61,976 nt of DNA, from contig CALKXT010000001.1 of assembly GCA_938003685.1 (NCBI GenBank), forward strand, positions 1 to 61,976, read 5' to 3'. Source of the DNA: an uncultured Sulfitobacter sp. (GTDB lineage: Bacteria; Pseudomonadota; Alphaproteobacteria; Rhodobacterales; Rhodobacteraceae). The translations under genes and the position numbers were made by a program. Under the pieces are notes generated by a model that was given only the letters and a program-made list of their open reading frames with translations, searched no databases and was not told the origin of the DNA. Shown piece after piece: positions 1-61,976 of the stretch; within the stretch, counting starts at the first letter, position 1, and each line of letters begins with the position of its first letter.

Positions 1-245
1 CGCGGGTTGTTCCGGTGAAAAAACTGATGGATGAAGCATTGGGAGCTGCCCAAAAGATCGCTGAGAAATCCATGGTTGCGGCGATGGTTGTCAAAGAATC
101 GGTGAACCGCGCTTATGAAGTACCGTTGCGCGAAGGCCTGCTCTTTGAACGCCGTGCGTTCCATGCGTTGTTTGCCACTGAGGATCAAAAGGAAGGCATG
201 TCCGCGTTTCTTGAGAAGCGTGAGGCACAGTTTCGGGATAAATAG
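1..245 (+). CDS. Enoyl-CoA hydratase/isomerase family protein, C-terminal fragment (5' truncated by window)
   Basis: The reading frame is open from the first bases of the window (frame starting at base 3) and ends at TAA 243-245, so only about the last 80 residues are present. The visible part has the helical C-terminus typical of crotonases, with a run like AEKSMVAAMVVKESVNRAYE followed by an FERRAFHALFAT segment and a charged end. In bacterial short-chain enoyl-CoA hydratases this region forms the trimerisation helices. The reaction would be hydration of 2-enoyl-CoA in beta-oxidation. An enoyl-CoA hydratase upstream of rpsT-dnaA is the usual order in the Roseobacter group. The first ATG in the frame (base 15) is internal and not the start. 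Catalytic glutamates lie outside the window. Confidence 0.8.
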   Translation, partial: RVVPVKKLMDEALGAAQKIAEKSMVAAMVVKESVNRAYEVPLREGLLFERRAFHALFATEDQKEGMSAFLEKREAQFRDK

Positions 246-286
246 GGCCGCGCCGAGGTTTAGCGATATGCAGTTTCAGGTATTAA

Positions 287-556
287 ATGTCAGCTTCCAA
301 TAGACAGATCGCAATCGAATATCTTGTATTAGATTTCCAGGATAGTGTGGAGTACCATCAAAAGCGCATAAAAGAAGCAATGAGGCATGCAGGCACTACA
401 GAACTGGATTTCAACACTTTCGCGCTAATAATAGATCCGGCGGTTCAGACAGCCACTTTGCATCATGAATGGTTCGCCTGCGAGCCTGAAGTATTTGAAC
501 TGCCAGATTTGATGAAATTGACAGAAAGCGTCAGAAAGAGGTGTCGGTTAAACTAA
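287..556 (+). CDS. Hypothetical protein, 89 aa
   Basis: I do not recognise this ORF. It starts at ATG 287, with no convincing Shine-Dalgarno sequence, and stops at TAA 554-556. The product is mildly acidic to neutral and looks protein-like: an N-terminal helix rich in charged residues (HQKRIKEAMRHAG), a hydrophobic strand-like segment (FALIIDP), and a Lys/Arg-rich end. No signal peptide or membrane segment is visible. It sits between the enoyl-CoA hydratase and rpsT, where Roseobacter relatives usually have no gene, so it may be strain-specific or spurious. The DNA here is more AT-rich than the flanking genes. Function unknown. Confidence 0.4.
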   Translation: MSASNRQIAIEYLVLDFQDSVEYHQKRIKEAMRHAGTTELDFNTFALIIDPAVQTATLHHEWFACEPEVFELPDLMKLTESVRKRCRLN

Positions 557-742
557 GTGCATTGGGAAACAAGATGTACATCCAACCAACAACCTTTACA
601 TTCCCAGCCCAATCCAGCTATAGCCCTCTTCATACATGCGCGTGCAGCCCGCTCTGGCTAGAATCACCTTACCGGTTTTCACCGGCTCTGGGTTTGGCGT
701 CACGCGCCAGAAACATACATATGAACCCAAAGGCTGATACTC

Positions 743-1006
743 ATGGCAAACACACCTCAGGCAAAAAAACGCGCGCGCCAGAACGAAAAGCGTTTTGCGA
801 TTAACAAAGCACGTCGTTCACGCATCCGCACCTACCTGCGCAAGGTAGAAGAAGCGATCGAATCTGGTGACAAAGATGCATCAGTTGCGGCACTCAAAGC
901 AGCACAGCCAGAACTGATGCGCGGCGTCACAAAAGGCGTTTTCCACAAGAACACAGCATCGCGCAAAATGTCGCGCTTGTCTGCTCGCGTCAAAGCACTG
1001 GCCTAA
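743..1006 (+). CDS. rpsT: 30S ribosomal protein S20
   Basis: This is a small (87 aa), very basic protein that binds 16S rRNA in the body of the 30S subunit. The N-terminus [17 protein letters not shown] and the following [15 protein letters not shown] are typical of S20, as are the conserved [16 protein letters not shown] segment and the length. The ATG at 743 follows a short AAAGG about 10 bases upstream, which fits a start here and not in the longer overlapping frame. The gene is monocistronic, with a rho-independent terminator beginning 45 bases after the stop. Its position just upstream of dnaA is conserved in Rhodobacterales. Confidence 0.97.
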
Positions 1007-1034
1007 AGTCTCCTGTTTTCCTAGCCCAAAGTGG

Positions 1035-1050
1035 CTAATCAATTGATTAG
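1035..1050. repeat. Perfect 16-bp palindrome between rpsT and its terminator
   Basis: The 16 bases CTAATCAATTGATTAG are identical to their own reverse complement. The palindrome lies 28 bases after the rpsT stop and abuts the terminator stem at 1051. It has no spacer, so it would work as a double-stranded protein site more readily than as an RNA hairpin. No function is known to me. Confidence 0.5.
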
Positions 1051-1077
1051 AAAGGCGTCGTACTGCGGCGCCTTTTT
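1051..1077 (+). terminator. Rho-independent terminator of rpsT
   Basis: AAAGGCG at 1051-1057 pairs with CGCCTTT at 1069-1075 around an 11-base loop, and the right arm runs into TTTTT. Stem, loop and T-tract fit an intrinsic terminator reading on the plus strand after rpsT. Confidence 0.85.
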
Positions 1078-1080
1078 CTA

Positions 1081-1545
1081 TTGAAGCGGAGTCTCAAAAA
1101 CCTCCGATAGATTCTTTTCACCCAAACACCGAGTCAAGTTTGAAGATGTGTTGAAGCGGACCCAAACTACTTGCTACCAATGTCTAGCGATTCACATCGC
1201 ATGGGGGACAGGCTTTGATACCAAACTACCGCAAAAGCGCAGTATGTTTGGATTTTAAGATGGATTGTTAGTCGTTGTAGTGTCTAACTTTTTGATCTGC
1301 GGATGATGCTGCCAGCACATTTGCCCTGTTGCATACTAAGACACGGACGGCTTTGTCCGGCAGTTTTCTTTGACTCAACTTATGGGTCGGGATTGCCGAT
1401 ATGGCCAATCTGTAAAAGGAACGAAGACAAAAAAGATCGGTAACCCTATGGGACCGGGAAGTTGATCTTTTGTCTGCGGTATTTTGTTTGTTTGCGCATT
1501 GGGCTGACGTTCAGATGCGCGAAAAAGAGTGGGACGAAGATCATT
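1081..1545. promoter_or_regulatory. Non-coding region upstream of dnaA with GANTC sites and short repeats
   Basis: This stretch of about 465 bp has no convincing ORF. It holds five GANTC sequences (1089, 1110, 1131, 1189, 1372), the recognition site of the alphaproteobacterial CcrM methylase. TTGAAGCGGA is repeated at 1081 and 1151, and CCAAACTAC at 1162 and 1221. A 5-bp hairpin (CGGAC 1344-1348 with GTCCG 1355-1359) is followed by a T-rich run. I see no TTATCCACA-like DnaA box cluster, so there is no direct support for oriC here. The dnaA promoter must lie in this region, but no clear -35/-10 pair could be picked. Confidence 0.5.
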
Positions 1546-2907
1546 ATGACGCACGATCAATGGGGCGAGATTAGACAGCGGTTGCTAAAGACTGTCGGCC
1601 AAAACAACTATACCACTTGGATTGAACCACTTGTCCCCGGCGCTGTTGCGGATGGCATTGCGACACTACACGTCCCCACGAATTTCTTTGGTAACTATGT
1701 GAGCCAAAATTTCTCTGACCTGATTTTGCATGAACTCCGAAACGAAGGCATAGATGTATCGCGCCTAAATTTTTCACTTGTGCCGCATGCTGCTAAGCTA
1801 GCTGAAAAATCTGCGCCCGCGGCGCGCAAAACGAGCGCGGCTCAAAAGATCAACGGCTCTAGTGTGCTGAACACAGCACCTCTTGACCCGCGCTTTAGCT
1901 TTGACAACTTTGTTGTGGGTAAACCTAACGAGTTGGCCCATGCCGCAGCGCGACGCGTCGCTGAGGGTGGCCCGGTCACGTTTAATCCCCTGTTTCTCTA
2001 TGGTGGCGTTGGCCTAGGCAAAACCCACCTGATGCACGCCATTGCCCAAGAGTTGCGTTTGCGTAAGCCTGAGATGAACGTGCTGTATCTGTCCGCTGAA
2101 CAATTCATGTACCGTTTTGTACAGGCCTTGCGGGATCGTAAGATGATGGATTTCAAAGAAATCTTCCGCTCTGTAGATGTTTTGATGGTGGACGACGTTC
2201 AGTTCATCGCCGGCAAAGACAGCACGCAAGAAGAGTTCTTTCACACCTTCAATGCGCTGGTCGATCAACACAAACAGATCATCATTTCCGCAGATCGCGC
2301 CCCTGGCGAGATTAAGGATCTTGAGGACCGCGTAAAATCGCGTCTGCAATGTGGTTTGGTGGTTGATCTGCATCCAACCGACTACGAACTGCGCCTTGGC
2401 ATCCTGCAAAGCAAAGTCGAAGTGCAGCGCAAAACCTATCCCGGCCTTGAGGTTGATGATGGCGTTCTGGAATTTCTTGCACACCGCATCACCTCAAACG
2501 TCCGTGTACTTGAAGGCGCATTGACCCGTCTCTTTGCTTTCGCCTCACTTGTTGGTCGTGAGATCAACATGGAGTTGACGCAGGACTGTCTGGCAGACGT
2601 GTTGCGCGCCTCTGAGCGCAAAATCTCGGTTGAGGAAATCCAGCGCAAAGTCAGCGATCATTACAACATCCGTTTGTCTGACATGATCGGCCCGAAACGC
2701 CTGCGCAGCTATGCGCGCCCCCGTCAGGTGGCGATGTATCTTTGCAAACAGATGACCAGCCGCTCTTTGCCAGAGATTGGACGCCGCTTTGGGGGTCGTG
2801 ATCACACCACGGTCATGCATGGCGTAAAACGGATTGAAGAGCTAAAGCAGTCCGATGGACAGATTGCAGAAGATCTGGAATTGCTGCGCCGCGCGCTAGA
2901 ATCCTAA
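1546..2907 (+). CDS. dnaA: Chromosomal replication initiator DnaA
   Basis: DnaA is an AAA+ ATPase that binds DnaA boxes and melts oriC. The protein is 453 aa from ATG 1546 (MTHDQWGEIRQRLLKTVGQN), a typical alphaproteobacterial start with GGGACGA upstream. The frame is open a further 84 bases upstream from a TTG, but that extension is not DnaA-like. Domain I is followed by a short Ala/Lys-rich linker (about residues 80-105). Next come the ATPase core with Walker A GGVGLGKTH (about 153-161) and Walker B VDVLMVDD (ending near 217). The C-terminal helix-turn-helix carries the DnaA signature RDHTTVMHG (about 418-426). It is followed by dnaN after 144 bp, with a hairpin in the gap. Confidence 0.98.
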   Translation: MTHDQWGEIRQRLLKTVGQNNYTTWIEPLVPGAVADGIATLHVPTNFFGNYVSQNFSDLILHELRNEGIDVSRLNFSLVPHAAKLAEKSAPAARKTSAAQKINGSSVLNTAPLDPRFSFDNFVVGKPNELAHAAARRVAEGGPVTFNPLFLYGGVGLGKTHLMHAIAQELRLRKPEMNVLYLSAEQFMYRFVQALRDRKMMDFKEIFRSVDVLMVDDVQFIAGKDSTQEEFFHTFNALVDQHKQIIISADRAPGEIKDLEDRVKSRLQCGLVVDLHPTDYELRLGILQSKVEVQRKTYPGLEVDDGVLEFLAHRITSNVRVLEGALTRLFAFASLVGREINMELTQDCLADVLRASERKISVEEIQRKVSDHYNIRLSDMIGPKRLRSYARPRQVAMYLCKQMTSRSLPEIGRRFGGRDHTTVMHGVKRIEELKQSDGQIAEDLELLRRALES

Positions 2908-2938
2908 GTACAATCACAGGTCGGTGGTTAGACAAAAT

Positions 2939-2960
2939 GAGGGGTGCTTGCGCGCCCCTC
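2939..2960 (+). terminator. Hairpin after dnaA, possible weak terminator
   Basis: GAGGGG at 2939-2944 pairs with CCCCTC at 2955-2960. A T-G wobble and an inner GC/GC pair extend the stem to nine pairs around a TTGC tetraloop. The bases after it (TTGCATT) are only moderately T-rich, so it may attenuate rather than stop dnaA transcription before dnaN. Confidence 0.5.
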
Positions 2961-3051
2961 TTGCATTCGCAGCAACAAAGCAACAAAAGTCTTGTGAAAG
3001 CGCGGAAACCGGGTAGTTTGCCTGTCCCGGCTGTCCTGAGGGAGAACGCAC

Positions 3052-4170
3052 ATGAAATTCAGTATCGAACGCGCCGCATTGCTTAAGGCAGTCAGCCAAG
3101 CACAATCTGTTGTAGAGCGCCGAAATACGATTCCGATCCTCGCGAACGTGTTGATTGAAGCAGAGGGTAGCGATGTTTCGTTTCGCGCCACTGATCTGGA
3201 TATTGAGGTTGTGGATAAGGCACCTGCTCAAGTTGAGCGTGCAGGAGCAACGACCGTTTCGGCCACGATGCTGCACGAAATCGTGCGCAAGCTGCCAGAT
3301 GGTGCATTGATCAGTCTCACGGCAGACAGTGCCGCAGGCCGCTTAACGGTTGAGGCAGGGCGTTCCAACTTCTCGCTCGCGACCCTCCCACGCGAAGATT
3401 TCCCAGTTATGGCAACGTCTGAGTATGCTTCAAACTTCTCGGCACCCGCACCTGTTCTGCGCCGCCTGTTTGATAAGTCGAAATTCGCCATCTCTACCGA
3501 GGAAACTCGTTACTATCTGAACGGTGTTTATATGCACATTTCAGAGTCCGAGGGCGGTAAAGTATTGCGTTGTGTGGCAACCGATGGGCACCGCTTGGCC
3601 CGTATTGATGCGGATATGCCTGAGGGTGCCACCGAAATGCCCGGCGTGATTGTCCCGCGCAAGACCGTAGGCGAATTGCGTAAGCTTCTTGATGACGACG
3701 ATATGAAAATCGCCGTTTCCGTGTCTGAAACCAAGATCCGCTTTGCCACGCCAGAGATCACGCTGACCTCCAAAGTCATTGATGGCACCTTCCCGGATTA
3801 CACGCGTGTTATTCCGCAAGGAAACACCCGCAAAATGGAAGTCGACGCGGCAGAATTTGCCAAGGCCGTTGACCGTGTTGCCACAGTAAGTTCCGAACGA
3901 TCGCGTGCAGTTAAACTGCAACTGGATGAAGACCGTTTGGTCCTGTCCGTAAACGCCCCAGACAGCGGTGCCGCCGAAGAAGAATTGGTTGTTGCTTACG
4001 GGGACGAACGCTTGGAAATTGGCTTTAACGCCAAGTACCTGCTTGAGATCGCCAGCCAAGTGGATCGCGAAAACGCAGTATTTTTGTTCAATTCATCGGG
4101 TGATCCAACATTGATGCGCGAAGGTAATGACACATCCGCCGTTTATGTCGTCATGCCAATGCGTGTTTAA
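3052..4170 (+). CDS. dnaN: DNA polymerase III subunit beta (sliding clamp)
   Basis: This encodes the ring-shaped processivity clamp that tethers DNA polymerase III to DNA. At 372 aa it has the usual length of three clamp domains. The N-terminus MKFSIERAALLKAVSQAQSV and the motif ERRNTIPILANVLIEA are hallmarks of DnaN. The middle domain holds KSKFAISTEETRYYLNGVY, and the end VYVVMPMRV is the conserved clamp C-terminus. GGGAGAA lies 6 bases before ATG 3052. The gene sits between dnaA and recF, the standard order. Confidence 0.98.
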   Translation: MKFSIERAALLKAVSQAQSVVERRNTIPILANVLIEAEGSDVSFRATDLDIEVVDKAPAQVERAGATTVSATMLHEIVRKLPDGALISLTADSAAGRLTVEAGRSNFSLATLPREDFPVMATSEYASNFSAPAPVLRRLFDKSKFAISTEETRYYLNGVYMHISESEGGKVLRCVATDGHRLARIDADMPEGATEMPGVIVPRKTVGELRKLLDDDDMKIAVSVSETKIRFATPEITLTSKVIDGTFPDYTRVIPQGNTRKMEVDAAEFAKAVDRVATVSSERSRAVKLQLDEDRLVLSVNAPDSGAAEEELVVAYGDERLEIGFNAKYLLEIASQVDRENAVFLFNSSGDPTLMREGNDTSAVYVVMPMRV

Positions 4171-4230
4171 GAGGTCGGAATTATTGAATGATTCCGGGGC
4201 GTTCTCTTTGAAAGAAAACGGTCCCTCTTG

Positions 4231-5328
4231 ATGGCCGGACTATACCTGTCTCAACTCACCCTCTCGCACTTTCGCTCGCACAAACGCGCAGTGATTGACG
4301 TAGATGCGCGCCCAGTGGCGATCCATGGTGCCAATGGCGCTGGTAAAACTAATATCCTTGAGGCGCTTTCTTTGCTGTCGCCGGGTCGTGGGCTGCGCCG
4401 CTCTAGTGCCGAAGATATGACGCGACGCCCCGAAGCTTTGGGATGGAAGGTGACCGGGCTGCTGCATTCGCTGCATCAGGTTCACGAGGTCGAGGTTTGG
4501 TCCGAAGCTGGCGCGGCACGGCAAGTACGCATTGATGGCAAGGCGACACCGCAGACCGCACTAGGACGTATCGCGCGGGTGTTGTGGTTGATCCCTTCCA
4601 TGGACCGACTTTGGATTGAGGGCGCGGATGGCAGGCGGAGGTTTCTAGACCGCATGACGCTTAGCTTTCTGCCCGATCATGCGGAACAATCTCTAAAATA
4701 CGACAAGGCCATGCGTGAACGGAACCGCCTACTCAAGGACATGGTGCGCGAGCCGTCTTGGTACACGGCTTTAGAGGCGCGGATGGCCGAAACTGGCGCT
4801 GCAATCCATGCCAACAGGATGCACGCCTTACAAGCCATCAGCGAAGCACAGGGGCAGGCGGAGACAGCTTTTCCCACCGCCACCCTTGATCTGATCTGTG
4901 ACATGCCAACTCAGGTTGAGGATCTGCGCACAGTACTTGCCGAAAACCGCATGCGTGACCTGGCTGCGGGACGTACCTTGATCGGACCGCATCGCGCTGA
5001 CCTCTATGGGGTGTTTGCCGCCAAAAACGTACCCGCCAAAGACTGCTCTACTGGTGAACAAAAGGCGCTACTGGTGTCTTTGATCCTTGCCAATGCCCGC
5101 GCACTTGCTGCTGACTTTGGCGCCCCACCCCTTCTGTTGTTAGATGAAGTCGCAGCACATCTAGATGCCAGCCGCCGCGCCGCACTTTATGATGAAATTG
5201 CCGCATTAGGCGCGCAGGCTTGGATGACAGGCACCGGACAAGAGTTGTTTGAAGAATTGGATGCACGCGCCCAAATACTGGAAGTCACTGAAGACGAAGG
5301 CGCGTCACAGGTGTCGCAAAGCGGCTAA
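4231..5328 (+). CDS. recF: DNA replication/repair protein RecF
   Basis: RecF is an SMC-like ATPase that loads RecA at single-strand gaps together with RecO and RecR. The product is 365 aa from ATG 4231. A TTG three bases earlier extends the frame by one residue, and neither start has a strong ribosome site. Visible motifs are Walker A GANGAGKTN near residues 33-41, the ABC-type signature region STGEQKALLVSLILA, and Walker B PLLLLDEVAAHLD near the C-terminus. It follows dnaN by about 60 bp and is probably co-transcribed with it. Confidence 0.96.
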   Translation: MAGLYLSQLTLSHFRSHKRAVIDVDARPVAIHGANGAGKTNILEALSLLSPGRGLRRSSAEDMTRRPEALGWKVTGLLHSLHQVHEVEVWSEAGAARQVRIDGKATPQTALGRIARVLWLIPSMDRLWIEGADGRRRFLDRMTLSFLPDHAEQSLKYDKAMRERNRLLKDMVREPSWYTALEARMAETGAAIHANRMHALQAISEAQGQAETAFPTATLDLICDMPTQVEDLRTVLAENRMRDLAAGRTLIGPHRADLYGVFAAKNVPAKDCSTGEQKALLVSLILANARALAADFGAPPLLLLDEVAAHLDASRRAALYDEIAALGAQAWMTGTGQELFEELDARAQILEVTEDEGASQVSQSG

Positions 5329-5383
5329 ACGGGCTGAAGTTCTTCACCCTTATGATACACCACAAAATCTTGTGCCAATTGCG

Positions 5384-5411
5384 TGACAAACCCTTCTAAA
5401 AACACTATAAA
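5384..5411 (+). promoter_or_regulatory. Candidate sigma-70 promoter for gyrB
   Basis: GTGACA (5384-5389) and TATAAA (5406-5411) are separated by 16 bp and lie 28 bp before the gyrB start. Spacing and sequence fit a housekeeping promoter in the 110-bp gap after recF. This is inferred by eye only. Confidence 0.35.
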
Positions 5412-5438
5412 TCCGACAAAAGAATAAGGTTTTTCTAA

Positions 5439-7853
<2,415 letters not shown>

Positions 7854-7957
7854 TACTTACACATTTCAACTATTACCTTGCCCCCGCTGACGGTTAGACT
7901 GTGGGACATTATTGAACGATTTGACGTGGTGAAATTGATGTTATGGCGCGATCCATT

Positions 7958-7980
7958 GCACAAAGTTTCTGTGCTTTAAA
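7958..7980 (+). terminator. Weak hairpin after gyrB
   Basis: GCACA (7958-7962) pairs with TGTGC (7970-7974) around seven bases and is followed by TTTAAAA. The stem is short and AT-flanked. It is the only terminator-like structure seen in the 172-bp gap between gyrB and the NRPS gene, and the assignment is weak. Confidence 0.25.
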
Positions 7981-8026
7981 ATGACTGGATGCAGCGTGAT
8001 TAGAAAGATTTAGAAAGCATCATTTT

Positions 8027-11000
8027 ATGGATATGTCTTACGATCTCACGCCGCTCCAGCAAAGCATGTTTGCAAGTGCCACCCTTACAGGTCGACCATG
8101 GCAGTACATTGAGCAAATCGTGGTTCATTCAGCGTCCGAAGCCTTAGACCTGACAGCGATGGCACAAGCATGGTCTGAACTGACGCATGCACATCCTACA
8201 TTGCGACACGTCATTTTCACGGAACAGTCTGGCATACCAAAACAGCGTGTTCATCAAGCAACAAAAATTGAACCCGCCTATCATGATTGGCGTAATCTGG
8301 ATGAAGCACAGAACGATGAACGGCTCATCGAATTCCTAGCAGCCGATCGTGTCGCCGGCATTGATGCAACCACCTTCCCAGCGTTTCGAGTAAATGTTTT
8401 TCACACCGCCAACGAAAATTACAAACTGGTTTGGACCTTTCCCCATACCCTACTTGATGGCCGTGCATTTGCACCCTTGTTGGACGAAGTGTTTCAGCGG
8501 TATGCGAAGATCAGCAATGGAACTGAAGTACCCAGCGCACCCAGCGAGAACCAAAATAAATTCGCAGAACACTGTCGCACCCTTTCTGATCTGTCTCATG
8601 TCGCGGGCGAGGATCATTTTGCAAAAATGCTTGCAGGTTGGGAAGGCGCTGATGGGTTGGTCAATGCAGATGCAGAACCAGTAGGCAAAAGCGAAACTTC
8701 GTCGCATCTTACTAAAGTACAAAGCGACGCACTGATCCAATTCGCGGACCGCGCAGGGGTGCCTTTAAGTAGTGTTATTCTTACGGCATGGGGCGTTGTG
8801 CTGGCGCGCTGCACAGGACAAGGCGATGTTGTTTTTGGCAATACGCGCAATGGCAGACACTTAGTGGACGGCGTAAATGATGCCGCTGGCTGTTTTATCA
8901 CGACAGTGCCTGTCCGATTGCAGTTAGATCCAAACAATACCATCGGTGAGGTTCTTACAAAAATCCGCGACGAACAAGTTACTGTGCGCCCGTTTGAACA
9001 GACCCCCCTGACCAACATTCGCAGAAGGCTTGATGTTCCGCCGGGTCGCCAAATATTTGACTCGGTCCTGATGTTTGATTTTGGCACGTTGGATGAACAA
9101 CTCAAATCGCTTGGCGGTGATTGGGGTAAACGCAGCGTTGATCTGCTAGAAGAAGGGGATACACCTGTTTCCGTGGCCGCCTATATGGGTGAACGCCTCA
9201 AAATTGTTGTTGAATACGATCCTGTACAAGTCCCTAATGGCGCGCGCCTGTGTGGGTATCTAACTCAATTCTTGAGCAATCTTGCGATCGCAATGCCCGA
9301 TACAGTATTGGGCGCGATATCCATCCTTGATCCAACAGAAGCCGAAACCATCCGTACCTTGGCAGGATCACCCAATTCAAACGACCAAACCATATCAACC
9401 TGCATCGCCCATTTCCAAAAAATCGCAGCGCAGCAACCTGATCATCTAGCTTTGGAACAACCCGGCATCGCGCCAATGACATATGGTGAACTAAACCTTG
9501 CCGCGCAAAAGATGGCTGTGCAACTGCGCGCAACTGGCGTGAACCCCGGTGATATCGTTGGCATCTGCATGGCCCGCAGTATGCCCTTTGTGATTGCCAT
9601 GCTCGCGATCTGGAAAGCGGGTGCAGCTTTTGTTCCGATGGACCCCGGATATCCGATAGAAACGCTGAACATCATCGCGCAGGATAGTGGCGCAACGCTT
9701 GTTCTAAGCGACGTTGCCACACCCAAACTTGATACAAAAACCCGGCTTGCGAATGAACTATTAGAGGGTGAAACAGGCACATCCGAGCTAGAACAACGGG
9801 GCACAACTCCTGATCACCTAGCGTATGTCATTTTCACCTCAGGTTCGACGGGTCGACCCAAGGGCGTCATGGTCACACATGCATCGCTTGCTGCACATGC
9901 CAGTGCAATCATCCCGCGTTTTGGACTGACACGAAAAGATCGTGTTCTACAATTTGCTGCGCTCAGTTTTGATGTCGCATTGGAAGAGGTCGTGCCTACG
10001 CTGCTTTCAGGCGCAACATTGGTCCTGCGTAGCGATGAGATGGCACAATCTATCCCAGAGTTTTTGACACAGTGCACAGCGTTGGAGATCACCGTGACAA
10101 ACCTACCCACAGGTTTTTGGGTCGCGCTAACGGATGTGATTGATGGTCATGATGAACCTTTCCCACCGCTGGTTCGCCTTATGATCGTGGGCGGTGAACG
10201 CGTGCCTTTGTCAGCCCTCAAACGCTGGCACGCAAAGGAACCTAATATACGTTGGTTAAACGGGTATGGCCCAACAGAAACAACAATCACATGCACAACA
10301 CACGAGGCAACAGCCCATGACCTTGCTGGGGACAGTATCCCAATCGGGCGGACACTGTCGCATGCCAACGCATGGGTGCTCGCCAAAGACGGGGCATTGG
10401 CACCCCTCGGCACAGAAGGTGAGCTTTTCATTTCTGGGGCTGCGGTCGCCAAGGGGTACATCAACGATCCTGATCGAACAGCACAAAGCTTTACTCAAGC
10501 GACCTTTGATCCAAACATCGGGCGCATCTATGCCACCGGGGATCGGGTGATCTGGCGCAATGAACTTCTGCATTATCTGGGTCGTATGGACCGTCAGATC
10601 AAGCTGCGCGGGTTTCGGATCGAGCCGGGTCAGATCGAAGCAGCGCTTGAAACGCATGATGCAATTGAACGCGTGCATGCAGATTTACATACACTAAAGT
10701 CTGGCCAGTCTCAGTTGCTTGCGTGGTATTCTGCACCAGCAGGTGTTACCGCGCCCTCATCCCGAGCCATCAAAGAATGGTCTGCACAAACGCTCCCCCC
10801 CCAAATGCGCCCCATTCCTATCGCCATCACCGCATGGCCGCAAACACCCGGCGGTAAGATCGACATTGCGCGCCTTCCACAACCAACAGGCTCCGAGGCG
10901 CTACAAACTGACAGTATGATCGAAAACAGCCCGCTGACCCGCGAGGTTGCTGCGCTTTTTTCGAAGGTCTTGCAGGTAGATAATATTGGGCCCGCCACAT

Positions 11001-11968
11001 CATTCTTTGACGCTGGCGGCGATTCACTATCTCTTTTGCGGTTAATGCCTGAATTAGAAAGGGTATTTAACGTCAAGCTAAAGCCAATCGCCCTATACAG
11101 TGACCCGACGCCGCAAGGTGTTGTACGTGCGCTTCAGGCAGAAGATCCTGATCCTCTTGTTGTGATCCCGATCCAACCAAACGGCGAACTCCCTCCGCTC
11201 TATGGGGTTCACGTCTTGGGTGATAATGGGTCCTTTTTCCGCCCTCTATCGGCAGTCATGGGCAACACGCAGCCGGTTTATGGTCTGACAGTTGGTCTGT
11301 TGTCCGATAGCACACCCACTAGCGTCCCTGATATCGCACGCTTTTATCTACACCAGATCGAACGACATCATCCCAAAGGACCGCTTGCTTTGATCGCGGT
11401 ATCCGCGGGAAGCTATGTGACGCTGGAACTGGCGCAACAATTACTGAAAGCCGGGCGCGATGTGAGTGCGTTGATCTTGTTAGATGCGGAAGGACCAGAT
11501 GGGCGACAACGCATTGGCCGTACTGCACGTGTTGCTGTGCATCTGCGCCAAATATTGCGCCATGGGTGGCCTTATATCGCAAAACAACTAGCAACACGAA
11601 AAGAAGCACATGAACAGGGCGTGGCCCAAGAAAAACTGCAAGGGAATGGCGATACAAATACTGAAATTCAGACCCACGAAATAACGGATGTGACAAAATT
11701 TGTAGCCGCCAACATGCTTGCGATTGAGGCCTATCAACCGCTGCCCTATCCAAAACGGTTAACCATCTACCGCGCTGGGGATGATCAATTTGATAGCGCG
11801 AATGCAATTGAAAATGGGCTAGGCTGGGCGTCTGTTGCAACAGCTGGTTTTGATATCACCGATGTCCCGGGGGATCACCTGGGCATCCTTGCATCCCCAA
11901 ATGTCGACACCTTGGGCAGGCACATCGCAGCCTTGCTAAAGTCAGTCCGCAAAGATCACGGCGAATGA
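8027..11968 (+). CDS. Single-module nonribosomal peptide synthetase (C-A-T-TE)
   Basis: A complete one-module NRPS of 1313 aa. The condensation domain (about 1-430) has PHTLLDG at 139-145, a variant of HHxxxDG that keeps the catalytic second His. The adenylation domain (about 450-960) has A3 FTSGSTGRPKG (603-613), A5 NGYGPTET (745-752), A7 YATGDR, A8 GRMDRQIKLRGFRIEPGQIE and the A10 lysine K944. The carrier domain holds GGDS with phosphopantetheine site S1000. The thioesterase (about 1050-1310) has candidate triad S1126 (AVSAG, not GxSxG), D1153 and H1284. My hand-read ten-residue A-domain code is DVENIGGITK; its acidic positions suggest a basic or ornithine-like substrate. No ornithine hydroxylase or phosphopantetheinyl transferase gene is nearby. 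The 3' end overlaps the convergent flippase gene by 13 bp. Confidence 0.93.
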   Translation: MDMSYDLTPLQQSMFASATLTGRPWQYIEQIVVHSASEALDLTAMAQAWSELTHAHPTLRHVIFTEQSGIPKQRVHQATKIEPAYHDWRNLDEAQNDERLIEFLAADRVAGIDATTFPAFRVNVFHTANENYKLVWTFPHTLLDGRAFAPLLDEVFQRYAKISNGTEVPSAPSENQNKFAEHCRTLSDLSHVAGEDHFAKMLAGWEGADGLVNADAEPVGKSETSSHLTKVQSDALIQFADRAGVPLSSVILTAWGVVLARCTGQGDVVFGNTRNGRHLVDGVNDAAGCFITTVPVRLQLDPNNTIGEVLTKIRDEQVTVRPFEQTPLTNIRRRLDVPPGRQIFDSVLMFDFGTLDEQLKSLGGDWGKRSVDLLEEGDTPVSVAAYMGERLKIVVEYDPVQVPNGARLCGYLTQFLSNLAIAMPDTVLGAISILDPTEAETIRTLAGSPNSNDQTISTCIAHFQKIAAQQPDHLALEQPGIAPMTYGELNLAAQKMAVQLRATGVNPGDIVGICMARSMPFVIAMLAIWKAGAAFVPMDPGYPIETLNIIAQDSGATLVLSDVATPKLDTKTRLANELLEGETGTSELEQRGTTPDHLAYVIFTSGSTGRPKGVMVTHASLAAHASAIIPRFGLTRKDRVLQFAALSFDVALEEVVPTLLSGATLVLRSDEMAQSIPEFLTQCTALEITVTNLPTGFWVALTDVIDGHDEPFPPLVRLMIVGGERVPLSALKRWHAKEPNIRWLNGYGPTETTITCTTHEATAHDLAGDSIPIGRTLSHANAWVLAKDGALAPLGTEGELFISGAAVAKGYINDPDRTAQSFTQATFDPNIGRIYATGDRVIWRNELLHYLGRMDRQIKLRGFRIEPGQIEAALETHDAIERVHADLHTLKSGQSQLLAWYSAPAGVTAPSSRAIKEWSAQTLPPQMRPIPIAITAWPQTPGGKIDIARLPQPTGSEALQTDSMIENSPLTREVAALFSKVLQVDNIGPATSFFDAGGDSLSLLRLMPELERVFNVKLKPIALYSDPTPQGVVRALQAEDPDPLVVIPIQPNGELPPLYGVHVLGDNGSFFRPLSAVMGNTQPVYGLTVGLLSDSTPTSVPDIARFYLHQIERHHPKGPLALIAVSAGSYVTLELAQQLLKAGRDVSALILLDAEGPDGRQRIGRTARVAVHLRQILRHGWPYIAKQLATRKEAHEQGVAQEKLQGNGDTNTEIQTHEITDVTKFVAANMLAIEAYQPLPYPKRLTIYRAGDDQFDSANAIENGLGWASVATAGFDITDVPGDHLGILASPNVDTLGRHIAALLKSVRKDHGE

Positions 11969-13368
11969 AGCGCCCCAGTTGACCCTGGGATAAGCATCTG
12001 CACGTCAGCCCAGTTGATCCAGATTGCGATCCCACCTAGCATCAAGACCAGCGGCAGATAGATCAAATCATGTCGTTTGTCCCACGCGTTATGTCGACAC
12101 GCCAAGACTGCAATGAACGGATAATATAGCAACAATGCAACGGCCAAACCAATGACCGCACCAAGTAATCCAAAACTCATTACACCAATCAAAAAACCAA
12201 GCGTCGTCAGAATTGCTTTGGTCGCGCTTACGATGAAAAATCCACGTGAATCGCCCGTGGCCAGCGCCGCTTGATCATAGGTCAAAGAAACAACAGTAAT
12301 CATCTGCACACTGGCCAAGGCCACGATGATACCACCTGCGGTCAGATAACGATCATCGTATAGCGTTTGCACGATCCACGGACCTGCCAGCGCCAGTGCA
12401 AATATCACGGTGATCAAGGCAGCGGACAGATAATATCGCAGTCGAAATAACCGGTCACGCGCACTGCTGTCTTCTTCGTTCAGGTGCTCACGATACAACG
12501 GGATCAAAATACGTGAGGTAATTGTCATACCCAGCATAAGCGGGAAACCCGCTAAGAACATGCCAATATTATAGATGCCTAAACCGTCAATATTAAGGAA
12601 CTTTCCCAATATTGCCCGGTCGCCTTGTGACACCAGAAGACCACAAATAGACGACAGAAATATCCATATGCCAAAGTTCAACAACTCGGAAACTGCGTTC
12701 TTTTCCCAGCGCAAGCGATTGCCATCACCGGGCAGGAACACCCACATCAGTGCCAACCGCACCCCAGATGTTACGACCCAACCGGCAACCAACGACCAAA
12801 CCGATCTGGTGACCAAAGCAATGACAACCATGGCAACAATACCGATGATCGTAGAAATCAGATCAAGCACCGTTACCCGCCCAATCAACAAATGTCGGTT
12901 CGCAGTTTCAACGCGCATGGGTTCTAGGGCGGCGAACAACAGCGACACCGCCGCAACGGGTAGCAGTATTGCGATTGTCGGCTGATCATAAAATGCCGCA
13001 GCAGGCAACGCCAAGGCACAAGCAGCAAGCCACAAGAAAACCCCGCGAATGATCTGCAATGTCCATGCGGTATCAAGGAACTCTGGTTCATCCCCACGTT
13101 TGCTTTGCAAAATCGACTGCGCAATGCCCATGTCAGAAATCAACGTAAGGCCGACCAGCAACATCGTGACCAATGCCATGATGCCAAATGCCTCTGGGAA
13201 TAGCAGGCGTGCCAAAATCAAATTGGCAGCAAATCGAGCGCCTTGAGAGATAAAGAAAGTCAGTGCGGTCCATGTTGACCCACGGGCCGCGCGTGCCAAA
13301 AGAGTAGCCCCAAAAAATCCAAACTTAGACGCCGGGGCTTGGGGGTTGGGATCTGACCCGTCAGACAT
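11956..13368 (-). CDS. Wzx-type oligosaccharide flippase (MOP/PST superfamily)
   Basis: A 470-aa polytopic inner-membrane protein with many hydrophobic segments spread over its length. The N-terminal region resembles Wzx/RfbX and WzxC flippases: RGSTWTALTFFISQGARFAANLILARLLFPEAFGIMAL read across the first two helices, then SDMGIAQSILQ. Such proteins flip lipid-linked oligosaccharides across the inner membrane for exopolysaccharide or O-antigen assembly. The ATG at 13368 lies only 7 bases after the pqiC stop, so it seems to be the last gene of the pqi operon, an unusual partner. It converges on the NRPS gene with a 13-bp overlap. The exact lipid substrate cannot be read from sequence. Confidence 0.85.
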   Translation of the reverse strand: MSDGSDPNPQAPASKFGFFGATLLARAARGSTWTALTFFISQGARFAANLILARLLFPEAFGIMALVTMLLVGLTLISDMGIAQSILQSKRGDEPEFLDTAWTLQIIRGVFLWLAACALALPAAAFYDQPTIAILLPVAAVSLLFAALEPMRVETANRHLLIGRVTVLDLISTIIGIVAMVVIALVTRSVWSLVAGWVVTSGVRLALMWVFLPGDGNRLRWEKNAVSELLNFGIWIFLSSICGLLVSQGDRAILGKFLNIDGLGIYNIGMFLAGFPLMLGMTITSRILIPLYREHLNEEDSSARDRLFRLRYYLSAALITVIFALALAGPWIVQTLYDDRYLTAGGIIVALASVQMITVVSLTYDQAALATGDSRGFFIVSATKAILTTLGFLIGVMSFGLLGAVIGLAVALLLYYPFIAVLACRHNAWDKRHDLIYLPLVLMLGGIAIWINWADVQMLIPGSTGALHSP

Positions 13369-13375
13369 CAGCGCG

Positions 13376-13939
13376 TTACTTCAAGCCATTCTTGGCAATG
13401 TAGGTTGCCAGATCAAGGATCAGTTGACCGCGTGCCGAGGCAATTGCATTTGGACCACCTTTGGGGTCAAACGCCACGGTCAAATCAAACAATCCGGACC
13501 GCTCGCGGCGACCATCAGAAACGCCGACAAAGTACTGGCCAGATGTGCGGAATTCGCCCGCCTCTGTTGCGACCAAATCAGCAAACCGAATTTCCAAACG
13601 CGCATCAGCGCGGGCATCAAACGGCCATGGTTCGGATGCGATCCGGCGGCCTGTCATACGCGCAAGGTTCTGGCTCAACTCTAAAGCAACAGCACGTTCT
13701 GGCGCGTCAGCCCACAACACACTTTTTGAGCTTTTCAATGTGCCATCTTCAGCTTGCAACGTAATCTCATCTGCTGCTGCATAACTGGGCAAGGACACAT
13801 CGCGCACTTCAACCGCACCGAATGAAATGCGCACCTTTTCTGTAACGTCAGGTGCCCGTACCGAAAAGCGTTCTGCATTTCCGCAGGCCGCCAGCATTAG
13901 GATCAAGCCAAAGGTGAAGATACTACGTGAAATCATCAT
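13376..13939 (-). CDS. pqiC: PqiC-like outer-membrane lipoprotein (ABC-type transport auxiliary)
   Basis: A 187-aa lipoprotein. A hydrophobic signal is followed by the lipobox LAAC with the lipidated cysteine at about residue 19. The mature part fits the PqiC/DUF330 auxiliary family (VRISFGAVEVRDVSLPSYAAADEI; SLPxYA is a common motif). In E. coli PqiC forms an outer-membrane ring that caps the PqiB tunnel. The gene starts 5 bases after the pqiB stop and is followed after 7 bases by the flippase gene, so translation is probably coupled. A second ATG lies at 13936. Confidence 0.85.
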   Translation of the reverse strand: MMISRSIFTFGLILMLAACGNAERFSVRAPDVTEKVRISFGAVEVRDVSLPSYAAADEITLQAEDGTLKSSKSVLWADAPERAVALELSQNLARMTGRRIASEPWPFDARADARLEIRFADLVATEAGEFRTSGQYFVGVSDGRRERSGLFDLTVAFDPKGGPNAIASARGQLILDLATYIAKNGLK

Positions 13940-13944
13940 GTTTC

Positions 13945-16029
13945 TTACCGTCCGAGCAATAGCGAATTAGGGTTACGTTCAATGGTCTTGGCAAGCGATG
14001 CAAGCGCATCCGCTGCTTTTTGAATATCACGCAAAGTGTCTTGAGCAGAACGGGTAAGATCATCGCCCTTGTTATACCCTGCGATGGTCTGGCTGGCCTG
14101 AGCAAAAAGATTTGTCAGTCGCGTCACGATCTGTGGCAAATCCTTGGCGGACACCGCGATACTGTCGGCGGCATTGCGCGCTGATACCAAAGTCCGGTTC
14201 ACGTTCTCAATTGCGCCACCTTCGCGCAGCTCTTGCAAGGTATAGTTCAGCTCATCCAATGCGCGTTTAAGCGAACCGGGCAAAGCAACTGCATCATCGG
14301 TGCCAATCACTGCGTCCGCTGACTTGGTCAAAGCTGTCAGTTCATTGATCAGGTCATCCAATGGGAGCGCTTCTGCTTTGGCTGCCAACCCTTGGATTTG
14401 TTCGATCAACTGTGGAACGCCCTCAACTGAAGATGACACCGCATTGGCGGCACTTGCCGCACCGTCCACTGCCGCCAATAAACGCTCGGCAATCCGTTCT
14501 TGTTCAAGCGTCGCGACAAGCTTTTCTACACGCACTAGCGTCGCGTTAAGAGTCACCGGAATATTTTGAACGTCTTGCGACGTAATTAACCCCTTAACCT
14601 CAGCCAGCAGTTCCCGCACATCCGTCGGTGTTTCGCGAATATCCTCGCTGGAAACCAATGCCTCTGCTGAGTTCAGGAAGGTGATGGCGCTGTTCATCAA
14701 CTCTTCGATCGGCAGGTTGTTGATCCGGCTAAAGACACCCTCAACTGTCGCCGCCGCATCAGATGTCTCACTTTTGGTTGTGGGCATAACTGGCAGATCA
14801 TTACCTAACGCCACCAATTGCGCTGGCGGTGCATCCTCTACCATTACAAATTCGACTTTCAGGCCACCAGTCAAAAGGCTGGCCGACGCCAATCGTGCCC
14901 TCAAACCTTTGACGACCCGTTCTTGCAAGAAGTTAAATGCATTGTCCGCTGTCACTTCGCCCGGCAATCCAAGGCGTGCAGGTTGGATAGAAAGATTTGC
15001 GTTTAACCGCACACGACTGTCACCGAATTGGTTATAGTCCACGATCCCTGACAGGGCTTCAACTTCACCTATCCTGAGGCCACTCAATTCGATCCCAGCA
15101 CCCACAGCAAGGCCAGAGATATTGTCATCAAATATCACGCTAATCTTTAGTGGCTCTACTTCTGATGCATTAAATACTGAATTTCGTGCGGTTTCTTTGT
15201 CAGGAAAAATTTCAAACACAGTGCCGTCTTGGACCCTACCACCACCCGACACAAACGTATCAAATGTTACGCCACCACCGATGAGTGTTGCGAGCGAAGA
15301 GAACTCAATTTCTGCGCCTGCTGGGCTGATATTCACACTGAAACCAGATGCATCCCAAAACCGCGTAGATTCATTCACCAGACTGCGATGCTCCTCAAAA
15401 ATGAGGGCTTCTACGATGGCAAAGTTACCGCGTGGGGCAATCTTTGCGCGACCTACACGGCCAACTTCGATCCCTTTGTATAAGATCGGCGCATTATCTG
15501 TGAGTTGACCATTTGCAACAGTCCGAAATGCAATTTCAAGACCGGATTTGCCCGGCCGGATCAATGGCGGTTCAGAAGCACCTTGAAAACGATCGGAGAA
15601 AGTGCCGATCTGATCATCCCATGATCCTTCGATGTAAACACCACTTAAGACTGTACTCAGTCCTGTAATGCCCTGCGCTGTAACCTCTGGCTGAACGATC
15701 CAGAAAACCGCGCTGCTATCAACATAGGGCGCGACTGATTTATCGAGGCGAATTGTGGCGGTCACTTTACCCAAACCTTCAACAAATCCAATTTTTTCAA
15801 CTCGCCCAACCGTGACATCCCGGTACTTCAGTTCTGTTTCACCAGCCGAAATTCCGGCACCATTTTCAAATTCGACAACAATTTCAGGGCCACGGTCATT
15901 GTAGGACTTCCATGCCACGCCAAGCGCAACAATAAGCGCCAACATAGGGATAACCCAAATGATTGAGGCACCACTTAGGAATACCTTGCGAACCGGAGAA
16001 ACGGACACTTCTGGTGGCGTGTCATTCAT
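13945..16029 (-). CDS. pqiB: PqiB-like MCE-domain lipid transport protein
   Basis: A periplasmic tunnel protein anchored by one N-terminal helix (VFLSGASIIWVIPMLALIVALGVAW). Three MCE domains follow, opening near VVEFENGAGISAGETELKYR, EIAFRTVANGQLTDNAPILYKG and KISVIFDDNISGLAVGAGIELSG, each with a predicted pore loop. A long helical tail of about 260 residues follows. At 694 aa it is longer than E. coli PqiB (about 546), and the extra length is in this tail. MCE proteins form hexameric rings that move lipids between the inner and outer membranes. I chose ATG 16029, which overlaps the upstream pqiA stop by 8 bases; the frame is open 11 codons further upstream. Confidence 0.9.
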   Translation of the reverse strand: MNDTPPEVSVSPVRKVFLSGASIIWVIPMLALIVALGVAWKSYNDRGPEIVVEFENGAGISAGETELKYRDVTVGRVEKIGFVEGLGKVTATIRLDKSVAPYVDSSAVFWIVQPEVTAQGITGLSTVLSGVYIEGSWDDQIGTFSDRFQGASEPPLIRPGKSGLEIAFRTVANGQLTDNAPILYKGIEVGRVGRAKIAPRGNFAIVEALIFEEHRSLVNESTRFWDASGFSVNISPAGAEIEFSSLATLIGGGVTFDTFVSGGGRVQDGTVFEIFPDKETARNSVFNASEVEPLKISVIFDDNISGLAVGAGIELSGLRIGEVEALSGIVDYNQFGDSRVRLNANLSIQPARLGLPGEVTADNAFNFLQERVVKGLRARLASASLLTGGLKVEFVMVEDAPPAQLVALGNDLPVMPTTKSETSDAAATVEGVFSRINNLPIEELMNSAITFLNSAEALVSSEDIRETPTDVRELLAEVKGLITSQDVQNIPVTLNATLVRVEKLVATLEQERIAERLLAAVDGAASAANAVSSSVEGVPQLIEQIQGLAAKAEALPLDDLINELTALTKSADAVIGTDDAVALPGSLKRALDELNYTLQELREGGAIENVNRTLVSARNAADSIAVSAKDLPQIVTRLTNLFAQASQTIAGYNKGDDLTRSAQDTLRDIQKAADALASLAKTIERNPNSLLLGR

Positions 16030-16681
16030 TGCGTTCAGGACCCCCATCCTTGGCTTGAACATCCCAGATCATCCGGGAATCAAAAGCCTGCGCAGATAGC
16101 ATCGTAAAGATAACCGACAGTGCGAAAAAGATACTCGCAGGACCGGGATTGATCGACGCCAAAGTCTTGAGTTGCACGAGCGCAGACAAAATCGCAACAA
16201 CAAAGATATCGATCATAGACCAGCGGCCAATGTATTCGACAATTTCATACAGGAACTGTCGCTGATGTTTAGATGCTGCGTCTTTCTGTTTCACGCTAAT
16301 CGCTAAAAATGCAACAGCCCAAAATTTGCCCAGCGGGATCACAACAGAGGCCAATAAAATAATGGCAGCAATACCAAGGTTCCCGTGTTGCGCCAATTCA
16401 ACAGCCCCACCAATGATGGTGCTCTCATCAATTTGATACAGCGTCTTGGTTTCAAGCATCGGAAATACATTTGCCGGGATGTAGCAAACCAAACCCATTA
16501 GCCAATAGGCCCAAACACGTTGCAAGCTAAGACGATCACGCGACACCAAAACATGCCCGCAGCGCGCACAGGTTTGGGTGCCCAACGGCCACGCCTTGGT
16601 ACAGCGTGTGCAGGCAACTACACCCAAATCACGGGCGCTTACGATTTCTTGGGGTGTTCCAGCGAGTTCCATACAGACCAT
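16022..16681 (-). CDS. pqiA: PqiA family inner-membrane protein, second half (C-terminal-like)
   Basis: A 219-aa protein with a CxxC...CxxC zinc-ribbon-like start (CTRCTKAWP and CARCGHVLV) followed by four transmembrane segments, the PqiA domain. E. coli PqiA carries two such domains in one chain of about 417 aa; here each domain is its own gene. PqiA is the membrane partner of PqiB in a lipid-transport complex linked to paraquat and membrane stress. The gene overlaps the upstream pqiA half by about 43 bases and pqiB by 8 bases. Met4 at 16672 is an alternative start. Confidence 0.85.
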   Translation of the reverse strand: MVCMELAGTPQEIVSARDLGVVACTRCTKAWPLGTQTCARCGHVLVSRDRLSLQRVWAYWLMGLVCYIPANVFPMLETKTLYQIDESTIIGGAVELAQHGNLGIAAIILLASVVIPLGKFWAVAFLAISVKQKDAASKHQRQFLYEIVEYIGRWSMIDIFVVAILSALVQLKTLASINPGPASIFFALSVIFTMLSAQAFDSRMIWDVQAKDGGPERNE

Positions 16682-17298
16682 TTACACATAAAACTATCTT
16701 GCGCGATGATAAGCGCAACGAGAATACCAAACATCCAAAACGCAGGTCCAAAACCTACATGTGCCAGATCAGCAACCTTGACCAAAGCGACAGCGCAACC
16801 GATGGCAAAGATTTCTGCCATAGACCAAGGGCGCATCGCCTCTGATATTCGAAATGCTTTGATCGCATGGCGGGCCGGTGGACGGTCCAACACAACGGGG
16901 ACCAGCACATAAAGGGTCAGCAACACACGTGTCAGTGGAATAAAAACAATCAAGGCAGCGGTTGCCAGTGACAGCAAAATCATCGGCCCGCCACTAAACG
17001 CCAGCGCCGCATCAAGAATAGACACAGCATTTTTGTTGCCCGCAGCGTCAATTGTCAGAAACGGGAACAATGCGGCCCCCATGATTAGAAACACGACCGC
17101 CAATGCAATTGCAATGATCCTGAGGCCCGCGTTTTGGCGCGGCGCAATCAGAACCTTATGACAACGCTGACAAATTGCCCGCTCACCATGACCCGGCTGC
17201 TTTAGCTTATACGCAGCATCGCACTGCGGACAAACAATAAGCTCGTCTAATATCAGGGATGTTTGAGATGCGGTGGCAGCGTTCATGACCATATTCAT
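16639..17298 (-). CDS. pqiA: PqiA family inner-membrane protein, first half (N-terminal-like)
   Basis: A 219-aa protein with two CxxC pairs (CPQCDAAYKL and CQRCHKVLI) followed by four transmembrane segments (for example IIAIALAVVFLIMGAALFPF). It is equivalent to the first PqiA repeat and is the first gene of the pqiA-pqiA-pqiB-pqiC-flippase operon. Three in-frame ATGs lie at 17298, 17292 and 17286, and none has a clear Shine-Dalgarno sequence. The gap to the upstream CoA-transferase is 53 bp with no terminator, so read-through from the previous operon is possible. Confidence 0.85.
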   Translation of the reverse strand: MNMVMNAATASQTSLILDELIVCPQCDAAYKLKQPGHGERAICQRCHKVLIAPRQNAGLRIIAIALAVVFLIMGAALFPFLTIDAAGNKNAVSILDAALAFSGGPMILLSLATAALIVFIPLTRVLLTLYVLVPVVLDRPPARHAIKAFRISEAMRPWSMAEIFAIGCAVALVKVADLAHVGFGPAFWMFGILVALIIAQDSFMCKWSVWNSLEHPKKS

Positions 17299-17351
17299 AC
17301 AGGAAGCCGAATGGAGGTGGTATCGTTATCTGTGGATCAGCTAGGCCGCGT

Positions 17352-18464
17352 TCAAGTGTGGCGCATCAGGCTTTTGATCTGATCGGAATCGTAACCAATT
17401 TCGCGCAATACATCAGCCGTATCACCGCCCACTGCACCTGATGCTTTTGGCGTTTTGAAGTGTGACCGTCCAAACTTTGGCGCAGTGCCAGATTGTAAAA
17501 TGCCTTGTGGTGCCTCAAAATTAACGCGCGCCACATTGTGAGGGTGTTGAGCCGCTTCGCTAAAGGTCAGTACAGGGGCCACGCAAGCGTCAGAACCATC
17601 GAATAGTTCGGCCCAATGATCGCGAGTTTCAGTTGCAAATGTCTTTGCAAGTTCGGCACTACGCGCGCGCCATGTGGATTTGTCATTCTGGTTTTCACGA
17701 TACGCATCAGGAAGCTTCAGTTTTTCGAGAAAAATTGCATAGAACTGCGGTTCTAACGCACCAACAGAAATGAATTTGCCATCACAACACGTGTAACACC
17801 GATAGAATGGCGCGGCCCCATCTAACCAATTATCAGCGCGTTTCTCGCTCCACTTACCTTGCGCCAGCATACCGTGGATCAACCCCATCATCGCTGGCAC
17901 ACAATCGACCATGGCCGCATCTACTACCTGTCCTTTGCCAGACACTGCACGTTCGATCACGGCGGATAGGATTCCAAACAGCAAGAACATCGTACCACCG
18001 CCATAATCCGCCACCAAATTAAGCGGTGGAACGGGCGGTTGATCACCCTGTCCCATGGCATGCAAAGCACCGGTCAACGCCAAGTAGTTAATGTCATGAC
18101 CCGCGGTCTTGGCCCACGGCCCGTCCTGCCCCCAGCCTGTCATACGGCCATAGATCAAAGTGTCGGGGCACTCCTTTGGACCTAAACCTAGACGTTCCAT
18201 CACGCCGGGACGGAAGCCTTCGATCAATATATCACTGGCTGCGATAATATTACCTGCCGCTAGAACACCCGCCTCTGATTTTAGGTTAAGCACAATGGAT
18301 CGCTTGCCGCGCCGATTTATGTCAGTGGGGTCAGGCGACGCTGCACTGCGATCAATTGTAGTGACCTGTGCGCCCAGATCAGCCAGCAATTGACCGGCAA
18401 GCGGCGCTGGCCCAAGCCCAGAAAACTCAACAACTTTTAGTGACGTCAGTGGCCCCGATTTCAT
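17352..18464 (-). CDS. Class III CoA-transferase / alpha-methylacyl-CoA racemase-like protein
   Basis: A 370-aa CaiB/BaiF-superfamily protein. The N-terminus LKVVEFSGLGPAPLAGQLLADLGAQV is the family Rossmann-like start, and RRGKRSIVLNLK is the CoA-binding region. GHDINY (H123) and ADYGGG (D153) match the His/Asp pair used for alpha-proton exchange in alpha-methylacyl-CoA racemase, so racemase is more likely than CoA transferase. Its ATG overlaps the stop of the C45 gene by 4 bases (18461-18464), making it the last gene of the TRAP-linked operon. It may act on a CoA ester in that pathway, or be a fatty-acid racemase that happens to be co-transcribed. Confidence 0.85.
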   Translation of the reverse strand: MKSGPLTSLKVVEFSGLGPAPLAGQLLADLGAQVTTIDRSAASPDPTDINRRGKRSIVLNLKSEAGVLAAGNIIAASDILIEGFRPGVMERLGLGPKECPDTLIYGRMTGWGQDGPWAKTAGHDINYLALTGALHAMGQGDQPPVPPLNLVADYGGGTMFLLFGILSAVIERAVSGKGQVVDAAMVDCVPAMMGLIHGMLAQGKWSEKRADNWLDGAAPFYRCYTCCDGKFISVGALEPQFYAIFLEKLKLPDAYRENQNDKSTWRARSAELAKTFATETRDHWAELFDGSDACVAPVLTFSEAAQHPHNVARVNFEAPQGILQSGTAPKFGRSHFKTPKASGAVGGDTADVLREIGYDSDQIKSLMRHT

Positions 18465-19432
18465 TCTACCCCCGGCAACATCACATTGCGTGCGCCCTCG
18501 ACGAAGTCATTCAATGACAATGGCCAAACTGTGCCGGGCCAGCGCAATTCCATCTCGCGTTTCCGGGGTCGATAGACAGCGGTGTAAAGCGTACCAAAAC
18601 CCGCACTAAATGCCGTTGAATACAGCGGCGGTTTGAGGAACGCATTGATGAATTTTTCTTCGGGGTCTTTATGCATGCGTAAGCGATTCAGCAGATAACG
18701 CTCGCGCTCTACCGTTGCTGTGAACCGTGCATGGCTAACCCATTCGACGTTTTCCTGGTGGTTGGTCGCCACCGCTGCGTGGGTGATTTGAGTTGACCGA
18801 TCTGGCCCCATCATCGCCGTCGCATAGTTACGCTTGCGATCCAAAACTGTCACATTATAGCTCATGTGCGTTGGTACCCGTTGAAGCGCCTCAGTGGCTT
18901 GATCAACAGTTTCACAAGTCTGCAACACATATCGCAGTATCAGCGGCACACCAAAGCCGACGCCAACAACGCGCCGCCCGCCAAAGGTCAGAGATATAGA
19001 CAGGCCAGCGTCATTCACACCATCGACCAGCCCCCAAAGACCATCGGACGTGCCCATGACCCGACGACCCAACCAGTTGGTGTTTAGCACCAGTTGATCG
19101 AATGCATTTGGATTATAATCGTAATTGCGCACCATGACCGGCTCTTTACCCGCCCAAATCGCTTGACTACAGCCCGCCAAATACGGGGGCGGGTTGTACA
19201 GGCTAAGGAAACGCGCGGCCTGATCCCCGCCACCGGCCAACGCGCATAGTTCGTCGTATAGCGGCACCAGTTCGGGCATGTGCGTGTTTAATGCGCGACG
19301 ACACTCTGCATATGTTGGTCGCGCGGCATCGCCTTCCTTGAGCCACCATTTACGGTAGTCAGGCCAATATTCAGCGAAAAGCCCAGACCATTTTGGCCCG
19401 GGCGTTTCTTCCTGTAGGGCGCGCCAGTACAT
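18461..19432 (-). CDS. C45-type Ntn hydrolase / acyltransferase
   Basis: A 323-aa protein related to isopenicillin-N acyltransferase and acyl-CoA:6-APA acyltransferase. AGCSQAIW places the likely autocatalytic nucleophile at Cys88, followed by VMVRNYDY, the conserved stretch after the cleavage point. LVDGVNDAGLSISLTFGG is another family signature, and NATV-like core strands follow. These enzymes self-cleave before the Cys and then hydrolyse or transfer acyl groups on amide bonds. The gene starts 18 bp after the ATP-grasp stop and overlaps the CoA-transferase by 4 bp, so it belongs to the same operon. The substrate is unknown; a role in amide formation or cleavage on an amine made by the neighbouring decarboxylase is an inference. 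Confidence 0.8.
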   Translation of the reverse strand: MYWRALQEETPGPKWSGLFAEYWPDYRKWWLKEGDAARPTYAECRRALNTHMPELVPLYDELCALAGGGDQAARFLSLYNPPPYLAGCSQAIWAGKEPVMVRNYDYNPNAFDQLVLNTNWLGRRVMGTSDGLWGLVDGVNDAGLSISLTFGGRRVVGVGFGVPLILRYVLQTCETVDQATEALQRVPTHMSYNVTVLDRKRNYATAMMGPDRSTQITHAAVATNHQENVEWVSHARFTATVERERYLLNRLRMHKDPEEKFINAFLKPPLYSTAFSAGFGTLYTAVYRPRKREMELRWPGTVWPLSLNDFVEGARNVMLPGVE

Positions 19433-19450
19433 TCGTGCCTTTCCGTATCG

Positions 19451-20908
19451 TTAAAGGATTTTAAAGGCCGGGTCAGAAAGTGCAGGACCAGCCGCAGCGG
19501 TTGGCAATGGCTTGCCATCTACCGCTTGCTTAATACCGTGAATCCACTTTTTCGCGCGTTCATTCAACTGGAAAGACTTGGTCATCGAACGGCCACGGGT
19601 CACGAGGATCCCGATGTCAGCCCCTTCATAGCGATAGCTATCAGGTGTCATGATGCGCAAAAAGAACGCTTCATTTTCAGATTCAACCGCCCGGCGGTGA
19701 TAATCAAAGCGGTCAAAGACAACGCGGCCATCCTCCAACATCTTGTAGATTCCAGTTTCAGGACTTGCTGTGCAGATATCGACACTATCATCTGTATGTT
19801 TGATCACCATCTGTGACCAACCGTCGATCATCTCAGGATCGGCCCAGCGGTTGTTCAACTCGTCCACATCCAGATCAAATTTCTTTTTGGAGAATTCAAG
19901 CAGGTGGAACAAGAACAATGGGGCGTCAGCATGCGCAAAAGCGGCGTGGTTGGTCATTGATGACGCGCCAGTGATACGTGGGTTAAGCTCTCCCAACCAA
20001 AGGTCACCGGTTTTTTTGTCGATCAAGAAATCGAGTTCAAAGTACCCCCGATACCCTTCTTTGCGCAGTTGCTCACCGAACTTGAACGTCAGATCGCGTG
20101 CCTTTTCACGGACCTTTGGTGGAAAAGCAGTAGCAAGGATTTCGTTACCACACCAACCACCGCGATACGGAGTCAGTTCTTTGAAACCAACAAGTTCTGT
20201 CATCAATGGACCAACGATTGTGCCCTCTTTGGTTGCACAAGCCTCAATCGCAGAACCGCGGCAATCGATCCGCTTCATGATTTTGATTTCGCCTTCCCCA
20301 ACGATCTCTGATTCATGACGACGGAAATCGGCCTCGGATTTGATAAAGAATGTTGTGTGGCCGCTATCACCAAAGGCGGATTGCAACACCAGATCGTGGC
20401 CAATACCGGCCTTTTCACAGGTTTTGCGCAGATCCTCATAAGACTTCACTTCGGCCAGTACGTTTGGCACGGACGGCACACCCGCTTTATTACCGATGCG
20501 GACAGTCTCGATCTTGTTGTCCATGGAGGTGCGCAATTTAGCCTTCGGGAACCAGACATCAGCACCCAGTTCTTTTGACAACCTCTCAGTTTCCTCATCA
20601 AACATTAGGAACACAAATTTAGGTTTGCCTCCGCGACGCTTGATGAAATCAATCACCTCTTTGTGCTGCAAGAGGTAGTTGTTGATGTCCTCAATCGACT
20701 GGAATTCCGCGTGCGGTTGTTCAGACGGGCAGAATACGTTTGGATGCTTGCCGCCATAACAATCGATATAGCAGATATATTTGAAGTTCTTGACCCACTC
20801 ATCCAAGCCCAAAAGGTTAAAGTTGGTCGCAGAGATGAAGTAAACCGGGTCTTCATTCCGATGAAAGAACCGGCGAATTTCTGAGATATTCTTGAGAACT
20901 GTAGCCAT
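19451..20908 (-). CDS. ATP-grasp domain protein (putative carboxylate-amine ligase)
   Basis: A 485-aa ATP-grasp enzyme. The N-terminal half has a preATP-grasp-like fold. Next come KAKLRTSMDNKIETVRIGNKAGVPS (ligand loop), LVLQSAFGDSGHTTFFI (the glycine-rich ATP clamp), YRGYFELDFLI and LWLGELNPRITGA, which carries the Mg-binding Glu and Asn. The fold joins a carboxylate to an amine, thiol or similar group through an acyl phosphate. No biotin-carboxylase domain organisation is visible, although automated pipelines often use that name. It lies 18 bp after the decarboxylase gene, with GAAGGAA before the ATG. The natural product of this ligase is unknown to me. Confidence 0.8.
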   Translation of the reverse strand: MATVLKNISEIRRFFHRNEDPVYFISATNFNLLGLDEWVKNFKYICYIDCYGGKHPNVFCPSEQPHAEFQSIEDINNYLLQHKEVIDFIKRRGGKPKFVFLMFDEETERLSKELGADVWFPKAKLRTSMDNKIETVRIGNKAGVPSVPNVLAEVKSYEDLRKTCEKAGIGHDLVLQSAFGDSGHTTFFIKSEADFRRHESEIVGEGEIKIMKRIDCRGSAIEACATKEGTIVGPLMTELVGFKELTPYRGGWCGNEILATAFPPKVREKARDLTFKFGEQLRKEGYRGYFELDFLIDKKTGDLWLGELNPRITGASSMTNHAAFAHADAPLFLFHLLEFSKKKFDLDVDELNNRWADPEMIDGWSQMVIKHTDDSVDICTASPETGIYKMLEDGRVVFDRFDYHRRAVESENEAFFLRIMTPDSYRYEGADIGILVTRGRSMTKSFQLNERAKKWIHGIKQAVDGKPLPTAAAGPALSDPAFKIL

Positions 20909-20926
20909 GTTTATGGTTCCTTCTTT

Positions 20927-23701
20927 TTATGCGGGTGATGAAGAAAGGTGTTTGTTACACACCCGTTTTAATGCGTCATCGGTAAAGACGCGCAGGCCTA
21001 AATCAGGGCGGTAGCCATGAATTTCGCTTACGTCTAAGGCACGCATGAATGATAGAATTTCCTGGCTGACAACCTGTCCGGGGACAAGGATTGGAAAGCC
21101 CGGCGGGTAGGGGATGATAAAGCTGGCGGACACCACGGTATTGCCTGCGTCCATCGCTTCTTTCAACGATCCGTTCAGTTCCAGATAGTCACAATTTTTC
21201 TCGTCATATGACAAGAAAAATGCTGTGCGAATATCACCTTCTGAGGTCACATCATCCGCGCGGAACGCTTCGTGAAAACGGCTGAAATCAGGCAGCGGCG
21301 GATAGTTTTCCATCAGGTTTGCGACGCGCTTGTCAAACGACAACCGCTCCATCTTGCTGGCGTCATCCAGCAATTCATCCAGTGACTTGGCGATCTCAAC
21401 CAATACCTCGATCAGATAAGCAACGGACGACCGCGTGGTGCCAATGTTGGTCATGAACAACACGGTATTACGCGAGGTTTTGTTGATCTGGATACCATAT
21501 TTATCCATCAAGATATCGGTCTTGAAGGTATCACCGTCCCAGCCAGTCCCACCAACGGCCAGCGTGACGCGTGTGGCATCAAGAACAAAGGTATCTTGTT
21601 CCCAACAATCCCACATATCGGTCCAGCCTTGCTGGCTGTCATAATAGCTGGTCACGCCGCTCTCGCGGTATTCTTCGGGGATCATGTCACCGGCAGTTAA
21701 CACCTTGAAGTACTTGTTCAGCAAGGGATGGTCGGTGATGGCACGACGCATCGACATGGCCGCCTCAATCTGTCGTTGGACAAACTCAAACCCTTCAAGT
21801 TCAACTTGCCTGCGACCCACATCCAGTGACGCGATAATCTGATAATTTGGCGATGTAGACGTGTGGGTCATATACGCCTCGTGGAACGATTGTTCGACTT
21901 CACCTTTGAAGTCCTGATCATTCACATGGATCATCGACCCTTGGCGCAAAGATGTCAGCGTTTTGTGCGTGGATTGCGTTGTATAGACCCTAACGCGCGC
22001 CTTTGGTGATGGGATTAACCTTGTGTTGAGGATTGTCTCATCATCCGCATCTTTCAGTATTTCCTGCTGGGCATCATAGGCGTTTGCGTGTGCTTCAGAT
22101 TTGAATTTTTCGCGCAACGTGTTGGCGGCGTTCATGCCAGTACGCTGGCGATAAGTCGGGTTGAAACGGGCGAAAGCAAACCACGCCTCATCCCAGAGAA
22201 AGATCAAGTCGGGCTTGATCGCCAGACATTCTTCCATCATCCGCTCAACATTATAAACCAGACCATCAAATGTACAGTTGGTCAGCAGCAACATGCGCAC
22301 TTGATCCAGCTTACCTGCCGCCTTGAGCGCTAGCAGTTGATGCTTGATCTCACGCAACGGCACGGCACCGTACATTGAATATTTGTTCAACGGATAGCTA
22401 TCAAGGTAACAGACCTGCGCACCCGCCAGCACCATGCCGTAGTGGTGCGATTTGTGGCAATCACGGTCCACCAGAACAATATCGCCGGGGCGCACAAGCG
22501 CCTGCACCACGATCTTGTTACAGGTCGATGTACCGTTGGTGGCAAAGAACGTCTGTTTGGACCCAAACGCACGGCTGGCGAGTTCTTGTGCCTCTTTGAT
22601 CGGCCCATGTGGTTCAAGCAGTGAATCCAAACCGCCTGAGGTGGCAGAGGTTTCCGCAAGGAAGATATTAGGACCGTAAAACGCGCCCATATCCTGAATC
22701 CAATGAGACCGGGTGATCGATTTGCCCCGGCTGATAGGCATCGCATGAAAGACACCAGTTGGCTGCTTGGAATACTCAACAAGCGCGGTAAAAAACGGTG
22801 ACTTATTGCGCGACTGAACACCGCGCAGGATGTTCAGGTGCAGTTCCATAAAGTCTTCTTGGTTATAGAAAACCCGCCGACATATGCCCAGATCAAGGCC
22901 CGCGATGTCCTCAACAGACCGTTCAGTCACAAGATAGGCATCCAATTCAGGACGCACTTTGGCGATCATCCGGCACAGTTCGGGGCCGTAGTTTTCTGGC
23001 GACAAAGCCTCAATCTCTTCGCGGCCACCAGCGCGGGCCAGATAGCGGGTTAAGATAGATTCAACCATGTTTGATTTCAACGTCAGACCCGGACGCACCA
23101 CGATGGCCTGAATGTTGTGGTTGAACATCACCGCAATTAGCGCGTCCTCAATGGACGGCACGACAACGGGTTCATAAATGAACTGATCTTCAGGGCGACG
23201 CATCCGTAAAATATTAGATTTCAACCAACGATCTTGCTGCTCGCTGACGTTATCGACGATCAAAACTTCAAAATATGGTTTACTCATTGCCCGCGCTTCG
23301 GGGCTTAGCAATTCTTCGTCGTTATGCTCCTCGGCATCCATGCTGTCGCGCTCCAACGGGATGGAACGGCGGCGATAGGCACCTGTAGTTAACGCACGTG
23401 TTACCCGGTTAACGGCAAAGGCCAGATCATCATAATTTTCATGACCAAACTGACGACGCATATGTTCAAACGCCGACATGCCGGGAAATGCCCAATAGGG
23501 TTCGATCAGCGCAAGAGAATTAAACAGGTTGATGACCTTGGCGCTTAATTCCTTGACCTCTTTGGCCTTGGGGTCACGCGTCAATGCGGACGTTGCAGCG
23601 CGCAGGGCACTCCAGCGATCAGACCTCAATTGGATTGCGGACGAATAGTCATTCATATCATGCATCAGGTCTTCTCCGCTATACGGCGTCCACTGTTGCA
23701 T
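20927..23701 (-). CDS. Orn/Lys/Arg-type PLP decarboxylase, long form
   Basis: A fold-type I PLP decarboxylase of the Orn/Lys/Arg group. After an N-terminal region of about 150 residues comes a receiver-like wing domain (FEVLIVDNVSEQQDRWLKS...IQAIVVRPG). The PLP domain follows, with FATNGTSTCNKIVVQAL, DRDCHKSHHYG, LWDEAWFAF and the Schiff-base lysine K580 in STHKTLTSLRQGS. At 924 aa it is well above the 710-760 aa of the E. coli enzymes, mainly through the N-terminus. It would convert a basic amino acid to its amine and CO2; which amino acid is not readable. The listed start is ATG 23701. ATG 23665 has the better ribosome site (GGAGAAG) and may be the true start. Operon partners are the nitrilase upstream and the ATP-grasp gene downstream. 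Confidence 0.88.
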   Translation of the reverse strand: MQQWTPYSGEDLMHDMNDYSSAIQLRSDRWSALRAATSALTRDPKAKEVKELSAKVINLFNSLALIEPYWAFPGMSAFEHMRRQFGHENYDDLAFAVNRVTRALTTGAYRRRSIPLERDSMDAEEHNDEELLSPEARAMSKPYFEVLIVDNVSEQQDRWLKSNILRMRRPEDQFIYEPVVVPSIEDALIAVMFNHNIQAIVVRPGLTLKSNMVESILTRYLARAGGREEIEALSPENYGPELCRMIAKVRPELDAYLVTERSVEDIAGLDLGICRRVFYNQEDFMELHLNILRGVQSRNKSPFFTALVEYSKQPTGVFHAMPISRGKSITRSHWIQDMGAFYGPNIFLAETSATSGGLDSLLEPHGPIKEAQELASRAFGSKQTFFATNGTSTCNKIVVQALVRPGDIVLVDRDCHKSHHYGMVLAGAQVCYLDSYPLNKYSMYGAVPLREIKHQLLALKAAGKLDQVRMLLLTNCTFDGLVYNVERMMEECLAIKPDLIFLWDEAWFAFARFNPTYRQRTGMNAANTLREKFKSEAHANAYDAQQEILKDADDETILNTRLIPSPKARVRVYTTQSTHKTLTSLRQGSMIHVNDQDFKGEVEQSFHEAYMTHTSTSPNYQIIASLDVGRRQVELEGFEFVQRQIEAAMSMRRAITDHPLLNKYFKVLTAGDMIPEEYRESGVTSYYDSQQGWTDMWDCWEQDTFVLDATRVTLAVGGTGWDGDTFKTDILMDKYGIQINKTSRNTVLFMTNIGTTRSSVAYLIEVLVEIAKSLDELLDDASKMERLSFDKRVANLMENYPPLPDFSRFHEAFRADDVTSEGDIRTAFFLSYDEKNCDYLELNGSLKEAMDAGNTVVSASFIIPYPPGFPILVPGQVVSQEILSFMRALDVSEIHGYRPDLGLRVFTDDALKRVCNKHLSSSPA

Positions 23702-23703
23702 GG

Positions 23704-23730
23704 CCTCCCCGGTAATAAAAGCCGGGAAGG
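23704..23730 (-). promoter_or_regulatory. Intercistronic hairpin overlapping the decarboxylase ribosome site
   Basis: On the minus strand CCTTCCCGG (23730-23722) can pair with CCGGGGAGG (23712-23704) over nine pairs, one of them U-G, around a nine-base AU-rich loop. The 3' arm contains the purine-rich GGGGAGG immediately before ATG 23701. No U-tract follows, so it is not a terminator. If 23701 is the start, the hairpin would mask the ribosome site; if 23665 is the start, it is an intergenic stabiliser. Confidence 0.45.
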
Positions 23731-23741
23731 AATACAGCAGC

Positions 23742-24854
23742 TTAGCCGCTTGATGTTTCGCCCGTTCCGGTAAGTGTACCGGGCTTTATAGGTGGGTTGG
23801 GTGTGGCCGCAGGTGGTTCTGCGGGAATGGGTGCTTGGGTTGGTGCGCTTGCCATACCAGCAGTCGCATTTGGCATAGGTTCAGGTGCAATTGGGCCTGG
23901 CGTATGGCCCATTGCTTCAAGAGCTTCTTGTCCTTTGTAGATCGGCGCATCTGCCACGCTTTGGGCAGGCACATCCACGTGCAAACCAGCACGCGTGCCT
24001 TGCTGCGGCACCTCTAAGGGGCCCAGAGTTTTCAGATAGGCATCTGTGCCGCTGTTGCGATCATAAACCGAAAAATCAGTCGGGCGGTCGCGGAAGGATT
24101 TGAGAACTTGCCCCAAACCTTTCATGCCCGTCTCACGCTGGCGTCGCACCATCGAAAGGTCGACCTCAATCGGGAACATGTCCTCTTGTCCTGCAGATTG
24201 GTGCAGAACCATCGATGTTGGGTCAATCACACAGGATTTGCCGACACCACCCGCGCCCAAACCGTTCACGTCAAAGATATAACACTGGAATTGCGCCGCA
24301 GTCGCGCGCGCAATCGCCAATTCTGCGTCACGGTCCGTGGTTCCTGTCAGGACAGGGTGCAACAGAACTTCAACACCTTGGCTTGTCAGTTGGCGCGTGG
24401 TTTCGGGGAACCAGATATCATAGCAGATAGACAGGCCAAAACGCCCAACATCAGGCACGTCAAACACGCAGAAATCTGTGCCCGCAGCGATGCCTTGTTC
24501 GTAAGGACGGAATGGGAACATCTTGGAGTAACGTCGAATGATCTCACCCTCGGGGTTGATCACGACGGATGTGTTGTAAACCCGGCCATCTTCGGGGTCT
24601 TTCAAGAACATCGAGCCGGGGATAAGCCAAACCCGGTGCTTGCGGGCCGCTTCTTGAAACTGCTCAATTGTTTCGTTTTCTGGCGGCAGGGCAAAACGAT
24701 CTAGCGGACCAAATGGAGCCAATTCCGAAAACAGAACCATCTGAGTCCACGGAAACCGGGCCATCAGAATATCGAGCCGTTGGATCATGCCATCGACGTT
24801 GGAATGCAAGGCGTTGACGTACATTTGCACGCCGGCAATTGCGAAAGGTGTCAT
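23742..24854 (-). CDS. Nitrilase-superfamily amidohydrolase with Pro/Ala-rich tail
   Basis: A 370-aa carbon-nitrogen hydrolase. The catalytic triad is visible: E44 (FSELAPFG), K111 (RRYSKMFPF) and C144 (SICYDIWFPE). The domain (about 1-270) follows the alpha-beta-beta-alpha pattern, with R..AA.Q near residue 190. Family members hydrolyse amides such as N-carbamoylputrescine or transfer acyl groups. The last 80 or so residues are a low-complexity tail rich in Pro, Ala, Thr and Gly, absent from ordinary nitrilases and of unknown purpose. It lies downstream of the TRAP permease after a 166-bp gap with a hairpin, and 40 bp upstream of the decarboxylase. It could act on an amide made or imported by this operon. 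Confidence 0.85.
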   Translation of the reverse strand: MTPFAIAGVQMYVNALHSNVDGMIQRLDILMARFPWTQMVLFSELAPFGPLDRFALPPENETIEQFQEAARKHRVWLIPGSMFLKDPEDGRVYNTSVVINPEGEIIRRYSKMFPFRPYEQGIAAGTDFCVFDVPDVGRFGLSICYDIWFPETTRQLTSQGVEVLLHPVLTGTTDRDAELAIARATAAQFQCYIFDVNGLGAGGVGKSCVIDPTSMVLHQSAGQEDMFPIEVDLSMVRRQRETGMKGLGQVLKSFRDRPTDFSVYDRNSGTDAYLKTLGPLEVPQQGTRAGLHVDVPAQSVADAPIYKGQEALEAMGHTPGPIAPEPMPNATAGMASAPTQAPIPAEPPAATPNPPIKPGTLTGTGETSSG

Positions 24855-24882
24855 AAGGGGTCACTCCGTACAGGGCAGCGTT

Positions 24883-24908
24883 GTTTTGCAGGAGAATTCC
24901 CGCAAAAC
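24883..24908 (-). other. Hairpin in the leader of the nitrilase gene
   Basis: GTTTTGC (24883-24889) and GCAAAAC (24902-24908) form a 7-bp stem around an internal GG...CC segment. It lies about 30 bases upstream of the nitrilase ATG in the 166-bp gap after the TRAP permease gene. No T-run follows on either strand, so a terminator is unlikely; an RNA stability or processing element, or a protein site, is possible. Confidence 0.35.
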
Positions 24909-25020
24909 AGACTGCGTTGCACGTCCTTTACGCCCATCACTGGGGAAGTAAAACAGATGACTTGCGGACAACCTAAACGACCAAAGTATAGTCGATATTT
25001 ATGCACTGCGACGATAACGC

Positions 25021-27789
25021 TTACGCCACTGCTGGCTGACGGGTGCCGCGCGCATTGCGTCCCCGCTGCAAGAAAATTACCATACCCAGCAGCAATAGCG
25101 CAGGCAGGAACATCCAATACTTTGATGGAACATCCACAGGCTTGAGAACGCGCAAGACCTCTTGATCCCAGTCTAGCCCTGCATCAGCGGCAGCACTTCC
25201 AAAGGCAACGTCGTCGATGATCATTTTGTCGCCATCCTCGCGGAACGCCAGCCCGGCATTTTCCAGCTTTTCTTGGCCTGTTGCGCCTTCGACAATCGGC
25301 AGGATCGCCACAAACTCAATAGGATCACCAAAGCTATCTTGTGCGGCGACACGTATGCGTAGGTCTTCACCCGGTTGCGTCACCTCAGCAGCTTGCACGA
25401 TTTCAGACGGTGCTACCTCGTCAAAGGGTGGCGCGACCATATCCATCCAGAACCCCGGACGGAACAGTGTGAACGCAATCAACAAAAGTGCGGCGGATTC
25501 ATAAAAGCGGTTCTTGGCAAAGAACCAGCCTTGTGTGGCGGCAGCAAAGAGCAGCATCGCAATGGTCGCGACAATGAAGACAAAGATACCTTGCCCCCAA
25601 TTCACGCCAATCAACAGAAGTTCAGTGTTGAAGATGAACAGGAACGGCAGCGCAGCAGTCCGCAAGCTATAGAAGAACGCAACCACACCCGTTTTGATCG
25701 GATCACCACCAGATACGGCAGCGGCAGCGAAACTCGCCAAGCCAACCGGCGGCGTCACGTCAGCCATGATACCGAAGTAGAACACGAAGAGGTGCACAGC
25801 AATCAGTGGCACGATCAAACCGTTCTGCTGGCCCAAAGTCACAATGACGGGGGCAAGCAATGCGGACACAACGATGTAGTTCGCCGTTGTTGGCAGACCC
25901 ATACCGAGGATCAGTGATAGAACAGCAGTTAGGAAGAGAATGGCAAGGATGTTACCGCCCGACAGCACCTCAACCACGTTTGCCAATGACGCACCAACGC
26001 CCGTCTGGCTGACCACACCCACGATGATGCCCGCAGTCGCCGTTGCGATGCCGATACCGATCATGTTGCGCGCGCCAGTGACAAGGCCATCGATCAAGTC
26101 CATGAAGCCTTCTTTGATGTCGGCGGCAAAATTGCTTTCACCACGGAAAATCGCCATCAATGGACGCTGGGTCACAAGGATGAACACCATGTAAGACGTT
26201 GCCCAGAAGGCGGACAGGCCGGGCGACAGACGGTCAACCATCAACGCCCAAACCAGAACCACAATTGGGAGGATGAAGTGCAAACCTGAACGTACTGTTG
26301 GTCCGGCAAGCGGCAGACGTGTCACAGGAGCGTTCGGATCATCCAATTTGAGCGGTTCTTCTTTAGACGCAATGAACAGCAAGAATGCATAAACCGACGT
26401 CAGGAATACAAAGATGATGTAGCCAGCGGTTTCTGGAAACGCCGGACGAATCCAGCCCATGAAGTATTTCACTGCAAAGCTAAGCACACAGATGCCCGCG
26501 ATTACGAATGCGATTGACATCAGCCAAGCAACCCACGGTTTCGGCTCTACCGCACGCGGCAGACCTTCCATGCCGGCCTTGAGTGCTTCGAGATGCACGA
26601 TATAGACTAACGCGATGTAGGAAATTGTGGCAGGCAAGAAGGCGTGTTTGACGACTTCGGGGTACGGGATACCCACGTATTCAACCATCAAGAATGCAGC
26701 AGCCCCCATGACGGGCGGCATGATTTGACCATTGACGGATGAGGCCACTTCGACAGCACCCGCTTTTTCAGAACTAAAGCCAACCTTTTTCATTAGCGGA
26801 ATGGTGAACGTCCCGGTTGTCACCACGTTGGCGATAGACGATCCAGAGATCAGGCCCGTCATAGCCGAGGATACAACAGCAGCCTTTGCAGGTCCGCCTT
26901 TCATGTGACCCATCAGGCTGAACGCGACTTGGATAAAGTAGTTACCTGCACCTGCACGGTCCAGCAAAGAACCGAAAAGAACAAAGAGGAAAACGAACGA
27001 CGTCGAAACACCCAGCGCAATACCAAACACACCTTCAGTCGTAATCCATTGGTGGTTCACAATTTCAGAGAGCGAGTTACCTTTGTGCGCGATGATGCCC
27101 GGCATCGATGGTCCAAGTACTGTATACATCAAGAAAACCGAGGCCACGATCATCAAGGCAGGTCCAAGCGCGCGGCGCGTCGCCTCAAGCAGGATCATAA
27201 TGCCAATGACGGCCACGACAAAGTCCTGCATGATCGGCGCGCCCACGCGGGTCGAGATATCGCGGTAATATACATATAGATATAGTGCTGCGATGGCACC
27301 AATGACGGCCAGTGCCCATTCCCAAATCGGCATCTTGTCCTTAGGTGAACCAAGGATAACCGTGGCAACAACGCCCAGCGCGATGATGGGAATCCACCAC
27401 GTTGCTGTGCCGTCTTTAGCGCCTGTCATAAACAGAAATGCCAGTGCCACAGGAACGGCGACACCAAGGATCAATTGAAACTTAGTCCGCGCGGCCGGAA
27501 ACGCAGCAATACCAAGAAAAATCGCAAACGCGAGGTGGATCGAACGGGATTCAGTATCGTTGAAAACCCCAAAACCTAGGATGAAGGGTATCGGTGATGC
27601 GATCCAAAGTTGGAAAAGCGACCATGCCAGTGCAACGAGCATCAGGAAGGTGCCGACGGGACCCGTTATGGCCCGGCCACCTGTATCAGAAGAGGCGACC
27701 ATTGCGTCGAGCTCTTCTTGACTTAATCCACCTCGGCCTGCGGCGGCGGCTTCGACGGCGGCAGCTTGCTGTTGATCATTGTTGGTCAT
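25021..27789 (-). CDS. TRAP transporter fused permease (4TM/12TM, TAXI type)
   Basis: A 922-aa inner-membrane permease joining the small DctQ-like and large DctM-like subunits in one chain, the form that partners TAXI binding proteins. Around 16 or more hydrophobic segments are visible. The DctM part has GSSIANVVTTGTFTIPLMKK and QIMPPVMGAAAFLM, the repeated GS.. and MPP loops of this family, and MGLPTTANYIV. A soluble C-terminal stretch (about 800-890) ends with one more helix, as in TRAP permeases carrying the DUF3394-type extension. It would import an organic acid or similar solute with Na+. It follows the TAXI gene after 110 bp with a strong hairpin between them. Confidence 0.93.
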   Translation of the reverse strand: MTNNDQQQAAAVEAAAAGRGGLSQEELDAMVASSDTGGRAITGPVGTFLMLVALAWSLFQLWIASPIPFILGFGVFNDTESRSIHLAFAIFLGIAAFPAARTKFQLILGVAVPVALAFLFMTGAKDGTATWWIPIIALGVVATVILGSPKDKMPIWEWALAVIGAIAALYLYVYYRDISTRVGAPIMQDFVVAVIGIMILLEATRRALGPALMIVASVFLMYTVLGPSMPGIIAHKGNSLSEIVNHQWITTEGVFGIALGVSTSFVFLFVLFGSLLDRAGAGNYFIQVAFSLMGHMKGGPAKAAVVSSAMTGLISGSSIANVVTTGTFTIPLMKKVGFSSEKAGAVEVASSVNGQIMPPVMGAAAFLMVEYVGIPYPEVVKHAFLPATISYIALVYIVHLEALKAGMEGLPRAVEPKPWVAWLMSIAFVIAGICVLSFAVKYFMGWIRPAFPETAGYIIFVFLTSVYAFLLFIASKEEPLKLDDPNAPVTRLPLAGPTVRSGLHFILPIVVLVWALMVDRLSPGLSAFWATSYMVFILVTQRPLMAIFRGESNFAADIKEGFMDLIDGLVTGARNMIGIGIATATAGIIVGVVSQTGVGASLANVVEVLSGGNILAILFLTAVLSLILGMGLPTTANYIVVSALLAPVIVTLGQQNGLIVPLIAVHLFVFYFGIMADVTPPVGLASFAAAAVSGGDPIKTGVVAFFYSLRTAALPFLFIFNTELLLIGVNWGQGIFVFIVATIAMLLFAAATQGWFFAKNRFYESAALLLIAFTLFRPGFWMDMVAPPFDEVAPSEIVQAAEVTQPGEDLRIRVAAQDSFGDPIEFVAILPIVEGATGQEKLENAGLAFREDGDKMIIDDVAFGSAAADAGLDWDQEVLRVLKPVDVPSKYWMFLPALLLLGMVIFLQRGRNARGTRQPAVA

Positions 27790-27852
27790 CGATCATCCCC
27801 CTGTTGCCCCACCTTGTGGCGAGTGCACATTCTTAGTTTTGGGTCGGAAAAT

Positions 27853-27882
27853 GCGTAGTGGCAAGATTACTCGCCACTACGC
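27853..27882 (-). terminator. Strong hairpin between TAXI protein and TRAP permease genes (attenuator-like)
   Basis: GCGTAGTGGC at 27853-27862 and GCCACTACGC at 27873-27882 are perfect 10-bp complements around a 10-base loop. On the minus strand the stem is followed by ATTTTCC, a weak U-tract. It sits 17 bases after the binding-protein stop, where partial termination or 3' protection would make the binding protein more abundant than the permease. Confidence 0.6.
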
Positions 27883-27899
27883 CAATCATTTAGCCTAGA

Positions 27900-28859
27900 T
27901 TATTCAATCCAGCCTTTTTCTTTGTAGTATTTTGCAGCACCGGGGTGCAGCGGTGCAGAAAGACCTGCTGAAATCATCTCTTCTTCTTTGAGATTTTCAA
28001 AGGCAGGGTGCAGGCGCTTGAAGCGATCAAAGTTGTCAAAGACGGCCTTCACAACTTGATAAACTACGTCATCGTCAACATCCGCAGATGTCACAAATGT
28101 TGCTTTTACACCAAAGGTATTGGTTTCTGCGTCAGACCCTTTGTACATGCCGCCAGGAATGCTGGCTGCTGCATAGTAGGGGTTGTCCGCAATCAACTTG
28201 TCGATTTCAGGACCCGTCACAGGCACCATGACCGCATCAACTGTTGAAACCGCTTCCTGAATGGAACCATTTGGGTGACCAACAGTGTAGATAATCGCAT
28301 CTACCTTGTTATCGCCCAAAGCTGCGGCTTGCTCGGCTGGCTTCAACTCTGATGCCAGTGCAAAATCATCCAGTGTCCAACCCAATGCGTCCATGACGAC
28401 CTGCATTGTGGCGTGCTGGCCAGAACCGGGGTTACCGATATTTACGCGCTTGCCTTTAAGATCCGCAAACGACGTGATGCCCGCATCCGCACGCGCAATC
28501 ACGGTAAATGGCTCACCGTGAACAGAGAATACAGCGCGTTCATTTTCGAATTTGTTACCTTCGAATTTCGAGGTGCCATTATAGGCGTGGAACTGCCAAT
28601 CGGATTGGGCAACACCCATATCCATGTCGCCAGCCTTGATCGCGTTGATATTGGCGATGGAGCCGCCTGTTGAGGGCGCAGTACATTTCAACCCATGATC
28701 GGCTGAACCACGGTTCACCAAACGGCAAATCGACTGACCCACAACGAAATAGACGCCCGTTTGGCCGCCTGTTCCAATCGTGATGAATTTTTCCTGGGCC
28801 ATTGCAGTTGTACTGGCCATCATGGCCCCCGCAACAGCTAACATTTTGAACATTTTCAT
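27900..28859 (-). CDS. TAXI family TRAP transporter solute-binding protein
   Basis: A 319-aa periplasmic binding protein. The signal peptide ends at about AMAQE (residue 22-24). The mature start FITIGTGGQTGVYFVVGQSICRLVN is the TAXI signature, followed by APSTGGSIANINAIKAGDMDMGVAQSDWQFHAYNG read over two strands. It delivers substrate to the fused TRAP permease encoded downstream. AAAGGGAGA lies before the ATG. As the first gene of the seven-gene operon it is expected to reflect that pathway's substrate. Known TAXI substrates include glutamate-like and aromatic acids, but specificity cannot be read here. Confidence 0.93.
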   Translation of the reverse strand: MKMFKMLAVAGAMMASTTAMAQEKFITIGTGGQTGVYFVVGQSICRLVNRGSADHGLKCTAPSTGGSIANINAIKAGDMDMGVAQSDWQFHAYNGTSKFEGNKFENERAVFSVHGEPFTVIARADAGITSFADLKGKRVNIGNPGSGQHATMQVVMDALGWTLDDFALASELKPAEQAAALGDNKVDAIIYTVGHPNGSIQEAVSTVDAVMVPVTGPEIDKLIADNPYYAAASIPGGMYKGSDAETNTFGVKATFVTSADVDDDVVYQVVKAVFDNFDRFKRLHPAFENLKEEEMISAGLSAPLHPGAAKYYKEKGWIE

Positions 28860-29048
28860 ATAGCTTCTCCCTTTGTTTTCTTAATGATACTGCAACTTGA
28901 GCAGCGACATTCGCATCTGTGCCTTGCCGACTTTTGGTACCCTACCGTCAGCCGGTTAAGGTTTGAGATTTTTGGGCAGATAGTGGCAAGTAGTTCACAA
29001 GATTCTGATCATCAGGTTAGGCACGTTTGAAATTATGATCAAGCAGGC

Positions 29049-29070
29049 AATAAATCCGTACTGATTTATT
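29049..29070. repeat. Inverted repeat, possible operator of the TAXI operon
   Basis: AATAAATC (29049-29056) and GATTTATT (29063-29070) are perfect complements with a six-base spacer. The repeat lies just downstream of a minus-strand TATAAT, where a repressor could block transcription of the TAXI operon. Confidence 0.4.
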
Positions 29071-29087
29071 CGTAAGCTGCTATTTAT

Positions 29088-29115
29088 ATTATACTTTTAT
29101 GACTAACAGCGTCAC
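29088..29115 (-). promoter_or_regulatory. Candidate promoter of the TAXI-TRAP operon
   Basis: Reading the minus strand, GTGACG (29115-29110) and a perfect TATAAT (29093-29088) are 16 bp apart. The resulting leader to the ATG at 28859 would be about 220 bases and would start next to the inverted repeat at 29049-29070. Confidence 0.4.
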
Positions 29116-29208
29116 TGATCGTCTAAGTGGTCTCCGAACGTGTTTAAAATATTCAACGATACGGTAATATTAAGCAACGGCTTGCGTGATCCGGCAATAA
29201 GCGCAAAC

Positions 29209-29236
29209 TTAGCCAAATATGATGCCTCAATATAAT
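29209..29236 (+). promoter_or_regulatory. Candidate promoter of the glutamate synthase-like gene
   Basis: TTAGCC (29209-29214) and a perfect TATAAT (29231-29236) are 16 bp apart. The -10 ends 16 bases before ATG 29253, giving a very short leader that still holds an AAGAACGGA ribosome site. Confidence 0.4.
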
Positions 29237-29252
29237 CTAAGAACGGATATGT

Positions 29253-30869
29253 ATGCCTGACCTCACTTCACTAAATCGATTTATGCCTCTGGTTGGGGTG
29301 ATGGTCCTCGCGCTAATCTCATTCATTCTTATGCTCGCATGGTCAGGTTGGTTTGTCTTCCCGCTCGTCTTGTTTGGCGTACTAACCGCGATGGGTTTGT
29401 ACGATCTGATACAGACCAAACATTCAATCCTGCGCAATTACCCGGTGCTGGGCCATATGCGGTTTTTCTTTGAAGGTATCCGCCCAGAAATTCGCCAATA
29501 TCTGATTGAATCGGATCAGGATGAAGAACCGTTTAGCCGCGATGACCGCAGCCTTGTCTATCAACGCGCCAAAGGCCAAGAAGACGCCCGGCCTTTTGGT
29601 ACGCGCATGCGTGTCTATGATGCAGGGTATTCTTGGGTCACACATTCGGTGCAACCTAAGCATATCGAGGACTGCAATTTTAGGGTGAAGGTCGGCAATG
29701 ATGCTTGCAAACAACCTTATGAGGCATCGCTTTATAATATTTCAGCAATGAGTTTTGGCTCTTTATCAGCAAATGCCATCCAAGCCCTGAACACAGGTGC
29801 CAAACTGGGCGGCTTTGCCCATGATACGGGCGAAGGATCAGTTAGCCGCTATCACAAAGCCGGCGGTGGTGACCTCATTTACCAACTCGCATCCGGCTAT
29901 TTTGGCAGTCGGGCCGAAGATGGTACATTTGACCCTGACAAGTTTGCCGAAACGGCATCGCTTGATCAAATCAAAATGATTGAACTGAAGTTAAGTCAAG
30001 GGGCCAAGCCGGGTCATGGCGGTATGTTGCCCGCATCCAAAATCAGCCCAGAAATAGCTGAGGCGCGCGGCGTACCTATGGGAAAAGATTGTGTTTCACC
30101 TGCATCCCATTCGGCTTTTTCGACTCCGATTGAGATGATGCAGTTCTTGGGGAAACTGCGCGAGCTATCTGGGGGCAAGCCTGTTGGGTTCAAGCTGTGT
30201 ATCGGTCACCAACGTGAATTTATGTGCATGGTGAAGGCGATGTTGGAAACCAAGATTGTGCCAGATTTCATTGTCGTTGATGGTACCGAGGGCGGCACAG
30301 GTGCAGCCCCGGTCGAATTCTCAAACCACGTGGGCATGCCGATGGTAGAAGGGCTGACATTCGTTCACAATACATTGCGCGGTGCAAGTCTGCGTGATCA
30401 GGTCAAAGTTGGGGCGGCTGGTAAAGTTGTTTCTGCTTTTGACGTTGCCCGCGCATTGGCAATGGGCGCGGATTGGTGCAACTCGGCACGCGGTTTTATG
30501 TTTTCGATTGGCTGTATTCAGGCCCAAGCCTGCCACACAAACCATTGCCCAGTTGGCGTTGCGACCCAAGACAAGATACGCCAACGCGCTTTAGATGTCG
30601 GGCACAAAAGCGAACGCGTCGCCCGTTTTCATAAAAACACGATGGAGGCACTGGGCGAAATGACCGGGGCCGCAGGACTATCGCATCCAAGCGAATTCCA
30701 GCCTCGCCATCTTATGCTGCGCCAAGGCGACAAAAGCATGGTTCAAGGCGATGAGGTATATGCTTATCTACCTGATGGGTATCTGCTGGATGATGAAGCC
30801 GTGGATTACAAAGGGAACAAAACGCGCTGGGCTCGGGCGCGGGCTGACAGTTTTGACCCAATCGACTGA
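29253..30869 (+). CDS. FMN-binding glutamate synthase family protein, membrane-anchored
   Basis: A 538-aa protein with two N-terminal hydrophobic segments (LVGVMVLALISFILMLAW and FVFPLVLFGVLTAMGLY), followed by the FMN/synthase barrel of the GltB large subunit. SAMSFGSLSANAIQALN, GEGSVSRYH, KPGHGGMLPASK and DGTEGGTGAAP are the FMN-binding and glutamate-synthase motifs. The 3Fe-4S cluster cysteines are C421, C427 and C432 (CIQAQACHTNHC). It lacks the N-terminal glutaminase domain and the C-terminal GXGXG domain, so it is not a full GOGAT. Such stand-alone proteins are common in proteobacteria and their reaction is not settled. It ends at a bidirectional terminator shared with gabT. Confidence 0.9.
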   Translation: MPDLTSLNRFMPLVGVMVLALISFILMLAWSGWFVFPLVLFGVLTAMGLYDLIQTKHSILRNYPVLGHMRFFFEGIRPEIRQYLIESDQDEEPFSRDDRSLVYQRAKGQEDARPFGTRMRVYDAGYSWVTHSVQPKHIEDCNFRVKVGNDACKQPYEASLYNISAMSFGSLSANAIQALNTGAKLGGFAHDTGEGSVSRYHKAGGGDLIYQLASGYFGSRAEDGTFDPDKFAETASLDQIKMIELKLSQGAKPGHGGMLPASKISPEIAEARGVPMGKDCVSPASHSAFSTPIEMMQFLGKLRELSGGKPVGFKLCIGHQREFMCMVKAMLETKIVPDFIVVDGTEGGTGAAPVEFSNHVGMPMVEGLTFVHNTLRGASLRDQVKVGAAGKVVSAFDVARALAMGADWCNSARGFMFSIGCIQAQACHTNHCPVGVATQDKIRQRALDVGHKSERVARFHKNTMEALGEMTGAAGLSHPSEFQPRHLMLRQGDKSMVQGDEVYAYLPDGYLLDDEAVDYKGNKTRWARARADSFDPID

Positions 30870-30882
30870 CCCTCCAATAACG

Positions 30883-30916
30883 AAAAACGGGCGCTGATTT
30901 CTCAACGCCCGTTTTT
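30883..30916. terminator. Bidirectional intrinsic terminator between convergent genes
   Basis: AAAAACGGGCG (30883-30893) pairs with CGCCCGTTTTT (30906-30916) around a 12-base loop. The A-run and T-run give a U-tract on either strand, so it serves both the glutamate synthase-like gene and gabT. Confidence 0.9.
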
Positions 30917-30932
30917 ATACTATTTGAAAAGC

Positions 30933-32333
30933 TTAGTGTGCTTCTTCGGCAATCGCCGCTTGAACTGACGCTTCAAAAATCGCCATACCTTCTTCGATAA
31001 TCGCATCAGATGCTGTCAGCGGCACCATCACGCGAACAGTGTTGCCGTGCATCCCACAACTGAGCAGCAGCAAACCACGTTTCAGTGCATGTGCAATCAC
31101 CCGCTTGGTGAAATCTGCGTCAGGTTTGATGCTATCAAAATCAGTGACGAATTCGACGCCAATCATCGCACCCAGACCACGAATATCCCAGAAGCGGAAT
31201 GGCGCAGACCGCGCACCAATCTCGGCAAAGCGTGCCTTGAGAACCTCACCCATCGCAGTTGATCGGGCCAACAGGGATTCTTCTTCGATGGCTGCAATCG
31301 CGGCCAATGCAGCAGCACAAGCAACGGGGTTGCCGCCGTATGTGCCACCCAAGCCACCCGGTGCCATTGCATCCATGATATCCGCGCGACCGATAACACC
31401 TGCAAGCGGATAACCACCCGCCATAGACTTCGCCACGGTGATCAGGTCAGGCACAACACCAGAATGTTCAATCGCAAACCACGTGCCTGTGCGACCAAAG
31501 CCAGCCTGTACTTCGTCAGCGATCAACAAGATGCCGTGCTGATCACAAATCTCGCGCAACTGCTGCAACATGTCGAAGGGTACAGGAACATACCCACCTT
31601 CACCCAAAACCGGTTCGATGATGATCGCAGCAACACGTTCTGGCTGCGCGTCTGTTAAGAACAAGTTTTTCAGGGCTGTGATTGAATCCTGAACAGTGAT
31701 GCCATCACGCACGGATGGGAACGGCGCACGGAAGATATCGGAGGGGAATGGACCCACGTCTTTTTTGTATGGTGACACTTTGCCAGTCATACCAAGTGTC
31801 AACAGTGTGCGACCATGATAGCCGCCAGTAAAGGCAATCACACCCGGACGACCTGTTGCTGCGCGTGCAATCTTGACCGCGTTTTCAACGGCTTCGGCAC
31901 CTGTTGTGACCAACAGCGTTTTCTTTGGTGCATTACCCGGTGCCAACGCATTCAGCTTTTCAGCCAGTTCAACGTAGGGACCATAAGGCACAACTTGAAA
32001 AGAGGTGTGCGTATACTGGTCTTCTTGGGCTTTGGCTGCTTCAACCACCTTGGGGTGACGGTGGCCTGTGTTGAGCACACCAATACCACCAACAAAGTCG
32101 ATATAACGGTTACCTTCAACATCCCAAAGCTCAGCGTTTTCAGCGTACTTTGCATAAATTGGGGCGGCAGAGGCAACGCCACGTGGCACGGCGGCATCGC
32201 GGCGCGCAACCAATTGAGCGTTGGTCAAATCAGCGTCAGCAACAGCTTGAGACACGATGTCTTTAACGGCTTCCATTTGCGTCTTCTTTTTTACTGCGGT
32301 CTTGCGACGTGGCTTCTTTGCGGTGCTGGACAT
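30933..32333 (-). CDS. gabT: 4-aminobutyrate aminotransferase (class III) with Lys-rich N-terminal extension
   Basis: A PLP enzyme that moves the amino group of GABA (and often 5-aminovalerate) to 2-oxoglutarate, giving succinate semialdehyde. Class III motifs are present: LWDVEGNRYIDFVGGIGVLNTGH, VTTGAEAVENAVKIARA, LIADEVQAGFGRTG and the Schiff-base lysine K302 in VAKSMAGG. GabT normally begins near TNAQLVARRDAAVPRG; here about 37 residues precede it, the first part rich in Lys, Arg and Ala. The chosen ATG 32333 has AAGGA nine bases upstream; the frame is open seven codons further. It is divergent from an XRE-cupin regulator, a typical arrangement for putrescine/GABA use. Confidence 0.92.
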   Translation of the reverse strand: MSSTAKKPRRKTAVKKKTQMEAVKDIVSQAVADADLTNAQLVARRDAAVPRGVASAAPIYAKYAENAELWDVEGNRYIDFVGGIGVLNTGHRHPKVVEAAKAQEDQYTHTSFQVVPYGPYVELAEKLNALAPGNAPKKTLLVTTGAEAVENAVKIARAATGRPGVIAFTGGYHGRTLLTLGMTGKVSPYKKDVGPFPSDIFRAPFPSVRDGITVQDSITALKNLFLTDAQPERVAAIIIEPVLGEGGYVPVPFDMLQQLREICDQHGILLIADEVQAGFGRTGTWFAIEHSGVVPDLITVAKSMAGGYPLAGVIGRADIMDAMAPGGLGGTYGGNPVACAAALAAIAAIEEESLLARSTAMGEVLKARFAEIGARSAPFRFWDIRGLGAMIGVEFVTDFDSIKPDADFTKRVIAHALKRGLLLLSCGMHGNTVRVMVPLTASDAIIEEGMAIFEASVQAAIAEEAH

Positions 32334-32352
32334 ATCAAAATTCCTTTGCTTC

Positions 32353-32370
32353 AAACGCCAACATGCGTTT
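32353..32370. promoter_or_regulatory. Inverted repeat in the gabT leader, possible regulator site
   Basis: AAACGC (32353-32358) and GCGTTT (32365-32370) are perfect 6-bp complements with a six-base spacer. The repeat lies between the candidate promoter and the ribosome site of gabT. It is a plausible operator for the divergent XRE-cupin regulator, by position only. Confidence 0.35.
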
Positions 32371-32378
32371 AAAAAAAG

Positions 32379-32406
32379 CCTTTAGGGTGTTTAATATAAT
32401 TGTCAA
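32379..32406 (-). promoter_or_regulatory. Candidate promoter of gabT
   Basis: The minus strand has a perfect TTGACA (32406-32401), a 16-bp AT-rich spacer and TAAAGG (32384-32379). The -35 match is strong and the -10 weak, which would fit a regulated promoter. Confidence 0.45.
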
Positions 32407-32517
32407 TCGCCATAACGCACGGCATTCAACCGATGCGATCTATGGGCCATAAATTGCTTGTGACAAAAGCGACATCAGACGCTAGGAACAAGCCGTACGC
32501 AAAGCAAGGATGCACCG

Positions 32518-33069
32518 TTGGACATAGGCCACAAACTTCGAACCATTCGAAAGCAACGCGGCTTGTCCCAACGCGAACTTGCCGCCCGTGCGGGCCTGAC
32601 CAACGGTACAATTTCGCTGATCGAAAAGAACCGTACAAGCCCATCCGTTGCATCCCTAAAAAGTCTGTTGGACGCGATTCCAATCAGCATGGCAGAGTTC
32701 TTTTCAACGCTGGAAGAAACCGAGGCACCAAAGGTGTTTTACCGTGCGGATGAGTTCACCGAGGTCGCGCCAACACGTGAAGGTCAGGTATCACTGCGCC
32801 AACTGGGCAATGCCGAACATCACGCCTTGCAGGTGCTACACGAAACCTATCCTGCGGGCGCGGATACAGGCCCAGAACTATTAACGCATGAAGGCGAAGA
32901 GGCAGGCATCGTCGTGCGTGGTACAATGGAGGTAACTGTTGACGGGAACGTGGCCGTATTGAAATCTGGCGATGGTTATCTCTTCGATAGTCGCCGACCA
33001 CATCGTTTTCGCAATATCGGTGAGGATGTTTGCGAAGTGGTCAGCGCCTGTACTCCGCCCAGCTTTTGA
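32518..33069 (+). CDS. XRE-family regulator with C-terminal cupin (PuuR-like)
   Basis: A 183-aa transcription factor. The N-terminal helix-turn-helix is LRTIRKQRGLSQRELAARAG and the following NGTISLIEKNRTSPSVASLKSLL (about residues 8-50). A small cupin sensor domain follows, with THEGEEAGIVVRGTMEV and GDGYLFDSRRPHRFRN. The layout matches PuuR, the repressor of putrescine use in E. coli. The start is a TTG at 32518 preceded by AAGGA at seven bases; the nearby ATG at 32510 is out of frame. It is divergent from gabT and probably represses it, with the ligand likely a polyamine or omega-amino acid. Confidence 0.85.
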   Translation: MDIGHKLRTIRKQRGLSQRELAARAGLTNGTISLIEKNRTSPSVASLKSLLDAIPISMAEFFSTLEETEAPKVFYRADEFTEVAPTREGQVSLRQLGNAEHHALQVLHETYPAGADTGPELLTHEGEEAGIVVRGTMEVTVDGNVAVLKSGDGYLFDSRRPHRFRNIGEDVCEVVSACTPPSF

Positions 33070-33093
33070 TCAATGGTCATATTGGTCCGGTAG

Positions 33094-34023
33094 TCAGGAG
33101 TCTTCTTCAACCTCCACAACATTGTCCGCCATATAGGCACCGCGTTTGCCCAATGGCTTGGGCTTGCCAATCGTACTGTCCACTTTGGTACGAAGTTCAA
33201 TTTGTGCATTCAATGATGCGCCAAAAAGCACCAAAAAGCTGCTGATCCAAAGCCAAATCAGCATCGCAATCACAGCGCCGATTGAGCCGTACACTTGGTT
33301 ATAATTGCCAAAATTCGCGACGTAATATGAAAAGCCGACCGATACGAGGGCCCAAGAGACAACGGCCAGAACCGCGCCAATTGACAACCATTGCACGCGG
33401 GCAGGTTTACGGTTTGGCCCATAGCGATACAACACGCCAACGCCCGCCAACAAAACGATGATTGCAACTGACCAACGGACAAAATCAGCAATGAAACTCC
33501 CAAACGGGCCCAAGGGAATAAACGCCAAGACCACGGGTGCAACCACCACTGTTAAAAGCGCGACAATGGCCACGCCAACCAACCCGATTGTCAGCAGCAT
33601 CGCGCGAAAATAGTGTCGCGCAGCACCACGGTTACGTTGGTTGTAAACATTATTGAGGCCAATCATCATCGCACCGACCCCTGCACGCGCAGACCACAGC
33701 GCAAATGCTACAGACAGTACACCTGCCCAACCCAGCGTATCGGCACGCGCCGTGACCAGTGAAACAACCTGCGCATTCACAATCTCATAGACATCATCCG
33801 GTAACAGCCCGCGCATGTCTTCTAGTTGTGCAACCACAACAACCGGGTCAGAGATTAGACCAAGTAAAGCAATCAGCGCAGCCAACGCTGGGAACAGCGA
33901 CAGCATCGCAAAAAACGCTACGCCTGCAGATATCAAGCTTATGTTATTATCCGAAATATGGGTAAAACTTGCCTTGAGGGCCGCCCAATAAACCGCCGGA
34001 TTTGAGGGGGGGGTCGGTTCCAT
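33094..34023 (-). CDS. YihY/BrkB family inner-membrane protein
   Basis: A 309-aa membrane protein with six or more hydrophobic helices. The N-terminal part (HISDNNISLISAGVAFFAMLSLFPALAALIALLGL) matches the YihY/UPF0761 family, as does GVGAMMIGLNNVYNQ. Once called ribonuclease BN, the family is now regarded as membrane proteins of unknown function. The tail is acidic and cytoplasmic (about 45 residues). It is followed on the same strand by no further gene, and the FNT gene lies 36 bp upstream, so the two may be co-transcribed. Confidence 0.85.
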   Translation of the reverse strand: MEPTPPSNPAVYWAALKASFTHISDNNISLISAGVAFFAMLSLFPALAALIALLGLISDPVVVVAQLEDMRGLLPDDVYEIVNAQVVSLVTARADTLGWAGVLSVAFALWSARAGVGAMMIGLNNVYNQRNRGAARHYFRAMLLTIGLVGVAIVALLTVVVAPVVLAFIPLGPFGSFIADFVRWSVAIIVLLAGVGVLYRYGPNRKPARVQWLSIGAVLAVVSWALVSVGFSYYVANFGNYNQVYGSIGAVIAMLIWLWISSFLVLFGASLNAQIELRTKVDSTIGKPKPLGKRGAYMADNVVEVEEDS

Positions 34024-34059
34024 TAATAGCCTGACTTTGTCTTGATCCGGATCATTGCT

Positions 34060-34905
34060 CTACTCTTTTTCAATGTCATCACGCACTTGCCCCCACGCAA
34101 CCAAGGTAAAGATCATGGTTCCGCCAATGATGTTCCCGGTCAGAACAGGCAAGAAGAAACTGAAGACGGCTTGCGAAATGCCAAGTTGCCCCTGCAACAC
34201 TAACACGGCCATCTCAACCGATCCCGCCACGATATGGGTAAAATCGCCCGCTGCGATCAACCACGTAAAAGTTAGGATCAAGAAAAATGCAGTCTCATCC
34301 GCCTGTGGCAGCATCCAAACGATCAGTGCAACGATAATACCTGCTGGAATAGCCCGCCAAAACCCTTCGCTTGCGGGCATACCCGTTGCGTGACGGGACA
34401 ATTCCTCGATCGCAGGCATCAATTCCGGCGGCAATGCTGGTGTAAACACAAACAAAGACGCCGCAGCAAATGCGCCAATCACATTTGCACATAGAACAAT
34501 GCCCCAAAGGCGTAACATACACCCTAAAGCATGCCACGTACGGGCCTGCATGATTGGCAAAACTGTTGTAATCGTATTTTCCGTGAACAATTGCATCCGC
34601 CCCATGATCACGGCCAGAAAACCCAACGAATACCCTAAGTTTTCGATCAAATACCGGTAAGGCGTATCCGGCAGATGGGTCCTAAAAATCGCCTCGCCCA
34701 GCACCGAAAGGCTAATCAACATACCAGCCGCGATTCCCGACCAAATCAAGGACCGTTTAGAACGTGCAAGCTCCTCTTCCCCATCACGGCGAATGACCTC
34801 ATAGATCAACTTTGGGGAAAGGGCCGCTGCTTCACTCACCGATCTTTCTTCGGCTTCTTCTTCAACAGCCCCATTTTTGGTTGATTGTGAGATCAAAGGT
34901 GACAT
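34060..34905 (-). CDS. Formate/nitrite transporter (FNT) family channel
   Basis: A 281-aa protein with an acidic N-terminal segment of about 45 residues and six transmembrane helices, similar to the YfdC branch of the FNT family. Features are GRMQLFTENTITTVLPIM (the region of the first pore loop), AANVIGA-type helices read as LCANVIGAFAAA, and a second broken helix near DFTHIVAGSVEM containing the central His. FNT channels are pentamers conducting small anions such as formate or nitrite; the substrate of this branch is not established. GGAATG lies before the start. It is divergent from the class V aminotransferase. Confidence 0.88.
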   Translation of the reverse strand: MSPLISQSTKNGAVEEEAEERSVSEAAALSPKLIYEVIRRDGEEELARSKRSLIWSGIAAGMLISLSVLGEAIFRTHLPDTPYRYLIENLGYSLGFLAVIMGRMQLFTENTITTVLPIMQARTWHALGCMLRLWGIVLCANVIGAFAAASLFVFTPALPPELMPAIEELSRHATGMPASEGFWRAIPAGIIVALIVWMLPQADETAFFLILTFTWLIAAGDFTHIVAGSVEMAVLVLQGQLGISQAVFSFFLPVLTGNIIGGTMIFTLVAWGQVRDDIEKE

Positions 34906-35046
34906 TCGACATTCCTAAATTATCCGCCCGAAATGAATTAGCGCGGTTTTTGACCATGCACAGCACAAAAGCTGACAAGATGTCGAAATGCGCCTTGCAG
35001 CCCATACAACAGAGGTAATTATGGCTAGAACGCAAAAGGACAAATC

Positions 35047-36300
35047 ATGATCACCAGTTCAGCAAGACTCACGACAGAAATTAGAAACCGGTTTGCCCAT
35101 GTGGATGAATGCCCCTTCTCAGGTCCGCGGGTTTTCTTTGAAAATGCGGGCGGCGCGTTGACCCTCAAATCCGTGGTTGAGACATCTACCAAATTTGCTG
35201 CAATTCCTGATAATCAGGGTCGTGATAACCCTGCCTCAACGGCGTTGTCAGATGTAATCAAGCGCGCCAAAGCGGACATGGCGATGTTTTTCAATGCCCC
35301 TTCAGGCCACTTTTTCGTTGGTGAATCTGGTACGGAGTTATCATTCCGGCTGATCCGCACTGCAATTATGGGGTCCTTGTCGGACGGGTCCGTTATCGGC
35401 TCATCCGTTGAACACCCTGCTTCTCGCAGTGCGGCCCTTCATTGGGCTGAAATCGCTGGGAAGCCCTATATCAACGTGCCTCATGATGATGAAACCGGTC
35501 AAGTTAGCGCAAAAGCATATGCAAAGCACATGACACCAGACGTGCGTGTCGCCACAATTTTACATACCTCACCCGTGACGGGCATCGCCAATGATGTTGC
35601 CGCAATATCGACAGCAATACGCGCTGTTGCACCTGATGCATTTATCTTTGTTGATGGTATTCAACATGCCAGCCATGGCCGCATCGATATCGCCAGCTAC
35701 GACATTGATGGATACGTCGTATCCCCCTACAAAGTCTTTTCGCGCCATGGATATGGTGTCGCTTGGGTTTCTGATCGCCTAACTGCGTTGCCGATTGAAA
35801 CGCTTAAAAACGGCCCCGAAGGAAATTGGGAAATGGGCACACGAGATACAGGCGCATACGCAACTTTCTCAGATGTTGTTCGATACTTTGAATGGTTGGG
35901 TGCGCAGGTTTCTGATGCAACAGATCCACGTGCCAAAATTGAGGCGGCAGGCAAAGCGATTCATGATCACGAACACGCACTGACCGATGCGATGTTACAC
36001 GGCATCGGTAATTTACCGGGCTTGGCCAATCTATCTGGCGTCACGATCCTTGGCGGGTCAGAAAACCCCAACCGTGAGGGCCTTGTGTGCTTTGCATTGA
36101 ACACTGTGCCAGCCGCCGAAATTGTTGATAAGCTAAACCGCCAAGGCATCCGCACCCATATTCGGCGCGCAGATCATTACTCTGGTAATATACTCACGCC
36201 TTTGGGTCTAACCGCCGCCGTGCGCGTGTCGCTGTGCCACTACAACACACTGGATGAGGTCCGCAGCCTGCTTGCGGCAATGAAGAGTATCGCCGGTTAA
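35047..36300 (+). CDS. Class V aminotransferase (cysteine desulfurase-like fold)
   Basis: A 417-aa PLP protein of the class V group. The N-terminus FFENAGGALTLKSVVE is the substrate-site loop, SSVEHPASRSAALHW is the PLP phosphate region, and FVDGIQHASHGRIDI carries the cofactor-stacking Asp/Gln/His. VVSPYKVFSRHGYGV carries the Schiff-base lysine K229. No catalytic Cys loop of the NifS/SufS type is seen where expected, so desulfurase activity is uncertain; lyase or transaminase activity is possible. AAAGGAC lies before the ATG. It is followed by a C-rich gap and an M20 amidohydrolase, likely in the same transcription unit. Confidence 0.82.
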   Translation: MITSSARLTTEIRNRFAHVDECPFSGPRVFFENAGGALTLKSVVETSTKFAAIPDNQGRDNPASTALSDVIKRAKADMAMFFNAPSGHFFVGESGTELSFRLIRTAIMGSLSDGSVIGSSVEHPASRSAALHWAEIAGKPYINVPHDDETGQVSAKAYAKHMTPDVRVATILHTSPVTGIANDVAAISTAIRAVAPDAFIFVDGIQHASHGRIDIASYDIDGYVVSPYKVFSRHGYGVAWVSDRLTALPIETLKNGPEGNWEMGTRDTGAYATFSDVVRYFEWLGAQVSDATDPRAKIEAAGKAIHDHEHALTDAMLHGIGNLPGLANLSGVTILGGSENPNREGLVCFALNTVPAAEIVDKLNRQGIRTHIRRADHYSGNILTPLGLTAAVRVSLCHYNTLDEVRSLLAAMKSIAG

Positions 36301-36339
36301 CCCCCACCTTCCCTTTCACCCTTTCTCAAATACCGAAAT

Positions 36340-36362
36340 CCCGCCCTTTACCCAAACCCCCC
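36340..36362 (-). other. G-quadruplex motif on the template strand between two metabolic genes
   Basis: Read on the minus strand this segment has four runs of three to six G separated by TTT, TAAA and C, which meets the usual G3-N1-7 rule for a four-stranded structure. The plus strand is correspondingly C-rich. It lies 40 bases after the aminotransferase stop and upstream of the M20 gene. Confidence 0.55.
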
Positions 36363-36378
36363 ACTTGCCAAGCGGGGG
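36358..36378 (+). promoter_or_regulatory. Leader hairpin before the M20 amidohydrolase gene
   Basis: CCCCC (36358-36362) can pair with GGGGG (36374-36378), with CTT/AAG as an inner helix around GCC and one A-C mismatch. The GGGGG run is the only purine-rich stretch before the start codons at 36385 (TTG) and 36400 (ATG), so the hairpin may hinder ribosome access. Confidence 0.4.
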
Positions 36379-36399
36379 CATCCGTTGAACCATGCGCCT

Positions 36400-37680
36400 A
36401 TGACCAGCATACTTTCAAACGCTATAGCAGCCAAACGCGATGACCTGATTGCGCTGACCCAAGACCTTATTCGCATTCCGACCCTCAACCCGCCGGGGCA
36501 GAATTATCGGCTGATCTGTGAATATTTGGACAAGCGTTTGTCTGGGTATGGTTTCGAAACCGAACTGATCCGCGCCTTCGGCACACCGGGGGATAGCGGC
36601 AAATATCCGCGTTGGAATATTGTTGCTCGACATGCAGGCGCGCACAGTGGCGATTGCGTTCACTTCAACAGCCATACTGATGTCGTTGAAGTTGGTGCAG
36701 GCTGGACGTTTGATCCTTTTGGCGCAGAGATATCAGACGGCAAAATCTATGGACGCGGCACATGTGATATGAAAGGCGGTCTTGCCTCGTCAATTATTGC
36801 CGCAGAAGCGTTTATCGAGCTTTACCCCCACTTTGCGGGGGCAATCGAAATCTCTGGCACTGCGGATGAAGAATCAGGAGGATATGGCGGCGTCGCTTAT
36901 CTAGCCGAACAGGGTTACTTTGACCCTACACGCGTGCAGCACGTGATCATCCCTGAACCGTTGAACAAAGATCGTATTTGTTTGGGCCATCGCGGCGGGT
37001 GGTGGGCCGAGATCGAAACAAAGGGCGAGATTGCGCATGGCTCAATGCCGTTCCTTGGCGATTGTGCTGTGCGCCATATGGGCGCTGTCCTGTCAGAATT
37101 TGAGGATAAATTATTCCCCGCCATGGCCGCACGGCGCACTGACATGCCTGTGGTTCCAGATGGCGCACGATCATCTACAATGAATATAAATTCGATACAT
37201 GGGGGCCAAAAAGAGCAGGACGATGATTTCACTGGTTTGCCCGCGCATTGCGTTCCAGATTCCTGCCGTATCGTCATTGATCGCCGTTTCTTGGTCGAGG
37301 AACCGCTTGATCAGGTGCGCGGCGAAATTACTGCCCTGCTCGAAGGTCTGCGCGCCAGTCGTGTTGATTTTGACTATGAGCTAACTGAACTGAACGCGGT
37401 TCTGCCTTCGATGACTGATCGCGATGCGCCCGTGGTCCAAACCGTAACCAAGGCGATTGAGGATGTGATGGGCAAAAGCCCTGAATACGTCGCCTCTCCG
37501 GGGACTTATGATCAAAAACACATCGACCGAATTGGCAAACTTAAGAACTGCATCGCTTACGGACCCGGTATTTTGGAACTGGCACATAAGCCGGATGAAT
37601 ATATTGGCATAGATGACATGGTTGATGCCGCTTGTGTCATGGGCGCTGCATTGGAATCCTTACTGTTGCCAAAGGGTTAA
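36400..37680 (+). CDS. M20 family amidohydrolase (acetylornithine deacetylase/DapE-like)
   Basis: A zinc-dependent M20 peptidase-family enzyme of 426 aa from ATG 36400 (a TTG at 36385 adds five residues). Metal ligands are visible in FNSHTDVVEVG (His/Asp), GRGTCDMKGG (Asp) and the catalytic ADEESGG (Glu pair), with a late His in LAHKPDEYI. The dimerisation or lid domain lies between. Relatives remove acyl groups from ornithine, DAP or N-carbamoyl amino acids. Its link to arginine synthesis is doubtful because the surroundings are catabolic. Its stop overlaps the convergent hsp70 gene by four bases. Confidence 0.88.
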   Translation: MTSILSNAIAAKRDDLIALTQDLIRIPTLNPPGQNYRLICEYLDKRLSGYGFETELIRAFGTPGDSGKYPRWNIVARHAGAHSGDCVHFNSHTDVVEVGAGWTFDPFGAEISDGKIYGRGTCDMKGGLASSIIAAEAFIELYPHFAGAIEISGTADEESGGYGGVAYLAEQGYFDPTRVQHVIIPEPLNKDRICLGHRGGWWAEIETKGEIAHGSMPFLGDCAVRHMGAVLSEFEDKLFPAMAARRTDMPVVPDGARSSTMNINSIHGGQKEQDDDFTGLPAHCVPDSCRIVIDRRFLVEEPLDQVRGEITALLEGLRASRVDFDYELTELNAVLPSMTDRDAPVVQTVTKAIEDVMGKSPEYVASPGTYDQKHIDRIGKLKNCIAYGPGILELAHKPDEYIGIDDMVDAACVMGAALESLLLPKG

Positions 37681-38942
37681 TCAAATGCTGTTGCCGCAGC
37701 CAACGCCAAACCGTCTACCACGCCTGTTAATGCCGCCGCTTGATGTACCTCAGCCTTCGGAAATGCACGCCGCAATGCGACATCAACAACCCCCATCAGG
37801 CTTGAACCACCTACAAAGATCAACTTGTTGATATCTTCGGTCTTCATCCCAGCCTGATCAACGGTATCCTGTGCCACCACGCCAATCTTGCCTGCCATTT
37901 CTGCCAATGTCGCCGCCATCATCGCGGCGGGCAGAGGTAGGTGCAGACCGCGCTCCAGCATATCCAATTTGATCTCTGGCAAGGCCGTGCCGTTGGGGTT
38001 GTTCGCCGCAATCTTGCCCGCCTCAACCGCAAACGCCAGATCGTGACCCAGTTCGTCCTCTAACACCGTGACAAGACGTGCCAGCACTTCAGGCTGAACA
38101 GCATGGCGCGCCAAATCTTGCGCAGCACGGCGGGTTTCGCGGGTATAGAGGAACGGGATTTTCTGCCATGTCGCAAGATCAGCAAACATGGATTGCGGTG
38201 CGACATGAGTGTTACCGCCAAATTCGTGTTTGATGTCACTGCCCATGCCCAAATACGGCATCACATGGCTAAGGCTGAGTTGGCGGTCAAAATCTGTTCC
38301 GCCTAAGCGCAAACCATTGCTGCCCAGAATATCAATACCTGCCTCACCTTGCTGTCTGAACAGAGTGAAATCAGACGTACCGCCTCCAATATCAACGATC
38401 AGACCTAGATCACCGGGGGCTAAATAGGCGCGATTGGCCAATGCTGCTGCTTCGGGTTCCGGCATGAACCGCACGTCGTTGAACCCAGCCGCATAGTAAC
38501 ATTCGGTCAGATCAGTCAAAGCCTGCGCATTGCGCGCTGGATCGGAACTGTGAAACATGACGGGACGGCCCGACAAAGCGCGATCAAACTGCTGGCCTGT
38601 TGCCGCCTCTGCGCGGGCTTTCACCTCACCCAAAAATCGCCCAACAATTGCGATGAAATCCATGCGTTTGCCCAACAACATTCGGCTTTCACGCATGAGC
38701 GACGTACCCAGCAGGCTTTTGAGCGCGCGCATATATCGCCCCTCGTCACCGCCAATCAACGCGGCTTGAGCGGGGCGGCCATAAACGATCTGTTTTTCAT
38801 CAAAATCAAAGAACACCGCTGTGGGAAGGGTTTGTTCACCCTGCTCAATATCAATCAAGTGTGGTTTACCATCCACCGCCACACCCGCCGCGGAGTTTGA
38901 AGTTCCGAAATCAACACCCAATGTAGAAGAAAGCGCAGCCAT
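37677..38942 (-). CDS. Hsp70 family protein, short YegD-like form
   Basis: A 421-aa actin-fold ATPase. Phosphate-1 loop GVDFGTSNSA, phosphate-2 DIGGGTSDFT and adenosine motif FVGGSSLMG are present. The substrate-binding and lid domains of DnaK are missing, so this is a YegD-type protein of unknown client. I chose ATG 38942, which starts just before the nucleotide-binding strand; the frame extends 20 codons further with no better ribosome site. The stop codon shares the bases TTAA (37677-37680) with the convergent M20 gene. It is divergent from the ABC binding-protein gene. Confidence 0.88.
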   Translation of the reverse strand: MAALSSTLGVDFGTSNSAAGVAVDGKPHLIDIEQGEQTLPTAVFFDFDEKQIVYGRPAQAALIGGDEGRYMRALKSLLGTSLMRESRMLLGKRMDFIAIVGRFLGEVKARAEAATGQQFDRALSGRPVMFHSSDPARNAQALTDLTECYYAAGFNDVRFMPEPEAAALANRAYLAPGDLGLIVDIGGGTSDFTLFRQQGEAGIDILGSNGLRLGGTDFDRQLSLSHVMPYLGMGSDIKHEFGGNTHVAPQSMFADLATWQKIPFLYTRETRRAAQDLARHAVQPEVLARLVTVLEDELGHDLAFAVEAGKIAANNPNGTALPEIKLDMLERGLHLPLPAAMMAATLAEMAGKIGVVAQDTVDQAGMKTEDINKLIFVGGSSLMGVVDVALRRAFPKAEVHQAAALTGVVDGLALAAATAFD

Positions 38943-39072
38943 GACACACCCGTACAAGCCAAAGAAAGCCGAGGCCATATCGCGGTGTGGCAAAGGGCGC
39001 AATCAGGTTTGCCCCTAGCGAAACCACTTTGAACTGGCTAACCTTTCGTTAAATCAAAACAGGGAGACACGT

Positions 39073-40554
39073 ATGTTCCACCTTCGCCCCCTTTTCCTTG
39101 GCGTCAGCGCAGCGGCCCTTTTTGCCAGCGCGGTCACGGCGCAGCAAACCGATATTACCGTCGCGCTCCAACTGGAACCGCCACACATGGACCCGACATC
39201 AGCCGCCGCTGGTGCAATTGATTCGGTTCTGTATTCAAATGTCTTTGAGGGTTTGACCCGGTTTATGGGCGATGGTTCTGTTGTCCCCGGCCTCGCACAA
39301 TCTTGGGAAATCTCTGACGATGGACTGACCTATACTTTCAAATTGCGGGATGGCGTCACCTTCCACGACGACACCACAATGGACGCAGACGACGTAAAGT
39401 TCAGCCTTGATAGGATCGGTGCAGACGACAGCGCCAATGCGCAAAAGGCGCTGTATGCAGCAATCTCAGAAGTCACTGTGATTGATCCGCTGACGGTTGA
39501 GATAAAACTGTCTAAGCCTAACGGCAACATGTTGTTTAATCTGGCCTGGGGTGACGCGGTGATCGTCGGACCCGAAAGCATCGAGAACATCAAACAGATG
39601 CCGATCGGCACAGGTGCCTTTAAGTTTGTCAGTTGGACACAGGGCGACAAAGTCGAGCTTGCCAAGAATACGGTATACTGGGGGTCGCCTGCGAAATTAG
39701 ACAAAGCGACGTTTAAATTCATCTCAGACCCAACAGCCGCATTTGCGTCGATGATGGCAGAAGATGTGGATGCATTCATCAGCTTCCCAGCCCCTGAAAA
39801 CCTGCCACAGTTTGAGGCTGATCCGCGTTTCCAAGTGTTGATTGGATCGACCGAGGGTGAAACAATCCTGTCCACCAACAACAAAATGCCACCTTTTGAT
39901 AACGTCAAAGTCCGCGAAGCCATGGCGCATGCCATTGACCGCCAAGCGATCATCGATGGTGCGATGTTTGGCTACGGCACACCGATTGGCACACATTTCG
40001 CGCCGCACAATCCGGCCTACGTCGACCTGACGGGGATGAGCAACTTTGACCCTGAAAAGGCCAAAGCGTTGCTGGCCGAAGCAGGGTTTCCTGATGGCTT
40101 TGAAACCACACTTGACCTACCGCCCCCTTCCTATGCACGGCGCGGTGGCGAGATTATTGCGGCTCAACTGGCGGCGGTCGGCATCAAAGCCGAAATTCGC
40201 AATGTCGAATGGGCGCAGTGGTTGGAAACTGTGTTCAAGGGCAAGAATTTTGGCCTGTCGATCATCAGTCATACAGAACCGATGGACATCGGCATCTATG
40301 CGAATCCTGACTATTATTTCCAGTATGACAATCCTGATCTTCAGGCGCTGATCACCAAACTTAACAGCACGACGGATCCTGATATGCGTAACAAAATGCT
40401 CGGTGAGGCGCAAAAGATCATCGCAGATGATTATGTGAACGGTTACCTATTCCAACTCGCGTCTTTGTCAGTCGCGAAAGTAGGCGTTCAGGGGTTGTGG
40501 GCAAACGCACCGACACAAGCCACAGACCTGACTGCGGTTAGCTGGACTCAGTAA
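39073..40554 (+). CDS. ABC transporter substrate-binding protein, family 5 (peptide/nickel type)
   Basis: A 493-aa periplasmic binding protein. The signal peptide ends near AVTAQQ (about residue 24). The family 5 signature appears as VLYSNVFEGLTRFMGDGSVVPGLAQSWEISDDGLTYTFKLRDGVTFHDDT, read in sections. It binds oligopeptides or other large polar solutes for a DppBCDF-type transporter. The matching permease and ATPase genes lie 1.3 kb downstream (41824-45181) beyond an antisense gene. GGGAGAC precedes the ATG, and the gene ends at a strong terminator. Confidence 0.93.
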   Translation: MFHLRPLFLGVSAAALFASAVTAQQTDITVALQLEPPHMDPTSAAAGAIDSVLYSNVFEGLTRFMGDGSVVPGLAQSWEISDDGLTYTFKLRDGVTFHDDTTMDADDVKFSLDRIGADDSANAQKALYAAISEVTVIDPLTVEIKLSKPNGNMLFNLAWGDAVIVGPESIENIKQMPIGTGAFKFVSWTQGDKVELAKNTVYWGSPAKLDKATFKFISDPTAAFASMMAEDVDAFISFPAPENLPQFEADPRFQVLIGSTEGETILSTNNKMPPFDNVKVREAMAHAIDRQAIIDGAMFGYGTPIGTHFAPHNPAYVDLTGMSNFDPEKAKALLAEAGFPDGFETTLDLPPPSYARRGGEIIAAQLAAVGIKAEIRNVEWAQWLETVFKGKNFGLSIISHTEPMDIGIYANPDYYFQYDNPDLQALITKLNSTTDPDMRNKMLGEAQKIIADDYVNGYLFQLASLSVAKVGVQGLWANAPTQATDLTAVSWTQ

Positions 40555-40574
40555 TCCACTTTAAGAATACGCGC

Positions 40575-40605
40575 AAAAAGGCCTCTGCATCGCAGGGGCC
40601 TTTTT
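40575..40605. terminator. Bidirectional intrinsic terminator after the ABC binding-protein gene
   Basis: AAAAAGGCC (40575-40583) pairs with GGCCTTTTT (40597-40605). A T-G wobble and CTGC/GCAG extend the stem to 14 pairs around an ATC loop. T-runs occur on both sides, so it also serves the convergent amidohydrolase gene. Confidence 0.92.
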
Positions 40606-40622
40606 CTTTTTACACTGAGGTA

Positions 40623-41744
40623 TCAAATTTGACGGTTTAGCAGTTCTCGAACCCCATCTTTAACCTGATCCCGCACAGCACCCTCACGCGGCGGATCGCG
40701 CAATGTTGTGAACCAATGTTCCGGGGGATTCTTGCCACGTCGGTTACCATCAAACCGCAAACCACGTAGCACAGTTTCGGCTTCAATCGGTAGCTGTTCA
40801 GGAATGTCATAGCCATTCAAAACACCCCAAACACCTGTCCATAAACGCCCCACTGACCATGGATTATATCCACCGCCACCCAGCACCAAGAGACGCGGTG
40901 CCAATCCCATAAGGCCACGTAAAACATTCCAATGCGCGTTGTTACTCAATTCCATATGAGACAGCGGGTCTTCTTCAACTCCATCTGCCCCGCATAAAAA
41001 CACAATTGCATCTGGGCGATGGGCAATGACACGTGGCAAGATCAAAGCGTCTCTAACAAAGGCCATTTCACTATCGTTGAACCCGCGTGGCACAGGTAGG
41101 TTCAAGGCATTTCCACCTCCGTCATTTTCAATTGGTCCACTGCGCGGCCATAGGCGTTCTTCATGTACCGAGATCATCAAGCAATCAGGATCACCACCAA
41201 ACCCATGTTCGACGCCATCAGGGTGATGTGCATCAATGTCGACATAGGCGATGCGCCGCACCCCTTGGTTGCGCAGGCTAAGCATCGCCAGCACCGGGTC
41301 GTTGAGATAACAGAAACCGTTGGCACGATCCGGCATACCATGATGTGTTCCCCCAGCTGGATTGTAGATCACACCACCGTCACGCAGCAGCTCACCCGCA
41401 AGAATTGATCCACCTGCGGCCGTAGCAGGTCTGCGGAAAATCTCACCAAATACAGGATTGGTGACGCTGCCGATTTCGTGGCGTTCGAGATCATGCGCAG
41501 TTACTGCTTGCGCGGCCTCTACCCGTTGCAGCGCTGCTATATAATCGGGTGTGTGCCAATGGGTTAAGGCAGCAGGTTTCGCACGCGGCGAAGTGATGGA
41601 GTGTTCCGCAGGCCGCCATCCCAGCGCGCGGGTCAGGTCCATCACTGTCGACACACGTGGCACCCGCAAAGGATGCCAACGGCCATAGCTGGAACCGCGA
41701 AATATCTCGTGTCCGATGAACATAGGATGCTGCATCCCGCACAC
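40623..41744 (-). CDS. Histone deacetylase-like amidohydrolase (AcuC/acetylpolyamine amidohydrolase group)
   Basis: A 373-aa zinc hydrolase of the arginase-deacetylase fold. GGTHHGM gives the catalytic His pair, YVDIDAHHPDGV the zinc Asp and His, FLCGADGVEEDPL the second zinc Asp, and GGGGYNPW the substrate Tyr region. Bacterial members remove acetyl groups from polyamines or other N-acyl amines, or act as AcuC. It lies antisense between the binding-protein and permease genes of one ABC transporter, so it may act on the transported compound. Met4 and Met8 are alternative starts. Confidence 0.9.
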   Translation of the reverse strand: MCGMQHPMFIGHEIFRGSSYGRWHPLRVPRVSTVMDLTRALGWRPAEHSITSPRAKPAALTHWHTPDYIAALQRVEAAQAVTAHDLERHEIGSVTNPVFGEIFRRPATAAGGSILAGELLRDGGVIYNPAGGTHHGMPDRANGFCYLNDPVLAMLSLRNQGVRRIAYVDIDAHHPDGVEHGFGGDPDCLMISVHEERLWPRSGPIENDGGGNALNLPVPRGFNDSEMAFVRDALILPRVIAHRPDAIVFLCGADGVEEDPLSHMELSNNAHWNVLRGLMGLAPRLLVLGGGGYNPWSVGRLWTGVWGVLNGYDIPEQLPIEAETVLRGLRFDGNRRGKNPPEHWFTTLRDPPREGAVRDQVKDGVRELLNRQI

Positions 41745-41823
41745 TTAACGCTTGGCCTGTAAATTGCTAGCGCGCACGATCATCAACTGGACGCTCCTGC
41801 ATTGTCAGCATACCCTCAGCCTC

Positions 41824-42771
41824 ATGTTACGATACACGCTCAAACGTCTTTTATCGCTCTTGATCAGCCTTGCCGTTGCATCGCTTGTGATCTTTGTGGT
41901 GATTGAGGTGGCACCAGGTGATCCCGCGTCATTTATGCTGGGCATGAATGCGCAGCCCGAAACCCTTGCAGCACTGCGTTCAGAGCTGGGATTAGACGTG
42001 CCAAAAGTGCAGCGGTACTTTGCATGGGTCAGCGGTATGCTGTCGGGGGATTTTGGCACGTCCTACACCTACAGAACGCCTGTAATCGATATGATATCGG
42101 GGCGGTTGTGGGTTTCACTTCCCCTTGCGCTTTATGCGCTAGTACTCAGCAGCTTGATCGCCTTTCCTGCTGGTATCTTTGCGGCATCACGCCGGGGACA
42201 AGCAGGCGATATTAGCGTCATGGGCGCGACACAGTTAGGTGTTGCTGTCCCTAACTTTTGGTTCGCGATGATATTGGTGCTGGTCTTTGCTATCAACTTG
42301 CGCTGGTTCGCGGCTGGTGGGTTTATAGGGTGGAACAACGGTTTCTGGGTGGGTTTGCACGCGCTCACCTTACCCGCAATTGCGCTCGCTCTGCCACAAG
42401 CTGCGATTTTGGCACGTGTTATGCGGTCATCTCTCTTGGACGTTTTAGGCGAAGATTTCATGCGCACTGCGCGCGCCAAAGGCTTAAGTGAACGTCAGGC
42501 GCTGTGGCGGCATGGGTTGCGCAATGCGTTGATCCCCGTACTCACAATCATCGGCTTACAGTTCTCTTTCCTGCTGGCTGGATCAATTATTATCGAACAG
42601 GTTTTCTACCTTCCCGGTTTGGGGCGCTTGGTGTTTCAATCCATTTCCGCCCGCGATTTAATTGTCGTGGAATCGATCGTGATGTTACTGGTTTTCTCCG
42701 TGATCATGGTGAACTTCCTTGTCGACCTGGCCTATGCCGTCGTTGATCCTCGCCTTCGGTCACGCACATGA
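41824..42771 (+). CDS. ABC transporter permease, DppB/OppB type
   Basis: A 315-aa inner-membrane permease starting MLRYTLKRLLSLLISLAVASLVIFVV, the usual DppB N-terminus. The frame is open 24 codons upstream, but that part is not family-like. Six membrane segments and the EAA-type loop (MRTARAKGLSERQALWRHGLRNALIP) that contacts the ATPase are visible. It overlaps the next permease by four bases (ATGA). It is the first gene of an operon running to 48192. Confidence 0.93.
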   Translation: MLRYTLKRLLSLLISLAVASLVIFVVIEVAPGDPASFMLGMNAQPETLAALRSELGLDVPKVQRYFAWVSGMLSGDFGTSYTYRTPVIDMISGRLWVSLPLALYALVLSSLIAFPAGIFAASRRGQAGDISVMGATQLGVAVPNFWFAMILVLVFAINLRWFAAGGFIGWNNGFWVGLHALTLPAIALALPQAAILARVMRSSLLDVLGEDFMRTARAKGLSERQALWRHGLRNALIPVLTIIGLQFSFLLAGSIIIEQVFYLPGLGRLVFQSISARDLIVVESIVMLLVFSVIMVNFLVDLAYAVVDPRLRSRT

Positions 42772-43583
42772 AGCGCAATTTGTTCATTGGCAGTGCGCTT
42801 ACGGCGGTCTTTATATTGGCCGCATTGATCAGCTTTGTGTGGACACCGTTTGATCATGCCGTCCTCAATATACCAAACAAACTACAAACCCCAAATGGAA
42901 CACATCTGCTGGGAACCGATCATTTTGGGCGCGATATCCTGAGTATGATTATGGTCGGCGCGCGGACCTCTATCGCGGTGGCGCTGGTGGCTGTGGGTAT
43001 TGGCATGGGGTTGGGTGTGCCGCTGGGGCTTTGGGCCGCTGCCCGGCAAGGGTCGTGGATGGACGAGTTGATCATGCGCGGCAATGATCTGGTCTTTGCG
43101 TTTCCCAGCCTCGTTATTGCGATCCTGATTACGGCGATCTTTGGGGCGGGTGCAGTGAATGCAATCATTGCCATTGGTATTTTCAACATCCCCGTCTTTG
43201 CGCGCATCACGCGGGGGGCAGCGCTGTCGTTGTGGCAGCGCGAATTTATCCTTGCTGCACGTGTCGCGGGTAAATCAACCGGGCGCATTTCTGTCGAACA
43301 CATATTGCCCAACGTCACGAACCTGCTGATTGTACAGGGAACGATACAATTCTCGCTGGGTATATTGGCCGAGGCGGGGCTAAGCTATGTCGGCCTTGGT
43401 GCACAACCACCTTTACCTTCATGGGGTCGCATGTTGGCTGATGCGCAGACAATGGTCAGTATCGCACCACATATGGCGCTGGTCCCCGGCTTTGCGATCA
43501 TCCTTATGGTTCTTGGTTTGAACCTGATGGGCGATGGATTGCGCGATTACCTTGATCCCCGGTTGCGCGTGGTCCGTGCATGA
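42768..43583 (+). CDS. ABC transporter permease, DppC/OppC type
   Basis: A 271-aa permease with a typical DppC N-terminus (LISFVWTPFDH, then GTHLLGTDHFGRDILSMIMVGARTS), six helices and an ATPase-contact loop near EFILAARVAGKSTGRISVEHILPNV. GTDHFGRDI is the DppC hallmark. It forms a heterodimer with the DppB-type subunit. Its start overlaps the upstream stop by 4 bp, and its stop overlaps the ATPase start by 4 bp (43580-43583). Confidence 0.94.
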   Translation: MKRNLFIGSALTAVFILAALISFVWTPFDHAVLNIPNKLQTPNGTHLLGTDHFGRDILSMIMVGARTSIAVALVAVGIGMGLGVPLGLWAAARQGSWMDELIMRGNDLVFAFPSLVIAILITAIFGAGAVNAIIAIGIFNIPVFARITRGAALSLWQREFILAARVAGKSTGRISVEHILPNVTNLLIVQGTIQFSLGILAEAGLSYVGLGAQPPLPSWGRMLADAQTMVSIAPHMALVPGFAIILMVLGLNLMGDGLRDYLDPRLRVVRA

Positions 43584-45181
43584 CGCTGCTTGAGATCAAA
43601 AACCTGTCTCTATCGATCCACAACATCGATATTTTAGACAATATTACACTGTCGGTTGGGGCGGGCGAGATTGTTGCGATCACAGGCGAAAGCGGATCAG
43701 GCAAGTCCATGACGGCACTTGCCGTAATGCAGCTTTTGCCCAAGGGCGTCACAACTACGGGTCAGATCATATTGAATGACCGTGTTCTGACAGAACTGGA
43801 TGAACCGGATCTTTGCAATATACGTGGCAATGACATCGGCATGGTGTTTCAAGAACCTATGAGCGCACTGAACCCGGTCCATACTATTGGCCAACAAGTC
43901 ACTGAAACGATCCGTATCCATGACAGATCAGTATCACGCCAAGAGGCAAAGAACCGCGCCGTTGAAACCTTGAATCGCGTTGGCTTGCCTCAAGATCAAT
44001 TCCCTCTATCTCGTTTTCCACATGAGTTAAGCGGCGGGCAACGCCAGCGTGTCGTAATTGCGATGGCCATTGCCCTGCGCCCTCGCTTGCTGATCGCAGA
44101 CGAACCGACAACCGCCCTTGATGTCACAACACAGGGTCAAATCCTTAATCTGCTGAAAAAGCTCGCCCAAGAGGGCGGTATGGGCCTGTTGATGATCACT
44201 CATGATTTGGCTGTTGTAGCAGACATGGCCGATCGTATTGTCGTCATGCGCGCAGGTAAAATTGTAGAACAGGGTGACACGAATCATCTATTACAAAACA
44301 TGCAACATCCTTACACAAAGATGTTGTTTGCCGCTTCGGGTCATCAGGTCTCGCTGCCGCCTATCACTCCGAAATTACCACTGTTAGAGGTGAAGGGCGT
44401 TGTTCGTGAGTATCGGTTACCGCGCACAAAAATATTCAGCACACCAAGAACATTTCGTGCCGTCAATGATGTGTCCTTTTCCATTCGGCGCGGCGAACGT
44501 GTTGGCCTCGTTGGTGAATCTGGATGCGGAAAATCGACACTAACAAGGGCAATACTCGGGTTGGATCAAGTTCAATCAGGGGTGATTAGCGTAGATGGCG
44601 CACCAGTATTTTCAGGCGGCCACCCAAACCTTGATGTGCGTCGTAAGATGCAGGTGGTTTTCCAAGACCCCTTTGGCAGCTTCAATCCACGCCACCGCGT
44701 AGATCGTTTGATAACCGAACCGTTCCACCTTTTGGCTGATCCCCCCAAAGGTACTGCCCGCACTCGCGCGATTGATGAGGCATTGCTGGCCGTCGGTCTG
44801 ACCCCGCAAGATGCAAACAAATACATCCACGAATTTTCCGGCGGTCAACGTCAACGCATCGCCATAGCCCGCGCTTTGATCATTCGCCCTGATCTGATTT
44901 TGTTTGATGAAGCTGTCAGCGCCTTGGATGTATCCGTGCGCGCCCAAATCCTCGATCTGCTGGCAGAACTATGCGAAGCGTATAACCTGACCTACTTGTT
45001 CATATCCCATGATCTATCCGTGGTCCGCACCATAACCGACCGCGTTTTGGTGATGAAATCTGGCAAGATTGTAGAACATGGCGAAACCACATCTGTTTTT
45101 GAAAACCCACGACACCCTTACACGCGCGCTTTAATTGCAGCGGCCCCAGTGTTGCCGGATCTATCACAGGCCATAGCATGA
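43580..45181 (+). CDS. ABC transporter ATPase, fused DppD-DppF type
   Basis: A 533-aa protein with two ABC ATPase domains. The first has Walker A GESGSGKS (36-43), the signature [11 protein letters not shown] and Walker [13 protein letters not shown]. The second has Walker [10 protein letters not shown] (about 312-320), the signature [11 protein letters not shown] and Walker [13 protein letters not shown]. In Dpp/Opp systems these are often separate proteins; the fused form is common in Rhodobacterales. It powers the permease pair encoded upstream. Confidence 0.95.
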
Positions 45182-45206
45182 AATACTCAGCAAAAAGGCA
45201 ACTCAC

Positions 45207-46064
45207 ATGCGCATTTTAATAAACGGCGTTCGTCTTTTTGTAGACATTGAAGGGGCCGCGCTTGTTCCTGAAGGGCCTACAATGCGGACCAAACCAACTT
45301 TGATCGCTTTACACGGTGGACCTGGCGCAGATCATTCAATCTATAAACCAGCATTTTCACAGCTGACTGATTTAGCGCAAATCATCTATGTCGATCATCG
45401 CGGCAACGGTCGCAGCGATGATGGTAATCCTGACCTTTGGACGCTTGATCAATGGGCGGATGACCTTTTTGCGCTTTGCCAAACTCTGGGCATTGAACAG
45501 CCAATTATTTACGGCGCATCTTTTGGTGGGTTTGTCGCGCAAGCCTTTGCCACAAAGTATCCCGATCACTTAGGCGCATTGATCCTAGCCGCAACCACAG
45601 CGCATGTTGAGTTCGAGACCATTTATGCCGCATTTACCCGGATTGCAGGGGATAGCGCCGGACATGTCGCACACGCTTATTGGAGTGATCCAAATCCAGA
45701 ACGTCGTCAGGCGTATTTTGAAAATTGCTTACCCCATTATTCTGTTACGCCCCCTGATCCAGACATGATGCAGCGAATGATTGTGAAAAATCCGGTCGCC
45801 ATGCACTTTAATGGGCCAAAGAATGAGATGGGTCGTTTTGATTTTCGCGAAGCGCTAGGCAACGTCACCTGCCCAACTTTGGTTTTATCCGGTGATCAAG
45901 ATCCAATTATGCCAATAGCCTTCAGCGAAACATTGCTGGCCTGTCTTGGCAATGCGCCCGTAACAGATCACACTCTGCAACGCGCAGGGCATCTATTAAA
46001 CCATGATCAGCCTGATGCTTTTTTTGCTCACTTACGCCACTTCATATCGGAGAACACCCTATGA
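45207..46064 (+). CDS. Alpha/beta hydrolase, proline iminopeptidase-like
   Basis: A 285-aa hydrolase. HGGPG at 36-40 forms the oxyanion loop typical of the proline-iminopeptidase subgroup, DHRGNGRSD follows, and the nucleophile elbow is GASFGG with Ser105. Asp in LSGDQDPIMP and His in RAGHLLN would complete the triad. Relatives cleave N-terminal residues or amides and esters. The gene lies 25 bp after the ABC ATPase and overlaps the SDR start by 4 bp, so it probably acts on the imported compound. Confidence 0.88.
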   Translation: MRILINGVRLFVDIEGAALVPEGPTMRTKPTLIALHGGPGADHSIYKPAFSQLTDLAQIIYVDHRGNGRSDDGNPDLWTLDQWADDLFALCQTLGIEQPIIYGASFGGFVAQAFATKYPDHLGALILAATTAHVEFETIYAAFTRIAGDSAGHVAHAYWSDPNPERRQAYFENCLPHYSVTPPDPDMMQRMIVKNPVAMHFNGPKNEMGRFDFREALGNVTCPTLVLSGDQDPIMPIAFSETLLACLGNAPVTDHTLQRAGHLLNHDQPDAFFAHLRHFISENTL

Positions 46065-46807
46065 GACTGACTGGAAAAACAGCCATCGTCACAGGCGGGG
46101 CATCTGGATTTGGTGCCGGCATCGTGCGTCGGTTTTTGCAAGAAGGTGCAAAGGTGATGATTGCCGATATCAACGGTGACGCCGCCGATCAGATGGCGGT
46201 TGAAATGGGGGATCATGCCCTTGCCTGTGTCGTTGATGTTGGAAATCGTGCGTCCGTCGATGCGATGGCGAAGGCGGCGATCGTCACATGGGGTCATGTC
46301 GACATTTTGGTCAACAACGCAGGTATCACGCACCTTCCCACACCATTGGAAGACGTCAGTGAAGATGATTTTGACCGTGTGGTTAACGTGAATATGAAAT
46401 CTGTTTATCTCACTGCGCGGGCACTGGTTCCACATATGAAATCCCGCAATACAGGCGTGATCCTAAATGTCGCGTCCACCGCTGGGGTTTCCCCTAGACC
46501 ACAGTTGAATTGGTACAATGCCTCAAAGGGTTGGATGATCACTGCAACCAAAACAATGGCGGTGGAATTAGCCCCTGATGGCATTCGTGTAAATGCCCTG
46601 AACCCCGTTGCAGGTGAAACACCACTACTCAAGAGTTTTATGGGTGAAGACACGCCAGAGATTAGAGCCAAGTTTCTGTCAACCATCCCATTGGGCCGCT
46701 TTTCCCAACCCGAAGATATGGGAAACGCCGCATTGTTTCTCTGTTCGGACGAGGCGAGCATGATTACAGGTGTGGCCATGGAAGTGGACGGGGGGCGCTG
46801 CATATGA
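46061..46807 (+). CDS. Short-chain dehydrogenase/reductase (SDR)
   Basis: A 248-aa classical SDR. The cofactor loop TGGASGFG is at 11-18, NNAG at 85-88, a catalytic Ser near residue 139, and Tyr152-Lys156 in YNASK. ADINGD after the second strand suggests NAD(H) preference through its acidic residue. The C-terminus ITGVAMEVDGG is typical of the family. It overlaps the hydrolase upstream and the cupin gene downstream by 4 bp each, so all three are tightly coupled. It would oxidise or reduce an alcohol or keto product of the pathway. Confidence 0.93.
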   Translation: MRLTGKTAIVTGGASGFGAGIVRRFLQEGAKVMIADINGDAADQMAVEMGDHALACVVDVGNRASVDAMAKAAIVTWGHVDILVNNAGITHLPTPLEDVSEDDFDRVVNVNMKSVYLTARALVPHMKSRNTGVILNVASTAGVSPRPQLNWYNASKGWMITATKTMAVELAPDGIRVNALNPVAGETPLLKSFMGEDTPEIRAKFLSTIPLGRFSQPEDMGNAALFLCSDEASMITGVAMEVDGGRCI

Positions 46808-47154
46808 CGCCGATAAACTTGGCTGAAAAGCTATCGCAGATCAGCACACATTGGGATCCTCATGTCGTGGCTGATTACAATGACAACGATATCATGGTGG
46901 TGAAATTCCAAGGTGAGTTTCCATATCACCTACACGAGGATACCGATGATTTCTTTTTGGTCCTCAAAGGTGAAATGACCATGGACCTTGAAGGCGCATC
47001 GTACCCCGTAAAAGAAGGCGAAGTGTTCATTGTGCCCAAGGGCGTCACTCACCGACCGCGCGCAGAGTTTGAATGCGAAGTGCTGCTGATTGAACCAAAA
47101 GGTGTCCCTAACACAGGTGATATTGCCACTGCTGCCGCCAAACCGCGTCTTTGA
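46804..47154 (+). CDS. Small cupin-domain protein
   Basis: A 116-aa single-domain cupin. Metal-site motif 1 is visible around PYHLHEDTDDFFLVLKGEMTM (His, His, Glu-like positions) and motif 2 around VFIVPKGVTHRPRAE. Small cupins of this type are isomerases, dioxygenase-like enzymes or binding proteins. The role here is unknown but tied to the operon by the 4-bp overlap with the SDR gene. Confidence 0.85.
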   Translation: MTPINLAEKLSQISTHWDPHVVADYNDNDIMVVKFQGEFPYHLHEDTDDFFLVLKGEMTMDLEGASYPVKEGEVFIVPKGVTHRPRAEFECEVLLIEPKGVPNTGDIATAAAKPRL

Positions 47155-47202
47155 TTTCACCCTTTTTTGATATCAATTCACCCTATAAACAGGCGCATCC
47201 AT

Positions 47203-48192
47203 ATGAAAACTGGGCCGAAAAATCTGATCACTGATGTCCCCGGTTTACGGGTTGGAAATGCGCAAAACGACACTTTGAAGTCAGGCGCAACTGTCGTGTT
47301 GGCAGAAGCGCCATTTACCGCATCCGTACATGTCATGGGTGGTGCGCCGGGTACGCGTGAAACTGATTTATTGGCACCAGATAAAACTGTCGTAGCGGTG
47401 GATGCCCTCGTCTTGTCAGGTGGTTCGGCATATGGTCTTGATGCCTGCTCTGGCGTGATGGATGGATTGCGCATGGCAGGCCGTGGGTTCGTTGTCGGTG
47501 ATGCGGTTATTCCTTTAGTGCCCGGCGCGATTTTGTTTGATCTGCTCAATGGTGGCGAAAAAGATTGGGAAGAAAACCCTTATCATGCGCTTGGACGCAA
47601 AGCGTATGACAGTGCCTCAACCGATTTTGACCTTGGAACCATTGGCGCTGGCACTGGTGCCCTGACCGCGATGCTGAAAGGTGGGCTAGGCTCCGCATCA
47701 TTGGAGTTGCCTGACGGCACGATGGTAGGTGCTTTGGTTGCCGCAAATCCTGTGGGTTCTGTAACAACGCCCGGCGACCGATATTTTTATGCTGCGCCTT
47801 TTGAGATGGGGCCGGAATTTGGTGGTCTGGGCCCAGATCCCGCATCTGGGTTGGGCCTAACCCTTGAGAACCGCAAAGCTGAGGCGATGTCACTTCGTGA
47901 GAATACGACTATTGCGATAATTGCCACAGATGCGGCTCTGACTAAGGCACAATGCCAACGCGTGGCGGTTGCAGCGCATGACGGTATTGGGCGTGCAACG
48001 GTTCCGGCTCATACCCCCTTTGACGGCGATCTGGTCTTTGCACTCAGCACTGGAAGCGCACCTGAAAGCGATGTGACACTCATTGGCCATGCGGCATCAC
48101 TGTGTTTGGCGCGCGCCATTGCCAGGGCTGTATATGCGGCAACCCCCGCGCCAAACGATTTATTGCCCTGCTGGAATGGGAATACGCCTTAA
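47203..48192 (+). CDS. P1 family peptidase (DmpA/L-aminopeptidase D-esterase type)
   Basis: A 329-aa Ntn-like hydrolase. The start MKTGPKNLITDVPGLRVGNA is the family N-terminus. Next come VLSGGSAYGLDACSGV, GTIGAGTGA and VGALVAANPVGSV, all conserved in P1/S58 peptidases, which self-cleave before a Ser or Thr and release N-terminal residues, including beta- and D-amino acids. I did not assign the cleavage residue. The frame extends 12 codons upstream without a better ribosome site. It is the last gene of the ABC-linked operon and converges with the isomerase gene after 4 bp. Confidence 0.9.
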   Translation: MKTGPKNLITDVPGLRVGNAQNDTLKSGATVVLAEAPFTASVHVMGGAPGTRETDLLAPDKTVVAVDALVLSGGSAYGLDACSGVMDGLRMAGRGFVVGDAVIPLVPGAILFDLLNGGEKDWEENPYHALGRKAYDSASTDFDLGTIGAGTGALTAMLKGGLGSASLELPDGTMVGALVAANPVGSVTTPGDRYFYAAPFEMGPEFGGLGPDPASGLGLTLENRKAEAMSLRENTTIAIIATDAALTKAQCQRVAVAAHDGIGRATVPAHTPFDGDLVFALSTGSAPESDVTLIGHAASLCLARAIARAVYAATPAPNDLLPCWNGNTP

Positions 48193-48196
48193 CCCG

Positions 48197-48844
48197 CTAA
48201 ACCGCGTCCGGTTGATGGGGTGGTGCCGCCTGTTCCAACGCTGGGATTGCCATGCAATTTGAATGAATGCGCTGGATCGTCGGATAGGCCGTCATGTCCA
48301 CTTCAAATCGTGCGTTGTTCAATATCTGAGCATAGAGACAAAGATCAGCCAGCCCAACACGATCCCCATGACAAAACTCACCGGTTTCTGCCTCGGAGGC
48401 CAACCTAGTTTCTAGGGCAATCATACCCGCGTTCGCCCATGTTCGAAACCAAGCTGCTTTCCCGTCTGCATCCACGCCATATTCCGCCTCAAGATGCTTG
48501 AGAATTCGCAGATTGTTCACGGGATGAATATCCAACGCTATGACATGAGCGAGACTACGCACGCGCGCTCGACCCCAAGGATCATCAGGTAGTAGCGGTG
48601 GTTCAGGGTGTACTTCATCCAACCACTCTAAAATCGCTAATGATTGCGGCAACGCCCCTTGTGGCGTCACAAGTGTTGGTACCAATCCAGACGGATTCAA
48701 CACCAGATGTTCTGTGCTGGATTGCTCACCCTTGAGAAGGGACAATGGCACATAGTCATAGTCGAGCCCTTTAAGGTTCAACGCCGCACGAACCCGCACG
48801 GATGTCGATGAGCGAAAGTAGTTGTGTAGTGCAAGATCACTCAT
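48197..48844 (-). CDS. Maleylpyruvate/maleylacetoacetate isomerase (zeta-class GST)
   Basis: A 215-aa glutathione transferase of the zeta class. The active-site motif YFRSSTSVRVRAALNLKGLDY (read across the helix) carries the SSxxxRVR serines. NPSGLVPTL and QSLAILEWLDE form the glutathione site, and GLADLCLYAQ is the C-terminal N-capping motif. It isomerises maleylpyruvate or maleylacetoacetate to the fumaryl form. Its start overlaps the FAH gene stop by 4 bp (48841-48844), and that partner makes the gentisate (maleylpyruvate) route likely. The ring-cleaving dioxygenase is not in the window. Confidence 0.9.
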   Translation of the reverse strand: MSDLALHNYFRSSTSVRVRAALNLKGLDYDYVPLSLLKGEQSSTEHLVLNPSGLVPTLVTPQGALPQSLAILEWLDEVHPEPPLLPDDPWGRARVRSLAHVIALDIHPVNNLRILKHLEAEYGVDADGKAAWFRTWANAGMIALETRLASEAETGEFCHGDRVGLADLCLYAQILNNARFEVDMTAYPTIQRIHSNCMAIPALEQAAPPHQPDAV

Positions 48845-49533
48845 GACCGCGCACCGATAGTAACCTGCAATTCTGCGATACCATTAACTCCACCGGTGAT
48901 AACATCACCCGGCACGACGGCCCCGACACCTGCTGGCGTCCCTGTCATCACGATATCGCCAGGGGCCAACGTCATGGCTTGTGATAGGATCGACACATGC
49001 TCGCGTACCGACCAAATTAGATCAGCCAGATCAGCGTCCTGCTTAATCTCTCCATTCACTGCCAGCCAAATACGCCCTGCATCGACACTTGGCACATCTG
49101 CAATTGCCTTTATCGCCGCTATGGGTGCGGATTGATCAAAACCCTTGGCCCAATCCCACGGGCGGCTCATCTTTTTTGCCTCTGCCTGTAAATCACGTCG
49201 CGTCAAATCGATGCCTACAGAAGCGCCCCAGACGTGGTCCATCACATCCGCCTCAGCAATGTCTGACCCACCTTTGCCAATCGCGATGATCAACTCAATC
49301 TCGTAGTGCAAGTCCTTTGTCAGCTTTGGATAGGCAATCGTGCAGGGCGTATCGACAACCGCATCCGCAGGTTTGGTAAAGAAAAACGGCGGCTCTCGAT
49401 CTGGATCATTGCCCATTTCACGCGCATGCGCCTCATAGTTTCGACCAACGCAAAAAATGCGGCGCACAGGAAACCGATCATCCGTTCCTTGAACCGCAAG
49501 GCTGGCCTGTTTCGGGGCATCAAAAACATACAT
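48841..49533 (-). CDS. Fumarylacetoacetate hydrolase family protein (fumarylpyruvate hydrolase-like)
   Basis: A 230-aa FAH-domain hydrolase, the short form typical of fumarylpyruvate hydrolase. IFCVGRNYEAHAREMGN is the family signature. Metal ligands are in HYEIELIIAIG (Glu pair) and GIDLTRRD (Asp), followed by KGFDQSAPIA and VMTGTPAGVG. It hydrolyses fumarylpyruvate to fumarate and pyruvate after the isomerase encoded just downstream, completing the lower gentisate pathway. The two genes overlap by 4 bp. Confidence 0.9.
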   Translation of the reverse strand: MYVFDAPKQASLAVQGTDDRFPVRRIFCVGRNYEAHAREMGNDPDREPPFFFTKPADAVVDTPCTIAYPKLTKDLHYEIELIIAIGKGGSDIAEADVMDHVWGASVGIDLTRRDLQAEAKKMSRPWDWAKGFDQSAPIAAIKAIADVPSVDAGRIWLAVNGEIKQDADLADLIWSVREHVSILSQAMTLAPGDIVMTGTPAGVGAVVPGDVITGGVNGIAELQVTIGARS

Positions 49534-49768
49534 TGAGTCATCCTATTTTGCGGTGTTGATCTGGTATGACGTTATCCTGACATCGACGATGGTTCCAGCC
49601 CGCTGGCGTCATCCACATATGCTGCTTTCCTGCGTAATAATATGCTGGGGAATGCGTTTTTAAAATACCAATGGAAAGCCATTAAAGACAAAGATGAGAT
49701 CATTGGGCGAGAAGAACCTTGACTCTATCATGGACATAAAACTTGTTCGGCGAACACCAATACCCACT
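49534..49768. other. Intergenic region between FAH and cueR genes
   Basis: This 235-bp, AT-richer gap holds no convincing ORF. It must contain the promoter of the FAH-isomerase pair and the 3' end of the copA-cueR transcript. An imperfect palindrome TGTTCGGCGAACA (49744-49756) lies just after the cueR stop; in the minus direction it is followed by AGTTTT and could be a weak terminator. Confidence 0.35.
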
Positions 49769-50158
49769 TCAATGTGGCGCAGCTAAATCGCTTAGTATTG
49801 GGCAATCTGGTCGATCATCCCCTGCGCAGGCCTTGACCAAGGTACGCAATGTATCGCGCATAGCGGTCAGTTCGGACAGCTTTTGATCAATCTCTGATAG
49901 ATGCGTTTTTGCGATCTGTTTCACGTCTGCACTGGCGCGTGTTTCGTCATCATAAAGCGCCAGCAAACTGCGACAGCTTTCCACCGGAAAGCCAAGCGAT
50001 CGTGCCCGCGCGAGAAACGCAAGTTTGTGCACATCACTGTCGCGAAATGCGCGATATCCATTGGCTTGACGCAGGGGCTGGATCAGATTGATATCTTCGT
50101 AATACCGGATGGTCTTGGGCGGCAGCCCAGTCGCTTTGCTTACCTCAGAAATGTTCAT
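49769..50158 (-). CDS. cueR: Cu(I)-responsive MerR-family regulator CueR
   Basis: A 129-aa MerR-type activator. The winged helix-turn-helix starts at residue 1 ([21 protein letters not shown]), and a dimerisation helix follows. The metal loop has C111 and C119 with a CxxxxxxxC spacing (CAGDDRPDC), as in CueR. It binds the MerR-type promoter of copA and turns it on when Cu(I) rises. The ATG overlaps the copA stop by 4 bp (50155-50158), so the regulator is made from the promoter it controls. Confidence 0.93.
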
Positions 50159-52608
50159 TTTGCCCTCTCAATCCCGCGCAGACGCAGCGCGTTGGCCAAT
50201 ACAAAAACGGATGAACAAGCCATCGCTCCCGCAGCCAAAATGGGTGACAATAAAATCCCAAAGGCCGGGTACAGCACACCTGCCGCCACTGGGACCAAAG
50301 CGATGTTATAGCCAAACGCCCAGAACAGGTTTTGGCGTATGTTGCGCAGCACACTTTGCGACACGTTGATTGCTGTACCAACCCCAGAAAGATCACCAGA
50401 CATCAAAACAACATCCGCTGTTTCAATCGCCACATCTGTTCCTGAGCCAATCGCGATTCCAACATCCGCATGCGCCAGTGCAGGTGCGTCGTTGATCCCA
50501 TCACCGACAAATGCAATCTTTTTTCCATCATCGCGCAGTTGATCAAGTGCAGCCATTTTTCCGTCTGGCAACACATTTGCAATGACGTGGTCGATACCCA
50601 ACTCCACCGCAACAGACTGTGCCGTGTTTTCGCCATCTCCCGTGATCATCGCGACCTGCAACCCTTGCATTTTCAGTGCGTTTATCACGGCTGCACTGTC
50701 CTCCTTGATGGGATCAGATACTGCAATGAGAGCAACCAACTGACCGTCAATCGCTGCAAAAAGTGTGGTCTGTCCGGCCTTCGATAACGCCTCTGCCTCA
50801 TCTTCAAATTGCGATACATCTGCTTTCTCTGCGGCCATCAACCGCGCGTTGCCAACAGAAACAGCGTGTCCATTTACCACGGCTTTCGCGCCTTGGCCTG
50901 TGATGGTTTGAAATGCATCCACCGCTTGAATTGCAATATTCTGACGTTTCGCAGCACTCACAATCGCTTGCGCAATTGGATGTTCTGCCAATGCCTCAAC
51001 TGCTGCAATCATGGACAGTACGTTTTTCTCATTATGGCCTTTGGTAACACGCAGAGTTGTCAGTTTTGGCCGACCGACAGTAAGTGTTCCTGTCTTGTCA
51101 AACGCAACGATATCCACCGAACTGAGCGATTGCAGCGCGTCACCTTGGCGAAACAGCACGCCTAACTCTGCTGCGCGACCCGTCCCCACCATGATAGATG
51201 TGGGCGTTGCCAATCCCATCGCGCAAGGACACGCGATGATCAGAACCGATACCCCAGCGACAAGAGCAAATGGCAATGCGGGGGCTGGTCCAAACACCAT
51301 CCAGATCAGAACCGTGGCAGTCGCCACCGCCAACACCGCTGGCACGAACCACATGGTGATCCGATCCACTAAAGCCTGCACTGGCAACCGCGCACCTTGC
51401 GCCTGCTGCACCATGCGAATGATCTGCGACAGCGTGGTATCATCGCCAGTACGTGTCACATTGCAGGTGAGGCTGCCCACACCGTTGATAGTGCCGCCCG
51501 TCACTGTATCGCCTTGCACCTTTTGAACAGGCACAGGTTCGCCGGTAATCATGCTTTCGTCCACATCGCTGCCGCCGGATATGACGGTGGCATCAATTGG
51601 CAGGCGTTCACCGGGACGGACCAAAAAGGTATCGTCCACGCGCAGCTCTGCAATAGGGCGTTCTATCCAATCCTCATCAACTTTGACTCGGGCCATACGT
51701 GGTTGCAGGCCTATCAGTTTTTGGATGGCTGCACCGGTCTGTCCCTTTGCACGCGCCTCAAGCCACCGCCCCATCAAGATCAGCGCGACGATCACCGCTG
51801 CGGCCTCAAAATACACCGCGCGTGTACCAACAGGCAGAACAGAAGGCGTGAACAACGCCACACAAGAAAACAGCCAAGCGGCCCCAGCGCCCAGCGCAAC
51901 AAGGCTATTCATATCTGGGGCCCTACGGATCAGCGCCGGGAACCCTTTGTTAAAGAAGCCTCTGCCAGGCCAAACCAAGATGACGGTTGTCAGCACAAAT
52001 TGAATGGTCCAACTGGTTTCTATTCCAATTGTTTGTGCGATGAAATGATGCCACGCAGGCACCATATGCGCACCCATTTCCAGGATGAAAACCGGGATCG
52101 CGAGGGCGACAGCGATAAACATCGCGCGCTTGTGCTCTGCTGCCTCTTGGGCCTTTTGGGTCATGCGATCAATGGGCGCGCTATCAACAGGAATAGTAGC
52201 TGGATACCCTGCTTCTTTTGCCGCTTTAGCCAATGTTTCTGGGTTCGTGATCCCAGAAACATAACTCACTGTAGCGCTTTCATCAGCTAAGTTTACATGC
52301 ACATCAGACACGCCCGGGACGGCAGACAACGCTTTGTCTAAACGACCAACACAAGATGCACAGGACATGCCACTGATCAGAAAACGTGTGGTTTCGACCG
52401 CGACAGGATACCCTGCATCATCCAAGGCGCTTACCACATCACTTGCCGCGGCTGTATCATCAAACCGCATCTGTGCCGTTTCTGTCGCAAGGTTCACGGA
52501 TACTTCTGAAATTGTCTTTACACTCTCAAGTGTACGCGCAACCCGGCCCACACAACCACCACATGTCATGTTCGTGATCGGCAGGGTAAAAAGGTTTGAA
52601 GTGGTCAT
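50155..52608 (-). CDS. copA: Copper-exporting P1B-type ATPase CopA
   Basis: An 817-aa P-type ATPase that pumps Cu(I) out of the cytoplasm. Two heavy-metal-associated domains have the metal sites MTCGGC (C16, C19) and MSCASC (C83, C86). The translocation motif C460-P-C462 lies in helix 6, and the phosphorylation site D504 is in [13 protein letters not shown] and [11 protein letters not shown] form the hinge. Length and domain order match CopA. It is followed by cueR and preceded by a 19-bp-spacer MerR-type promoter. Confidence 0.96.
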
Positions 52609-52639
52609 TTTGAGGGTAATCCCAATAGTGTTCTAGTTC

Positions 52640-52670
52640 CACATAAGCCTTCCAGTGACTGGAGGGTCAA
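52640..52670 (-). promoter_or_regulatory. CueR-type copA promoter/operator with 19-bp spacer
   Basis: On the minus strand TTGACC (52670-52665) and TATGTG (52645-52640) are 19 bp apart, the over-long spacing used by MerR-family activators. The spacer carries a near-palindrome (CCTCCAGT...ACTGGAAGG), close to the known CueR box pattern. The -10 ends 31 bases before the copA start. Confidence 0.75.
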
Positions 52671-52688
52671 GCCCATCGATAACTTTCC

Positions 52689-53711
52689 TTAAATCTGACT
52701 ACATGTGCTGCGTGCAGTCAGTTCAATGTCACAACGGATGCGAAAGACCTCAGTTTCAGAATGAATGATAGATAATGCCAAACGCTCCCCTGCGAGTAAG
52801 CCAATGCGGCGGGCTGGCAGACGCACAGTTGTCAGGTTCGGTTCCATGTCTTTGGATCCTTTGAAATCGCCAATTCCTATGATTGAAATATCTTGCGGCA
52901 CTTTCAGGCCGAACCGGGACGCCGCATAGATCGCCCCTTGCGCCAAAACATCGTTCCCACACAAAAGGGCCGTTGGATGTGAGCCACTTTGCAATAGCTT
53001 CAGAACGGCCTCTTTTGCATCCGTGATGCTATAAGGCGCTTCGATCCACCACTTTTGAGGGGTACTGATACCCGCCTGTGCCAGACCAGCTATTGCGCCG
53101 CTTTGGCGGTCCATTGCGCGGTCGTTCCCGCCTGTTGGTGGAAACACAATACCGATATCGTGGTGGCCCAAGTGCACAAGGTGATCCGCAGCGGCGCGTC
53201 CTGCCGCAACATTGTCCGCCCCTACACAGGAAATACGGGATGACGCACTGTAGTTCCAGATTGTCATCGCCGGGATCGCCTGACTTTCCAACAACTGATA
53301 GGTTTCTTCTGAATGCTCTTGGCCGATCAAAGCCACCCCATCGACACGGTGTTCTAAGAACTTGCGCATCACCGCATATTCGCGTTCCAGATCATAACCA
53401 TGGGACGCGACAAGTATTGTGAACCCCTGTTCATCAACTGCGTCGGAAAATGCCTGAATTACCTCGGCAAAGATCGCATGATCAATCGTTGGTACAATCA
53501 AACCGATGGTGCCGGAACGGATACCATGCATCGTTTGTGCGGCACGATTGCGGATATATCCCAGCCTGCGCACAGCCGCGTCGATCTTTTTACGAGTCGC
53601 AGGTTTCACCTGTTCGGGGTGATTATAACTGCGCGAAACCGTCGAAATTGAAACCTTAGCCGCCTTGGCTACAGCCACAATATCTGCTTTCTTTTGTTTT
53701 TTATCAGGCAC
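52689..53711 (-). CDS. sauR: LacI-family regulator, probably SauR
   Basis: A 340-aa LacI/GalR regulator. The N-terminal helix-turn-helix is VAKAAKVSISTVSRSYNHPEQVKPATRKKI, followed by a hinge helix (RNRAAQTMH) and a periplasmic-binding-protein-like sensor domain (TIGLIVPTIDHAIFAEVIQAF...ALLCGNDVLAQGAI). It is divergent from the tctABC-sauST genes, with a LacI-type operator in the 100-bp gap. In Cupriavidus necator a LacI-type gene sauR sits next to sauS and sauT. By position it should respond to sulfoacetate or a CoA or aldehyde product of it. Confidence 0.8.
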   Translation of the reverse strand: MPDKKQKKADIVAVAKAAKVSISTVSRSYNHPEQVKPATRKKIDAAVRRLGYIRNRAAQTMHGIRSGTIGLIVPTIDHAIFAEVIQAFSDAVDEQGFTILVASHGYDLEREYAVMRKFLEHRVDGVALIGQEHSEETYQLLESQAIPAMTIWNYSASSRISCVGADNVAAGRAAADHLVHLGHHDIGIVFPPTGGNDRAMDRQSGAIAGLAQAGISTPQKWWIEAPYSITDAKEAVLKLLQSGSHPTALLCGNDVLAQGAIYAASRFGLKVPQDISIIGIGDFKGSKDMEPNLTTVRLPARRIGLLAGERLALSIIHSETEVFRIRCDIELTARSTCSQI

Positions 53712-53735
53712 CTGAACACCTTTTAGAGTTAATTT

Positions 53736-53763
53736 ATGAAAACATTTGCAAAACTGTTTTCAT
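53736..53763. promoter_or_regulatory. LacI-type operator overlapping the tctA promoter
   Basis: ATGAAAAC (53736-53743) and GTTTTCAT (53756-53763) are perfect complements with a 12-base centre that contains TTTGCAAA. This gives two overlapping LacI-family half-site pairs of the form TGNAAA...TTTNCA. A possible -35 (TTGCAA, 53746-53751) and -10 (TACTCT, 53768-53773) with a 16-bp spacer would be covered by the operator. Confidence 0.6.
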
Positions 53764-53812
53764 TGCCTACTCTGATTTGTCAACGCTGCTGACTTTAGCT
53801 TGTAGGGGCTCA

Positions 53813-55324
53813 ATGGAATTTATCTTTTACTTTGGTGATGTATTCACGCCGATCAACTTTGGCCTACTGCTGCTCGGCACCATTGGCGGCTTGATCCTTG
53901 GTGCGACACCCGGGCTGTCGCCTACAATGGCTGTCGCCCTGTTGATCCCTTTCACCTTCCAGCTTGAGGCGGCACAGGGTCTGATCCTGTTAGGCGCGGC
54001 CTACACGTCGACTGTTGCAGGGGGCGCAGTTTCAGCGATCTTGCTCAAAATTCCCGGCGCGCCAGCGAACATCGCAACCACGCTTGACGGTCACACGATG
54101 GCAAAAAATGGTCAGGGTGCAAAGGCACTGCAACTGTCTTTCCTTGCCTCAGCTGTGGGCGGTGTATTTGGCGTTTTGCTGCTGATCTTTCTAACGCCAG
54201 TTTTGGCAAAATGGGCACTAGCCTTTGGCCCTTCACATCTGTTCTGGCTGGCCATTCTAGGCGTCACAGTCATCGGCACGCTCGATAGTAAATCTGTGGT
54301 TAAAGGGCTGCTGTCTGGCTGCATTGGCCTTTGGTTGGCCACCATCGGATTTGACGACATCATGGGGGCGCAACGGTTTATTTTTCATCCTGCACTTGGG
54401 GGCGGCATTAACATCATCGCCGCGCTAATTGGATTGTTTGCAATCCCGCAGGTGATCACGATGTTTGCCAAAGGGCGTGTGGCATCAGGTGCAGAAGTGA
54501 TTGAGGTGCAGAAACACTCTGTTGTGGATGCAATGAAAGAACTCATGCGCAATAAACGCGCAATGGGCATCGGCACAATCACTGGGTCCATCATTGGGTT
54601 GATCCCCGGTGTGGGTGGGCAGATTGCGGGGCTGGTTGCCTACGATCAATCCAAGAAATTCAGCCCTGATCGCGACAAGTTTGGCACAGGCCATCCCGAA
54701 GGTGTGATCGCTGCTGAGGCTGCTAACAACGCCATGGTCGGGCCTTCCTTAGTACCGCTGCTAACTCTGTCGATCCCCGGCTCCCCCACCGCTGCGGTGC
54801 TATTGGGCGGGTTGCTGATCCACGGTATTTTTCCAGGTACGGACCTTTTTGACAACCATCCCGATGTGGCATGGACCTTTATCAACTCAATGCTGATTGG
54901 TCAGATTTTGATGTGTATCTTTGGCCTCTATGTCGCTGGCATGGCCGCCAAAGTGGCACGTGTCCCACAATCCATCATGGCTGCCATCGTTTTAGGGCTT
55001 GCTGTCTTTGGCAGTTATTCTGTGCAAAGCTCAATGGGTGATGTGTACGTCATGGCGTCGCTTGGGGTGATGATGTATTTTCTCGAACGCTTTGGCTTTT
55101 CCGCCGCCCCACTGGTGCTGGGTTTGATCCTTGGCCCAATTGCAGAGGCGAATTTTATCCAAGGGTCAATGATTGCCAACGCAACTGACGGCCTCACGCC
55201 CTACTTCTTTGGTGGAACGCTCAACATCTTCCTCATCGCGGTCGTGATCCTGTCGGTCCTTTATTCCGGTTACATGGAGTTGCGCAGCCGTCGATATACA
55301 TCCAAAGAGGAGATCATCGCATGA
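53813..55324 (+). CDS. tctA: Tripartite tricarboxylate transporter large membrane subunit TctA
   Basis: A 503-aa integral membrane protein of the TctA family. The start MEFIFYFGDVFTPINF has TAGGGG before the ATG; the frame is open 12 codons further but lacks a ribosome site. GLILGATPGLSPTMAVALLIPFTF and the second-half repeat GLIPGVGGQIAGLVAYDQSKKFS are the two family signatures, with about 10-12 helices. It forms the pump with TctB, fed by TctC. In this cluster the substrate is probably sulfoacetate. The stop overlaps tctB by 4 bp. Confidence 0.94.
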   Translation: MEFIFYFGDVFTPINFGLLLLGTIGGLILGATPGLSPTMAVALLIPFTFQLEAAQGLILLGAAYTSTVAGGAVSAILLKIPGAPANIATTLDGHTMAKNGQGAKALQLSFLASAVGGVFGVLLLIFLTPVLAKWALAFGPSHLFWLAILGVTVIGTLDSKSVVKGLLSGCIGLWLATIGFDDIMGAQRFIFHPALGGGINIIAALIGLFAIPQVITMFAKGRVASGAEVIEVQKHSVVDAMKELMRNKRAMGIGTITGSIIGLIPGVGGQIAGLVAYDQSKKFSPDRDKFGTGHPEGVIAAEAANNAMVGPSLVPLLTLSIPGSPTAAVLLGGLLIHGIFPGTDLFDNHPDVAWTFINSMLIGQILMCIFGLYVAGMAAKVARVPQSIMAAIVLGLAVFGSYSVQSSMGDVYVMASLGVMMYFLERFGFSAAPLVLGLILGPIAEANFIQGSMIANATDGLTPYFFGGTLNIFLIAVVILSVLYSGYMELRSRRYTSKEEIIA

Positions 55325-55791
55325 GCGATCTATCCCTGCCCCGCATCCAACATATCGCGGCCTCTGGTGTCGTCGCCGCCGTGGGCATTTGGGTGACGTA
55401 TGTCAGTTACACCCAACAACCGTCCGAGGCATTTCTGTTCCCCCGGTTGATCGCAACTATTTTTGTGGTGCTGGCAATCTGGACGTTCATCAAAGCGTGC
55501 CTTGGCTGGACCAAGGTTGGCAACGGCATCACCACTCGGCAGTTTACCAATCTGCTGCCCGGGTTGGTTGTTGCGCTGATCTATATCTTTTGGGCCGCCA
55601 AGGGGTTGGGGTTTTACACCGCCACTTCAATCGCCTTTTTTATTCTGCTTAGTCTGTATGATCCTGCACCACACGCAGCGATCAAATCATGGGTTAAGCG
55701 CGCTATCGTCACGGCCTGCTTTATGGTCGTTATGTACCTGCTCTTTGCGACACTTCTGAAAGTGTACACACCGCGAGAGATATTTTTCTGA
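55321..55791 (+). CDS. tctB: Tripartite tricarboxylate transporter small membrane subunit TctB
   Basis: A 156-aa protein with four hydrophobic helices, including SGVVAAVGIWVTYVSY, FLFPRLIATIFVVLAIWTFI and VTACFMVVMYLLFATLL. FPR after the first helix is common in TctB proteins. Small TTT subunits vary widely in sequence, and the assignment rests on size, topology and position. It overlaps tctA by 4 bp and precedes tctC by 42 bp. Confidence 0.88.
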   Translation: MSDLSLPRIQHIAASGVVAAVGIWVTYVSYTQQPSEAFLFPRLIATIFVVLAIWTFIKACLGWTKVGNGITTRQFTNLLPGLVVALIYIFWAAKGLGFYTATSIAFFILLSLYDPAPHAAIKSWVKRAIVTACFMVVMYLLFATLLKVYTPREIFF

Positions 55792-55833
55792 ACCGCAATA
55801 GCGGCAGAGCACACACCTTAGGGAGAAAAACAG

Positions 55834-56802
55834 ATGAAGAGATTACTAGCGGGGGCCGCAATGGCCGTGATGGGCCTGACCGGAAGCGCATATGCGGATG
55901 GTCATGGCGATTTTCCTGATCGTCCGATCATGATGGTCGTCAGCTATGGTGCTGGCGGGGCCACAGATTTTCAGGCGCGGATCGTAACCATGACTGCAGG
56001 CAATGAGGATGCTTTGGGCATGCCTATCGCAATTCTGAACAAGCCCGGTGCGGGTGGGCGTGTTGGGTGGAACTGGTTTGCCACGCAGGCTGATGCAGAT
56101 GGCTATACCTTGTCTGCCTACAATATTCCTCACTTCATCGCCCAATCGATCAAGGGTGGTGTTGAATATTCTTCAGACAGCTTTGAACCCATCGCAAACT
56201 GGGGCGCTGACCCTGCGGTTCTCGTTGTTGGTGCGGACAGTGAATTTAACACACTGCAAGACGTGGTGGATTTTACCAAAGCCAATCCCGGCAAGCTAAC
56301 AACATCCGGCGCGGGCCTGTTTGTGGGTCACCACATCGCTGCCTTACAGATGGAGAAAGCTGGCAACATGAAAATGGCCTATATCCCGACCAAGGGCGGT
56401 GGGGCTGCGGCAATGAAAGCCGTGATTGCGGGCGATGTGATGGCAGGTATCAACAACCTGTCTGACGCCTTTCGTGCCGCACAGGCAGGTAATGTGAAAA
56501 TCCTTGCCGTGGCTGATCTGGAGCGCAACGAATTCCTACCAGATGTCCCAACGATGAAGGAAGCTGGACTGGATGTAGACAATTCATCTGTCAACTTCCG
56601 CGGTATCATGGTGCCCAAAGGGACCCCAGATGCGATCATCGAAAAGCTGGCCGCGACTGTACCCGCGATGTTCGATAACAAGCGCGTCACTGGTAAGATG
56701 AAAGCAGGCGGATCACCGATGCACGTCATGACGCGTGATGAGGTCAAAGCAATGTGGGCCGCACGCGAAGAGACCCTTAAGGAACTGCTTGCAGGTCTTT
56801 AA
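55834..56802 (+). CDS. tctC: Tripartite tricarboxylate transporter binding protein TctC
   Basis: A 322-aa periplasmic binding protein of the Bug/TctC family. The signal peptide ends near SAYADG (about residue 23). FPDRPIMMVVSYGAGGATDFQARI is the family start, NKPGAGGRVGWNWF the first ligand loop, and FRAAQAGNVKILAV a later conserved segment. It captures the substrate for TctAB. TAGGGAGA precedes the ATG. A 60-base hairpin repeat follows the gene and separates it from sauS. Confidence 0.93.
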   Translation: MKRLLAGAAMAVMGLTGSAYADGHGDFPDRPIMMVVSYGAGGATDFQARIVTMTAGNEDALGMPIAILNKPGAGGRVGWNWFATQADADGYTLSAYNIPHFIAQSIKGGVEYSSDSFEPIANWGADPAVLVVGADSEFNTLQDVVDFTKANPGKLTTSGAGLFVGHHIAALQMEKAGNMKMAYIPTKGGGAAAMKAVIAGDVMAGINNLSDAFRAAQAGNVKILAVADLERNEFLPDVPTMKEAGLDVDNSSVNFRGIMVPKGTPDAIIEKLAATVPAMFDNKRVTGKMKAGGSPMHVMTRDEVKAMWAAREETLKELLAGL

Positions 56803-56810
56803 ACCAAGGA

Positions 56811-56870
56811 AGGTGGGCGATGTGCCCACCTTACCAACCATACCTTGTAAGGTGGGCACATCGCCCGCCT
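56811..56870. repeat. REP-like palindromic hairpin between tctC and sauS
   Basis: Two 24-bp arms (56811-56834 and 56847-56870) are inverted complements with a single mismatch and a 12-base loop. Each arm is itself palindromic: GGTGGGC and GCCCACC flank a short centre in the left arm, and GGTGGGC and GCCCGCC in the right. The element fits a REP/BIME-type repeat pair. No T-run follows, so it is more likely to protect the tctC transcript or attenuate read-through than to terminate. Confidence 0.8.
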
Positions 56871-56883
56871 CTCTTAGGAGAGA

Positions 56884-58290
56884 ATGATGAACGCCCATGA
56901 TGATCTTGCTGAAGTTGACGCAGTTGTTGCCAAAGCACGCACAGCGCAGCGCGCTTATGAAGCGGGCGGATCACAGCAACGCTATGACCGCGCCGCACAA
57001 GCCGCCGCTTGGGCGATCATGGAACCGTCACGCAATCGCCATCTGGCGGAACTGGCCGTTGAAACAACCGGCCTTGGCAATGTGCCAGACAAGATAACCA
57101 AGAATCACCGCAAAACCTTGGGCCTGATGCGCGACATTGCAGATGAAAAAACATTTGGCGTGATTTCCGACGATACGGATACCGGGATCACTAAAATCGC
57201 CCGACCTATAGGTGTAATCGGTGCAGTCGTGCCATCCACCAACCCCGCAGCAACACCCGCAAACAACATCATCAACGCGCTGAAATGCGGCAATGCGATT
57301 GTGTTGTCGCCATCGCCCAAAGGCGTGCCCGCCTGCGAAGTTTTGCTTGGCTATATCCATGCTGAATTCGACAAGTTGGGTGAAGATAAGACGCTCGTGC
57401 AAATGGTCCCCGGCAAAGGATCAAAAGAGAAAACCCAACGGCTGCTTGAAATCAGCGACATGATTGTCGTGACTGGCAGTCAAAATAACGTCAAACGCGC
57501 CTATACCAGCGGTACGCCAGCCTTGGCTGTGGGGGCGGGCAATGTCACTGTGATCGTGGATGAAACCGCTGATCTGGATGCTGCTGCCGAAAAGATCACA
57601 GCGTCCAAGACCTTTGATAACGCGACGTCCTGCTCATCAGAGAACGCGATTGTTGTGGTTGATGCGATCTATGATGAATTCCTGACCGCCCTTGCAAAGG
57701 CAGGCGGTGCTAGGGTTAAAGACGAGGCGCAGATCGTTGCAAAGCTATGGCCAGACGGACATCTGAACCGATCTGTAATTGCGCAAGATGCGGACAAAAT
57801 GCTGGCCGCTCTCGGTATGGCGGATGCCGTGCCCGCAGATACCAAGTTCCTCGCGGTCGAGACATCCGGTATTGGTCCAGATCACCCGCTGTCTGGGGAA
57901 AAGCTATCTCGTGTTGCTGCACTCTATCGTGCGACAGATTTCGACGATGCAATCGCTACAACCGCGAAAATTCTCGCCCATCAAGGCGCGGGTCATTCTG
58001 TTGGACTGCACTCTGCAAATGATGACCGCGCGATTGCGCTTGGCCACGCCTTGCCAACCTGCCGTGTAATCGTCAATCAGGCGCATTGTTTTGCCACAGG
58101 TGGCGCGTTCAACAACGGCATGCCGTTTTCGCTATCCATGGGATGTGGGTCGTGGGGTGGCAATTCGATTGATGACAATCTGCATTGGAAACACTTCATG
58201 CAAACCGCCAAAATCATCCGCGAAATTCCCGCTCGAGAGCCCGCGGTTAAAGACATTTTTGCTGACTATTGGGCAGACGTGGGCGCATGA
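56884..58290 (+). CDS. sauS: Sulfoacetaldehyde dehydrogenase (acylating), SauS-like
   Basis: A 468-aa CoA-acylating aldehyde dehydrogenase. Motifs are PIGVIGAVVPSTNPAATPANN (cofactor region), IVVTGSQNNVKRAY, LAVGAGNVTVIVDE and the catalytic C250 in NATSCSSENA. The family includes EutE-like enzymes, but the neighbours (LacI regulator, acyl-CoA ligase, transporter) match the sau cluster, in which SauS reduces sulfoacetyl-CoA to sulfoacetaldehyde. The second ATG at 56887 has better spacing from AGGAG than the first. It overlaps sauT by 4 bp. The sulfoacetaldehyde acetyltransferase gene (xsc) is not in this window. Confidence 0.82.
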   Translation: MMNAHDDLAEVDAVVAKARTAQRAYEAGGSQQRYDRAAQAAAWAIMEPSRNRHLAELAVETTGLGNVPDKITKNHRKTLGLMRDIADEKTFGVISDDTDTGITKIARPIGVIGAVVPSTNPAATPANNIINALKCGNAIVLSPSPKGVPACEVLLGYIHAEFDKLGEDKTLVQMVPGKGSKEKTQRLLEISDMIVVTGSQNNVKRAYTSGTPALAVGAGNVTVIVDETADLDAAAEKITASKTFDNATSCSSENAIVVVDAIYDEFLTALAKAGGARVKDEAQIVAKLWPDGHLNRSVIAQDADKMLAALGMADAVPADTKFLAVETSGIGPDHPLSGEKLSRVAALYRATDFDDAIATTAKILAHQGAGHSVGLHSANDDRAIALGHALPTCRVIVNQAHCFATGGAFNNGMPFSLSMGCGSWGGNSIDDNLHWKHFMQTAKIIREIPAREPAVKDIFADYWADVGA

Positions 58291-59786
58291 TTCTATCCGC
58301 TGATTCACCGCCGCAGGGCACTGTCCGCGATTGGTTAAACGCGCGCGCTGAAACCGATGGAACAGCCTTTGTTTTTCCGGTGGGTGAAGAGGCGCTAACT
58401 TGGCAAGAGCTGCACCAACATGCGGTGCGGATTGCCACACACCTGACAGCACAAGGTATCGCAAAAGGTGACAGCGTCGCCTTGATGCAGCCGAATTGCC
58501 GCGACGGAGTCTTGGCGCTTTATGGCGTCCTTTACGGTGGATTTCGGGCCACGATGATCAACCTCATCGCTGGGGCAGACGCGATTGCATATGCACTGGA
58601 TCACAGCGAAGCACGACATGCGTTTGTGCATGAAGATGCTCACGCGATATTTCAACAAGCAACAAAACCGGGTCAGGTAGCCTGTTTGGACATAAACGGT
58701 GCCGATAGCGCCCCGCTGTTTGATCTGGACGCAACGGATCAAGCGCTGCTTATGTACACCTCTGGCACCACGGGTCGCCCAAAAGGCGTTGTCCACACCC
58801 ATGCGAGCCTTTTGGCTGGCGGATGGACCACCGCAATTGCACATGCCCTGTCACCTTCAGACTGCGGATTATGCGTCTTGCCGATTTACCACATCAACGG
58901 GTTGTGTGTGACGCTGATGGGTGCGCTTGTCTCTGGCGGATCTGTGGCGATGTGCCCCAAGTTTTCAGCCAGTCAATTCTGGGGACACGCTGGCATCGCC
59001 AAGGCAACTTGGTTTTCCGTTGTCCCTACCATTATTTCTCACCTCTTGCATGGTGAGACCAACCCAGATCAGGCAACCCGTACCACGTTGCGTTTTGGGC
59101 GTTCAGCATCTTCTGCGCTTGCCCCTGATGTACAAACCGCCTTTGAAAGCCGTTTTGGTGTGCCAATTGTTGAGACCATGGGTTTGACCGAAACCGCAGC
59201 TCAGATACTCTCTAATCCACTGCCCCCGGGCGTTCGCAAGATTGGCTCCCCCGGTATGGCCTATGGAAACGAGGTTTGTATTCTAGCAGAAGACCTAACG
59301 CCGACAGCTGCAGATCAAGAAGGTGAGATTTGTGTGCGCGGCCCTAATGTCATGCTGGAATACCTCAAGAATCCAGAGGCCACTGCCAGCACATTTACGC
59401 CTGACGGATGGTTGCGCACAGGTGATCTGGGCCGCAAGGATACGGATGGTTATCTTTTTGTTACCGGGCGGCTGAAAGAGTTGATCATCAAAGGCGGTGA
59501 AAACATCGCCCCGCGTGAGATCGACGAGGCGCTTTATTCACATTCGGACGTCATCGAAGCCGCCGCTTTCGCACGGCCCTGCAAAAGCTATGGGGAAAGG
59601 GTTGAGGCAGCAGTAAAGATCAAAGACGGATCAACCCTGACGAACGCCGAATTGATCGCCCTGTGCGCACAAAAAATAGGTGCGTTTAAAGCACCCGATA
59701 TTGTGCATATCCTTGATGATTTGCCAAAAGGACCCTCGGGGAAAATCCAACGTCTAAAAATTGCGGAACTGACCAGCCCTGTTTGA
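58287..59786 (+). CDS. sauT: AMP-forming acyl-CoA ligase, probably sulfoacetate-CoA ligase SauT
   Basis: A 499-aa ANL-superfamily adenylating enzyme from ATG 58287. The P-loop MYTSGTTGRPKGVVHTH, the ETMGLTETAAQI segment, WLRTGDLGR and the C-terminal lysine in LPKGPSGKIQRLK are all present. It activates a carboxylic acid to its CoA thioester through an acyl-AMP. With sauS it would convert imported sulfoacetate to sulfoacetyl-CoA. The frame continues six codons upstream inside sauS, but the 4-bp ATGA overlap is the expected start. A malonate-type or fatty-acid ligase is the main alternative and is less likely in this context. Confidence 0.82.
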   Translation: MILSADSPPQGTVRDWLNARAETDGTAFVFPVGEEALTWQELHQHAVRIATHLTAQGIAKGDSVALMQPNCRDGVLALYGVLYGGFRATMINLIAGADAIAYALDHSEARHAFVHEDAHAIFQQATKPGQVACLDINGADSAPLFDLDATDQALLMYTSGTTGRPKGVVHTHASLLAGGWTTAIAHALSPSDCGLCVLPIYHINGLCVTLMGALVSGGSVAMCPKFSASQFWGHAGIAKATWFSVVPTIISHLLHGETNPDQATRTTLRFGRSASSALAPDVQTAFESRFGVPIVETMGLTETAAQILSNPLPPGVRKIGSPGMAYGNEVCILAEDLTPTAADQEGEICVRGPNVMLEYLKNPEATASTFTPDGWLRTGDLGRKDTDGYLFVTGRLKELIIKGGENIAPREIDEALYSHSDVIEAAAFARPCKSYGERVEAAVKIKDGSTLTNAELIALCAQKIGAFKAPDIVHILDDLPKGPSGKIQRLKIAELTSPV

Positions 59787-59918
59787 TCACCATCCGGCAC
59801 AGGGATTACCCTTGAATCTTATACGCTGTGTGGCCTAATCCTGAACTACGTCGTGAAAGCAAGTTTTTACGCGGCGCTGTTTGTTTGATTTATTAGCCCA
59901 GCGGCGAAGGATATGTTC

Positions 59919-61358
59919 ATGACATCCAAGAGCATCACACCAGTTATTCTGTGCGGCGGGTCTGGCACCCGTTTGTGGCCTGTATCGCGCAAAAGCTTTC
60001 CCAAGCAATTTATCACCCTTGTTGGTGATGGCAGCCTATTCCAGCAATCAAGCGGCCGTCTATCCGGTGCGGGGTTTGCCGCACCTTTGATCGTCACTAA
60101 TTCTGATTTCCGGTTTATTGCGACTCAACAGTTAGCAGAGATGGGCATCGATCCCGGCGCTGTATTGATCGAACCGCAGGCACGCAATACGGCCTCGGCC
60201 CTGTTGGCCGCTGCTATAGTTCAGGCCCAAAGCGATCCAAACGGGTTGATGTTGGCCGCACCGTCAGATCACTACATCACCCAAGCTGATGCTTTCCGCG
60301 AAAGCGTGAAACGCGGGATCGCAGCCGCAGAAGCGGGTCAAATTGTGACCTTTGGAATCACGCCGGACAAACCTGAGACAGGGTATGGATACCTTGAACT
60401 AGGCAGCACTGAAGCGAACGGTGCCGTCCCGTTAAAACGGTTTGTCGAAAAACCACAATTGGCTGAGGCGGAGCGGATGTTGGCCGCCGGTGGATATCTG
60501 TGGAATGCAGGTATCTTTATGTATTCCGCGCAAACGATGATTGATGCCTTTGCTGCTCATGCCCCTGATACGCTTGCGCATGTTCAAGCTGCGGTTGATG
60601 CTGCTCAGGCTGACCTCGGGTTCCTGCGTCTTGATCCAGATGCTTGGGCCAAATGCGCAGATATCTCAGTCGATTTTGCCATCATGGAAAAAGTCGACAA
60701 CTTGTCAGTGATCGAACATCATGGTGATTGGTCTGATCTGGGTGGCTGGAACGCTGTGCATCAACATGCTGATGTTGATCCTGATGGTGTTGCTGCTCAG
60801 GGTTCAGCGCTTGCCATCGATTGCAAAGATACATTGCTGCGCTCAGATAACGATGCGCTGCAAATCGTCGGCTTGGGTCTTGAGAATATCGTGGCAGTTG
60901 CAATGCCCGACGCCGTGCTGGTTGCCGACCGCAGCCGCGTTAGCGAACTGGGTGACGTGGTTAAAGAAATGCGCAAGGCCGCAATCCCGCAGGCCGATAC
61001 GTTTCCAAAGGATCACCGCCCTTGGGGCTTCTTTGAAACACTTATTTTGGCAGGTCGGTTTCAGGTAAAGCGCATTGTCGTGACCCCCGGTGCGGCGTTG
61101 AGCCTACAAAGCCATGTGCATAGATCCGAGCATTGGATTGTTGTCGCTGGCACCGCAAAGGTGACAATCGACGACACCGTGCAATTGGTTTGCGAAAATG
61201 AATCTGTGTACATCCCGCTGGGCGCTGTCCACCGCATGGAAAACCCCGGCAAGGTACCGATGGAATTGATCGAAGTTCAAACAGGTAGCTATTTGGGTGA
61301 AGACGACATCGTCCGTTACGAAGATGTCTATTCACGCGGTCAGGGTGCTAAGGGCTAA
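59919..61358 (+). CDS. manC: Mannose-1-phosphate guanylyltransferase / mannose-6-phosphate isomerase
   Basis: A 479-aa bifunctional type II PMI-GMP enzyme that makes GDP-mannose for polysaccharides. The nucleotidyltransferase domain starts ITPVILCGGSGTRLWPVSRKSFPKQF and contains EPQARNTA, APSDHYI, TGYGYLE, FVEKP and NAGIFM. The C-terminal cupin isomerase domain begins near RPWGFFETL and includes SLQSHVHRSEHWIVVAGTA. ATG 59919 lies eight bases after GAAGG; ATG 59913 is too close to it. The gene is convergent with rmlA after 16 bp. Confidence 0.96.
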   Translation: MTSKSITPVILCGGSGTRLWPVSRKSFPKQFITLVGDGSLFQQSSGRLSGAGFAAPLIVTNSDFRFIATQQLAEMGIDPGAVLIEPQARNTASALLAAAIVQAQSDPNGLMLAAPSDHYITQADAFRESVKRGIAAAEAGQIVTFGITPDKPETGYGYLELGSTEANGAVPLKRFVEKPQLAEAERMLAAGGYLWNAGIFMYSAQTMIDAFAAHAPDTLAHVQAAVDAAQADLGFLRLDPDAWAKCADISVDFAIMEKVDNLSVIEHHGDWSDLGGWNAVHQHADVDPDGVAAQGSALAIDCKDTLLRSDNDALQIVGLGLENIVAVAMPDAVLVADRSRVSELGDVVKEMRKAAIPQADTFPKDHRPWGFFETLILAGRFQVKRIVVTPGAALSLQSHVHRSEHWIVVAGTAKVTIDDTVQLVCENESVYIPLGAVHRMENPGKVPMELIEVQTGSYLGEDDIVRYEDVYSRGQGAKG

Positions 61359-61374
61359 TTGCGCTTGTTAGGGT

Positions 61375-61976
61375 CTATTTCAGCAGTGCGCTGAGGTAGG
61401 CCCCATAATCATTCTTGCGGAACATATCCGCGCGCTCGGCCAAGGCATCATCGCTGATCCATTTCTTTTCGTGCGCGATTTCTTCCAGACAACCGGTTTG
61501 TAACCCTTGGCGTTTGGTTAACGTGCGCACAAAATTACCAGCGTCCAACAGGCTGCCATGGGTGCCTGTATCTAGCCACGCATACCCACGCCCCATGCGC
61601 TTGACGCACAAAGTACCAGCGTTCAAATATATCTCTAACAACGTCGTAATCTCAAGTTCACCGCGCGGCGACGGTTTTACATCTCGTGCCAACCGCGGCG
61701 CATCTGCATCAAGGAAATAGAGGCCGGTCACAGCATAATTTGACGGCGGATTTTCTGGCTTCTCTACGATCTCTTGGGCCGTACCATCTTTGTCAAAACC
61801 CACAACGCCGTAGCGTTCCGGATCAGACACATGATAGCCAAATACCGTACCTCCAGTTCGTTGTGCATCGGCATCGGCCAGCATCTCGGGCAAGCCATGC
61901 CCAAAGAAGATGTTATCGCCCAACACCATCGCAGACGGCGCGCCGTCTAAGAAACCTTCAGCCAACAGGTACGCCT
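61375..61976 (-). CDS. rmlA: Glucose-1-phosphate thymidylyltransferase, 3' part (truncated by window end)
   Basis: The frame is open to the last base of the window, so only about the last 200 of roughly 290 residues are seen. VLGDNIFFGHGL, GYHVSDPERYGVV, IVEKPENPPSNYAVTGLYF and GRGYAWLDTGTHGSLLDA are RmlA motifs for dTDP-glucose synthesis. A TTG at 61965 begins the closed frame, but it is internal (AYLLAEGF reads across it). The rest of a dTDP-rhamnose cluster probably lies beyond the window. With manC it points to surface polysaccharide synthesis. Confidence 0.94.
   Translation of the reverse strand, partial: AYLLAEGFLDGAPSAMVLGDNIFFGHGLPEMLADADAQRTGGTVFGYHVSDPERYGVVGFDKDGTAQEIVEKPENPPSNYAVTGLYFLDADAPRLARDVKPSPRGELEITTLLEIYLNAGTLCVKRMGRGYAWLDTGTHGSLLDAGNFVRTLTKRQGLQTGCLEEIAHEKKWISDDALAERADMFRKNDYGAYLSALLK

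What the first reader, a model, noticed from the sequence alone, without database searches (positions are those of the whole stretch)
17352..28859. Uncharacterised seven-gene operon: TAXI-TRAP importer, amidase, amino-acid decarboxylase, ATP-grasp ligase, C45 Ntn acyltransferase, CoA-transferase/racemase
The sequence shows seven same-strand genes. The five enzyme genes are separated by 40 bp, 18 bp, 18 bp and a 4-bp overlap, and each carries intact catalytic motifs (K580; E44-K111-C144; Cys88; H123/D153; the ATP-grasp Glu/Asn). Family knowledge: a PLP decarboxylase makes an amine, an ATP-grasp enzyme joins an amine to an acid, and nitrilase and C45 enzymes make or break amides. Together these can build or recycle an amide-linked amine from an imported acid. 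I know of no described pathway with this set. Inference: a new polyamine-amide or N-acyl amine pathway, for catabolism of an imported compound or synthesis of a small signal.
Basis: partly seen in the sequence, partly recalled or inferred. Interest (0 to 1): 0.8.

Follow-up and report, generated by a model that had tools for sequence, protein, structure and literature searches.

The report
Glutamate importer with unknown amide enzymes
A conserved set of four bacterial enzymes of unknown pathway sits behind what is very probably a glutamate importer, and its decarboxylase looks rebuilt to accept an acidic amino acid such as glutamate rather than the basic ones its relatives use, which points to an undescribed glutamate-to-GABA amide route in marine and root-nodule bacteria.

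Summary
The seven genes, spacing and catalytic residues are as described. The conserved unit is smaller: nitrilase-like amidase (NIT), Orn/Lys/Arg-type decarboxylase (OKR), ATP-grasp (GRASP) and C45 hydrolase (C45), in that order in 77 of 80 close loci, the other three cut by contig ends. TAXI (42/80) and CoA-transferase (16/80) are accessory. In 32 more diverse GRASP loci, C45 is near in 30, OKR in 26, NIT in 21. My paper searches listed no description of the set.

The polyamine reading is weakened. TAXI keeps 9 of 13 named glutamate contacts of VcGluP. OKR keeps the PLP residues but has R325, R586, N740 and Q876 where four basic-amino-acid decarboxylases have other residues, several acidic. 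OKR genes without GRASP lie beside AspT-type antiporters in 6 of 6 loci. A GABA transaminase gene is nearby.

Best model: glutamate is imported and decarboxylated to GABA; GRASP joins an omega-amino acid in an amide; C45 and NIT cleave amides. Import is well supported, the acidic substrate moderately; the amide steps are inferred. 'Biotin carboxylase' is a doubtful name for GRASP.

The parts
27900..28859 (-). TAXI-family TRAP solute-binding protein, probable L-glutamate receptor
   Evidence: TIGR02122 353 bits over cut-off 84; PDB 8s4j 418 bits; of 13 VcGluP contacts named in PMC11574862 (passages) V44, Y45, S75, Q93, H123, E125, G156, Y200, G203 are kept in the window and in 42 of 42 TAXI genes of the locus set; S40, Y46, D157, M201 differ
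25021..27789 (-). fused TRAP permease with C-terminal DUF3394 domain
   Evidence: TIGR02123 646 bits over cut-off 321; PF11874 DUF3394 at residues 734-912, the 'claw' domain of VcGluQM (PMC11574862, passages)
23742..24854 (-). NIT: nitrilase-superfamily amidase, E44-K111-C144
   Evidence: PF00795; triad plus E119 in 18 of 18; best solved relative NIT2 (2w1v), 103 bits
20927..23701 (-). OKR: long Orn/Lys/Arg-fold PLP decarboxylase of the Rv2531c type, predicted acidic amino-acid decarboxylase
   Evidence: PF01276 254 bits; profile of 21 members hits 9n0n/9n0o over nearly the full length, 1122 bits; K580 in 28 of 28; R325, R586, N740, Q876 differ from the four annotated basic-amino-acid decarboxylases
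19451..20908 (-). GRASP: ATP-grasp ligase (NF005096/PRK06524, named 'biotin carboxylase')
   Evidence: 755 bits over cut-off 684; E307/N309/R311 invariant; the position aligned with the bicarbonate-activating Glu of biotin carboxylase is A, I or C in 26 of 26
18461..19432 (-). C45: self-processing Ntn-hydrolase/acyltransferase, nucleophile C88
   Evidence: NF040521 193 bits over cut-off 85; C88 in 24 of 24, G87 in 23 of 24
17352..18464 (-). family III CoA-transferase/racemase, accessory
   Evidence: PF02515; present in 16 of 80 related loci
30933..32354 (-). 4-aminobutyrate transaminase (GabT), outside the stated range
   Evidence: TIGR00700 551 bits over cut-off 507, but below the cut-offs of three PRK-type models of the same name; near the core in 32 of 80 loci at 60% identity or more
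32518..33069 (+). PuuR-like XRE-cupin regulator, outside the stated range
   Evidence: NF007408 146 bits, below cut-off 211; in 22 of 80 loci at 45% identity or more
29253..30869 (+). FMN-type glutamate synthase-like protein, divergent from the operon
   Evidence: PF01645; in 31 of 80 loci

Best explanation
A glutamate-to-omega-amino-acid module. Step 1, well supported: the TAXI-TRAP imports L-glutamate. Step 2, inferred with moderate support: OKR removes the alpha-carboxyl of an acidic amino acid, most likely glutamate to GABA, and not of lysine, ornithine or arginine. Step 3, inferred: GRASP uses ATP to join GABA (or a like omega-amino acid) to a partner as an amide. Step 4, inferred: C45, after self-cleavage at Cys88, and NIT hydrolyse such amides. 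Step 5, by family name: GabT sends the freed GABA to succinate semialdehyde. The partner of the amide, and whether the amide is a store, an osmolyte or an intermediate, is not known.
For: Importer: 418 bits to PDB 8s4j, whose numbering, by my count on the printed alignment, fits the VcGluP residues named in PMC11574862; 9 of the 13 named contacts are kept in the window and in 42 of 42 TAXI genes, the critical glutamine and Y45 among them. A TAXI-TRAP deletion in Cereibacter sphaeroides loses sodium-dependent growth on L-glutamate (PMC12632250, Transporters section). OKR: R325 27/28, R586 28/28, N740 28/28, Q876 28/28, against G, S, E/E/T/E and E in four annotated basic-amino-acid decarboxylases, with the PLP residues kept. 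Neighbours: AspT-family antiporters beside 6 of 6 GRASP-less OKR genes; a GltP/DctA-family symporter beside the Cupriavidus core, below both models' cut-offs; GabT (TIGR00700) and succinate-semialdehyde dehydrogenase (TIGR01780) over cut-off in L108; GabT over cut-off in the window. One OKR-less lineage (L087, L112, L113) has a gene set that I read, from its annotation, as arginine to GABA. Co-inheritance: distance matrices of GRASP-OKR, GRASP-C45 and OKR-C45 over 19 loci correlate at 0.87, 0.77, 0.70, 0 of 5000 permutations as high.
Against: No activity of OKR, GRASP, C45 or NIT in this group turned up in what I searched, and for the solved OKR relative the review states that the activity was not clarified (PMC12910592, passages). 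TAXI is in only 42 of 80 loci; other loci have peptide-type ABC importers. Agmatinase-family genes near the core in L132, L134 and the Shinella group fit arginine. A urea-transporter-like gene next to OKR-GRASP-C45 in L109, with matches in L110 and, partly, L141, is unexplained. Three of the six OKR-less loci (L090, L137, L143) show no clear GABA source. The own genome holds two PF00282 decarboxylases, so it may make GABA otherwise. That the changed OKR residues touch the substrate is recalled from related structures, not modelled here; the arginine decarboxylase yardstick itself lacks the acid at position 740. The correlation of distances also carries shared species history.
Confidence: 0.4

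Rival explanations
1. One reading: OKR makes a diamine or agmatine from Lys, Orn or Arg, GRASP acylates it, C45 and NIT cleave the amide; a polyamine-amide or N-acyl amine pathway.
For: OKR falls in the Orn/Lys/Arg family; agmatinase-family genes near the core in 5 of 32 diverse loci (L087, L112, L113, L132, L134); PuuR-like regulator in 22 of 80; glutamine-synthetase-like and FAD-oxidase genes at the second copy (L090) and near the core in L075.
Against: R325, R586, N740 and Q876 differ from all four annotated basic-amino-acid decarboxylases; the partners are acidic in four of four at 876 and three of four at 740. The importer fits glutamate; AspT neighbours; the glutamylputrescine synthetase match at L090 is 206 bits, far below its cut-off of 650.
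Confidence: 0.16
2. Same logic with one carbon less: OKR turns aspartate into beta-alanine, GRASP makes and C45 cleaves beta-alanyl amides, like the carnosine/Tan pairs of animals (recalled).
For: The AspT family is named for aspartate; in L105 the core lies between DoeB-, M24-, aldehyde-dehydrogenase-, aminotransferase- and PALP-type genes of an ectoine-degradation operon, and L104 has the same order with part of the genes scanned; the end product of that route is aspartate (recalled). An OKR gene lies beside annotated ectoine genes in Phyllobacterium. The C45 family includes Tan (recalled).
Against: The importer and GabT of the window fit glutamate and GABA; L108 has GabT and SSADH.
Confidence: 0.17
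3. Order reversed: GRASP first makes a gamma-glutamyl amide, OKR decarboxylates the amide, C45 or NIT frees GABA and the carrier amine; a carrier-bound decarboxylation as in butirosin side-chain synthesis (recalled).
For: OKR precedes GRASP in 80 of 80 close loci, at most 526 bp apart by blast ends; two amide hydrolases in the same unit; a side-chain amide would also explain loss of the acidic residues.
Against: OKR stands without GRASP in 6 loci with largely the same changed residues, and GRASP without OKR in 6 of 32.
Confidence: 0.12
4. Catabolism of an imported amide or small peptide: C45 and NIT open it, OKR and GabT handle the amino acids, GRASP recycles a by-product.
For: Peptide-type ABC importers next to C45 in Roseobacter ponti and in Rhizobium plasmids.
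Against: The window's importer fits free glutamate; an ATP-using ligase is not needed for catabolism.
Confidence: 0.1

Closest known systems
VcGluPQM, glutamate-specific TAXI-TRAP of Vibrio cholerae (PMC11574862, passages)
   Same: Binding protein 418 bits to 8s4j, 9 of 13 named contacts kept, permease with DUF3394 domain.
   Different: M201 is T, D157 is Q, Y46 is F, S40 is G in the window protein; no binding measured.
Rv2531c of Mycobacterium tuberculosis, long OKR-type decarboxylase (PDB 9n0o; 9n0n has the same molecule name)
   Same: Profile match over nearly the full length, 1122 bits; equivalents of R325, R586, N740, Q876 in the printed alignment.
   Different: Whether it has an ATP-grasp partner was not looked at; activity not clarified (PMC12910592, passages).
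Decarboxylase-antiporter pairs of the LdcI/AdiA/SpeF kind
   Same: Same family and PLP residues; GRASP-less relatives sit beside antiporter genes.
   Different: The antiporters are of the AspT family and residues 740 and 876 are not acidic.
Puu pathway (gamma-glutamylputrescine to GABA)
   Same: PuuR-like regulator and GabT nearby.
   Different: No glutamine-synthetase-type ligase among the ten genes scanned; an ATP-grasp enzyme instead.
Biotin carboxylase (the NCBI name for NF005096)
   Same: Weak similarity in the ATP-grasp region; E288/N290/R292 equivalents kept (numbering recalled).
   Different: Glu296 equivalent is A, I or C in 26 of 26; no biotin carrier domain among the ten genes scanned.

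Membership tests
Glutamate TAXI-TRAP | TAXI solute receptor model | tested here: met
   TIGR02122 353 over 84
Glutamate TAXI-TRAP | glutamate-contact residues of VcGluP | tested here: met
   9 of 13 named contacts kept, including Y45, S75, Q93, E125, Y200; S40, Y46, D157, M201 differ
Glutamate TAXI-TRAP | binds or transports glutamate | not testable with these tools
   needs a binding assay
Orn/Lys/Arg decarboxylase fold | PF01276 major domain and PLP lysine | tested here: met
   254 bits; K580 28 of 28
Lysine, ornithine or arginine decarboxylase (substrate sense) | curated NCBIfam cut-off; acidic residues at 740 and 876 | tested here: not met
   best NCBIfam 220 of 968 bits; N740 and Q876 in 28 of 28, against an acid in three of four and four of four yardsticks
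PF00282 glutamate decarboxylase | Pyridoxal_deC domain | tested here: not met
   OKR hits other Pfam families only; the genome has two PF00282 genes elsewhere
Biotin carboxylase | bicarbonate-activating Glu (E296 of E. coli, recalled) | tested here: not met
   A315 position is A 22, I 3, C 1 of 26
Biotin carboxylase | NCBIfam NF005096 score | tested here: met
   755 over 684; the model groups this family but its name is not evidence of activity
C45 acyltransferase/hydrolase | model score and Gly-Cys self-cleavage site | tested here: met
   193 over 85; C88 24 of 24, G87 23 of 24
Nitrilase superfamily | Glu-Lys-Cys triad | tested here: met
   18 of 18
N-carbamoylputrescine amidase or formamidase (equivalogs) | curated cut-off | tested here: not met
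   60 of 410 and 68 of 406 bits
GABA transaminase (30933-32354) | TIGR00700 cut-off | tested here: met
   551 over 507; other models of the same name not reached, e.g. 597 of 724
Puu pathway | PuuA-type gamma-glutamyl ligase in the operon | tested here: not met
   no Gln-synt_C hit among the ten genes scanned

The most novel reading that the evidence does not exclude
The long, Rv2531c-type OKR proteins are a separate family of acidic amino-acid decarboxylases on the Orn/Lys/Arg fold, and NIT-OKR-GRASP-C45 is an undescribed pathway that turns imported glutamate into GABA amides and back. It is spread through Rhodobacterales; OKR-GRASP-C45 also sits beside nifHDKE in a Rhizobium plasmid, and the four genes sit inside an ectoine operon elsewhere.
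Probability: 0.4. Interest if true: 0.72.

Novelty: new variant of a known kind. Interest (0 to 1): 0.56.

Why it matters
It gives a concrete, testable substrate for a decarboxylase family that has a cryo-EM structure but, by the review I saw, no clarified reaction; it questions a database name (biotin carboxylase); and it identifies a conserved four-gene unit in marine Rhodobacterales, with a three-gene form in symbiotic plasmids of rhizobia, where glutamate and GABA handling is of interest.

Tried and rejected
Structure of GRASP: AlphaFold on 44 close homologues gave mean pLDDT 44, unusable, so no fold search was made. Sequence search of GRASP and C45 against solved structures found only weak relatives. 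The biotin-carboxylase reading of GRASP was set aside. The N-carbamoylputrescine route was set aside: no agmatine deiminase among the ten genes scanned and the amidase is far below cut-off. Of 107 plasmid records with a C45 match I opened two without GRASP in the stretch shown (Sulfitobacter pontiacus, S. meliloti pSymB); they gave no substrate hint. Promoter-like and terminator-like sites were near the chance count (13 against 14.4; 24 against 18.7) and were not used. I opened passages of five papers (PMC12910592, PMC4960864, PMC10385936, PMC11574862, PMC12632250) and one section of the last. The cryo-EM paper on Rv2531c is not held. Counts from the 80 loci are biased: they are the best 80 of 550 confirmed, itself a capped list, and all are 89% or more identical in GRASP. 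The genome samples overlap and both include the window's own genome. The residue table left out short or cut OKR copies (L131, L135) and used four yardsticks named by annotation. The distance test used 19 of 20 loci with all three genes after dropping one near-duplicate; its permutations do not remove shared species history. In one search and only part of the matching records was listed.
Full report
What is there. Ten genes between 17 and 33 kb were scanned with Pfam and NCBIfam. The seven of the finding are real, same-strand and in the order given.

What is conserved. In 80 related loci of Rhodobacterales, NIT-OKR-GRASP-C45 stand in this order on one strand in 77; in the other three one gene is missing at a contig end (L005, L012, L045). 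Median gaps are 85, 58.5 and 17 bp, measured between blast ends. Other genes come and go: fused TRAP permease 45, TAXI 42, GabT 32, glutamate-synthase-like 31, PuuR-like 22, CoA-transferase 16 of 80, with identity floors of 60% (45% for the regulator); a second class III aminotransferase of the PRK07483 type in 26 of 80. GRASP itself is rare: 11 of 398 genomes of the phylum sample and 11 of 385 of the class sample at E 1e-30, two overlapping samples that include the own genome. Distances of GRASP-OKR, GRASP-C45 and OKR-C45 correlate (0.87, 0.77, 0.70).

Importer. The TAXI protein matches PDB 8s4j with 418 bits. Counting the chain from residue 29, as PMC11574862 states for VcGluP, each contact named there falls on the right letter of the printed alignment by my own count. 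Of 13 named contacts, V44, Y45, S75, Q93, H123, E125, G156, Y200 and G203 are the same in the window and in 42 of 42 TAXI genes; M201 is T in the window and in 40 of 42; S40, Y46 and D157 differ in the window. The paper calls a glutamine and a tyrosine critical. The permease carries DUF3394, as VcGluQM does. In Cereibacter sphaeroides a TAXI-TRAP deletion loses sodium-dependent growth on L-glutamate and is restored by the genes (PMC12632250, section read). I take glutamate import as likely, about 0.85.

Decarboxylase. A profile of 21 OKR proteins hits the M. tuberculosis protein Rv2531c (9n0o) over nearly its full length with about 1122 bits, the classical decarboxylases with 274 bits or less. 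A 2026 review states that the study of Rv2531c did not clarify its activity (PMC12910592, passages). In an alignment of 28 long OKR proteins (22 from GRASP loci, 6 from AspT loci) with four annotated decarboxylases (LdcC, SpeF, AdiA, and an arginine/lysine/ornithine decarboxylase of Sinorhizobium), K580, H579, D504, A506, W507, H416 and T616 are the same throughout. R325 (27/28), R586 (28/28), N740 (28/28) and Q876 (28/28) replace G, S, E (T in AdiA) and E. The PGH.GG loop of the four is gone in the long family. From related structures (recalled) some of these line the substrate side chain. I read this as a pocket for an acidic side chain, about 0.6.

Neighbours. OKR genes without GRASP (L146, L148, L162 to L165; four genera, three of the six loci from one genus) have AspT-family antiporters beside them in 6 of 6, GRASP loci in 0 of 32. 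Two such antiporters of L165 score 535 and 372 against a cut-off of 547 for aspartate-alanine antiporter. L108 holds GabT (577 over 507) and succinate-semialdehyde dehydrogenase (685 over 646) next to the core. Cupriavidus (L111) has a symporter of the GltP/DctA family, below both cut-offs, and an amino-acid-type binding protein. L105 holds the core inside an ectoine operon (DoeB 491 over 403), and L104 shows the same order, with part of its genes scanned. In Shinella and two relatives OKR is missing and the unit stands among genes annotated for arginine degradation through ketoarginine.

GRASP, C45, NIT. GRASP has no Pfam hit and only weak similarity to biotin carboxylases. The residue aligned with the bicarbonate-activating glutamate (recalled) is Glu in 0 of 26, so I read it as an amide-forming ligase (inference, about 0.7). 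C45 and NIT keep their catalytic residues. What amide they share is not shown. GABA is the simplest common point of the contexts, but three of six OKR-less loci offer no clear GABA source, and agmatinase-family and urea-transporter-like neighbours remain unexplained by it.

Verdict. The pathway is unreported as far as my searches reach. The main uncertainty is the substrate of OKR and the partner in the amide; both can be settled with purified proteins.

Noticed in passing
L162:8248-11001, L163:8766-11507, L164:8553-11306, L165:8791-11544, L148:8950-11676, L146:8998-11727: Long OKR decarboxylase genes without GRASP lie beside one or two AspT-family antiporter genes in 6 of 6 loci, like a decarboxylase-antiporter acid or energy system for an acidic amino acid.
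   Followed up: partly
L147:5738-11008 and L088:9141-13682: In Rhizobium leguminosarum plasmids OKR-GRASP-C45 sits next to nifHDKE (L147) or, with a C45 remnant, some kb from fix genes and nifA (L088); the OKR gene appears split into two frames in both.
   Followed up: no
L090:2632-12850 (contig C138 of the window's own genome): A second GRASP-C45-NIT copy without OKR, beside a glutamine-synthetase-like and an FAD-oxidase gene, TRAP transporter genes and a PdxR-type regulator.
   Followed up: partly
L109:4483-12697, L110:8445-16542, L141:8616-16685: A urea-transporter domain fused to a peptidase M23 domain lies next to OKR-GRASP-C45 in L109, with a 94% match in L110 and a partial 32% match in L141; unexplained.
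   Followed up: no
L105:5633-19364 and L104:2243-14830: The core four genes are inserted in an ectoine-degradation operon in L105, and by gene order in L104.
   Followed up: partly
L087:6650-20927: GRASP-C45 in a Shinella plasmid operon with an ornithine-racemase-like gene, D-amino acid dehydrogenase, ketoarginine decarboxylase, aldehyde dehydrogenase and agmatinase-family gene.
   Followed up: partly
13945-17298: pqiA/pqiB-like genes follow the CoA-transferase after 53 bp on the same strand (names are mine), and relatives of them lie in 19 of 80 loci.
   Followed up: no
L144:9989-11083: A C45 gene beside a PHB-depolymerase-family esterase on a Sulfitobacter pontiacus plasmid, with no GRASP annotated in the 21 kb shown.
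   Followed up: no
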